From contig JAFXEJ010000163.1 of the NCBI GenBank assembly GCA_017513795.1, positions 1-32,903 of the forward strand: 32,903 nucleotides of DNA. Direction: 5' to 3'. The position numbers and the translations under genes are program-made. Source of the DNA: Ruminococcus sp. (lineage in GTDB: Bacteria; Bacillota; Clostridia; Oscillospirales; Ruminococcaceae). The first letter of the stretch is position 1, and each line of letters begins with the position of its first letter. The notes beneath the pieces were generated by a model, which made no database searches, was not told the DNA's origin, and was given only the letters and a program-made list of their open reading frames with translations. Shown in pieces: positions 1 to 32,903 of the stretch.

Positions 1-195
1 CGTTAAAATACAAAAATTGCAAAATTACATGGATTTTTTGGAAAACTATTTGTGAAATCGTTCACGACCGTTCAGATTAACGCACAATGCGGTTCAAATC
101 ATATCATAATATAATAACCCTATAAAACATACAGCCGCATTAAAACGGCTCTGAAACGCTCCTATCGCTAACGCTTAAAATCGGAGGTTTACAAA
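1..195 (+). promoter_or_regulatory. left-end noncoding leader upstream of ParB-like gene
   Basis: I see no gene here. A TATAAT hexamer lies at 110-115 but no convincing -35 box sits 16-18 bases upstream, so a promoter is only possible. A short inverted repeat AGCCG/CGGCT occurs at 133-137 and 146-150 with no T-run after it, so it is a leader hairpin rather than a terminator. A good Shine-Dalgarno GGAGG lies about 8 bases before the ATG at 196. If the genome is joined end to end, this region follows the HNH gene and the putative cos end at 32857-32903. Confidence 0.4.
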
Positions 196-465
196 ATGAA
201 AATTGAAAAAATCAAGGTTGACGAGATCATACCTTACGCAGACAACGCAAAGCTCCACCCAGAAAGACAAATCGAACAAATTCGATCATCAATTCTCGAG
301 TTCGGCTTCAACGACCCTATAGCCATAGACGAGAACAACGTTGTTATAGAAGGCAACGGCAGACTAATGGCAATAAAAGATTTGGGATTCAAAGAAGTTG
401 ACTGTATCAGGATAGAAGGCTTGACAGAAGATCAGAAACGAGCGTATATTCTCGTGCATAACTAG
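196..465 (+). CDS. ParB/sulfiredoxin-like nuclease domain protein, N-terminal part before in-frame amber
   Basis: The 89 residues match the ParB N-terminal fold seen in phage packaging regions: a 'I.PYADNAKLHPERQIEQI' opening, then 'GFNDPIAIDENNVVIEGNGRLMAIKDLG', where the GNGR segment is the nucleotide-binding/nuclease signature, then 'DQKRAYILVHN'. Phage homologues run straight on from the HN motif with K or Q and a further region, but here a TAG at 463-465 intervenes and the same frame continues with LTMNTGFDIDIL. The start is fixed by GGAGG upstream. Such proteins often sit just before terminase and are thought to act with DNA modification or packaging; the exact role is unknown. Domain call is firm; whether a longer protein is made is open. 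Confidence 0.75.
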   Translation: MKIEKIKVDEIIPYADNAKLHPERQIEQIRSSILEFGFNDPIAIDENNVVIEGNGRLMAIKDLGFKEVDCIRIEGLTEDQKRAYILVHN

Positions 466-471
466 CTTACG

Positions 472-945
472 ATGAATACCGGCTTTGATATTGATATCCT
501 TAACAAAGAGCTGGAAAGAATCAAGGGAATTGATATGCAGCAGTTCGATTTTGAACTGAACATAGACTTTGACAACGATATAGATACCGGCGAAGGTACT
601 CAGTATTCAACAAAGGTTGAAATACCGCAGTACGAACCAACCGGAGAATGTCCGGACATCTGGGAGCTGGTCGATACCGCAAAGGCTGACAGCTTTCTGG
701 AAGAAATCAACGAATCGAAAGTCAGTCCAGAAGAAAAAGACTTTTTAATCAAAGCAACGAGAAGGCTTTACGAGTTCAACTACAAGAAAATCGCTGAATA
801 TTACGCACAGGCTACGCCAGAAATGCAAGAGCTTATGGAGCATTTAATATTGGTGATTATAGACTTCGATAATGCAATCGCCTACGGCTACGCTCAACTT
901 TCGGCAGACCTTGAAGAAATGAGGGGTGAGGACGATGAAGAATAA
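472..945 (+). CDS. C-terminal part of split ParB-like protein
   Basis: This 157-aa frame is in phase with 196-465 and separated from it only by the TAG at 463-465 and two sense codons, so the two are best read as one 250-codon gene with an internal amber. The ATG at 472 has no Shine-Dalgarno (upstream bases CATAACTAGCTTACG), which argues against independent translation except by reinitiation or readthrough. It begins with the 'NTGFDIDILNKELERIKGIDMQQFDFEL' segment that normally follows the ParB domain, then an acidic middle and a helical tail ending in DLEEMRGEDDEE. Its end overlaps the next gene. No catalytic motif of its own is visible. Confidence 0.6.
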   Translation: MNTGFDIDILNKELERIKGIDMQQFDFELNIDFDNDIDTGEGTQYSTKVEIPQYEPTGECPDIWELVDTAKADSFLEEINESKVSPEEKDFLIKATRRLYEFNYKKIAEYYAQATPEMQELMEHLILVIIDFDNAIAYGYAQLSADLEEMRGEDDEE

Positions 946-1813
946 GTCGTTCGCTATCTTCATTCTTACACACGGCAGAGCTGATAACGTAGTAACCTTC
1001 CAGACCTTAAAGAAGGTCGGCTGCACAGCAAAGATATATTTTGTCATTGATAACGAGGACGATCAAGCCGAGAAGTATTACGAGAACTTCGGAAAAGAAA
1101 ACGTAATAATGTTTGATAAATTGGCAATATCAAAGACATTTGACACTATGGACCTTTCGGAAGAGAGGAGAACAATCGTATATGCTCGTAACGCTTGCTT
1201 TGATATAGCAAAGGAGCTGGGCGTTGATTATTTCCTCGAACTTGACGACGATTATACGGACTTTCAATACAGATTCGCAAGACCAAATGAAGATAAGCTC
1301 GCATACGTCTCAGTAAAGCAGTTCGACAAGCTGTGCGATTTGATGATAGACTTCTTAAACGCTACAAATGCAGATACCGTTGCGTTCGCTCAGGGTGGCG
1401 ATTATATCGGCGGCAAAAACGGTGATATATTCAAGCAACGTGTAAAAAGAAAAGCAATGAACAGCTTTTTCTGCCGCACAGACAGACGTTTCGAGTTTAA
1501 AGGACGTATAAAAGAGGACGTAAACACATACTGTTATTTTGGCTCGCAAGGCAGACTGTATTTGACTATCGCAGACATAATGTTGAATCAGGCTACAACC
1601 CAGAAGAACAAAGGCGGTATGACCGACGTATATCTCGATAGTGGAACGTATTTAAAAACCATATACACAGTCATTCTGTGTCCGTCATTCGTAAAAATAT
1701 CCTGCATGGGTACTTCACATCGACGAATACATCACAGAATCAGCTGGAACAACGGCGTTCCTCTTATACTCAACGAAAGGTGGCGAAAAAATGGCAGAAA
1801 AAATGAATCTTAA
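935..1813 (+). CDS. TET-associated-type glycosyltransferase (putative DNA-base modification)
   Basis: The 292-aa product has a nucleotide-diphospho-sugar transferase look: beta-strand 'SFAIFILTHGRADNV' at the N terminus, 'KIYFVIDNEDDQ', and an acidic DxD-type metal site 'LELDDDYTDF' near residues 101-110. The C terminus carries 'GTSHRRIHHRISWNN.VPLIL'. This pattern agrees with the phage family described as TET/JBP-associated glycosyltransferases (related to GREB1), which are inferred to glycosylate modified bases in phage DNA. I chose ATG 935 because GAGGGGTGAGG lies just upstream; GTG 926 lacks such a site. It overlaps the ParB-like frame and the small terminase. No TET/JBP dioxygenase is visible, so the substrate is unknown. 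Family call is from memory of motifs, not a search. Confidence 0.65.
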   Translation: MKNKSFAIFILTHGRADNVVTFQTLKKVGCTAKIYFVIDNEDDQAEKYYENFGKENVIMFDKLAISKTFDTMDLSEERRTIVYARNACFDIAKELGVDYFLELDDDYTDFQYRFARPNEDKLAYVSVKQFDKLCDLMIDFLNATNADTVAFAQGGDYIGGKNGDIFKQRVKRKAMNSFFCRTDRRFEFKGRIKEDVNTYCYFGSQGRLYLTIADIMLNQATTQKNKGGMTDVYLDSGTYLKTIYTVILCPSFVKISCMGTSHRRIHHRISWNNGVPLILNERWRKNGRKNES

Positions 1814-2156
1814 CGAACAGGCGCAGGAAATACTGAGAATCGCTGAAGAATCAGGCGTACAAGGTAATTTCTTTTTCGTAACTACCTTCAAGCGTTATCA
1901 AGTCCAGATACAAATATTAAACGATCTTGAAAAAGCCCTGAAGGAGAACGGAACTCTTGTCACAAAGGAATATGTAAAAGGTCGAAAGAACCTATACGAC
2001 AACCCAGCTATAAACGCATATAACCGCACTACCGATTCAGCAAACAAGACCGTCGCAACCCTTATGAAGATAATAAGAGGATTCGTAGAAGATTCAGACA
2101 ACGAATCTGAAGACCCGTTGCTGAAGATACTCAACGGCGGTGAGGTAAGTGAATAA
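1791..2156 (+). CDS. terS: terminase small subunit, P27 family
   Basis: At 121 aa this has the size and pattern of P27-type small terminases: a mid-protein helix with 'FKRYQVQIQILNDLEKALKENGTLVTKEYVKGRKNLYDNPAINAYNRTTDSANKTVATLMKIIRGF', including the family's N-P-A-Y-N-(K/R) region and terminal helix. It would bind the packaging start site and recruit the large subunit. AAAGGTGG precedes the ATG; the gene overlaps the end of the glycosyltransferase and the start of the large terminase by 8 bases, indicating translational coupling. Confidence 0.85.
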   Translation: MAEKMNLNEQAQEILRIAEESGVQGNFFFVTTFKRYQVQIQILNDLEKALKENGTLVTKEYVKGRKNLYDNPAINAYNRTTDSANKTVATLMKIIRGFVEDSDNESEDPLLKILNGGEVSE

Positions 2157-3825
2157 AGCTTACGAATACTGCAAAAAGAACATCAAGAAAAAAACCACTC
2201 CGAAATATGTCAAGCTACAAATGAAAGAGTGGTTAAAAATAGCAGAAGGAAAGCACAAAAAATATATCGTCTCAGAAGCAAAGGTGAAGCAGGTCGAGAA
2301 CATCTTGAAACTGCTCAATATGCCAAAGGGCTTGAAAGCCGGAGAAAGCCTGTACAACTGTTCAACAGGTTATCAATGGTTTATATATATTGCAGTCTTT
2401 TGTACGGTCTATAGAGCTGATACGAAACGCAGGAAATACGAAACGTGCCTGCTTGAAATCTGCCGTAAAAACTTCAAGACATATACAGTCGGAACGATCT
2501 TCATAATAGCATTTTTAACTGAGCCGCAGTTCTCAAAATTTTACTCCGTGGCTCCTGACGGCGCACTCTCGAAGGAAATACAGGAAGCAATATCCGAAAC
2601 GCTCAGATCATCACCGGCGATATATGAATACAAGAATACAAAGCGATTCAAGATTCTTCGTGATTATATATCATTTAAGCCGCTGCTGTCAAAGTTCATT
2701 CCTCTGAGCTATTCTACATCGAGAATGGATTCTCGTATGCCGAACTTATTCTGTGCCGATGAAGTCGGGGCATTGCCTGTAAACTATCCTGTTGAAGCAA
2801 TGCGCTCCGGTCAGATCAATATGAAGAATCGTCTCGGATTCATCATCAGCACAAAATATCCGACCATAGACAACCCATTCGAGGACTATGTGTCGTACTC
2901 AAAGAAGGTACTCGACAAAATCGAGAAGGACGAAACTGTTTTCAGCCTTCTATACGAACCAGATAACACCAAAGACTGGATTTCGGACGATCTTATATTA
3001 AAGCAGGCAAACCCTGCCGCACTCGAAATCCCTGAGATATGGGAAGAACTCAAAAAGAAGCGAGCATACGCAATCGCAGTTGACAAAGCTCGTGAGAACT
3101 TCGTAACAAAGCATTGCAATATTATCTATACCGGTATCGGTACAGAGACGTATATCGACGTTGCAGCAGTCCAGAAGTGCCGTACAAGTCATATCGACTG
3201 GAAGGATAGAACCGTTTACGTCGGCTTTGACTTATCAGAAACGAACGATAATACTTCAGTCGCTATGGTTACAGCAGACGAAAACAATAATATCATAGCA
3301 GATGTGTTCGCCTTCATTCCAGAAGGCAGAATCGACGAAAAGACGATCTCGGAAAAGCTGGACTATCGCAATATGATAGAAAATACAAGCAAGTGTATGG
3401 CTTGCGGCGATAAAGTAATTGACTATACCTTCGTAGAAGCGTTTATTTTATCGTTAGAGGAACGTTACGGCGTCAAGGTACAAGCTATAGGCTTCGACCG
3501 TTGGAACGCTCTCAGCACGGCGCAGAAGCTTGAAAAAGAAGGTCACAACTTAGTTGAGATTCGTCAACATTCAAGCACCCTGCACCCACCGACAAAACTT
3601 CTGAAAGAAAAGATATTGAGTGGAGAGTTTCAGTACGAGAAAAATCCTTTACTCGAAATCAACTTCCAGAACGCACGCTGCACCTACGACACGAACAGAA
3701 ACCTATATGTTACTAAAAAGAAATCCAACGGCAAAGTCGATATGGTCGTATCACTCATAAACGCTGTATATCTCTTACAGCAGGACGTTATGTTTGGAAG
3801 CGACTTTACGATACAAGTTTTATAA
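2149..3825 (+). CDS. terL: terminase large subunit (ATPase and nuclease)
   Basis: The 558-aa protein matches Terminase_1-type motors that pump DNA into procapsids. The ATPase half has a degenerate Walker A 'RKNFKT' (residues 106-111; a small residue is usual where F109 sits) and Walker B 'FCADEVGAL' with D204 and E205. The nuclease half opens with 'VYVGFDLSETND' (D361), followed by 'VQAIGFDRWNA' and the C-terminal 'VDMVVSLINAVYLLQ' segment holding the last metal-binding Asp. The start is GTG 2149, preceded by GGTGAGGTAA and overlapping terS. Length is normal. The F in Walker A is a small oddity; no frameshift is seen. Confidence 0.95.
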   Translation: MNKAYEYCKKNIKKKTTPKYVKLQMKEWLKIAEGKHKKYIVSEAKVKQVENILKLLNMPKGLKAGESLYNCSTGYQWFIYIAVFCTVYRADTKRRKYETCLLEICRKNFKTYTVGTIFIIAFLTEPQFSKFYSVAPDGALSKEIQEAISETLRSSPAIYEYKNTKRFKILRDYISFKPLLSKFIPLSYSTSRMDSRMPNLFCADEVGALPVNYPVEAMRSGQINMKNRLGFIISTKYPTIDNPFEDYVSYSKKVLDKIEKDETVFSLLYEPDNTKDWISDDLILKQANPAALEIPEIWEELKKKRAYAIAVDKARENFVTKHCNIIYTGIGTETYIDVAAVQKCRTSHIDWKDRTVYVGFDLSETNDNTSVAMVTADENNNIIADVFAFIPEGRIDEKTISEKLDYRNMIENTSKCMACGDKVIDYTFVEAFILSLEERYGVKVQAIGFDRWNALSTAQKLEKEGHNLVEIRQHSSTLHPPTKLLKEKILSGEFQYEKNPLLEINFQNARCTYDTNRNLYVTKKKSNGKVDMVVSLINAVYLLQQDVMFGSDFTIQVL

Positions 3826-3838
3826 AGGGAGTGATATT

Positions 3839-5071
3839 TTGGGACTTTTCAAACGAAGTAAAAAAAGAGATACCGAAAACATCGGACCTAACGATCTTCT
3901 TCTCAATGCCCTGATAAATAACGAGACTATCACACGAGAAAAAGCAATGACAATTCCTGCCGTAAGCGGTGCAGTTGACTTTATTTGCGGTTCGATTGCC
4001 TGTATGCCTGTAAGGCTATTCAAGTATGAGGACGGCGAAGTCGTCGAGCAGAAGGACGACAGGCGGTGCAAGCTCCTGAACACTGATACCGGCGACACTC
4101 TCGACGGCTTCCAAATGAAAAAAGCAATAGTCGAAGATTATTTAATGGGAAAAGGCGGCTACGCATACATACAGCGGAGCAGCAACGACGTTACCGGAAT
4201 TTTTTACGTTCAGGATATATACGTTGTCATAATGAAGATGTATTATCCGATCTTTAAGCAGTTCTGGATTGACGTCGGGGGAGCAAGGTATGAACCTTAC
4301 GAGTTTTTGAAGATTCTCAGAAATACAAAGGACGGAGCGTCCGGCGTAGGTATTACTGTAGAAGTCTCCAAAGCTCTTGAAACGGCATATCAGACGTTAA
4401 TATATCAGCTCGGACTGGTTAAAAAGGGCGGTAATAAAAGAGGATTTTTGAAGTCTCAAAGGAAGCTCGGACAGGATGAAATCGACATACTGAAAACAGC
4501 ATGGCAGAACCTTTACAGCAACAACGAAGAATCTGTCGTAGTTCTTAATAATGGACTGGAATTTCAGGAAGCAAGCAACACAAGCGTCGAAATGCAGCTC
4601 AATGAGAGCAAAAAGGCATTTTTGGACGAAATAAACGCCATTTTTCACATATATCCGGACGACTTTGAAAGAACCTTCAAAGAAGCAATTTATCCGATTG
4701 TAAAGGCATTTGAGACGGCTTTGAACCGTGATTTGCTGCTTGAAAAGGAAAAAGACGACTATTTCTTCAGCTTTGACGTAAAAGAGATCATCAAAGCAAG
4801 CATAAAAGAGCGTTATGAAGCATATAAAACCGCCAAAGAAACAGGCTTTTTAACATTAAACGAAATCAGAAGGGAAGAAAACCTGAACTACGTTGAAGGA
4901 CTTGACGTTGTAAACGTAGGCTTGGGAGCTGTTTTATATGACATAAACACGCACACATACTACACGCCAAACATGGACCAGCAGACCGACTTGAATAAAA
5001 CAGAATCAATGCTGGAAGCTCACGTTATGGAGCAGGAATTTGTCGCAGACGGCAATTCGTCGGACGCATAA
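3839..5071 (+). CDS. portal protein, HK97 family
   Basis: About 410 aa. Recognised by 'AMTIPAVSGAVDFICGSIACMPVRLF' near the N terminus, 'DGASGVGITVEVSKALETA', 'LNNGLEFQE' and the C-terminal 'GFLTLNEIRREENL' signature of HK97-type portals. It forms the dodecameric ring through which DNA enters and to which the neck attaches. The most likely start is TTG 3839, preceded by AAAGGGAG; the upstream ATG at 3794 lies inside terL and has no ribosome site. The TTG start would temper expression of a protein needed in only 12 copies. The C-terminal tail is acidic and polar. Confidence 0.92.
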   Translation: MGLFKRSKKRDTENIGPNDLLLNALINNETITREKAMTIPAVSGAVDFICGSIACMPVRLFKYEDGEVVEQKDDRRCKLLNTDTGDTLDGFQMKKAIVEDYLMGKGGYAYIQRSSNDVTGIFYVQDIYVVIMKMYYPIFKQFWIDVGGARYEPYEFLKILRNTKDGASGVGITVEVSKALETAYQTLIYQLGLVKKGGNKRGFLKSQRKLGQDEIDILKTAWQNLYSNNEESVVVLNNGLEFQEASNTSVEMQLNESKKAFLDEINAIFHIYPDDFERTFKEAIYPIVKAFETALNRDLLLEKEKDDYFFSFDVKEIIKASIKERYEAYKTAKETGFLTLNEIRREENLNYVEGLDVVNVGLGAVLYDINTHTYYTPNMDQQTDLNKTESMLEAHVMEQEFVADGNSSDA

Positions 5072-5084
5072 AGGGGGTGAGGAA

Positions 5085-5705
5085 ATGGAAATCAGAATCA
5101 AAGAGGACAGCGTTGAAATCGAAGGCTATGTGAACGCAGTCGAAAGGCTCTCGAAGCCGCTTCCTTCCAGAACAGGCGAGTTCGTCGAACGTATCTGCAA
5201 AGGAGCGTTCCAGAGGGCATTGCAGCGCAACGATAACGTGAGACTTTTGTACAATCACAACTGGTCGAGAGACTTGGGCGGCACAAAGGACGGCAACGTT
5301 GAGCTGTCAGAAGATAATATCGGACTGAGGATTCGAGCAACAGTCAAGGACGCTGAAACAGTACAGGAAGCAAGGCGAGGAAATCTTGTCGGCTTCTCGT
5401 TCGGCTTCGAGGACAGAGACGTTGACGAACACTCAGAGAACGGCATGAGAACAAGAGACGTAAAGGATATGGACCTGTACGAAATATCTATTCTCGACCG
5501 GAAGAAAACACCTGCGTATGACGGCACTCTCATTAACGTGAGAGACGCAGAAGGTCAGCAAGAAAAAAGAATTTATTTCAGCGAGATTTTCGCAGACGAA
5601 ATAAAGATCACAGGCAACACTGAAAGGCGTGAAAAGCCCGAAGAAAAAGCTCCGGACTATTCAGAAGCCGAAAAAATTATCTCAGAAATGAAGGGAGAAA
5701 ATTAA
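5085..5705 (+). CDS. prohead maturation protease, HK97 U35 family
   Basis: 206 aa starting at ATG 5085 after AAAGGGGGTGAGG; the upstream in-frame start at 5040 lies inside the portal gene and lacks a site. The core 'EIEGYVNAVERLSKPLPSRTGEF.ERI..GAFQRAL', 'VRLLYNHNWSRDLGG' (catalytic His in YNHN), 'GLRIRATV', 'NLVGFSFGF' (catalytic Ser region) and 'LYEISILDRKKTPAYDGTLI' is diagnostic of HK97-type serine proteases. It cleaves the scaffold region of the capsid protein during head maturation and is positioned, as usual, between portal and capsid genes. Confidence 0.93.
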   Translation: MEIRIKEDSVEIEGYVNAVERLSKPLPSRTGEFVERICKGAFQRALQRNDNVRLLYNHNWSRDLGGTKDGNVELSEDNIGLRIRATVKDAETVQEARRGNLVGFSFGFEDRDVDEHSENGMRTRDVKDMDLYEISILDRKKTPAYDGTLINVRDAEGQQEKRIYFSEIFADEIKITGNTERREKPEEKAPDYSEAEKIISEMKGEN

Positions 5706-5707
5706 TC

Positions 5708-6910
5708 ATGAGAAAAGATTTAGTTGAGAAGAAAAACGACCTTATGAAAAAAGCTGACGAAATGCTCAACAAAGCAAAGCTCGAAAAGAGAGAGCTGACA
5801 CCTGATGAAATGCAGGAGCTGGCTGAGATCAGAGACGACGTAATGAAGATCAAGAAAGCACTCGGACTTGAAAAGGATTTCGACGACATGAGAGAACTCG
5901 AAAAGAAGGACGACGCAACACCTTCCAGCACTGCTGAAGGTGAAAGAGCTTGTGGAGACGACAAGAAAAGATCAGCAGAGGAAGCAGCAAAGGCAGCAGC
6001 AGAGGAAAGAGCTTTTGAAGCCTATATCCGTGGCAAGGCAATGAACAACCGTGACACTGATGTGAACCTCACACCTGCAAACAATGGTGCTGTAATACCT
6101 ACAACAATCGCAAACAAGATCATCAAAAAGGTGTACAACATCTGCCCTATTCTTGAAAAGTCTAGCAAGTACAACATCAAAGGAAATCTTGATATACCGT
6201 TTTATCCGGCATCTGACGAAAGCCTTATAACCGTTGCTTATCACGACGAGTTTGAGGAGCTTGTCAGCACTAACGGAAACTTTAGCAAGATATCACTTGG
6301 CGGCTTCCTTGCTGGCGTTCTTTCCAAGATATCTCGCAGCCTTATCAACAACGCTGCATTTGATATCGTAGGATTCGTAGTTGACGAAATGGCATACGCT
6401 ATCAAGCGTTTCATCGAGAAGGAGCTTCTGCTTGGTACAGTAGACAAGGTTGACGGACTTTCAACTCTTTCAAATTCTATCACAACAGCAGCAGCCGACA
6501 AAATCACAGCCGACGAGGTTATCGACCTTCACGATGCTATAAAAGACGAATATCAGAATGGAGCTATTTGGATAATGTCACCTGCTACAAGAACATATCT
6601 GAGAAAGCTGAAAAGCTCTACAGGTTATTATCTGTTAAACGACGATATCTCAACTCCTTTTGGTACTTCAATTCTCGGAAAGCCTGTGTATGTATCAGAC
6701 AATATGCCTGACTATACAGAGGACGGCGAAGTTGCTATATACTACGGCGATATGTCAGGACTTGCAACAAAGTTCTCCGAGGAAATCAATATCGAGGTAC
6801 TTCGTGAGAAGTTCGCAACACAGCACGCTGTCGGTATCGTAGGCTGGTTCGAGTTCGATTCAAAGGTAGAGAACGAGCAGAAGATCGCAAAGCTTGTAAT
6901 GCACGCATAA
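5708..6910 (+). CDS. major capsid protein, HK97 fold
   Basis: 400 aa. The first ~110 residues are charged and helical ('EKKNDLMKKADEMLNKAKLEKRELTPDEM'), as expected of the delta/scaffolding domain removed by the preceding protease. The shell domain follows: 'GAVIPTTIANKIIKKVYNICPILEKSSKYNIKGNLDIPFY', 'SLINNAAFDIVGFVVDEMAYAIKRFIEKELLLG' (spine helix), 'GAIWIMSPATRTYLRKLKSSTGYYLLNDD' and 'LGKPVYVSDNMPD'. A probable cleavage zone lies between the Ala/Glu-rich stretch and NNRDTDVNL. A strong hairpin follows the gene (6928-6953), perhaps stabilising this abundant mRNA. Confidence 0.95.
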   Translation: MRKDLVEKKNDLMKKADEMLNKAKLEKRELTPDEMQELAEIRDDVMKIKKALGLEKDFDDMRELEKKDDATPSSTAEGERACGDDKKRSAEEAAKAAAEERAFEAYIRGKAMNNRDTDVNLTPANNGAVIPTTIANKIIKKVYNICPILEKSSKYNIKGNLDIPFYPASDESLITVAYHDEFEELVSTNGNFSKISLGGFLAGVLSKISRSLINNAAFDIVGFVVDEMAYAIKRFIEKELLLGTVDKVDGLSTLSNSITTAAADKITADEVIDLHDAIKDEYQNGAIWIMSPATRTYLRKLKSSTGYYLLNDDISTPFGTSILGKPVYVSDNMPDYTEDGEVAIYYGDMSGLATKFSEEINIEVLREKFATQHAVGIVGWFEFDSKVENEQKIAKLVMHA

Positions 6911-6927
6911 TCAATCACAGGGGAATA

Positions 6928-6953
6928 TGTGACCGACATTTTTGTCGGTCGCA
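6928..6953 (+). promoter_or_regulatory. strong intergenic hairpin after capsid gene
   Basis: An 11-bp inverted repeat (TGTGACCGACA and TGTCGGTCGCA, one G-T wobble) with a TTTT loop lies between the capsid and head-fiber genes. No T-run follows, so it is unlikely to be an efficient intrinsic terminator; an mRNA-stabilising or processing role that raises capsid expression is more plausible. Confidence 0.6.
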
Positions 6954-6975
6954 AATCCCATAAAGGAGTGAAAAT

Positions 6976-7611
6976 ATGTATAATACAAAGAACTATACTG
7001 AACAGGGCGGCGATGTAACTCACATCGGCGGCAAGCTCGTATTTGACGAGGGTGCAGAGTTAATGCCGAATCAGGCAGCAGATACAGCAGGAACAACAGC
7101 AAGCCTGAAGGCTGCATTTAATTCGCTGCTTGTCAAGCTCAAAAACGCAGGACTTATGACCGGCGACGAGTGGGCTGCACCTACAGTCACAAAGGAAATA
7201 AACGATACGGTCGCAGGTCACGCAAACAGGCAGGCGAACACTAACGATATTTCTTCTGTTGCTGTATCAGGTAATGTAATTACGATCACGCTTTCAAAGA
7301 AAGTCAGTGCATTGAAGGACTTCAACGGCGGCAACGGCTGGGGCGTTCATAAGTGGCTCGGTATTGGCGTTCGTCCGTGGACTAATGCAATTACTGACCT
7401 TTACTATAACGGCTCAAAGCTCACAGCAGAGGACGTTTCTGAAGCTCAGAGCGTAGGACTTAACGACACAGGATATTTCGTTCGCTGGGTCGCTGCTGAT
7501 CTTGTACTCGCAGGAGATAACTCGCAGAAGTCAAAAGATACGTTCACAATCTGGGCTGACGGCTATCAGAAAGCAACATACAAGCTGAAAATTGTTGAGC
7601 CTACAACATAA
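6976..7611 (+). CDS. head fiber / capsid decoration-like protein
   Basis: 211 aa. The opening 'NTKNYTEQGGDVTHIGGKLVFDEGA' followed by 'LKAAFNSLLVKLKNAGLM' is the pattern of phage proteins annotated as head fibers (similar to the base of phi29 gp8.5), which sit on the capsid surface. The rest (about residues 75-211) is beta-rich, 'NDISSVAVSGNVITITLSKKVSALKDF' to 'DTFTIWADGYQKATYKLKIV', resembling an Ig-like or surface-adhesion domain. It is directly downstream of the capsid gene with AAAGGAGTG before ATG 6976. The first part is recognised with fair confidence; the function of the second domain is inferred. Confidence 0.65.
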   Translation: MYNTKNYTEQGGDVTHIGGKLVFDEGAELMPNQAADTAGTTASLKAAFNSLLVKLKNAGLMTGDEWAAPTVTKEINDTVAGHANRQANTNDISSVAVSGNVITITLSKKVSALKDFNGGNGWGVHKWLGIGVRPWTNAITDLYYNGSKLTAEDVSEAQSVGLNDTGYFVRWVAADLVLAGDNSQKSKDTFTIWADGYQKATYKLKIVEPTT

Positions 7612-7647
7612 GCAGCAGACAAAATATAACGAAAGGAAGTGCGAATC

Positions 7648-7938
7648 GTGAAAGTAAGTGAAATGACAGTCAATGATATAGTTGAATATTGCAGAATTGC
7701 AGAACCTTCAACAGCCGATAATGCTTTTCTCGAACAGGCTATAGAAGCCGCAAAAGCCTATATACGCAGTTATACAGGGCTGAACAATGACCGCATAGAC
7801 GAGCACGAAGATTTTGTAATCGTAGTATATATTCTTACTCAGGATATGTACGACAATAGATCACTATATACAGAAAGCAAAAGTCTGAACAATACAGTCG
7901 AGACAATACTCGGTATGCACTCGGTGAATCTGCTATGA
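7648..7938 (+). CDS. head-tail connector protein, HK97 gp6-like
   Basis: 96 aa if started at GTG 7648, which has AGGAAG 8 bases upstream; an in-frame GTG at 7639 overlaps that site and is less likely. The helical pattern 'VNDIVEYCRIAEPSTADNAFLEQAIEAAKAYIRSYTGLN' and 'DFVIVVYILTQDMYDNRSLYTESKSLNNTVETILGMHSVNLL' is typical of Gp6/SPP1 gp15-like adaptors that dock under the portal. It overlaps the next gene by 4 bases, as neck genes often do. Confidence 0.85.
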   Translation: MKVSEMTVNDIVEYCRIAEPSTADNAFLEQAIEAAKAYIRSYTGLNNDRIDEHEDFVIVVYILTQDMYDNRSLYTESKSLNNTVETILGMHSVNLL

Positions 7939-8261
7939 TTAACGCCGGAAAATACAACAAGAAAATTGAGATTTACAGTGAGACTGTAAACACAGACGCA
8001 CAGGGCTTTCAGACCACGTCAGAAACGCTTGTATTAACGACTTACGCAGCAGTAAAGACAACTAAAGGCTTTACGCTCATAGCCGCTAACAGCGATTTTG
8101 AAAAGGCGTACACGAACTTCACGATTCGCTATCCTCGTACTGAGATCAACAGGGATATGAGAATTCGATACAAGGGTAAAACCTACACGATTGAATATCT
8201 CAATAACGTGGACGAAGCCAACGTCGAGCTTGAAATTCAGGCAAAGGAAGTGACGCATTAA
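7935..8261 (+). CDS. head closure / head-tail joining protein
   Basis: 108 aa, a small beta-barrel protein: 'MINAGKYNKKIEIYSETVNTDAQGF', 'LVLTTYAAVKTTKGFT', 'NFTIRYPRTEINRDMRIRYKGKTYTIEYLNNVDEANVELEIQAKEV'. This is the signature of the phage head-tail joining family (SPP1 gp16/HK97 gp7 type), the plug closing the capsid after packaging. It overlaps its neighbours on both sides by 1-4 bases, implying coupled translation. Confidence 0.88.
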   Translation: MINAGKYNKKIEIYSETVNTDAQGFQTTSETLVLTTYAAVKTTKGFTLIAANSDFEKAYTNFTIRYPRTEINRDMRIRYKGKTYTIEYLNNVDEANVELEIQAKEVTH

Positions 8262-8680
8262 TGGCAAAGGCAAAGTTTGAGATACCGAAAGAACTTTTGA
8301 ATCAAGTCAAAAAGCTTGAACATGATACACCAGAAATGATGAAAGCTATGGTCGAAGCTGGGGCTGAGACAGTTCTCGAACGTATGAAATCAAACGCACC
8401 AGCAGGAATGAAAAGCAGCCCTATAATGAACTGCTTATCATCTACAAGACCATACGAAGCACCTTCTGACGATTCTATCAATGTGAAGGTCGGTTTTGCT
8501 GGATATTTTACCAACGAGGACGGAGTGAGGACACCTGCTCCGCTCGTAGCCAATATCTTTGAATACGGACGCAGCAATTCACCGTTCCCGAAGCAGCCAT
8601 TTATGCGAAAGTCGTTCAATAAGGGAGCTATAACGAAGGCTATGGAAGCAGTTCAAAAGAAATATATCCCGGAGGAATAA
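8261..8680 (+). CDS. neck / tail completion protein, HK97 gp10 family
   Basis: 139 aa with the HK97-gp10 pattern: helical N terminus 'PKELLNQVKKLEHDTPEMMKAMVEAGAETVLERMKSNAP', then 'INVKVGFAGYF', and near the end 'VANIFEYGRSNSPFPKQPFMRKSFNKG', where the 'E-(Y/F)-G-x4-PxxPFMR' segment is diagnostic. It takes part in joining head to tail. The start codon overlaps the stop of the head closure gene. Confidence 0.88.
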   Translation: MAKAKFEIPKELLNQVKKLEHDTPEMMKAMVEAGAETVLERMKSNAPAGMKSSPIMNCLSSTRPYEAPSDDSINVKVGFAGYFTNEDGVRTPAPLVANIFEYGRSNSPFPKQPFMRKSFNKGAITKAMEAVQKKYIPEE

Positions 8681-8682
8681 CA

Positions 8683-9027
8683 ATGAACGAGATCATTCAA
8701 GCAGCTTTCGACGGATTCAAAGTTGATAATGTTGAAATTCCTGTTAAATATCTTCATTACTTAGGGCATGGCGAACCCTATGTAACATATACGCCAACAG
8801 GCAATGGCAACGTATTTTCTGCCGACGACCAGATTCAAGATTATATCACGTATTATGATTTTGATATCTATTCAAAAGGCAATTACTACGCTATTGCTGA
8901 AGCAATCAAAACAATAATGCAAGCTAACAACTTTTCGTATGTTCCGTCTCAGGATTCAGCAGAAATGTTTGAATCTGACACCGGATATTATCATAAAACG
9001 TTATGCTTTGCAATTGAAAGGAGTTAA
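8683..9027 (+). CDS. tail terminator-like protein
   Basis: 114 aa. Position (after the gp10-like gene, before the major tail protein) and the pattern 'MNEIIQAAFDGFKVDNVEIPVKYLHYLGHGEPYVTYTPTGN' plus 'DYITYYDFDIYSKGNYYAIAEAIKTIMQANNFSYV' and 'DTGYYHKTLCFAIER' match small phage tail-terminator proteins that cap the tail tube. A GGAGGAA site precedes ATG 8683. The sequence alone gives a fair family match; synteny does the rest. Confidence 0.78.
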   Translation: MNEIIQAAFDGFKVDNVEIPVKYLHYLGHGEPYVTYTPTGNGNVFSADDQIQDYITYYDFDIYSKGNYYAIAEAIKTIMQANNFSYVPSQDSAEMFESDTGYYHKTLCFAIERS

Positions 9028-9032
9028 AAACT

Positions 9033-9779
9033 ATGGCAAAAATCGGTTTAAATAACCTGAAATTTGGCGTTCTCTCAGAGGTCGGTGAAACAGTTACTTA
9101 CGGTCCTATGCAGTCACTTGGTAAAGCTGTTTCTGCAAACGTAAGTATTACAAGCAACTCTGCCGTGCTTTACGCAGACGACGCTATTGCTGAGACTGAT
9201 AACACCTTCTCAAACGGTACTATCACTCTGACTGTTGACGACGACGGAGATACAGTATTTGCACCGCTTCTTGGTCACGAGATCAATTCAGATACCGGCG
9301 AAATGATAAGAAATAAGAACGACGAAGCACCATACGTAGGTGTCGGCAGAATCATCAACAAGATGAAGAATGGTGCAAGGCTTTACAAAGTCGAATTTCT
9401 TTCAAAGGTCAAGTTTGCTGAGCCTTCTCAGGAAAGCAATACACACGGAGAGACAACCGAGTTCGGCACTCAGCAGATAGAAGGAACTATCGCAACTCTT
9501 GAAAGCGGTCAGTGGAGCAAGACAAAAACCTTTACAACACATTCTGACGCTATCGCATATCTCGCAAGCTGCTTTGGTCAGACAGCAACTGCTGAAACCT
9601 TCGCAGGAGACGGCACAACTGCCGCATATACGCTTGCACATACACCTGCAACAATATTCACTGTAACTATTAACGGCACGCCTACAACGGCGTATAGCGT
9701 ATCAGGAACTACACTGACATTCGACGAAGCACCTTCTTCCGGTGCTGTGATCTATGTATCATACGCATATAACGCATAA
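9033..9779 (+). CDS. major tail tube protein, phi13 type, with C-terminal add-on domain
   Basis: 248 aa. Residues 1-185 match phi13/TP901-type tail tube proteins: 'GLNNLKFGVLSE', 'SLGKAVSANVSITSNSAVLYADDAIAETDN', 'FSNGTITLTVDDD' and 'YKVEFLSKVKFAEPSQESNTHGE'. The final ~60 residues, 'AETFAGDGTTAAYTLAHTPATIFTVTINGTPTTAYSVSGTTLTF', form a separate Thr/Ala-rich beta domain like the Ig-like decorations on many tail tubes, probably exposed on the tail surface. An intrinsic hairpin follows. Tube identity is firm; the add-on's role is inferred. Confidence 0.9.
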   Translation: MAKIGLNNLKFGVLSEVGETVTYGPMQSLGKAVSANVSITSNSAVLYADDAIAETDNTFSNGTITLTVDDDGDTVFAPLLGHEINSDTGEMIRNKNDEAPYVGVGRIINKMKNGARLYKVEFLSKVKFAEPSQESNTHGETTEFGTQQIEGTIATLESGQWSKTKTFTTHSDAIAYLASCFGQTATAETFAGDGTTAAYTLAHTPATIFTVTINGTPTTAYSVSGTTLTFDEAPSSGAVIYVSYAYNA

Positions 9780-9786
9780 AAATAAT

Positions 9787-9808
9787 GGGCTGGGGGAAAT
9801 CTCAGCCC
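9787..9808 (+). terminator. hairpin, likely partial terminator after tail tube gene
   Basis: GGGCTGGG and CTCAGCCC form an 8-bp stem (one G-T) with loop GGAAAT directly after the tail tube stop codon. The following tract ATTTATAAA is only weakly U-rich, so partial termination is more likely than full; this would lower transcription of the tail chaperones and tape measure relative to the tube protein. Confidence 0.6.
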
Positions 9809-9838
9809 ATTTATAAAAAAATTCAAAGGAGAATATAT

Positions 9839-10174
9839 ATGAAAGAGTTCTATCCCGAAATAACACTCAACGGCAAGAATTATCATTTATGCTTCAATCT
9901 TAACGTAATGGAAGCAATACAGGTAGAGTACGGCACTATCGACAAGTGGTCGGACCTTACAGCAGACGGCGACGCAAAAGCTATCAAATTCGGCTTTACA
10001 GAAATGCTGAATGAAGGTATAGACATAAAGAACGAGCAGGAAGGAACAGACGAAAAACCCTTCACCACAAAACAGGTCGGCAGACTTTTAACTGAACTCG
10101 GCTTTGAGAACGTCGGTAAAAAGATCAACGAAGCTATCGCCGTATCAAACAAAGACGAATCAAAAAACGAATAA
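9839..10174 (+). CDS. tail assembly chaperone, short (gpG-like) form
   Basis: 111 aa from ATG 9839, preceded by AAAGGAG; an upstream in-frame ATG at 9785 lies in the terminator hairpin and is rejected. The opening 'PEITLNGKNYHLCFNLNVMEAIQVEYGTIDKWSDL' and 'KPFTTKQVGRLLTELGFENVGKKINEAIAVS' match tail assembly chaperones of Firmicutes siphophages, which load onto the tape measure before the tube polymerises. The last codons read S-K-N-E-stop across A AAA AAC (10162-10168), a perfect -1 slippery heptamer in the correct phase, leading into the next frame. Confidence 0.88.
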   Translation: MKEFYPEITLNGKNYHLCFNLNVMEAIQVEYGTIDKWSDLTADGDAKAIKFGFTEMLNEGIDIKNEQEGTDEKPFTTKQVGRLLTELGFENVGKKINEAIAVSNKDESKNE

Positions 10175-10407
10175 TCCACTCAGATGATGAAATTGACCCA
10201 TATATCGAATTTGAGTGGTATTATATTACCGGCTTGAAAATGGGATTCACAGTGAAGGAAATAGGACACATGACCTTGCGAAAGTTCCGTCGCTATTACA
10301 AAGCATACAAGCAGAATTTCGATCTTGAATTGCTTCTTCTTCTCAGCCGCAAAACATATAGCAGTCTGGAAGAAGAAGCAGCAGACGATGAAGATTGGTT
10401 AAAATAA
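10162..10407 (+). CDS. tail assembly chaperone, -1 frameshift extension (gpGT-like)
   Basis: This open stretch lies between the short chaperone and the tape measure and has no start codon of its own in the early part. After a -1 slip on A AAA AAC at 10162-10168 the ribosome reads KKRIIHSDDEIDPYIEFEW and on to '...KMGFTVKEIGHMTLRKFRRYYKAYKQNFDLELLL' ending 'DDEDWLK' at TAA 10405-10407. The fusion would be about 189 aa from ATG 9839. This mirrors lambda gpG/gpGT and its Firmicutes equivalents, where the T part contacts the tape measure. The slippery site and phase are seen directly; slippage efficiency is inferred. Confidence 0.87.
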   Translation, partial: KKRIIHSDDEIDPYIEFEWYYITGLKMGFTVKEIGHMTLRKFRRYYKAYKQNFDLELLLLLSRKTYSSLEEEAADDEDWLK

Positions 10408-10419
10408 GGGGGTGACGAT

Positions 10420-13400
10420 ATGGCATTCGGTGGAGTTATCAAGCTGCAAGGTGAATCAGAATACAGGAAAGCCCTGTCCGACATTACTAACAGCTTGAAA
10501 GTTGTAGGCTCGGAGCTGAAAAAAGTTAGCTCGCTATATGATAGAAACGACACCAGCGTTGAAAAGTTATCCAGCACAAATGAAACCTTGACAAAAAAGC
10601 TCAGATTGCAGAATGACGCACTTGACAAGGCAAGAGATATGCTGAAAGAAGCTCAGTCCGGCTATGATAAAAGTGCGGATTCTGTCAAGGAGTGGCAGCA
10701 GAAACTTGAACAGGCAAGAACAGAGCTTGACCAAGCAAAGAGCAGCACAGAAGCGTCTGCTGACGAAATAGCTGATCTCGAAGCAAAGGTCAAGGACTGC
10801 GAAACAGAACTCGGCAAGGCTGAAGCCACTACAGCAAAGTACGATACGACCGTAAAACGCTGGACTGTAGAAGTTAACAACGCTGAGACAGCAGTAAACA
10901 AGACCACAAGAGAGATTGACAAAAACGAATCTGCAATCAAAGACCTTGAATCTGCAACAGATAACGCAACAGACGAAGTCGATGATCTTTCAGACAGCAT
11001 GGACGATCTTTCAGACAGCATGGACGACGCTTCTGATAAGTCCAAGAAGCTTGACGGTAGCTTCACGGTTTTAAAGGGAGCAATGGCAAATCTTGTTTCT
11101 CAGGGTATAAACTTCGTTATGGACGGCTTACACAATCTCGTAGGCGAAGCTGTTGACGCAGCAGATACTATGTACAAATTCGAGCAGACAATGGGCTTCG
11201 CAGGTTACGACGATGCGACTATCAAAAAGGCATCTGCCGACGTTAAAGATTATGCTGATAAAACAGTTTACAACCTTGATACCATAGCCAACACAACCGC
11301 CCAGCTCGCAGCAAATGGCATTAAAGATTATACCGGACTTACTCAGGCACTCGGAAACCTTAACGCTGTTGCCGGTGGTAACGCTGATACGTTTGCTTCC
11401 GTAGCATCTGCATTAACTCAGACAGCAGGAGCAGGAAAGCTGACCACTGAAAACTGGAATCAGATTGCAAATGCAATACCCGGCGCAAGCGGTAAGCTTC
11501 AGGAAGCACTGAAACAAGCCGGAGCATATACCGGAGACTTCAGGGAAGCTATGGCTAAAGGCGAGATTACCGCTGACGAATTCAACGAAGCTATAATGAA
11601 GCTCGGCAATGAGCCTGTAGCAGTAGAAGCAGCCACAAGCGTAGCAACTTTTGAGGGAGCTATCGGCAATATGCAAGCGACTGTTGTATCAGGTCTACAG
11701 GAAATTATTGCAGAAATCGGCATGGAAAATATAACCGAATTTCTTTCAAAGACGACAGACCTTATTGGTGACGTTATAAAGGGAGCAACTGACGCTGTAC
11801 GCTGGGTGAAAAGTAATCTGCCTGCCGTATTAACATTAGTTACAGGCTTAATGACAGCCTTTACAGCTCAGGTCGTCGCTAATAAAGTCGCTGTCATAGC
11901 AGCTACAGCAGCAGAAAAAGGAATGACAATAGCTCAGTATGCAGCAGCAACCGCACAGGGTGCATTGAATGCTGTTATGGCTGCAAATCCTATCGGGCTT
12001 ATAATAGCAGGTATAACGGCACTTGTAGCCGGATTTATGCTGTTATGGAAGAACTGCGAAGGCTTCAGAAAGTTCTGGATAAATTTGTGGGAAAATATCA
12101 AAAAAGCTTGGAACTCATTCAAGCAGAACTGGACTGCTGGCATGGACGCTATAAAAGTAACTATTGACAAGGTAAAAGCCGGATTCAATAATTTTGTCCA
12201 GAACATCAAAAAGGGCTTTGAATCTATCAAGGCATTTTTCGCAGCATTAAAAGCCAATTGGCAAGCTGGCTGGGAAAGTATCAAAAAAACTTTAAGTGAA
12301 GTATGGGAAAACATCAAGAACGTTGTGCAAACAGGGCTGATGTTCATAGCTGAAATTATTCAGTCAGCATTTGACCTTATAACGTTACCGTTCCGCTTCA
12401 TCTGGGAGAACTGTCACGAGACAATTACCGAAGTATGGAATACCATTATCGAATCGGTAACGGCAGCAATAACAGCAGTAAAAACTGTTATCGAGACAGT
12501 ATTCACAGCAATCCAGAATAAAATATCTGAAATCTGGACTGGAATATCAACAGTTATATCGACAGTCGTAACCGCTATAAAAGACAACATCACAGCTGTA
12601 TGGACTGCAATTAGCAGTGTTATAACGACAATCATAACAGCCATAAAAGACAAGATCACTGCCGTATTCAACGCAGTAAAGTCTTTTGTATCTACAGTTT
12701 GGGAAGCAATCAGGGCAACCATAGCTGACAAGATAGAAGCCGCAAAAAGCGTTATAACGAACGTTGTCAATGCTATATCCAGCACTATTACGAGCGTATT
12801 TAACAGCGTGAAATCGTTCGTTTCAAGCGTCTGGAATGGTATTAAGGAGTCTATATCAAATGCAATCACAGCCGCAAAAAACATCGTTTCTAACGTTGTA
12901 GACGGTATAAAAAGCAAGGTTACCGGAGTGTTTGACGCTTTAAAAAGCACAGTTACAAACGTTTGGAACGGTATCAAGAACGCAATCAAAACACCTATTG
13001 AAGCGGCTCGTGATATAGTCAAAAATGCAATAGACAAAATCAAAGGATTTTTCGATTTTGAATGGGAGCTTCCAAAGATAAAATTGCCACACTTCAGCAT
13101 AGACGGCAAATTTAGTTTGAATCCGCCTTCTGTACCACATTTTTCAGTTGATTGGTACGCAAAAGCTATGAACAATCCTATGCTGCTTGACAATCCAACA
13201 ATTTTTGGTATGCAGGGGAACAAACTTCTCGGAGCAGGTGAAGCAGGGGCAGAGGTTGTCGCCGGTGCTGATAAGCTCATGAGCATGATTCGCACCGCAG
13301 TAGATACAACAAGCAGACCAACAGCCGAGACTGATTTTCGCACTATGCTGAACGCTTTCAAGGCAGCATTACGAGAAATGAAAGTCGAAATGGATTCAGA

Positions 13401-13452
13401 CGAAATGGGAAGATTCGTCGAGAGAACAGTTGCTGACGCAATATACACATAA
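10420..13452 (+). CDS. tail tape measure protein
   Basis: 1010 aa, the largest gene, in the expected place. Residues about 1-210 are coiled coil ('LRLQNDALDKARDMLKEAQSGYDKS...'), with a perfect 21-bp tandem duplication giving DDLSDSM twice. Next comes the phage-tail minor-protein core with 'TAQLAANGIKDYTGLTQALGNLNAVAGGNADTFASVASALTQTAGAGKLTTENWNQIANAIPGASGKLQEAL', then hydrophobic segments 'AVLTLVTGLMTAFTAQVVANK' and 'ANPIGLIIAGITALVAGFMLLW'. The last third has repeated W-x-x-I-x-x-x-I helices. At about 0.15 nm per residue it predicts a tail near 150 nm. The start follows AAGGGGGTG. Confidence 0.95.
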   Translation: MAFGGVIKLQGESEYRKALSDITNSLKVVGSELKKVSSLYDRNDTSVEKLSSTNETLTKKLRLQNDALDKARDMLKEAQSGYDKSADSVKEWQQKLEQARTELDQAKSSTEASADEIADLEAKVKDCETELGKAEATTAKYDTTVKRWTVEVNNAETAVNKTTREIDKNESAIKDLESATDNATDEVDDLSDSMDDLSDSMDDASDKSKKLDGSFTVLKGAMANLVSQGINFVMDGLHNLVGEAVDAADTMYKFEQTMGFAGYDDATIKKASADVKDYADKTVYNLDTIANTTAQLAANGIKDYTGLTQALGNLNAVAGGNADTFASVASALTQTAGAGKLTTENWNQIANAIPGASGKLQEALKQAGAYTGDFREAMAKGEITADEFNEAIMKLGNEPVAVEAATSVATFEGAIGNMQATVVSGLQEIIAEIGMENITEFLSKTTDLIGDVIKGATDAVRWVKSNLPAVLTLVTGLMTAFTAQVVANKVAVIAATAAEKGMTIAQYAAATAQGALNAVMAANPIGLIIAGITALVAGFMLLWKNCEGFRKFWINLWENIKKAWNSFKQNWTAGMDAIKVTIDKVKAGFNNFVQNIKKGFESIKAFFAALKANWQAGWESIKKTLSEVWENIKNVVQTGLMFIAEIIQSAFDLITLPFRFIWENCHETITEVWNTIIESVTAAITAVKTVIETVFTAIQNKISEIWTGISTVISTVVTAIKDNITAVWTAISSVITTIITAIKDKITAVFNAVKSFVSTVWEAIRATIADKIEAAKSVITNVVNAISSTITSVFNSVKSFVSSVWNGIKESISNAITAAKNIVSNVVDGIKSKVTGVFDALKSTVTNVWNGIKNAIKTPIEAARDIVKNAIDKIKGFFDFEWELPKIKLPHFSIDGKFSLNPPSVPHFSVDWYAKAMNNPMLLDNPTIFGMQGNKLLGAGEAGAEVVAGADKLMSMIRTAVDTTSRPTAETDFRTMLNAFKAALREMKVEMDSDEMGRFVERTVADAIYT
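10984..11025 (+). repeat. 21-bp perfect tandem duplication within tape measure gene
   Basis: Two adjacent identical 21-base units beginning GATCTTTCAGACAGCATGG encode DDLSDSM twice. In-frame duplications in tape measure genes lengthen the protein and so the tail by about one nanometre; the identity of the copies suggests a recent event. Confidence 0.85.
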
Positions 13453-13465
13453 GGGGTGACAATGA

Positions 13466-14182
13466 ATGAATTATATTATTCTTAACGGTACGAAAAGTAC
13501 AATCGTACAAGGGCTTTTGATTCAGAAATTGCCGCCAATATCAAAGCCACAGATCAGGACAAATATTGAGACAATAGACGGTCGAGACGGCGATATAATC
13601 ACAAAGCTTGGATATGCTGCATACGATAAAGAGCTTTCAATCGGACTGAAAAAAGACGCTAATGTTAATGATGTAATATCTTATTTTGTTAATAATGATT
13701 CTGGAAAAATTATTTTTAGCAACGAGCCTGATTTTTATTATCTGTTTAACCTTCTTGAAGCTATAGATTTTGAACGGTTGATTCGATACAAACAAGCAAT
13801 TGTAACGTATCATATTCAGCCGTTCAAATATAAAATGTCTGAAGGAACTCAGGAACTAAACTATAATTCGACTGATTCTAATACCGTAGTAAATTCTGGG
13901 AATATATATAGCAAGCCTATACTCACTATTAGAGCAATTGGCACAATCACCATTAAGCTTAACAACCGAACAATATTTACGATAAATATTGGCAGTTCTA
14001 CGGCTCAAACTATCATAATTGATACAGCAGCTATGGAAGCATACGACAATAATGGTAATCTTAAAAACAGAATTGTTACAGGTAATTACGATGATTTCTA
14101 TTTTCCTGTGGGTGCAAATATTATCACAATTACTGGTGAAGTCATTAAGTGTAACATTCAGAATTATTCGAGGTGGATATAA
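13466..14182 (+). CDS. distal tail protein (Dit)
   Basis: 238 aa following the tape measure, as Dit does in Gram-positive siphophages. The N-terminal half has the ring-domain pattern 'LIQKLPPISKPQIRTNIETIDGRDGDIITKLGYAAYDKELSIGLK' and 'KIIFSNEPDFYYLFNLLEAIDFERLIRYKQAIVTYHIQPFKYKMSE'; the C-terminal half, 'GNIYSKPILTIRAIGTITIKLNNRTIF', is a galectin-like beta domain. Dit forms the hub linking tail tube to baseplate. AAGGGGTG precedes the start. It is contiguous with the next small gene. Confidence 0.87.
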   Translation: MNYIILNGTKSTIVQGLLIQKLPPISKPQIRTNIETIDGRDGDIITKLGYAAYDKELSIGLKKDANVNDVISYFVNNDSGKIIFSNEPDFYYLFNLLEAIDFERLIRYKQAIVTYHIQPFKYKMSEGTQELNYNSTDSNTVVNSGNIYSKPILTIRAIGTITIKLNNRTIFTINIGSSTAQTIIIDTAAMEAYDNNGNLKNRIVTGNYDDFYFPVGANIITITGEVIKCNIQNYSRWI

Positions 14183-14365
14183 ATGAAAATTGAACTAAAA
14201 AAAATCAAGATACTCGAACCACCTGTCAAGATCAAGGCAGGATTTCGCACAATTAATGGCGGTGGTGATGAACCTATCAAGCCAAACGTTCAGATCGCAA
14301 CTGCAATACAAATCACAGGTGGAATTATTTCTGAAGTAATTGGAAACGCAGATATTGATGAATAA
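14183..14365 (+). CDS. small hypothetical tail-region protein
   Basis: 60 aa, starting one base after the Dit stop codon, with GAGGTGG as ribosome site. Sequence: lysine-rich start 'KIELKKIKILEPPVKIKAGFRTINGGGDEPIKP', then a hydrophobic/beta C terminus ending GNADIDE. I do not recognise a family. Its tight linkage to Dit and the next structural genes suggests a small baseplate or chaperone role, but nothing in the sequence proves it. Confidence 0.6.
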   Translation: MKIELKKIKILEPPVKIKAGFRTINGGGDEPIKPNVQIATAIQITGGIISEVIGNADIDE

Positions 14366-14378
14366 GGAGTGTTAATAA

Positions 14379-14975
14379 ATGGCAATAAATAAAACGATCT
14401 TTTCCAGTACCACAGCCCAAACTAATGCGGCTGATGTTACTGCTTGGTTACAGGCTAACGCTACAGAATATTTTGCAAGTATTACAAACGAATCAAACAT
14501 CATAACCTGCACAATAGCTGGTGGCGGTCAATTAGTTATAAAACCGGACCAAAGAGAATGGCAAGTTGTTTTAAAAAATGGTACATCAATAGTCATAGAT
14601 CATTACGGAACAAATGACAAAGTAGGAGAAGCATATGTAACGAGTAAGGGAATTGCTTTACGTTCCGGTGATATGTGGATATTTGTAGTTAAGTCTAATT
14701 CAGATACTATTGGCATTGTATTTAATGCTACTAACAATAACGATAATATAATTTTTGCTGATTTTTATTTTAGTACAAGTTTTTTTGGTGATCTAAATAA
14801 TACAAAACACCTTCATGCTGGAATGACCTCACTTTGTTTATGCCCTCTTGGCAATGGTGGAACATACGGGGAAGGATTATATTTTGTTCCTTTCTACGAG
14901 TACAATTCAAGCGGATTGATATATGTAAACGGAAAATCATATGTATATAGCGTATTTATGGCTCTCGAAGAATAA
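14379..14975 (+). CDS. tail-region structural protein, unknown function
   Basis: 198 aa, no recognised domain. It is beta-rich with many Asn, Thr and Gly residues: 'AADVTAWLQANATEYFASITNESNIITCTIAGGGQLVIKP', 'GIALRSGDMWIFVVKSNSDTIGIVFNATNNND', and an aromatic C-terminal part 'GEGLYFVPFYEYNSSGLIYVNGKSYVYS'. No signal peptide or transmembrane segment. The region is more AT-rich and Asn-rich than the flanking genes, as host-range genes often are. Position between Dit and Tal favours a baseplate or adhesin component. AAGGAGTG precedes ATG 14379. Confidence 0.6.
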   Translation: MAINKTIFSSTTAQTNAADVTAWLQANATEYFASITNESNIITCTIAGGGQLVIKPDQREWQVVLKNGTSIVIDHYGTNDKVGEAYVTSKGIALRSGDMWIFVVKSNSDTIGIVFNATNNNDNIIFADFYFSTSFFGDLNNTKHLHAGMTSLCLCPLGNGGTYGEGLYFVPFYEYNSSGLIYVNGKSYVYSVFMALEE

Positions 14976-14989
14976 AAGGGGGAATAAAG

Positions 14990-15601
14990 ATGAATATTGA
15001 TCTTATACGTGGCGACACGCTCAATATACAGTTTGAACTTGAATCTGATACTGTTATAAGCCTTGAAAGTGATAGCTTTGATGTAGCTTTTTCAGTAAAG
15101 CAAGCAGCAACTGACGGAAATTATACTTTCCAGAAAGGAAAATCTGCTGTAACAGAAATAGGTGAAAACACCTTCATAATGCGTATAGCTCCTGCCGATA
15201 CTGAAAACTTAATTCCCGGCTGGTATTACTATGATTTGCAGCTCACAATTGGTAATGATATTTATACAATCGCAATCGGAAAATTACAGCTTATAAGGGA
15301 TATAACATTGCCGCCGAACTCTTTACCTACTTTCATTTATCCGGACGTAAACGGAGACGGAACTGTTGATTCTCAGGACGCATTGTTAATTCTTACGGCT
15401 TATATGAATATTGGAGCTGGTTTGCCTTCAGGGCTTACAGAAGAACAAGAAAACATTGCCGATTGCAACAGAGACGGTGCGATAGACAGTACTGACGCAT
15501 CTCTTGTATCGCTATTCATTACCGAATGTGAACAGGGTAAATACGTCAATAATTCTAATGGCTGGACTGAATTTATGATAAATCATTATAACGTGGGGTG
15601 A
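14990..15601 (+). CDS. baseplate/tail protein with C-terminal dockerin-like domain
   Basis: 203 aa. Residues 1-106 are a beta-sandwich like baseplate upper-protein N domains: 'MNIDLIRGDTLNIQFEL' to 'GWYYYDLQLTIGNDIYTIAIGKLQLIRDIT'. After a Pro-rich linker (107-118) come two calcium F-hand loops of dockerin type: D119, N121, D123, D127, D130 in 'DVNGDGTVDSQDALLIL', and D158, N160, D162, D166, D169 in 'DCNRDGAIDSTDASLVSLF', about 39 residues apart, each followed by a helix. A 26-residue tail follows. Dockerins bind cohesins on cell-surface scaffoldins of Ruminococcus and Clostridium, so this virion protein may attach to host cellulosome or amylosome, or recruit an enzyme. The repeats are seen; partner and function are inferred. 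Confidence 0.85.
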   Translation: MNIDLIRGDTLNIQFELESDTVISLESDSFDVAFSVKQAATDGNYTFQKGKSAVTEIGENTFIMRIAPADTENLIPGWYYYDLQLTIGNDIYTIAIGKLQLIRDITLPPNSLPTFIYPDVNGDGTVDSQDALLILTAYMNIGAGLPSGLTEEQENIADCNRDGAIDSTDASLVSLFITECEQGKYVNNSNGWTEFMINHYNVG

Positions 15602-15607
15602 TTCTAC

Positions 15608-17260
15608 GTGATAAAAATATTCGGTAAAACCGATACTGAATTCAGTAGTAACGGTGATAAAATCCTTCAGCCTACAAAATGCAGAATTCATAAAAGGGAT
15701 AATGGTGAATATTATGCTGAAATCGAATGTAGTCCTGAGTATTCTGAATATATTCAGAACGGCAATATCGTTGTTTGTCCAACACCTACAGGGGAACAGC
15801 CTTTTCGATTCTTGAATCCTGAGATCAATAAAAGCAAAATCAAAGTAAAGGCAAAGCACCGATATTATGATTCAGAAAATTATCTGATACAGGATTCAAA
15901 CGTCGTCAATAAAAACTGCAATCAAGCACTCGAACACCTTAACGCTGCAACAGACAATGAAAGCCCTTTTACAACCGTTTCAGATGTTACGAGTATAAAT
16001 TCATTCAGGTGTGTACGAAAGTCGCTTAACGAAGCTGTAAGCACCGTTCTTGAACGTTGGGGCGGTCACCTTGTACGAGATAATAATATTATCGGTATAA
16101 GATCATCAATCGGAGCCGACAATGGCGTTACAATCAGGTATGGCAAAAACCTGAAGGAAATCCAGAAAACTGAAGACTGGAGCAACGTCGTTACAAAGCT
16201 GATGCCGGTCGGTAAAGACGGATTGCTGCTTGTCGAAATATATCTATACTCAGATACACAATACGAGCTGCCGTACACAAAAACGGTGTCATTCACTCAG
16301 GAAATCGAAAAGGCAGAAGGGGAAACTGACGACGCATACAAATTCAGGCTGCAAGAGGATTTAAGACAGCAAGCAACGGCGTATTTGACCGCCAACTGTG
16401 TACCGAAGATAAATTATACCGTCAAGGCAAATATCGAAAGAATAACCGATATTGGTGATACAATAGACGTTATTGACGAAACTCTCGGAATCAGTTTGAC
16501 AACGCACGTTATCGCCTTTGAGTATGACGCTATTCTCGAGAAGTTCATACAGGTTGAATTCGGAAACTCAAAGGAAAAGCTATCAAACTTAATGTCGAAC
16601 GTATCAGCCGAGACAAGTCAGCAGATCACGGAACGAGATCAAGAACTTTCCGTAAAACTATCTGAAGAACTTTCCGAAGCAGCAGACAAAATATGGGGTG
16701 CTCTCGGGAACTCATACTGCATATACGAAGGAAATCAGATACTTGTCGTTGATAAGCTTCCAAAGGAAGAAGCAACAAACGTTATGCTAATCAATTCAGC
16801 CGGAATTGGCTTTTCAACTTCAGGAATTAACGGAGCTTTCACATCTGCATGGACCTTAGACGGTACACTTAATATGCAGGCTATTAACGTTATAAATCTT
16901 GTGGCTGATCTTATCAAAGGCGGCACTTTGAAACTCGGTTCAAATCTTAACGAATACGGTCAAATTCAGATATACAATGAAGCTAATACCTTAATCGGAA
17001 AGTTTGACAAAGACGGCGTTATTCTATACGGTACAAACGGAACATATCTCGTTATTAATCCAGTAGTCGGATTTGCTGGCTACGATTCAGACGGAAATTT
17101 GACTTTCTGGGTATCTGAGGACGAATTTCATATGAAAAAATCAGTCGTTGAAGAAGAAATAACGCTGTGTAACAAGGTTCGATTTATTCCAATAACTTTA
17201 TACGATACAGACGGCACTACCGTAATAAACGACGGTATCGGGCTTGTATCAACGAACTAA
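15608..17260 (+). CDS. tail-associated lysin / prophage endopeptidase tail protein (Tal)
   Basis: 550 aa. GTG 15608 is the start, with GGGGTG 7 bases upstream. The N-terminal ~330 residues match the Gp44/prophage-endopeptidase-tail fold: 'CRIHKRDNGEYYAEIECSPEYSEYIQNGNIVVCPTPTGEQPFRF', 'VKAKHRYYDSENYLI', 'VRKSLNEAVSTVLERWGGHLVRDNNIIGI', 'EWSNVV'-like 'DWSNVVTKLMPVGKDGLLL', 'YLTANCVPKINYTVKANIERITDIGDTIDVIDETLGI'. The remainder is helical then beta-rich ('GTLKLGSNLNEYGQIQIYNEANTLIGKFDKDGVILYG'), typical of tail-fiber attachment regions. It closes the tail tip. No obvious catalytic domain is visible, so enzymatic activity is uncertain. Confidence 0.85.
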   Translation: MIKIFGKTDTEFSSNGDKILQPTKCRIHKRDNGEYYAEIECSPEYSEYIQNGNIVVCPTPTGEQPFRFLNPEINKSKIKVKAKHRYYDSENYLIQDSNVVNKNCNQALEHLNAATDNESPFTTVSDVTSINSFRCVRKSLNEAVSTVLERWGGHLVRDNNIIGIRSSIGADNGVTIRYGKNLKEIQKTEDWSNVVTKLMPVGKDGLLLVEIYLYSDTQYELPYTKTVSFTQEIEKAEGETDDAYKFRLQEDLRQQATAYLTANCVPKINYTVKANIERITDIGDTIDVIDETLGISLTTHVIAFEYDAILEKFIQVEFGNSKEKLSNLMSNVSAETSQQITERDQELSVKLSEELSEAADKIWGALGNSYCIYEGNQILVVDKLPKEEATNVMLINSAGIGFSTSGINGAFTSAWTLDGTLNMQAINVINLVADLIKGGTLKLGSNLNEYGQIQIYNEANTLIGKFDKDGVILYGTNGTYLVINPVVGFAGYDSDGNLTFWVSEDEFHMKKSVVEEEITLCNKVRFIPITLYDTDGTTVINDGIGLVSTN

Positions 17261-17272
17261 AGGGGTGATACA

Positions 17273-19123
17273 ATGGCAAGCTCCGGAAGCTTTAACACGA
17301 CAGGCTATCAGGGCAGATATTTGACGTTTGCGTGGTCGGTATCGTCTCAGAGTGTAGCCAATAATACAACCACTATTGCATGGACCTTGAAAGGAGCAGG
17401 AACAGCACAGTCGAGCTGGTACAGGTCAGGAAATTTCAAAGTCGTTATAAACGGCTCGACTGTATACTCGTCAAGCACACGAATTCAGCTCTATGACGGC
17501 ACGCTCGTGGCTTCAGGTAATTTTACTATGACGCATGATACAGCCGGAAATAAGACCTTTTCTGCGTCTGCTGAAGCCGGTATTTATACAGTAGCCGTCA
17601 ACTGCTCCGGCTCTGGCTCGTTCACACTTCCACAAATAGCAAGGGCGGCAAAGATCACAGCCGCACCAAATTTTACTGACATTCAGAATCCGACGATAAA
17701 TTATCAGAACTCGGCAGGGAACAGCGTTACGACTTTACAGGCTTGCATATCGCTTACAGGCAGCACGGACAATATATCGTACAGAGATATTCCGAAAACC
17801 GGCACGTCGTATACGTTCCAGCTTACAGAAGCAGAACGAAACGTCCTCAGAGCAGCGACACCAAACTCAAATACGCTCTCGGTGATATTCTACATCAAAA
17901 CGGTAATATCAGGTCAGACGTACTACGAGACAGCAACCAGAACAATGACAATTGTTGACGCTGCACCCACAATGGCAAATCCGACGTATCAGGACAGCAA
18001 CAGCACCACGGCAGCTATTACTGAGAATAATCAAAAGATCATTCAGAAGCAAAGCAGCCTGACGATTGCAATTCCAGCAGCAACAGCACAGAAGTACGCC
18101 ACGATAACGAAGTATCAAGTTACAATAAACGGCGTAACAAGGGAGCAGGCAGCAGCAGGAAATATGAGCTGGGGCGTTCTCGACGTTTCAAGTAACATCA
18201 CGGCAACGGTGAAGGCAATTGACAGCAGGGGGAACAGCGTTACGAAGTCGCTTCAGATCACAGTGGAAGCATGGCAGCAGCCATACGCTGTTATATCCTG
18301 CTCCCGAGAAAATAATTTCTATACGGACACCGTTCTGAACGTCTCTCCGACCGTTTCAAGCCTATCTGGTAAAAATAGTGTAACTATATCAGAACAGCAT
18401 AAAAAAACGACTGACAGCTCGTACAGCACGCCTTTGAGCGTATCAGCGAACACTGATACAACAATTCAGCTCGACAACCATTACGACTGGAATGTGAAAA
18501 TAATCGTTTCTGACCGGTTAGCTTCAACAACGTATAATATCACAGTCCAGAAGGGTATGCCAATCGTATATTACGACCGCCTGAAAAGCTCTACCGGCTT
18601 CAATTGCTTTCCAACAAATGAAAACAGCGTAGAAAGTCAGGGGCTTGCACTCGACGACGTAATATATATAGGCTCGCAGCAGCTTTACGACCGATACGAC
18701 TTCACAGCTACAGCAGGAACTGTCTCGCTACTCGGTGCATACGACTACAGACTTATCGAAGGCATTTTCAACGGCTTCACGATACCGGACGCATACGAGA
18801 AGGCGTACAGGCTCACGGCACAGATCACTACGAACAATAGCAATCACATAGGTGCAGAAATAGGTGGAATGACCTGCTCGGGATGTACATGGAGTGGTAA
18901 CACCTTTTTGACATTAGTATCGAGTGGAATAGTCAAGGAATCTGATTTGACACTCGAACCTGTTTTCAATTACAGCAGCAGAACTGGACTGAATTTGAAG
19001 GTCACTAACTCAGATGCATATACCGGAACAATTCTCGCAATAACTCTGCACGGCTATATCGTGAAAAAGACATCATCATTCGCAAGTGTATCAAATTACA
19101 TAGCAGACGAACCTGCTACATAA
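17273..19123 (+). CDS. large receptor-binding-type minor structural protein (DUF859-like)
   Basis: 616 aa. N terminus 'MASSGSFNTTGYQGRYLTFAWSVSSQSVANNTTTIAWTLKGAG' and 'FTMTHDTAGNKTFSASAEAGIY..VNCSGSGSFTLPQIARA' are hallmarks of the DUF859-type phage minor structural family, followed by several fibronectin/Ig-like beta repeats and a C-terminal unique domain (about 470-616) with 'VIYIGSQQLYDRYDFTATAGTVSLLGAYDYRLIEGIF'. Thr/Ser-rich, no transmembrane segment. Being last in the tail block before the lysis genes, it is the best candidate for the main adhesin or tail fiber. Role in host recognition is inferred. Confidence 0.8.
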   Translation: MASSGSFNTTGYQGRYLTFAWSVSSQSVANNTTTIAWTLKGAGTAQSSWYRSGNFKVVINGSTVYSSSTRIQLYDGTLVASGNFTMTHDTAGNKTFSASAEAGIYTVAVNCSGSGSFTLPQIARAAKITAAPNFTDIQNPTINYQNSAGNSVTTLQACISLTGSTDNISYRDIPKTGTSYTFQLTEAERNVLRAATPNSNTLSVIFYIKTVISGQTYYETATRTMTIVDAAPTMANPTYQDSNSTTAAITENNQKIIQKQSSLTIAIPAATAQKYATITKYQVTINGVTREQAAAGNMSWGVLDVSSNITATVKAIDSRGNSVTKSLQITVEAWQQPYAVISCSRENNFYTDTVLNVSPTVSSLSGKNSVTISEQHKKTTDSSYSTPLSVSANTDTTIQLDNHYDWNVKIIVSDRLASTTYNITVQKGMPIVYYDRLKSSTGFNCFPTNENSVESQGLALDDVIYIGSQQLYDRYDFTATAGTVSLLGAYDYRLIEGIFNGFTIPDAYEKAYRLTAQITTNNSNHIGAEIGGMTCSGCTWSGNTFLTLVSSGIVKESDLTLEPVFNYSSRTGLNLKVTNSDAYTGTILAITLHGYIVKKTSSFASVSNYIADEPAT

Positions 19124-19136
19124 AAGGAGTATAAAA

Positions 19137-19391
19137 ATGGATAGTTCAATCATCGTTTCGATAGTATCAGCAGCAGCAACCATATCCGGCGTTATTATAT
19201 CCACAAAAGCAAGTAATCGAGAAATACAGCATAAATTGGAAACGCACCAAGCCGTGATTGATACTAAGATAGACAACTTGGCTGTAGCAGTGAACAAGCA
19301 CAACCATTTTGCAGAGCGAATGCCGGTAGTCGAAGAGCAGATCAAAGTTATAAATCATCGGCTCGAAGACCTTGAAAGGAGAGATAAATGA
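19137..19391 (+). CDS. XhlA-like membrane-associated lysis cassette protein
   Basis: 84 aa. One N-terminal membrane segment 'SIIVSIVSAAATISGVIIST' (residues ~3-23), then a charged helical stretch 'NREIQHKLETHQAVIDTKIDNLAVAVNKHNHFAERMPVVEEQIKVINHRLEDLERRDK', a coiled coil. The 'KHN.FAERMPVVEEQIKVI.HR..DLE' ending is common in phage proteins preceding holins (hemolysin XhlA-like). It overlaps the next small membrane gene by the ATGA motif at 19388-19391, pointing to co-translation. Likely a holin partner or spanin-like accessory. Confidence 0.75.
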   Translation: MDSSIIVSIVSAAATISGVIISTKASNREIQHKLETHQAVIDTKIDNLAVAVNKHNHFAERMPVVEEQIKVINHRLEDLERRDK

Positions 19392-19561
19392 AAGAGAAGT
19401 TATGCAAGCTTATTGACGTGAAATCTCTTGTCACGCTGACGCTCACAGGCGTTATGGCGTATCTCAGTATATCAGGCAGGGAAGTGTCTGAAACCTTCAA
19501 GACAATTTACGTTATGATTATAGGATTTTATTTTGGCACTCAGACAACAAAAAAACAGTAA
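19388..19561 (+). CDS. small holin-like membrane protein
   Basis: 57 aa, short but clear: 'KLIDVKSLVTLTLTGVMAYLSISGREVSETFKTIYVMIIGFYFGTQTTKKQ'. Two hydrophobic segments (about 11-27 and 38-52) joined by a short polar turn, ending in a basic tail, fit a class II-type holin. The 'IDVKSLVTL' and 'FYFGTQ' motifs recur in Clostridia-phage proteins at this position. It starts in the ATGA overlap with the XhlA-like gene and is followed at once by a strong terminator. The endolysin lies elsewhere, at 31673-32479, so lysis functions are split. Confidence 0.75.
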   Translation: MKEKLCKLIDVKSLVTLTLTGVMAYLSISGREVSETFKTIYVMIIGFYFGTQTTKKQ

Positions 19562-19595
19562 AAAAAAAGGCAGCTATTCGGCTGCCTTTTTTTTT
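19562..19595. terminator. bidirectional intrinsic terminator between converging operons
   Basis: GGCAGC (19569-19574) and GCTGCC (19581-19586) flank a TATTCG loop, with an A-run before and a run of nine T after. It can stop the rightward virion transcript and, read on the other strand, the leftward accessory operon, whose last stop codon lies in the loop. Confidence 0.92.
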
Positions 19596-19774
19596 GCGTA
19601 TTCTTCAATCTTTTCAATGCACCAACGTTCAAGGTATGGAGCAGGTTTACGCTCGCCATAACACCAGTTATGAAACGTTCTCAGCGGTATTTCTTCAGCT
19701 CGTGCAAACTCTGACATTTTAATACCGTACTTGTCAAGGGCTTCTCGAATAGAGTTCTTTTCATTCATAATCAA
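19574..19774 (-). CDS. small XRE/HTH-like DNA-binding protein
   Basis: 66 aa: 'NSIREALDKYGIKMSEFARAEEIPLRTFHNWCYGERKPAPYLERWCIEKIEEYAKKKAAE'. The 'MSEFARAEEIPLRTFHNWCYGERKPAPY' segment is a helix-turn-helix like those in XRE regulators. It is the last gene of the leftward operon, its stop codon lying in the terminator loop, and overlaps the preceding gene by 14 bases. It could be a repressor of this operon or a regulator of host genes; the target is unknown. Confidence 0.65.
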   Translation of the reverse strand: MIMNEKNSIREALDKYGIKMSEFARAEEIPLRTFHNWCYGERKPAPYLERWCIEKIEEYAKKKAAE

Positions 19775-19994
19775 AATACCTCGTTTCTTTTAATTTTTGC
19801 TCGAATAGTTTGGCTTTTCCATAGAAAAAACCTGAATCATAATCGTTGTCAACTACTTCGGATAATTGCATATACATTTTTGCAGCCCTTCTGAGCTTTA
19901 TCCTCTTTTTTAATATCTTAGCTTTTGGAGATATCAGATCATACAAGCTCGAAACTGCAAAAGCCAAAAGGAAAACCTGTAGAAATTCTGTCAT
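19761..19994 (-). CDS. hypothetical small membrane-anchored protein
   Basis: About 77 aa. N-terminal hydrophobic segment 'EFLQVFLLAFAVSSLYDLI' could be a membrane anchor, followed by a basic stretch 'SPKAKILKKRIKLRRAAK' (positive-inside) and an acidic-aromatic C-terminal part 'VVDNDYDSGFFYGKAKLFEQKLKETRYFDYE'. I recognise no family. An alternative GTG start three codons upstream overlaps the preceding stop as GTGA. It lies in an operon with an HTH protein and ArdA. Confidence 0.5.
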   Translation of the reverse strand: MTEFLQVFLLAFAVSSLYDLISPKAKILKKRIKLRRAAKMYMQLSEVVDNDYDSGFFYGKAKLFEQKLKETRYFDYE

Positions 19995-19999
19995 TGTTC

Positions 20000-20230
20000 T
20001 CACTTCTTTCTAAAATTATTTTTATAGAACGTCTCGATACAGGCTTTTGAATTTTCATCCACCTTATTGCACTCGACTTGCATATTTTCCAACTGCCTAC
20101 GATATGATCTATAATTATCGCAGAACTTGTGACAGCCTATCGCCCTATTTTTACAGTGGTGGCATAAACATTTGAGCATTGCTTTCAACTCCTTCATATT
20201 TGCCGTATAACGACGTTGAACGTTTGGCAT
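20000..20230 (-). CDS. hypothetical Cys/His-rich small protein
   Basis: 76 aa with 'LKCLCHHCKNRAIGCHKFCDNYRSYRRQLENM', where five Cys and several His could bind zinc. I know of similar small C-x2-C-x-K phage proteins but cannot name a family. ATG 20230 lacks a well-placed ribosome site: AGGAG lies 18 bases upstream, next to a hairpin. An internal ATG at residue 12 (20197) is possible. Conserved operon position supports a real gene. Confidence 0.45.
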   Translation of the reverse strand: MPNVQRRYTANMKELKAMLKCLCHHCKNRAIGCHKFCDNYRSYRRQLENMQVECNKVDENSKACIETFYKNNFRKK

Positions 20231-20251
20231 AGTAATTATATTTCTTTACTC

Positions 20252-20288
20252 CTGAGAACGTCTCACAACGTATTATGGACGCTCTCAG
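20252..20288 (-). promoter_or_regulatory. hairpin in leader of small Cys-rich gene
   Basis: On the minus strand CTGAGAGCGTC and GACGTTCTCAG pair over 11 bp with one G-U and a 15-base loop. The hairpin ends at the AGGAG that serves the next gene, with no U-run after it, so ribosome-site control or RNA processing between ardA and the downstream genes is likelier than termination. Confidence 0.5.
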
Positions 20289-20302
20289 AAGTATTATATA
20301 TA

Positions 20303-20824
20303 TTATTTATAAATTTTTATGTAGCCTGATTCTGTTTCAACAAAGCTTCCGTTTATTTCCATATCCCTGCCGTATGCTTCAAAGTCAAAGTAATAACGAA
20401 GATCATCAGGAATGTTTGAAAGAAGTCCTATCTCGTCTGCGTATTGTTCAGCGACTTCTGCCATAGAGCAGCAGCCTGAATAATACATATAGTCTCCGTC
20501 CTGTACCTTCTTTAGAGCTTCATCTGTAGCGTAGCCATATTCCAGCATTGCCCCGAACGCTTCAAGCTCGTACTCGTCGAAGTTTTCAAGTTCTTCTGCA
20601 AGCTCGTTCAGATCATCAAGGCTTGCGTATTCGCTTATGCTCAGTCCGTTTATGTCTGTCTCGTAGTCGCTGATGAAAGATTCTTCATACATAGTTCCGT
20701 CTGCAACTCCGATCTCGTCATAAGCTGCACATATTTCCTCAGTAGTAGCAGGAAGCACCAGCCTTGTGAAGATCAGCTCGCCTTCGTTGTATTTTCCTAA
20801 GTTAGTTAAACATAATTCAATCAT
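20303..20824 (-). CDS. ardA: antirestriction protein ArdA
   Basis: 173 aa, very acidic, a DNA mimic that occupies type I restriction enzymes. Family signatures: 'LTNLGKYNEGELIFTRLVLPATTEEICAAYDEIGV', 'EESFISDYETDINGLSISEYASLDDLNELAEELE', and 'DLRYYFDFEAYGRDMEINGSFVETESGYIKIY'. Length is close to the usual 160-175. Start ATG 20824 has AAAGGAG 8 bases upstream. The leader just above it holds a tandem GGTTTTGGTTT repeat (plus-strand view) complementary to a candidate small RNA encoded at 21370-21445, suggesting post-transcriptional control of early antirestriction. It implies the host uses type I restriction. Confidence 0.93.
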   Translation of the reverse strand: MIELCLTNLGKYNEGELIFTRLVLPATTEEICAAYDEIGVADGTMYEESFISDYETDINGLSISEYASLDDLNELAEELENFDEYELEAFGAMLEYGYATDEALKKVQDGDYMYYSGCCSMAEVAEQYADEIGLLSNIPDDLRYYFDFEAYGRDMEINGSFVETESGYIKIYK

Positions 20825-20848
20825 TTTTCATTTCTCCTTTAAATTCTC

Positions 20849-20870
20849 GGTTTTGGTTTGGTTTTGGTTT
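20849..20870. repeat. tandem 11-bp repeat in ardA leader
   Basis: GGTTTTGGTTT occurs twice in tandem (20849-20859, 20860-20870), just upstream of the ardA ribosome site. Related copies lie at 21148-21165 (same orientation, leader of the first gene of this operon) and inverted at 21405-21423 inside the candidate small RNA. Confidence 0.85.
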
Positions 20871-20904
20871 ATTCCCCGTATTGCCGGTAGGTCAGCAGGT
20901 TTAT

Positions 20905-21126
20905 TTACTGTGCGTTTAAGTAATTCAGAGCAAGGCGAATTGTATTACTCAGAAGTGTTCTGGTTGCTATCGTAGTTCCGTCTACACATACGTTATAATA
21001 CTGCCTTCTTGCACATCTTTCACACTGTGCAATTGCTATTCTGTGACCGTCGAGATCATAAATCTCGCTGTACTCACTATCAACTTTCTTTGCGTTCTCA
21101 TTGAAATACTTCATATTGTACATCAT
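20905..21126 (-). CDS. hypothetical protein, first gene of ArdA operon
   Basis: About 73 aa beginning MMYNMKYFNENAKKVDSE. I chose ATG 21126 because AAAGGG lies 8 bases upstream. 'YDLDGHRIAIAQCERCARRQYYNVCVDGTTIATRTLLSNTIRLALNYLNAQ' contains a CxxC and a basic patch, but no family is recognised. It is the first gene after the promoter at 21235-21263 with a leader of about 100 nt containing a sequence complementary to the candidate small RNA. Possibly another anti-defence or regulatory protein given its neighbour ArdA; that is inference from context. Confidence 0.55.
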   Translation of the reverse strand: MMYNMKYFNENAKKVDSEYSEIYDLDGHRIAIAQCERCARRQYYNVCVDGTTIATRTLLSNTIRLALNYLNAQ

Positions 21127-21234
21127 AAAAAACACCCTTTCGCAATTCTTTTCGGTTTTGGTTTATCAGGCTGCTCGCTGCGCTCAATCCAGAGGATTTG
21201 TTGCTGTCCAGCTTTCCTTGCCTTCTGTAATTAT

Positions 21235-21263
21235 ATTATATACCCATTGAGCAACAAAGTCAA
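21235..21263 (-). promoter_or_regulatory. consensus sigma-A promoter for ArdA operon
   Basis: On the minus strand TTGACT (21258-21263), a 17-base spacer and a perfect TATAAT (21235-21240) predict a start near 21228. The operator-like CCCATTGAGCA at 21243-21253 lies inside the spacer, so a bound repressor would block polymerase. Confidence 0.82.
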
Positions 21264-21331
21264 GCGTTTTGACAAAAAAATATGCTCAACAGGCGTAATT
21301 TGTACACTTGCACAAAAAAGCCCATTGAGCA
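21243..21331. repeat. three evenly spaced operator-like 11-mers
   Basis: CCCATTGAGCA occurs at 21243-21253 and again at 21321-21331, and an inverted variant CCTGTTGAGCA at 21283-21293 (plus reads TGCTCAACAGG). Centres are about 39 bases apart. The first sits in a promoter spacer. Such spaced half-conserved sites suggest operators for a phage repressor that could loop or oligomerise. Confidence 0.65.
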
Positions 21332-21369
21332 TTGTATATAATGAACATTAAGGGAAAAAGCAGGGGAAC

Positions 21370-21401
21370 AAAAAAGGAGCTTCACATTTGCAAAGCTCCT
21401 T
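21370..21401 (-). terminator. intrinsic terminator, leftward
   Basis: Minus-strand AGGAGCTT/AAGCTCCT stem (21375-21382 with 21393-21400), 10-base loop, followed by a six-T tract. It ends the leftward replication transcript arriving from 21594 and also the short transcript from the promoter at 21452-21480. Confidence 0.8.
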
Positions 21402-21445
21402 CTTTAAACCAAAACCCGAAAAGCAATTCCGAGAACTTTCCGGAC
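21370..21445 (-). ncRNA. candidate ~75-nt antisense small RNA
   Basis: A good promoter (21452-21480) and an intrinsic terminator (21370-21401) bracket about 75 bases with no ribosome site or useful frame. The RNA would contain a G/U-rich 19-mer (complement of 21405-21423) that is antisense to the leader of the 21126 gene (18 nt at 21148-21165, one bulge) and to two tandem sites upstream of the ardA ribosome site (20849-20870). This architecture fits a trans-acting repressor of the ArdA operon. Promoter, terminator and complementarity are read from sequence; existence of the RNA is inferred. Confidence 0.5.
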
Positions 21446-21451
21446 GCTTAT

Positions 21452-21480
21452 ATGTTATCACGTTTCAGCAGATTTGTCAA
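21452..21480 (-). promoter_or_regulatory. consensus leftward promoter for candidate small RNA
   Basis: Minus strand: perfect TTGACA (21475-21480), 17-base spacer, TAACAT (21452-21457) with TGA immediately before it, an extended -10. Start predicted near 21445. No coding gene begins between it and the terminator at 21370-21401. Confidence 0.72.
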
Positions 21481-21607
21481 GCCCTTTTCTTTTCTCAGCT
21501 CTGAGCCGGAGCAGGAGCAGCAGAACACGCTTGTCTATCATCACACCAGCAGAGCAGGGGCGACGCATTTTCGCAGCAGCTTTCAAAAGTAATTCATCTT
21601 TTCGCAT
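21458..21607 (-). CDS. possible small protein overlapping end of rusA
   Basis: 49 aa, start ATG 21607 with AGGTGAT six bases upstream, overlapping the last codons of rusA. Sequence begins MRKDELLLKAAAKMRRPCSA and ends LRLRAEKRKGLDKSAET; basic and leucine-rich, no family recognised. Its 3' end coincides with the promoter at 21452-21480. A ribosome site in a coupled position favours translation, but the sequence may be only an open frame. Confidence 0.4.
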   Translation of the reverse strand: MRKDELLLKAAAKMRRPCSAGVMIDKRVLLLLLRLRAEKRKGLDKSAET

Positions 21608-22034
21608 ATACATCACCTACGTTATATATTTCAATTTCTACTTTCGGAACTTCAGCATACGCCTTCGAGATCATCACTTCGGCAACCTGACTATCATCAT
21701 AGTACGCAACACCATTCAAAGCGTCGAGAACAGCTTTTATAATATTATCTGCGTCAGGCTTTTTCGTATGCAATATTCTCAGATCACGCATTTGTTCCTG
21801 CTTCTTCTTGCTGGCACTCTTTGGAATAGGGAAGAACGCTCGTATAATAGCTCGTAGCGGTATATCCTTATCAAACATAAAAGCACCAATTTGCTGCTGA
21901 TATGACAACTTAACAAGCGTCTCGTAGTTCGCAGTTTTAGCAGGAGTATACGCAACAGCGTGACCGTTGACCGTAGAGAACTTCGGGCGACCTTTTCCAA
22001 CAGGAACGCCCAGAACTTCAAATTTTACTGACAT
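21594..22034 (-). CDS. rusA: RusA-type Holliday junction resolvase
   Basis: 146 aa. RusA signatures are intact: 'VLGVPVGKGRPKFS' at the N terminus, 'KKPDADNIIKAVLDALNGVAYYDDSQVAE' holding catalytic Asp 94, 96 and 113/114 and the metal-binding pocket. It cuts four-way junctions formed by phage replication and recombination so that DNA can be packaged. Last established gene of the leftward replication operon; overlaps the zinc-ribbon gene before it by about 10 bases. Confidence 0.93.
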   Translation of the reverse strand: MSVKFEVLGVPVGKGRPKFSTVNGHAVAYTPAKTANYETLVKLSYQQQIGAFMFDKDIPLRAIIRAFFPIPKSASKKKQEQMRDLRILHTKKPDADNIIKAVLDALNGVAYYDDSQVAEVMISKAYAEVPKVEIEIYNVGDVYAKR

Positions 22035-22249
22035 TCAGAATCACCGTCCATTCTTGCACCGCAGTTAGGACAGAAAGCATATGACGATACTCTTCCGAAT
22101 CTGCTGTGTGTTTCATTTTTACAGTTGCTACAATCTGCCCACCAGACATCATTTTCTAAATGTTCATTCTCCCACCGCCCACACTTCACAGGCTGTGCGT
22201 CTGCTTGCTTGCATTTTTTAATATGTCTATATGCTTCGTCAAGTGTCAT
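22025..22249 (-). CDS. zinc-ribbon protein
   Basis: 74 aa from ATG 22249, which overlaps the end of the upstream gene and has GAAGGTG before it; a longer frame upstream is rejected because it lies inside that gene. The C-terminal part 'CGRWENEH...WWADCSNCKNETHSRFGRVSSYAFCPNCGARMDG' is a treble-clef/zinc-ribbon with CxxC pairs, common in small phage proteins next to RusA. Probably a nucleic-acid or protein-binding accessory of replication. Confidence 0.65.
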   Translation of the reverse strand: MTLDEAYRHIKKCKQADAQPVKCGRWENEHLENDVWWADCSNCKNETHSRFGRVSSYAFCPNCGARMDGDSECQ

Positions 22250-22490
22250 TTTTTGCACCTTCCTTTGCTTTTCTCTCGTTGATAAGCTGCTGTAATACAT
22301 CATCAGCAGCGTCAATATGTGCCGGACAGTTTTCACAGTATGGTGATATATCATCGCCCCAGTCGTTGTAATATCCATAGCAGAAATAATAACGCACTTT
22401 GTCTATAGTAAATTCGCACGACGACTTTCCTCTGCCTTTTGGGTGCTTACAAGCTCCAACACATGCAATTTTTTTCTTGAACTCACTCAT
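22239..22490 (-). CDS. Cys-rich hypothetical protein
   Basis: 83 aa, start supported by AAGGAGCG. Eight cysteines, 'CVGACKHPKGRGKSSCEFTIDKVRYYFCYGYYNDWGDDISPYCENCPAHI', suggest metal binding. No family I can name. Co-transcribed between the DnaC-like loader and the zinc-ribbon gene, so it probably works in replication or recombination. Confidence 0.6.
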   Translation of the reverse strand: MSEFKKKIACVGACKHPKGRGKSSCEFTIDKVRYYFCYGYYNDWGDDISPYCENCPAHIDAADDVLQQLINERKAKEGAKNDT

Positions 22491-22504
22491 TTTTCAACGC
22501 TCCT

Positions 22505-23353
22505 TTACAGTCCCAGCAGCTCTGCAAGCTCTCTGTCGCTGTCTGCTGCATTTGCTTTTCTACGGTCCACACCTTTTACGATCAAAGGTAAACACATTTC
22601 CGATATACGGCTATAAAGTCTTGACTTCGCTATGTCCTGCGTCTCACTGAAGTCCTTCGGTGATAGATTCGTCGTAATCACCATAGGAAGCCCGGCACGA
22701 TAGCGGCTGTCAACTATATTCTGAACAATCTCAGCAACGTATTCGGACTGACGTTCAACGCCCAGATCATCAATTATGAGAAGGCTGTATTTATTCAGGC
22801 TGTCAATATATTCCTGCTTGCCTTCACGCATACCGTGAACAGTATTTACAAGGCGAGGGAAATTCGTCATTAAAACGCTGAAGCCTTCATCAAGGAGAGC
22901 GTTTGCAATACAGGCAGCAAGGAACGTTTTGCCTGTTCCGAATCCCCCTAAGAACATCAAGCCCTTGCCTTTGGCTTTCATTTTTGGGAAGTTCTCAACG
23001 TATCGCTGACAGATATCAGATATCTTTTCGTTGGCTCTGTCGTCCTTCTCGAAAGTCCATTTCTGCATTTGTTCTTCAGGGAAACCAGCTCGGCGATTAC
23101 GCTCTATCTGCTCACGTAAAGCCCTTGCCTTGTCCTCGGCTTTTTCCTTCTCGTACTTTTCCTTTTCACATTGGCACATACAGAACGGTGTCATATTTAC
23201 TCCGTTGATCTCGATTCGTACCTGTTTAGGCGTTTTACATTTACCGCAGTAAATTAAACCGTCCTTTTCTTTGTAGTCTCCTTGTTCTGCCTTTATAGGC
23301 GATCTTTCCGCTATACTTTCAAGCAGATTTACAAATCCGTTATTGTCTTTCAT
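22505..23353 (-). CDS. DnaC/IstB-like helicase loader ATPase
   Basis: 282 aa. N-terminal zinc cluster (C36, C39, C58, C60, C62 in 'YCGKCKTP' and 'FCMCQC') precedes an AAA+ domain: Walker A 'GGFGTGKTF' at 136-144, Walker B 'LLIIDDLGVE' with D195/D196, sensor 1 'VITTNLSP', and Arg-finger region 'SRLYSRISEMC'. Such proteins load the host replicative helicase at the phage origin. It pairs with the initiator at 24424-25266. AAGGAG precedes the ATG. Confidence 0.92.
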   Translation of the reverse strand: MKDNNGFVNLLESIAERSPIKAEQGDYKEKDGLIYCGKCKTPKQVRIEINGVNMTPFCMCQCEKEKYEKEKAEDKARALREQIERNRRAGFPEEQMQKWTFEKDDRANEKISDICQRYVENFPKMKAKGKGLMFLGGFGTGKTFLAACIANALLDEGFSVLMTNFPRLVNTVHGMREGKQEYIDSLNKYSLLIIDDLGVERQSEYVAEIVQNIVDSRYRAGLPMVITTNLSPKDFSETQDIAKSRLYSRISEMCLPLIVKGVDRRKANAADSDRELAELLGL

Positions 23354-23366
23354 TTTTCTTCACTCC

Positions 23367-24410
23367 TTAATATTTTATAAAATCTTCGCCGTAAAGGCTG
23401 TTCAAAGTATCAATTACGTGTTTCATTCCAAGACCGTTTTTGTCCGGCTTCCAGATTCCGTCTGAATCATACGAGCCGCCGTTCATACAGTAATCATATT
23501 GCTTCGGGTGAGTTCTTTTAAGTCTCTCGAACCTTCCTTCGCCTTTTTCAAGGTGAGCACCAAAGCCGCAAAAGATACAGCCTGTTCTACGTTCTCCTGT
23601 AGTGGAGAGTGGACAGCCTTTTGCTACAAATTCTTCCACCCATTCAAATATTGATTGTCCCGGAAGTTGATCTGGAATATCTTGATAAATCTCACCGTAA
23701 ACACTGGCAATTTCTATATTGTTTCTGCGTATATACTCTAATACGTCCTGCTCAGTCCAGAAGGACATTGGCTTGCTAATTTTATATTTGCCGTCAAAAG
23801 AATTGCAGCCAGTTTCGAGCCAAGATTTTTCTCGTACTTTACTTTCACACGCCATTGTTGCAACGATTCCGACTTTGCCTGTTTCCTTTTCATACTTATG
23901 CAATGGGGCTTTCTTCATTACATCACAGCACTTGTCTGAGATCATCAGATCTGTTTGAGATTTATCAGTTAATGTAATATATTTATACGCTGAATAAAGT
24001 CCTTTATACTCAGGGCTGAACACGTTCTTTTTTATTTTACCGTCTGGGTTGTTTCTTGCTATTGCTATATTATGACTAAGGCTTTTTGATAAAAAAGGAT
24101 AACCGTATTTTTTAATTACTTCAGAAAAGGTCATTTCCGGATAAAGCACTTTCACATTATCGAACGATTTTACAAATTTTTGAATCTCTGGAAATTCAAG
24201 CCCTGTATTAACGAATACAGCTTCAACGTCTGGATAAAGCTTACGAACAAGGTGGAGCAGGACGGTTGAATCTTTTCCACCTGAAAAAGATACATATACG
24301 CCGTCAACTCCAAATTCTGAAACCCATTCACGAATACGTCTCTGCGTCATTAATATTTTGACTTCAAGAGGAACAGACTGTATTTTGATTAGATCGTCTT
24401 TTGTTCTCAT
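23367..24410 (-). CDS. PAPS reductase/DndC-family PP-loop enzyme
   Basis: 347 aa from ATG 24410; earlier frame sequence lies in the upstream gene. PP-loop motif 'SFSGGKDST' at 41-49 binds ATP/PAPS; 'KPMSFWTEQDVLEYI' is the second family motif. Cysteines in 'SDKCCDVMKK' and 'GCPLSTTGERRTGCIFCGFGAHLE' could hold an Fe-S cluster as in DndC and related proteins. Family members reduce PAPS, modify tRNA or insert sulfur into the DNA backbone. Many Firmicutes phages carry one within the replication operon with unknown role. Family is firm; reaction is not. Confidence 0.85.
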   Translation of the reverse strand: MRTKDDLIKIQSVPLEVKILMTQRRIREWVSEFGVDGVYVSFSGGKDSTVLLHLVRKLYPDVEAVFVNTGLEFPEIQKFVKSFDNVKVLYPEMTFSEVIKKYGYPFLSKSLSHNIAIARNNPDGKIKKNVFSPEYKGLYSAYKYITLTDKSQTDLMISDKCCDVMKKAPLHKYEKETGKVGIVATMACESKVREKSWLETGCNSFDGKYKISKPMSFWTEQDVLEYIRRNNIEIASVYGEIYQDIPDQLPGQSIFEWVEEFVAKGCPLSTTGERRTGCIFCGFGAHLEKGEGRFERLKRTHPKQYDYCMNGGSYDSDGIWKPDKNGLGMKHVIDTLNSLYGEDFIKY

Positions 24411-24423
24411 AAGATCACCGCCT

Positions 24424-25266
24424 TTACTTCCAGAAGCTGCCACGCTCAAAGTCGTAGTCGTCCTCTGAAGGTACAGTATTATTTGCTGCTGGCTTTTCAT
24501 TTATCGAATAATCATCGTCCCAGCATTTCTGATTGAACCATGTACTGCCGTGCTTAATATATCTATCCTCAGTACGATTTGCTTTTATAAAATCTATGTA
24601 ACGTAGAAGCCCTGCAACTATTTCACAGTTAGATGTACCAGCCTTACGAGCTTTTATATAAGCTTTCTTTGCGTTCTCTTTTCCTTGTTTCTTCGGGTAT
24701 ATCTTCCAGACTTCTTCGAAGTCTTTTTCAATCTGCTTCAGATCAATTTTTTGTTTTGCGTTAGTCTCTGACGCAAGAGTATTAGAACTTAAAGCATTTA
24801 TATTATTAGAACTTAAAGCATTTATATTATTAGAACTTAAAGCATTTGTTTGTAAGTTCTCCACCCTGTGAACAACTCCACCCTGTGAAAAATCGTTAGG
24901 GTGGTTTTCATTTTTTCCACCCTGTGAAAAATCATAAGGGTGGTGAACATTCTCCTGCTTGATAATATAATTCAGCTTTATGAAGCAGCCGGTCACTTTT
25001 CCATTGACTTTTTGCTGAACATCTTCAACAAGTCCAAGCCGCATTAATTCTTTTTTAGCTCTACGGACCTTTGCTTCGCTCCACTTCAAGCCCTCGGCAG
25101 TATAGCCTGTTGTGCATTTAGGTTGATTCGTCTCCTGCCATTTAGCCGTATAATAATAAAAATTATATAAGGCTATCAGATCAGCAGGGAAGTCCGAACG
25201 CAGGAAAGCGTCAAACGTCTGCTTCGTTATAATTATCAATTCGTTTTCAATTCCATTTACTACCAT
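24424..25266 (-). CDS. replication initiator / DnaD-like organizer with winged helix
   Basis: 280 aa. Residues ~15-115 resemble a winged-helix initiator: 'DFPADLIALYNFYYYTAKWQETNQPKCTTGYTAEGLKWSEAKVRRAKKELMRLGLVEDV'. The centre is low complexity with repeats HP(Y/N)DFSQGG and NALSSNNI, which follow DNA iterons at 24781-24943. The C terminus 'IEKDFEEVWKIYPKKQGKENAKKAYIKARKAG..IVAGLLRYIDFI...YIKHGSTWFNQKCWDDDY' is the phage replication-protein C domain that contacts the helicase machinery. Start follows AAGGAG. As in lambda O, the origin is probably inside this gene. Confidence 0.85.
   Translation of the reverse strand: MVVNGIENELIIITKQTFDAFLRSDFPADLIALYNFYYYTAKWQETNQPKCTTGYTAEGLKWSEAKVRRAKKELMRLGLVEDVQQKVNGKVTGCFIKLNYIIKQENVHHPYDFSQGGKNENHPNDFSQGGVVHRVENLQTNALSSNNINALSSNNINALSSNTLASETNAKQKIDLKQIEKDFEEVWKIYPKKQGKENAKKAYIKARKAGTSNCEIVAGLLRYIDFIKANRTEDRYIKHGSTWFNQKCWDDDYSINEKPAANNTVPSEDDYDFERGSFWK
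24781..24847. repeat. 24-bp direct repeats (iteron-like) within initiator gene
   Basis: Two perfect 24-base copies starting ATTAGAACTTAAAGCATTTA at 24781 and 24805 and a third of 19 bases at 24829-24847. They are AT-rich and lie in the middle of the initiator gene, the place of iterons in lambda-type origins. The encoded NALSSNNI repeats are low complexity. Confidence 0.8.
24861..24943. repeat. repeated CCACCCTGTGAA boxes forming twin hairpins
   Basis: CCACCCTGTGAA occurs at 24861, 24878 and 24917; the inverted AGGGTGG at 24898-24904 and 24937-24943. The last two boxes pair with these to give identical 7-bp stems with 13-base loops, 39 bases apart. Next to the AT-rich iterons they look like part of the origin, perhaps initiator-binding sites. 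Confidence 0.75.
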
Positions 25267-25288
25267 TTGTTACGCTCCTTGTAATAAA

Positions 25289-25337
25289 AAAGCCCTCGCA
25301 CGAATTAAGGTAGCAGCTCAATTCGTACAAAGGCTTT
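25289..25337 (-). terminator. leader hairpin/terminator upstream of initiator gene
   Basis: Plus-strand AAAGCC..ACGAATT (25289-25306) pairs with AATTCGT..GGCTTT (25320-25337). Read leftward, the stem is followed by TTTTTTATT and then the AAGGAG of the initiator gene. It may attenuate read-through from the promoter at 25450-25455 or stop XRE-gene transcripts. Confidence 0.65.
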
Positions 25338-25398
25338 CAACGGTCAAATATTAAGTTATCGTCATATAATGCCTGCTACTCAATATATGACCGTATTC

Positions 25399-25430
25399 CA
25401 TTCGGCTGAACTCACATTCGGCTCAACTCA
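25399..25430. repeat. two tandem 16-bp operator-like repeats
   Basis: CATTCGGCTGAACTCA and CATTCGGCTCAACTCA lie head to tail just downstream of the probable leftward -10 box (25450-25455), inside the initial transcribed region of the replication operon. The spacing (16 bp) and near identity suggest regulator binding. The 25267-25603 interval otherwise holds no gene. Confidence 0.65.
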
Positions 25431-25449
25431 CTCGGAACTTTGTAATACT

Positions 25450-25478
25450 ATTATACACCGTTTTTACCTTAAAATCTA
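25450..25478 (-). promoter_or_regulatory. probable leftward promoter of replication operon
   Basis: Minus strand TATAAT at 25450-25455 with a weak -35 (TAGATT, 25473-25478) 17 bases upstream. It would transcribe the initiator through rusA after passing the tandem repeats and the leader hairpin. The poor -35 hints at activation or weak basal use. Confidence 0.5.
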
Positions 25479-25603
25479 TTTGCATAATAGCCAAAATTAA
25501 GGCTATTACGCATTGTTGCTATGGTAAACATTGCACAACCTATCAATCGGAAGGGCGTTGTTTGCCATAACACAATAATAACAGCACCCCGATTGAATTG
25601 CAA

Positions 25604-25759
25604 CTATATTTTGAGAAATATTTCTACATTTGCGTCGTCAAGAGAGCGATTGAACCACGAATTAACAGTCGAAGGAGCTACGCCCATACCACGAGCAAGC
25701 TGTGATTTGTTCAAGTTCTTTTCCTGCATTTTTTTCTCTAAGTTCTTTATAAAATCCAT
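25604..25759 (-). CDS. short XRE-family repressor-like protein
   Basis: 51 aa: 'MDFIKNLEKKMQEKNLNKSQLARGMGVAPSTVNSWFNRSLDDANVEIFLKI', a clear HTH_3 domain lacking the final helix normally seen (such domains run about 60-65 residues). It ends in TAG. Start ATG 25759 has AAGGAG 11 bases upstream. It is transcribed divergently from the HTH gene at 25949 across an operator-rich gap, in the position of a phage repressor. Possibly truncated, so activity is uncertain; a small Cro-like regulator is the alternative. Confidence 0.7.
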   Translation of the reverse strand: MDFIKNLEKKMQEKNLNKSQLARGMGVAPSTVNSWFNRSLDDANVEIFLKI

Positions 25760-25820
25760 ATTTTTTCCAACTCCTTATGATAATATTTTCCATATGATTT
25801 TAAACGATAACGAGCGCAAA

Positions 25821-25852
25821 TGTAAACAATTTATTAATAAATTGTAAACAAT
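25821..25852. promoter_or_regulatory. operator-like palindrome and flanking repeats
   Basis: A perfect 20-bp palindrome ACAATTTATTAATAAATTGT lies at 25826-25845, and TGTAAACAAT occurs at 25821-25830 and 25843-25852, 22 bases apart (two helical turns). Reading leftward, the TGTAAA copies give TTTACA -35-like boxes for the XRE gene. Likely the switch operator between divergent genes. Confidence 0.65.
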
Positions 25853-25864
25853 ACGCAGAAATAC

Positions 25865-25893
25865 TTTACATTTCTGTGATAAAGTGCTATTAT
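25865..25893 (+). promoter_or_regulatory. rightward early promoter
   Basis: TTTACA (25865-25870), 17-base spacer and TATTAT (25888-25893), each one mismatch from consensus, predict a start near 25900 for the early recombination operon starting at 25949. It lies next to the palindrome at 25826-25845. Confidence 0.72.
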
Positions 25894-25906
25894 AATTTAT
25901 AACGAG

Positions 25907-25929
25907 AGTGCGGCAAAATTTGACGCACT
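25907..25929 (+). promoter_or_regulatory. 23-bp dyad at transcription start
   Basis: AGTGCG-G-CAAA-A-TTTG-A-CGCACT: ten of eleven arm positions pair. It sits just after the predicted start and before the AGGGGGGG ribosome site, so it may be a repressor operator or a 5'-UTR hairpin. Confidence 0.6.
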
Positions 25930-25948
25930 ACAAAAAGGGGGGGATAAA

Positions 25949-26296
25949 ATGTATTACAGAAACTTAATGGCAGAAATGGCTCGAAATCATATCACAAAAA
26001 AAGAGATCATGGAATTGCTTGAAATCAGCAATAATACGTACTACAGCAAAATGACAGGGCGCACAGAATTTAAGTTGTCAGAGGTCGAAAAGATACTCGC
26101 ATTACTATATCGCAAAAGTAACAAGATATATAGCGTAGAGTATTTATTTGACGTATCCATTTCAAACGGCATAAAAAAGTCGAAGTACATAGGAGAGATT
26201 GCACACCAGAAGTCGCCCGACACATCTCAGGAACTTTCCGAAAGTACATCACCAACAGAGAGTGTTATGAATTTAAAGGAGAAATTTAATGAATGA
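25949..26296 (+). CDS. HTH regulator, first gene of early operon
   Basis: 115 aa. 'MYYRNLMAEMARNHITKKEIMELLEISNNTYYSKMTGRTEFKLSEVEKILALLYRKSNKIYSVEYLFDVSI' is a helix-turn-helix of the small phage Cro/DUF739-like type; the C-terminal 45 residues are polar and probably disordered. AGGGGGGG before ATG 25949 gives very strong translation. Divergent from the XRE gene with operators between, it is likely the Cro counterpart. It overlaps the homing endonuclease gene by 8 bases. Confidence 0.75.
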   Translation: MYYRNLMAEMARNHITKKEIMELLEISNNTYYSKMTGRTEFKLSEVEKILALLYRKSNKIYSVEYLFDVSISNGIKKSKYIGEIAHQKSPDTSQELSESTSPTESVMNLKEKFNE

Positions 26297-26816
26297 GGAA
26301 TGGCGAGCTATAAAAGGCTATGAAGGACTTTATGAAGTATCAAACCTTGGCAATGTTCGTTCATTAGAACGAAAAGTATATCGCAGATTTAGTTGGGTAA
26401 AACTTAAAGGGAAAATACTAAAACCAGCTAACATAAAAGGATATTGCAAGGTTGTACTTTGTAAAAATGGGGAGAGCAAGTTATTGGCTTTACATAGGCT
26501 TGTAGCAGAAACGTTTATACCGAATCCAAATCAATATCCCGAAGTAAATCACATTGACGAAAACAAGTCAAATAATAACGTTAATAATCTTGAATGGTGT
26601 ACACATAGTTATAATATGAACTATGGCGATATTCTTAATAAAAAAAGAATCAAACAAGGATATAAAGTTAAATGTGTTGAGACTGGCGAAGTATTTCAAA
26701 GCATACGAGAAGCCGCAAAAGCTGTAAATAGCACACATCAAAATATTCTGGCTTGTTTGCAAGGAAAATCCAAAACCGCAAAAAAATTCCATTGGGAACT
26801 AATACAGGGGGAATAA
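26289..26816 (+). CDS. NUMOD4/HNH homing endonuclease (first copy)
   Basis: 175 aa. NUMOD4 at the start, 'EEWRAIKGYEGLYEVSNLGNVRSLERK', then HNH core 'LLALHRLVAETFIPNPNQYPEVNHIDENKSNNNVNNLEWCTHSYNMNYG', then a NUMOD1-type DNA-binding helix 'SIREAAKAVNSTHQNILACLQGKSKTAKKFHWEL'. Free-standing endonucleases of this type spread into phage genomes by cutting empty sites. This one is inserted between the HTH gene and DUF1351; a related copy lies on the other side of DUF1351. Confidence 0.92.
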   Translation: MNEEWRAIKGYEGLYEVSNLGNVRSLERKVYRRFSWVKLKGKILKPANIKGYCKVVLCKNGESKLLALHRLVAETFIPNPNQYPEVNHIDENKSNNNVNNLEWCTHSYNMNYGDILNKKRIKQGYKVKCVETGEVFQSIREAAKAVNSTHQNILACLQGKSKTAKKFHWELIQGE

Positions 26817-26819
26817 TCA

Positions 26820-27653
26820 ATGAGTAATGAGATCATAGTCGTAAAGCAACTGCCTGTTATCGAGCAGCAGTTAGCGCAGATCAAGCAGCAGGTCGCAGAA
26901 AGAGTTGAGACGGTAACAAGTCTCGTCGTTACTGAAGACACTGTAAAAGAAGTCAAGAAAGCACGAGCAGAACTCTCGGCAGAATTCAAGAGCTGGGAAG
27001 AAAAACGAAAAGAAGTCAAGAAGGCTGTTCTAACACCTTACGAAAACTTTGAAGAAGTTTACAACGATTGTATATCCAATAGCTACAAGACAGCGGACAA
27101 GCTGCTGAAGCAGAGAATAGACGATGTTGAGAACGAACTCAAAGCAAAGAAAGCAGCAGAAGTGCAGAGCTATTTTGAAGAATACCTCGCAAGCAAGGGG
27201 ATTGACTTCGTATCGTATGCACAGGCAGGGCTGAACATCACACTTTCCGCAAGTCTCAAAAGCCTGAAGGAACAGGCAGCAGCATTTATTGACCGCATCG
27301 AAGCAGATCTGAAGCTGATAGACACCTTTACTGACATTAAAGCTGAAATCTTAGTTGAATACAAGAAAAGCCTGAACGTTTCAGCCGCAATAACCGGCGT
27401 GAAGGCTCGTGCAAAAGCTATTGAGCAAGAACAGGCAAGGCAGGAAGCAGAAGCCGAAAAAAGAGCCGCAGAAGCGCAAAGAGTGGAAGCAATCAAAGCA
27501 GCTATACCGGAAGCACCGACTGCCGTTGAAGCTCCGGCAGAAGTCCAGCAGGAAGAACCAAAGCTGACGCTGAGATTCACAGTAAAAGCAACCAGAAGCA
27601 AACTGAGAGAACTAAAAAAATTTTTAGACGAAGGGGGATATACTTACGAATGA
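26820..27653 (+). CDS. DUF1351 family protein
   Basis: 277 aa. 'LPVIEQQLAQIKQQVAERVETVTSLVVTEDTVKEVKKARAELSAEFKSWEEKRKEVKKAVLTPYENFEEVYNDCIS' is the DUF1351 signature; a long coiled coil follows (about 190-240, 'KAIEQEQARQEAEAEKRAAEAQRVEAIKAA') and a small 'LTLRFTVKATRSKLRELKKFLDEGGYTYE' C-terminal fold. Such proteins accompany single-strand annealing recombinases in Firmicutes phages; their biochemical role is unsettled. Its stop lies inside the ribosome-site region of the next gene. Confidence 0.9.
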   Translation: MSNEIIVVKQLPVIEQQLAQIKQQVAERVETVTSLVVTEDTVKEVKKARAELSAEFKSWEEKRKEVKKAVLTPYENFEEVYNDCISNSYKTADKLLKQRIDDVENELKAKKAAEVQSYFEEYLASKGIDFVSYAQAGLNITLSASLKSLKEQAAAFIDRIEADLKLIDTFTDIKAEILVEYKKSLNVSAAITGVKARAKAIEQEQARQEAEAEKRAAEAQRVEAIKAAIPEAPTAVEAPAEVQQEEPKLTLRFTVKATRSKLRELKKFLDEGGYTYE

Positions 27654-28194
27654 GGTATGGAAAGATTGCAAATCATTAAGCAATTATGAAGTTAGCAATC
27701 TCGGAAATGTAAAGCACAAGGGAAAAGCCCAAAACATAAAATTGTTTGATAACGGCAAAGGTTATTTAACTGCTCAGGTAATTATTGATAAATCACATAA
27801 AAACTATTATGTGCATAGACTTGTAGCAGAAGCATTTATCGAGAACCCACAAAATAAACCTTGTGTAAATCATATTGATTGCAATACTCATAACAATTGT
27901 GTATCTAATCTTGAATGGGTCACACATCACGAAAATATTAAATATGCCAGTAGTTTAGGACACATGGGAAACTCAAACAAAAGAAAGTTTGGGAAATTAC
28001 ATCATAATCACAAAACTGTATATCAATACGATAAAACTCTTAAACTTATAAAAGTTTGGGATAGCACAAAGGATATTGAAAGAGCATTGCACATAAACAG
28101 CGGTCATATTAGTGAGTGTTGTAAAGGCAAAAGAAAACAAATAAAAGGGTTCATATGGAAATATGAGCCAATTAAGGAGGAAAATTATGAGTAA
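27646..28194 (+). CDS. NUMOD4/HNH homing endonuclease (second copy), apparent ACG start
   Basis: 182 aa if read from ACG 27646. 'NEVWKDCKSLSNYEVSNLGNVKHK' aligns with NEEWRAIKGYEGLYEVSNLGNV of the first copy, and the first copy's ATG matches this ACG; AAGGGGG lies 8 bases upstream. The first conventional in-frame start is TTG 27742, which would delete NUMOD4. HNH core: 'YYVHRLVAEAFIENPQNKPCVNHIDCNTHNNCVSNLEWVTHHENI'; C-terminal NUMOD1 helix 'KDIERALHINSGHISECCKGKRKQIKGFIWKYEP'. Overlaps the stop of DUF1351 and the start of bet. Confidence 0.78.
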   Translation, partial: TNEVWKDCKSLSNYEVSNLGNVKHKGKAQNIKLFDNGKGYLTAQVIIDKSHKNYYVHRLVAEAFIENPQNKPCVNHIDCNTHNNCVSNLEWVTHHENIKYASSLGHMGNSNKRKFGKLHHNHKTVYQYDKTLKLIKVWDSTKDIERALHINSGHISECCKGKRKQIKGFIWKYEPIKEENYE

Positions 28195-28888
28195 TCAGAA
28201 CCAAAACCCACAGAAAGCAGAACTCGCAGTTATTTACGAAGTAAACGGTGAGCAGATCAAGCTGACACCCAGCATTGTACAGCAGTATATCGTTGGAGAT
28301 TCCGGCACGATCACCCTTCAGGAGTTCAAATTCTTCACAGAGCTGTGCAAGGCTCGCAAGCTGAATCCGTTCCTGAAGGAAGCCTACTGCATCAAGTTTG
28401 GCAACCAGCCTGCACAGATCGTAGTCGGCAAAGACGCAATACTGAAGCGTGCGATCATTCATCCAGACTATGACGGCATGGAAAGCGGTGTCATAGTTTT
28501 AAAGAGTGACGGCAGCATAGAAGAACGCAAGGGAACGTTCTATCTCGGCAGCTCAGAGCAGCTCGTCGGCGGCTGGGCTAAAGTATACAGAAAAAACTGG
28601 AAATATCCGACCTACTGTAGCGTAGCATTTGAAGAGGTCGCAAACAGGAAGAAAGACGGCACGCTCAACAGTAATTGGGCTGGCAAGGGTGCAACAATGG
28701 TCGAGAAGGTTGCAAAGGTCAGAGCATTACGAGAAACCTTTATCGAAGACTTGTCAGGAATGTATGACGCAGACGAAATGAACACACCAGCTCCCGAAGC
28801 TCCTTCAGCACCTTCTGAGCCTGAGATCATCATACAGGCAGAGCCGACAGCAGAGCAGCCCATTGATGTGACATTCGATGAATTATAA
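28187..28888 (+). CDS. bet: Bet/RecT-family single-strand annealing recombinase
   Basis: 233 aa from ATG 28187, preceded by AAGGAGG; the upstream frame is inside the HNH gene. Family signatures: 'QEFKFFTELCKARKLNPFLKEAYCIKFGNQPAQIVVGKDAILKRAIIHPDYDGMESGVIV', 'GGWAKVYRKNWKYPTYCSVAFEEVANRKK', 'NWAGKGATMVEKVAKVRALRETFIEDLSGMYDADEM'. It anneals complementary strands in phage recombination. The proline-rich acidic tail 'PAPEAPSAPSEPEI' may contact SSB or the nuclease partner. Confidence 0.95.
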   Translation: MSNQNQNPQKAELAVIYEVNGEQIKLTPSIVQQYIVGDSGTITLQEFKFFTELCKARKLNPFLKEAYCIKFGNQPAQIVVGKDAILKRAIIHPDYDGMESGVIVLKSDGSIEERKGTFYLGSSEQLVGGWAKVYRKNWKYPTYCSVAFEEVANRKKDGTLNSNWAGKGATMVEKVAKVRALRETFIEDLSGMYDADEMNTPAPEAPSAPSEPEIIIQAEPTAEQPIDVTFDEL

Positions 28889-29519
28889 TATCATTTCGAC
28901 AGGTTCTCAGGGAAACGCCATAGTTTTGAATAATATCATACTTCTTGACTGTGGCGTTCCCTTCCTGGACCTGAAGGACGTTTACAAGGGCTTGAAAATC
29001 GTCCTTTTAACTCATATACACGGCGACCACTTTAACAAGGCGACTATTCGCAAGCTCGCAGCAGAACGCCCGACACTCAGGTTCGCTTGCTGTAGCTGGT
29101 TAGTCTCAGAGCTTTTGCAATGCGGCGTTTCAGTTCACAACATAGATTCGCTTGAAATCGGTCGTATTTACGATTATAAGACGTTCAAAGTTTCACCGGT
29201 CAAATTATACCACGATGTTGAAAACGCCGGTTGGAGAGTGTTCCAGAACGCTGAGAAGGCAATCTATATGACAGATACAGTAACGCTGGAAGGAATCACA
29301 GCAAGGAACTATGATTTGTACCTCGTCGAAGCAAACTACATTACTGAAGAAATCGAAGAACGTATCAGATCAAAAGAAGCAGCAGGGCAGTTCGTATATG
29401 AGTACAGGGTGAAAAGAGTACACCTGAGCAAAGAAAAATGTGACGAATGGCTTCTCGAAAACGTAGGGGAAAACAGTGAAGCAATATACATTCATCAGCA
29501 TATTGAAAAGGGGGAATGA
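28878..29519 (+). CDS. metallo-beta-lactamase-fold hydrolase, possible recombination nuclease
   Basis: 213 aa. MBL motifs present: D24 in 'ILLDCG', 'THIHGDHFNK' (H46, H48, D50, H51), H112 in 'KLYHDVEN', D133 in 'YMTDTV', and a C-terminal His 'YIHQHIEKG'. It overlaps bet by 11 bases, where other phages keep the exonuclease partner (YqaJ, RecE). No other exonuclease gene is visible, so it is a candidate for supplying 5'-end resection. MBL fold is sure; nuclease role is inferred from context. Confidence 0.85.
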   Translation: MNYNIISTGSQGNAIVLNNIILLDCGVPFLDLKDVYKGLKIVLLTHIHGDHFNKATIRKLAAERPTLRFACCSWLVSELLQCGVSVHNIDSLEIGRIYDYKTFKVSPVKLYHDVENAGWRVFQNAEKAIYMTDTVTLEGITARNYDLYLVEANYITEEIEERIRSKEAAGQFVYEYRVKRVHLSKEKCDEWLLENVGENSEAIYIHQHIEKGE

Positions 29520-29521
29520 AA

Positions 29522-29845
29522 ATGGAAAGCAAAGAATTTATATTTCAAATATTTCTTGAACACAAAGATATGTGTTACGACCTGTTCGGAAAGCAGGTCA
29601 AAAGGGGAAAGCTCGTAGATGCTCCTGAGAACGGAAGCAGAACGTACATGAACTATTACGCATTAACTCAGGAAGTCCTGAAAGCATACCGACCAGAAGT
29701 TGCAGCAAAAGGGAAAAGCACTTATCTCGTACCTTGCAATCCTTCCGACTTATCACTTGAAGAACAAGAGGACATTTCTGAAATGCTCGAAGCTATCATC
29801 GACACGATACATTACGCAAAGTATAAAAGGAGTAAAAAAGCATGA
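29522..29845 (+). CDS. hypothetical protein between MBL hydrolase and SSB
   Basis: 107 aa from ATG 29522, the better-spaced of two nearby ATGs after AAGGGGG. 'SKEFIFQIFLEHKDMCYDLFGKQVKRGKLVDAPENGSRTYMNYYALTQEVLKAYRPEVAAKGKSTYLVPCNPSDLSLEEQEDISEMLEAI': helical and polar, one Cys pair far apart. No recognised family. It overlaps ssb by 4 bases, so it probably belongs to the recombination set. Confidence 0.6.
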   Translation: MESKEFIFQIFLEHKDMCYDLFGKQVKRGKLVDAPENGSRTYMNYYALTQEVLKAYRPEVAAKGKSTYLVPCNPSDLSLEEQEDISEMLEAIIDTIHYAKYKRSKKA

Positions 29846-30348
29846 ATAGTGTACAGATCATCGGCAGACTTACAGCCGACCCAGAACTCAGACAAACACA
29901 AAGCGGAATATCCTGTTGCAGATTCACAATCGCAGTTAATAGGAAATTCAAGAACCAGAACGGCGAATACGATGCCGACTTTATCTCCTGCGTAGCATGG
30001 AAGCAGACGGCAGAATTTATAACGAGATACTTCAGCAAGGGCAAAATGATTGCACTCGAAGGAATGTTACGCACCGGAAGTTATCAGGATAGAAACCACG
30101 CAGATGTTACACACTACACAACAGACGTATTCGTCAATAACGTTGAATTCTGCGGAGACAAAGGCGGCAACAGCACCAACAACCAGCAGCAGCCACAACA
30201 GCAAAGACCGCATTACGATTCAGTTAACGATGCAGCCGGAAACCAGTATGCACAGGAATTACAGCAAGCGGCAGAACAGACAGCTATGAGTTACGGAAAT
30301 CTGAGTGATTTTGAAGAAATACTCAGTGACGGTGATGTGCCGTTCTAA
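29842..30348 (+). CDS. ssb: single-stranded DNA-binding protein
   Basis: 168 aa. OB-fold pattern 'NSVQIIGRLTADPELRQTQSGISCCRFTIAVNRKF' to 'DFISCVAWKQTAEFITRYFSKGKMIALEGMLRTGSYQDRN', Gln/Asn-rich linker (about 115-140) and acidic tip 'DGDVPF' that recruits partner proteins. Coats single strands during replication and annealing by Bet. Length and tail are standard. Confidence 0.96.
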   Translation: MNSVQIIGRLTADPELRQTQSGISCCRFTIAVNRKFKNQNGEYDADFISCVAWKQTAEFITRYFSKGKMIALEGMLRTGSYQDRNHADVTHYTTDVFVNNVEFCGDKGGNSTNNQQQPQQQRPHYDSVNDAAGNQYAQELQQAAEQTAMSYGNLSDFEEILSDGDVPF

Positions 30349-30360
30349 GGGGGAATCAAT

Positions 30361-30723
30361 ATGAAAGCCAGAACCGACTGTGCAAAATGCCGAGAACAGA
30401 TATATAACGAAGTTCAAAAAGCATATTTAAAGCAAGAATACAAATTTTTTGAAGATGCAGCATATAGCATGGCGATATTTTCTGTTATAGCTGCACTTGC
30501 AGTACATCACAGACGGAATCGCTCAAAAAAGTATATACAAGAATTCTTTAATGAAATGTGCTTTATGTTTGACTATCCAGCGTATAAAGGAAAGCAACTC
30601 AGTATGCTTGATGCTAAAAATCTTTTTGAAAGTAAATACGAAATAGATTTTTCAAAAATCAAGCTTCATTTAGAAAGCGAAGCTGAATTCGTGAAATCAG
30701 CTCAAAGGGGGCAAAATAAATGA
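30361..30723 (+). CDS. hypothetical early protein
   Basis: 120 aa. 'TDCAKCREQIYNEVQKAYLKQEYKFFEDAAYSMAIFSVIAALAVHHRRNRSKKYIQEFFNEMCFMFDYPAYKGKQLSMLDAKNLFESKYEIDFSKIKLHLESEAEF'. One moderately hydrophobic stretch (about 34-50) followed by basic residues could be a membrane helix. CxxC near the N terminus. No family recognised. AAGGGGG precedes it and it overlaps the MazG-like gene. Confidence 0.6.
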   Translation: MKARTDCAKCREQIYNEVQKAYLKQEYKFFEDAAYSMAIFSVIAALAVHHRRNRSKKYIQEFFNEMCFMFDYPAYKGKQLSMLDAKNLFESKYEIDFSKIKLHLESEAEFVKSAQRGQNK

Positions 30724-31217
30724 TATTAAATGGTAAATGGATGTCAGAACCTGAAACTCAGGCTTATGTGAGTGAGCTTGAAACAAAAATTAAAAAGTTA
30801 GAGGAAAAATATTATAGTGACGAAAATGAACAGTCATTCCGTCAGGGGTATAACGAAGGATATAAAAAAGGATTTTATTCCGCAAGAAAAAGCAATTCGC
30901 TAAAATATCCGAAAGAGCTTCAGACAATAGCAAATCATTATGGATTTACTTCTCAGGCAGATATGCTGATTGAAGAATCTGCCGAGTTTACTCAGGCAGT
31001 AAACAAGCTTCGCAGGGGTGACTGCAAAGCGTATAAAAATATCAAAGAAGAAGTCGCAGATGTTCTCGTAGTTGCATTACAGCTCAGACTGCTTCTTGGT
31101 ATAAAAGATATCGACAGCGTAATATATAGCAAGGTCAAACGGCAGCTTGACAGGATAGATAACGAAGATCAATTAACCGAAAAAGTAAAGCAGGTGATTG
31201 ACAATGATAGATCGTAA
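30720..31217 (+). CDS. MazG-like nucleotide pyrophosphohydrolase
   Basis: 165 aa. The all-alpha NTP pyrophosphohydrolase motif EExxE...ExxD is present: 'LIEESAEFTQAVNKL' (E85, E86, E89) and 'IKEEVADVLVVALQLR' (E110/E111, D114). The first 55 residues are a coiled-coil extension plus a basic/aromatic repeat 'RQGYNEGYKKGFYSARK' not typical of MazG. Likely hydrolyses NTPs or alarmone-related substrates, shielding the phage from host stress signalling; exact substrate unknown. Confidence 0.8.
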   Translation: MILNGKWMSEPETQAYVSELETKIKKLEEKYYSDENEQSFRQGYNEGYKKGFYSARKSNSLKYPKELQTIANHYGFTSQADMLIEESAEFTQAVNKLRRGDCKAYKNIKEEVADVLVVALQLRLLLGIKDIDSVIYSKVKRQLDRIDNEDQLTEKVKQVIDNDRS

Positions 31218-31542
31218 AAAAGTATGTTCACAGCAGACCAATTGTATGAGCTGTCCTCTATCAAGAAAACTAACAGATAAAGACTGCCGAGAACTTACAA
31301 ACGAGGAAATAGAAAAAATTATGGATTTATTCCGAGAATTTGAAAAGCATCCAACAAAAGCCATAATTAAAAGCATCGAATATTATCAAACAAAAGCTGA
31401 AAAAACTGAATCAGAAAAAGAAAAAATGAAACAATTACTACGAGACTGTATGAGAATTCTCGCAGTAGCTGAATTTGATTTTCCTAAATTCAGGGATGAA
31501 GCCGACAAAATATATGAACAGATTGAAAAAATAATTAAATAA
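31204..31542 (+). CDS. small coiled-coil protein with Cys-rich N terminus
   Basis: 112 aa from ATG 31204. 'CSQQTNCMSCPLSRKLTDKDCREL' near the start holds four closely spaced cysteines suited to zinc binding; the remainder is predicted helix/coiled coil 'KAEKTESEKEKMKQLLRDCMRILAVAEFDFPKFRDEADKIYEQIEKIIK'. No family recognised. Last gene of the rightward early operon, just before the terminator at 31548-31579. Confidence 0.6.
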   Translation: MIDRKKVCSQQTNCMSCPLSRKLTDKDCRELTNEEIEKIMDLFREFEKHPTKAIIKSIEYYQTKAEKTESEKEKMKQLLRDCMRILAVAEFDFPKFRDEADKIYEQIEKIIK

Positions 31543-31547
31543 ACATC

Positions 31548-31579
31548 AAAACAGGCTGTTACATACAGCCTGTTTTTTT
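31548..31579 (+). terminator. intrinsic terminator of early operon
   Basis: ACAGGCTGT/ACAGCCTGT (31551-31559, 31565-31573), TACAT loop, AAA before and seven T after (31573-31579). A textbook rho-independent terminator isolating the lysis/packaging genes from early transcription. Confidence 0.93.
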
Positions 31580-31590
31580 ATGGAATATAC

Positions 31591-31618
31591 TTGACAAAAT
31601 AGTAAAAATGAGTATAAT
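31591..31618 (+). promoter_or_regulatory. consensus sigma-A promoter for endolysin
   Basis: TTGACA (31591-31596), a 16-base spacer and TATAAT (31613-31618) match both consensus hexamers exactly. The start falls near 31625 and leads to the endolysin and HNH genes, and, if the genome is circularised, to the packaging genes at the left end. Confidence 0.88.
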
Positions 31619-31672
31619 ATAAGCAACAAAACATCGGAGATCACACCAAAACCACTTTTCGGAGGTATAATT

Positions 31673-32479
31673 ATGAAAAAAGGCATAGACGTATCGGAGC
31701 ATAACGGTAATATCAACTTTGCTGCAGTCAAGGCAGAGGGAATTGAGTTTGCAATGATAAGGGCTGGCTACGGCTGGACTACTCAGGACAAAAAGTTCGA
31801 GCAGAACGTGAACGGTTTTTTTAATGCCGGAATCAAAGTCGGTGCGTATTGGTTCATTTACGCAACCAACGTCGAAGAAGCTATCAAGAACGCAGACAAA
31901 TGTATCGAAGTTCTCTCCAAGTTCAAAGGCAAATTTACTTATCCTATTGGCTGCGACTATGAATATGATTCAGACAGCTATTCGGAAAAACAGGGCGTAA
32001 AGCAGAACAAAGCAAGCCGTACAGCTATTATCGAAGCATTCTGCGACAGGCTCGAAGAAGCAGGCTATTACGTCTCGCTGTATCTCAATAAAAACTATAT
32101 CGCAAGCAAGATCAATTATAACGAACTCACTCAGTTTGATTTATGGCTCGCTCAGTGGGACGTTGCGAAGCCATACAAAGAGTGCGGAATGTGGCAAAAT
32201 TCTGACAAGTTCACAGTCGCAGGAATCAAAGTTGATTCTGATATAGCCTACAAGGACTACGAGCAGATCATCACCGGAGCAGGGCTGAACTATACAACAA
32301 AGGCAGCTGCACCAGCTCCGAAGCCGGTTAAATTCCAGACCTACTATGTACGCAAAGGCGATACACTCACAGCCATTGCAAACAGGTTCGGAACTACTGT
32401 ACAGCAGATAGCCGCTGACAATAACATCAAAAACTGGAATCTGATATATGTCGCTCAGGCGTTGAAGATAAGATGCTGA
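31673..32479 (+). CDS. endolysin: GH25 muramidase with C-terminal LysM
   Basis: 268 aa. Residues 1-205 are a GH25 lysozyme: 'KGIDVSEHNGNINFAAVK' (D6), 'FAMIRAGYGWTTQDKKFEQNV', 'VGAYWFIYATNVEEA', and the catalytic 'GCDYEYDS' (D95, E97), 'FDLWLAQWDV', 'MWQNSDKFTVAGIKVDSDIAY'. After a Pro/Ala linker, residues 224-267 form a LysM domain ('TYYVRKGDTLTAIANRFGTTVQQIAADNNI...LIYVAQALKI') that binds peptidoglycan. No signal peptide, so release needs a holin, probably 19388-19561. CGGAGG precedes ATG. Confidence 0.96.
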   Translation: MKKGIDVSEHNGNINFAAVKAEGIEFAMIRAGYGWTTQDKKFEQNVNGFFNAGIKVGAYWFIYATNVEEAIKNADKCIEVLSKFKGKFTYPIGCDYEYDSDSYSEKQGVKQNKASRTAIIEAFCDRLEEAGYYVSLYLNKNYIASKINYNELTQFDLWLAQWDVAKPYKECGMWQNSDKFTVAGIKVDSDIAYKDYEQIITGAGLNYTTKAAAPAPKPVKFQTYYVRKGDTLTAIANRFGTTVQQIAADNNIKNWNLIYVAQALKIRC

Positions 32480-32856
32480 AAGCCTGTTCACGCTGTGGCA
32501 GAGTTCACAAAGCTGGTGAATGTCCGGTCAAAGTAGAGTACAAAGCAAGGAACTATGACAGATCACAGGACGACGCATATCAATTCAGACAGCGTGCTAA
32601 ATGGCGTAAGAAATCAAAGCAGATAAGAGAAGATGCACAGTATTTATGCGAGGTGTGCAGGGATAAGAAGAAGCTCGTGTACGAAGGGCTTTCAGTACAT
32701 CATATCACGCCGCTGAAGGAAGATGCTTCAATCGGTTATGAAGATACTAACCTGATATGCTTATGTAGCAACTGCCATGAGCTGGCAGAAGCTGGAATGA
32801 TAGACAGAGAGTATTTGAGAAAGCTCGCTGCACTCAGAATCAGCAGGAAGCGGTGA
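32473..32856 (+). CDS. HNH endonuclease, packaging-associated
   Basis: 127 aa. N-terminal zinc knuckle 'CSRCGRVHKAGECP'; HNH core 'YLCEVCRDKKKLVYEGLSVHHITPLKEDASIGYEDTNLICLCSNCHELAEAG' with C59, C62, H76, H77, N93, C98, C101. Unlike the two NUMOD4 endonucleases, this type sits next to cos/terminase in HK97-like phages and helps the terminase cut DNA. Start overlaps the endolysin stop. Terminase genes resume at the left end of the window. Confidence 0.92.
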   Translation: MLKACSRCGRVHKAGECPVKVEYKARNYDRSQDDAYQFRQRAKWRKKSKQIREDAQYLCEVCRDKKKLVYEGLSVHHITPLKEDASIGYEDTNLICLCSNCHELAEAGMIDREYLRKLAALRISRKR

Positions 32857-32903
32857 GCATATCCCCCCCACTATGCCGCTGCTTTTTCCTGCCGGTTCAC
32901 CAC
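32857..32903. other. right-end noncoding sequence, probable cos region
   Basis: 47 bases after the HNH gene with a run of eight C (ATCCCCCCCCAC) followed by mixed sequence to the end of the window. G/C-runs of this kind directly after a packaging HNH gene are commonly the cos region in Gram-positive siphophages. No matching overhang can be demonstrated at the left end, so this is inference. Confidence 0.35.

What the first reader, a model, noticed from the sequence alone, without database searches (positions are those of the whole stretch)
15341..15532. Dockerin-like domain on a phage tail-region protein
Residues ~117-177 of the 203-aa protein carry two calcium F-hand loops with all Asp/Asn ligands (D119-N121-D123-D127-D130; D158-N160-D162-D166-D169), fused to a baseplate-type N domain and encoded between Dit and Tal. 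Dockerins normally plug secreted enzymes into cohesins of cellulosomes. On a virion this could let the phage dock on host scaffoldin, or borrow a cohesin-bearing host enzyme to reach the cell wall. It would be a distinct adsorption strategy tied to fibre- or starch-degrading gut bacteria.
Basis: partly seen in the sequence, partly recalled or inferred. Interest (0 to 1): 0.92.

Follow-up and report, generated by a model that had tools for sequence, protein, structure and literature searches.

The report
Phage tail wearing a cellulosome plug
Viruses of fibre-digesting gut bacteria carry, in their tail-tip genes, a copy of the small protein plug that these bacteria use to anchor their cellulose-digesting machinery, probably so that the virus can plug itself into the same socket on the cell surface; no binding has been measured yet.

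Summary
ORF 14990-15601 carries a genuine type I dockerin (Pfam Dockerin_1, 45.8 bits, cut-off 22.9; EF-hand models at most 15 bits) behind a phrog_1084 N-domain, between Dit and Tal. It recurs: six phage sequences (window included) share this protein, and a second phage group of the same genus (Ruminococcus) has a dockerin fused to Dit itself: 19 of 125 genus genomes and 42 of 45 IMG/VR relatives found, but none of the other 392 genomes drawn from the order. Of 19 virus records examined, 18 carry one dockerin gene, none a cohesin; 19 of 20 genomes with such a phage encode cohesins over the cut-off. The dockerin is of the class that in R. flavefaciens binds ScaE, the cell-wall-anchored cohesin. 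In 15 prophage-host pairs the two recognition residues match the host's own ScaB/CttA dockerins 2.5 times better than other hosts'. Most likely it docks the virion on the host's anchoring scaffoldin. Against: the window's own recognition residues match neither its bin genome nor the two species whose CRISPR arrays target it; control positions show a smaller own-host excess; the phylogenetic control is underpowered; no structure or binding data. Nothing like it was found in the papers searched.

The parts
14990..15601 (+). 203-aa baseplate-region protein: N-domain plus C-terminal dockerin
   Evidence: ORF; PF00404 and phrog_1084; relatives L011, L012, L013, L121, L287 keep both domains and the place directly before Tal
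14993..15307 (+). N-domain, residues 2-106 (phrog_1084; stand-alone in L. delbrueckii phages)
   Evidence: phrog_1084 8.9e-14; tblastn to 13 Lactobacillus phage records, 11 at 35.5-37.3% over residues 2-106, the two phiLdb records at 31.3% with a match that runs on into the next gene; annotated as separate 'baseplate protein' in PMBT4
15341..15511 (+). Dockerin type I domain, residues 118-174
   Evidence: PF00404 45.8 bits, cut-off 22.9; same place found in the six-frame search of the genome
15344..15379 (+). first calcium (F-hand) loop, residues 119-130
   Evidence: sequence; D119, N121, D123, D130 invariant in five aligned phages
15461..15496 (+). second calcium (F-hand) loop, residues 158-169
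   Evidence: sequence; D158, N160, D162, D169 invariant in five aligned phages
15371..15376 (+). presumed cohesin-recognition pair of repeat 1 (S128, Q129; loop positions 10 and 11)
   Evidence: position by analogy with the Gly-Arg pair of ScaH dockerin (PMC5301203 passages; alignment to ScaH)
15488..15493 (+). presumed cohesin-recognition pair of repeat 2 (S167, T168)
   Evidence: as above
15512..15577 (+). C-terminal end of the module (G-W..FM motif), kept in the phage dockerins
   Evidence: G191, W192, F195, M196 invariant in five aligned phages; G and W nearly invariant in ten phage dockerins of both types
13466..14182 (+). Dit (distal tail protein), without dockerin in this phage
   Evidence: phrog_33 2e-30, TIGR01633 26.3 bits over cut-off 23.65; no dockerin hit
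14379..14975 (+). 198-aa ORF between Dit and the dockerin protein; strongly different in L012 and L013, absent from L121 and L287
   Evidence: no Pfam hit; comparison with relatives
15608..17260 (+). Tal (tail-associated, Prophage_tail)
   Evidence: PF06605 3e-26, TIGR01665 3.2e-31
10420..13452 (+). tape measure protein
   Evidence: PF20155 6.1e-38, phrog_58 1.8e-117

Best explanation
The protein is part of a siphophage baseplate and shows a dockerin on the outside of the tail tip. The dockerin imitates the host's own anchoring dockerins (those of ScaB, CttA and other group-4 proteins) and plugs, with calcium, into the ScaE-type cohesin that is covalently bound to the cell wall of cellulosomal ruminococci. 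This gives a specific, high-affinity, species-matched grip on the host cell before Tal and the other receptor-binding proteins act. Shown here: a true dockerin of the group-4-like class; its place among Dit and Tal genes; its recurrence on two different baseplate proteins; restriction, in the genomes searched, to a cohesin-bearing genus; no phage-encoded cohesin found by profile; match of recognition residues to the resident host in prophages as a set. Inferred: incorporation in the virion, outward display, binding to ScaE, and that the binding serves adsorption.
For: Profile match. The same N-domain stands alone, at the same place after the Dit-like gene, in phages of Lactobacillus delbrueckii. 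A second phage group has the dockerin at the C-terminus of Dit: 19 of 125 genus genomes (18 whole, 1 split over two contigs) and 42 of 45 IMG/VR relatives. Of 63 such loci with a Dit match, 52 have an adjoining downstream ORF over 150 aa, and it is Tal-like in 50; the two exceptions are the two dockerin-free Dits; in the G012 phage Tal comes one gene later. All 24 phage records of other hosts that match a Dit::dockerin match it only up to residue 128, in the Dit body. No match at E 1e-18 in the other 392 of 394 genomes drawn from the order (168 genera). Cohesin (PF00963) in 20 of 20 genomes with such a phage, 19 over the cut-off; 0 of 19 virus records. One dockerin gene in 18 of 19 virus records, none in the 19th. 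Best solved relative is the ScaH dockerin, 8ajy_B, 1.1e-6, a group-4 dockerin that binds ScaE (PMC5301203 passages). In the bin genome 10 host dockerin ORFs, mostly with a GSDAT motif, score 40.6-76 bits with a phage-built profile, all others 19.4 or less. Recognition positions 10/11: identity to own host's ScaB/CttA dockerins 0.442, to other hosts 0.175, 15 pairs, permutation p 5e-5. Phage dockerins group together (all 35 phage rows in a set of 39 with 4 host rows, support 92/96). dN/dS in the dockerin 0 to 0.30 where it could be computed. Two CRISPR arrays of two other genus genomes hold 10 spacers (of 120) against the window, 0 of 2400 shuffled.
Against: The window's own pairs (SQ, ST) match neither the bin genome's group-4 dockerins (mostly GS) nor the ScaB/CttA-type dockerins of the two CRISPR-bearing genomes (0.00 for both); they match best S-type hosts G147 and G032 (0.50). 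Several pairs are weak (G123 0.12, G014 and G147 0.25). Control helix positions also show an own-host excess, though smaller (0.326 against 0.257, p 5e-5), and only 1 supported (4 in all) phylogenetically independent pair is available. Only 15 of 19 prophage genomes could be used (no ScaB/CttA-type dockerin found in G075, G085, G138, G139), four of them (G032, G082, G127, G147) with a single such dockerin. The class assignment used a profile built from phage dockerins. The tree has few columns and many open forks. The cohesin match of G139 is below the cut-off, and the same search rings in 2 of 14 control genomes, 1 of them over the cut-off. ScaE-like matches are missing in 2 of 23 genomes and are only C-terminal pieces in G000 and G075. 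Many dS values are saturated. No structure prediction was possible; no virion or binding data exist.
Confidence: 0.68

Rival explanations
1. The dockerin binds host cohesins, but mainly on shed or fibre-bound cellulosomes, so that released virions stay on the plant fibre where new hosts arrive; it is a retention device, not the adsorption ligand.
For: Cohesins were found in host genomes and not in the virus records, and R. flavefaciens scaffoldins are large extracellular assemblies (PMC5301203 passages).
Against: The dockerin class resembles the one that binds the cell-wall-anchored ScaE, not the group 1, 3 or 6 dockerins that serve ScaA, ScaB and ScaC sites; a Dit or adjacent baseplate position suits cell contact (inference).
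Confidence: 0.15
2. The dockerin is a structural calcium module that mates with a cohesin-like domain made by the phage itself, joining baseplate parts.
For: BppU-type proteins are known to hold receptor-binding proteins (PMC7291167 passages); the 198-aa ORF beside it has no Pfam family.
Against: No cohesin in any of 19 virus records by profile (records may be fragments); the neighbouring ORF is absent from L121 and L287; recognition residues follow the host in the prophage set. A diverged cohesin fold cannot be excluded without structures.
Confidence: 0.07
3. The virion borrows a cohesin-bearing host enzyme or scaffoldin with bound hydrolases to cut through the cell surface.
For: Follows from dockerin chemistry; R. 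flavefaciens has small cohesin proteins besides ScaE (PMC5301203 passages).
Against: I did not look for, and did not meet, a cohesin-bearing wall hydrolase; the phage has its own Tal and a GH25-LysM lysin.
Confidence: 0.04
4. A chance or neutral capture of a host dockerin by a phage gene, without function.
For: The genus is rich in dockerins (78 matches in the bin genome), so donors are plentiful.
Against: Two baseplate architectures, 42 distinct C-termini among the Dit-fused forms, conserved calcium ligands, low dN/dS, one copy per record in 18 of 19 records.
Confidence: 0.03

Closest known systems
Group-4 dockerins of Ruminococcus flavefaciens (ScaH, ScaF, CttA and ScaB dockerins; ScaE partners; PDB 8ajy_B)
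   Same: Two near-symmetric calcium repeats; recognition pair at the same loop positions; best match among solved structures; phage L121 has the Gly-Arg pair of ScaH in its second repeat
   Different: On a phage protein that starts without a signal peptide by eye; C-terminal G-W..FM motif kept in the phages; recognition pair differs between phages and in the window is SQ/ST
'Evolved Dit' proteins with carbohydrate-binding modules (lactococcal, streptococcal, Lactobacillus phages)
   Same: Accessory host-binding module on a Dit protein (PMC7291167 passages)
   Different: Binds (by inference) a protein socket, not sugar; a dockerin at the C-terminus of a short Dit or on a separate protein, not a CBM inserted in a galectin domain
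BppU of phage TP901-1 and BppU-domain RBP of Listeria phage PSA
   Same: Small N-domain that attaches to the tail hub, with a binding module at the C-terminus (PMC7291167 passages); for the window this attachment is inferred
   Different: No Pfam family matched the N-domain at E 0.1; no long linker; the C-terminal module is a dockerin
Stand-alone phrog_1084-type protein of Lactobacillus delbrueckii phages (PMBT4, phiLdb)
   Same: Homologous N-domain at the same gene place after the tail component gene
   Different: 111-112 aa with nothing fused (gene coordinates); host of another genus
Dockerin-like mentions in other phages: Vibrio phage VvAW1 gene 40; E. coli phage HSE2 Gp02
   Same: The word dockerin appears for a phage protein (passages)
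   Different: VvAW1: a BLAST resemblance without assigned function; HSE2: structural similarity to PDB 2wz8, described as a carbohydrate-binding module of a dockerin protein

Membership tests
Dockerin type I domain (PF00404) | Whole-domain profile match over the curated cut-off | tested here: met
   45.8 bits against 22.9
Dockerin type I domain (PF00404) | Duplicated 12-residue calcium loops with acidic or Asn ligands | tested here: met
   both loops complete, 8 of 10 named ligands invariant in five aligned phages
Dockerin type I domain (PF00404) | High-affinity binding to a cohesin | not testable with these tools
R. flavefaciens group-4 (ScaE-binding) dockerin | Group-4-like, internally symmetric sequence | tested here: met
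   closest host dockerins in the bin genome are the symmetric, mostly GSDAT type, others 19.4 bits or less, with a phage-built profile; best PDB hit ScaH dockerin. Symmetry judged by eye
R. flavefaciens group-4 (ScaE-binding) dockerin | Recognition pair like that of the species' own anchoring dockerins (Gly-Arg in FD-1) | tested here: inconclusive
   met for prophages as a set and for one repeat of L121 (GR); not met by the window against G000, G007 or G010
R. flavefaciens group-4 (ScaE-binding) dockerin | Binds ScaE cohesin | not testable with these tools
   no binding assay or complex prediction available
Cellulosomal (secreted) dockerin protein | N-terminal signal peptide and enzyme or scaffoldin partner domain | tested here: not met
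   protein starts MNIDLIRGDT (by eye, no signal-peptide program run), phrog_1084 domain, phage gene context
BppU N-terminal domain | Match to a BppU family profile | tested here: not met
   no Pfam family for residues 2-106 at E up to 0.1; phrog_1084, function unknown
Evolved Dit | Host-binding module on the Dit protein | tested here: inconclusive
   the Dit::dockerin phages carry an extra module on Dit whose binding is untested; the window's Dit carries none

The most novel reading that the evidence does not exclude
Phages of cellulosomal ruminococci have turned the cohesin-dockerin plug into an adsorption system, and because the ScaE socket is then the phage receptor, phage pressure helps drive the divergence of anchoring cohesin-dockerin specificity between Ruminococcus species.
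Probability: 0.3. Interest if true: 0.95.

Novelty: new variant of a known kind. Interest (0 to 1): 0.87.

Why it matters
If true, the anchor of the cellulosome, which fibre-digesting gut bacteria cannot easily give up, is also the handle by which phages take hold of them. That would give a receptor for phages of R. flavefaciens-like bacteria, a use of the cohesin-dockerin pair in a virion not found in the papers searched, a possible host-prediction rule (read the recognition pair of the phage dockerin), and a testable reason why cohesin-dockerin specificities differ between related rumen species.

Tried and rejected
The first co-variation script misread one loop of G032 and missed one of G082; one search replaces it. 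A phylogeny-controlled test had 1 supported independent pair (4 on all branches) and cannot decide; without phylogeny, 5 of 6 G-type hosts have a phage with G at position 10 against 0 of 9 other hosts (Fisher p 0.002, same call). The CRISPR lead came from a search with window 1-20000 only, in which few candidates per genome were scored, so the lack of spacer hits in other genomes means little; short matches in G138 and G133 showed no array.

Considered and rejected: a chance EF-hand; a stray host gene (flanked by tail genes on both sides and repeated in many phages); the phage bringing its own cohesin (no profile hit in 19 records; a diverged fold remains open); the bin genome G000 as proven host (the window is a whole contig, its recognition pairs differ from G000's, and spacers point to G007 and G010).

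Rows dropped: spacer matches under 80% of the spacer length; four of 19 prophage genomes without ScaB/CttA-type dockerins, and G073 and G114 in the collapsed run of 13; identical, short (under 60 aa) or X-bearing dockerins; ORFs with the same last 40 residues were counted once, but L168 and L183, which share one dockerin stretch, were both counted; of the 45 IMG/VR relatives, L118 and L119 have no dockerin and L120 is cut by its contig end; one of eight Dit::dockerin pairs (L087/L084) gave no result.

Papers: passages read in PMC5967307, PMC5301203, PMC5429695, PMC7291167, PMC9377139, PMC3558961, PMC9012536; outline and section 11 of PMC2930009; all others only as search listings with the start of the abstract. 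Searches behind 'not found in print' (open-access PMC library only, no preprints): 3 papers; 5; 21; 2; 1; 12; 0; most listed papers were not opened.

Full report
1. What is there. The window is one whole contig (G000:C163, 32,903 bases) of a 2.56-Mb, 163-contig genome assembly and is a siphophage: terminase, portal, major head protein, major tail protein, tape measure, Dit, Tal, replication genes and a GH25-LysM lysin are found. ORF 14990-15601 encodes 203 aa. Residues 118-174 match Pfam Dockerin_1 at 45.8 bits against a cut-off of 22.9; generic EF-hand models reach at most 15 bits. Residues 2-106 match phrog_1084 (8.9e-14), a family of unknown function; the homologue in Lactobacillus phage PMBT4 is annotated 'baseplate protein' and stands alone after the tail component gene. 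No Pfam family was hit by this part, so 'BppU-like' is a resemblance in place, not a tested membership.

2. It recurs in phages of the same kind. IMG/VR holds L011 (97%), L012 (63%), L013 (61%) and L121 (60%), and L287 was found by a dockerin-only scan. In all five the N-domain::dockerin gene lies between Dit and Tal; an ORF between Dit and it is present in the window, L011, L012 and L013, strongly different in the last two, and absent from L121 and L287. Calcium ligands are kept while identity falls to about 60%.

3. It recurs on a different baseplate protein. Searching the genus with the window protein turned up prophages in which the dockerin is fused to the C-terminus of Dit itself, directly after the tape measure gene. 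With an alignment of six of them (A2), 18 of 125 genus genomes hold the whole fusion and a 19th (G138) holds it split over two contigs. Of 45 IMG/VR relatives found, 42 have Dit and dockerin in one ORF, two are 147-aa Dits with no dockerin, one is cut by its contig end; many are near-copies: 42 distinct C-termini remain among all Dit::dockerins fetched. Of 63 loci, 52 have an adjoining downstream ORF over 150 aa, Tal-like in 50; the two that are not are the dockerin-free ones. In the G012 phage another gene of 708 aa stands between the fusion and Tal. Named records are Ruminococcus flavefaciens UBA3730, UBA2900 and NALB_7963_3 and other assemblies called Ruminococcus, Oscillospiraceae or Clostridia (15 loci). 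Three prophages lie on contigs that reach at least 334 kb (G012:C13 347 kb; G073:C12 and G143:C1 by coordinates of other hits), so these are integrated. The 24 phage records of other hosts that match (mainly Streptococcus and lactobacilli) match only up to residue 128, in the Dit body. Among 394 genomes drawn from the order (168 genera), only the two of this genus that matched, G000 and G027, had a match at E 1e-18; the other 392 had none (most of the 392 are not listed by name or genus in the output).

4. Partner genes. Cohesin (PF00963) matched in 20 of 20 genomes that carry such a phage (19 prophage genomes and G000 with the window), 19 of them over the cut-off, and in 0 of 19 virus records (records may be fragments; 2 of 14 control genomes rang, 1 over the cut-off). 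The same 19 records hold one dockerin gene in 18 cases (G164's two rows lie in one 338-aa frame) and none in L119's record, the dockerin-free Dit phage. In G030 a whole sca-like cluster was read: ScaC, ScaA, ScaB with C-terminal dockerin, a CttA-like protein with dockerin, and a ScaE-like protein with a cell-wall sorting signal (gene names by analogy with R. flavefaciens). The bin genome G000 has a ScaC-like gene and a cut scaffoldin on C158 and the 84%-identical last 95 residues of a ScaE-like protein at the edge of C98; ScaB/CttA-type dockerins were not found in it, perhaps for lack of assembly.

5. Which socket. The best solved relative is the dockerin of ScaH (8ajy_B, 1.1e-6). R. flavefaciens group-4 dockerins, ScaH among them, bind ScaE, which is covalently bound to the cell envelope; ScaH and a peptidase dockerin carry Gly-Arg recognition pairs (PMC5301203, passages). 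Group 4 are the internally symmetric ones (PMC2930009, section 11). Among 67 ORFs of the fetched G000 stretches that match, at E up to 1, a profile built from phage dockerins (the window's own included), 10 host ORFs score 40.6 to 76 bits and carry mostly 'GSDAT' motifs (two of them, L168 and L183, share one dockerin stretch); all others score 19.4 or less, including many with the group-1 signature 'IMQ..GNP'. Phage L121 has the pair Gly-Arg in its second repeat.

6. Matching to the host. For 15 prophage-host pairs, loop positions 10 and 11 of the phage dockerin were compared with those of the host's ScaB/CttA-type dockerins. Mean identity is 0.442 for the own host and 0.175 for the other hosts (0 of 20,000 shuffles as high, p 5e-5); with two near-duplicates removed, 0.452 against 0.164. 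Examples: G030 host DGTDAT, phage DGTDAT and TGMDST; G060 host DGRDAT, phage DNRDAA and DGRDAT; G144 host NGSDAT, phage TGSDAT; G082 host DAVDAT and DTVDAT, phage DSVDST twice. Poor ones: G123 0.12, G014 and G147 0.25. Helix positions 15, 16 and 18-22 show a weaker own-host excess (0.326 against 0.257, same p). Related phages in related hosts could produce part of this; the independent-pairs test had too few pairs to tell. In a tree of 81 dockerins all 35 phage rows fall in one set of 39 rows (92/96) that includes both baseplate types and 4 host rows, while G000's own dockerins lie in another clade (99/99); few columns, rough support. The simplest reading is one or few phage lineages of dockerin, passed between baseplate proteins, whose recognition pair follows the host.

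7. The window itself. Its pairs are SQ and ST. They agree best with S-type hosts (0.50 for G147 and G032) and not with G000 (mostly GS) or with G007 and G010 (0.00). Yet CRISPR arrays in G007 (66 repeats) and G010 (56 repeats) hold 4 and 6 spacers that match the window at 91-100% over at least 80% of their length (10 of 120 spacers; 0 of 2400 shuffled spacers). So the phage, or close kin, meets several species of this genus, and its true host within it is open. This is the main result against a strict one-to-one key.

8. Mechanism. Dit forms the hexameric hub of the siphophage tail tip, and BppU N-domains attach binding proteins around it in TP901-1 (PMC7291167, passages). A dockerin on Dit or on an attached protein would be shown in several copies at the tail tip. 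Calcium-dependent plugging into ScaE on the wall would hold the virion at the surface with an affinity like that of the cellulosome's own anchor; Tal then acts. Display, binding and this order of events are inferred. Selection appears to keep the module (dockerin dN/dS 0 to 0.30 where computable; many dS values exceed 1 and some are saturated).

9. Known or not. The parts are known kinds: a dockerin, and a siphophage adhesion device with an accessory binding module (evolved Dit). Their union was not found in seven searches of the open-access library, most of whose listed papers I did not open; the two phage mentions of dockerin that I read are different things. I therefore file it as a new variant of a known kind.

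Noticed in passing
14379-14975 (+): 198-aa ORF between Dit and the dockerin protein, no Pfam family, strongly different in L012 and L013 and absent from L121 and L287: a candidate host-range or decoration protein.
   Followed up: partly
926-1813 (+): Glycosyltransferase of phrog_842 (beta-glucosyl-HMC-alpha-glucosyltransferase family, 2.6e-73) beside a ParB-like gene; may point to modified phage DNA.
   Followed up: no
23367-24500 (-): PAPS-reductase-like gene (PF01507) between replication genes.
   Followed up: no
20303-20824 (-): ArdA anti-restriction gene (PF07275 3.1e-34).
   Followed up: no
L279 (G007:C27) and L280 (G010:C41): Two CRISPR arrays with 65 and 55 spacers, several against this phage group, also against L011, L012, L013 and L121; useful for host assignment.
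   Followed up: partly
L062 (G147:C28), ORF 1-2232: Dit::dockerin lies at the end of one open frame of at least 743 aa (open frame 1329 aa), so it may be fused to the gene before it, or a stop is missed.
   Followed up: no
L118 and L119: Dit of 147 aa without dockerin whose downstream 403-aa ORF is not Tal-like by phmmer: related phages with another adhesion device, host unknown.
   Followed up: partly
L101 6914-9040 and L134 5914-8040: 708-aa ORF inserted between Dit::dockerin and Tal in the G012 phage, not identified.
   Followed up: no
L235 (G023:C36): Three neighbouring host proteins with near-identical group-4-like dockerins.
   Followed up: no
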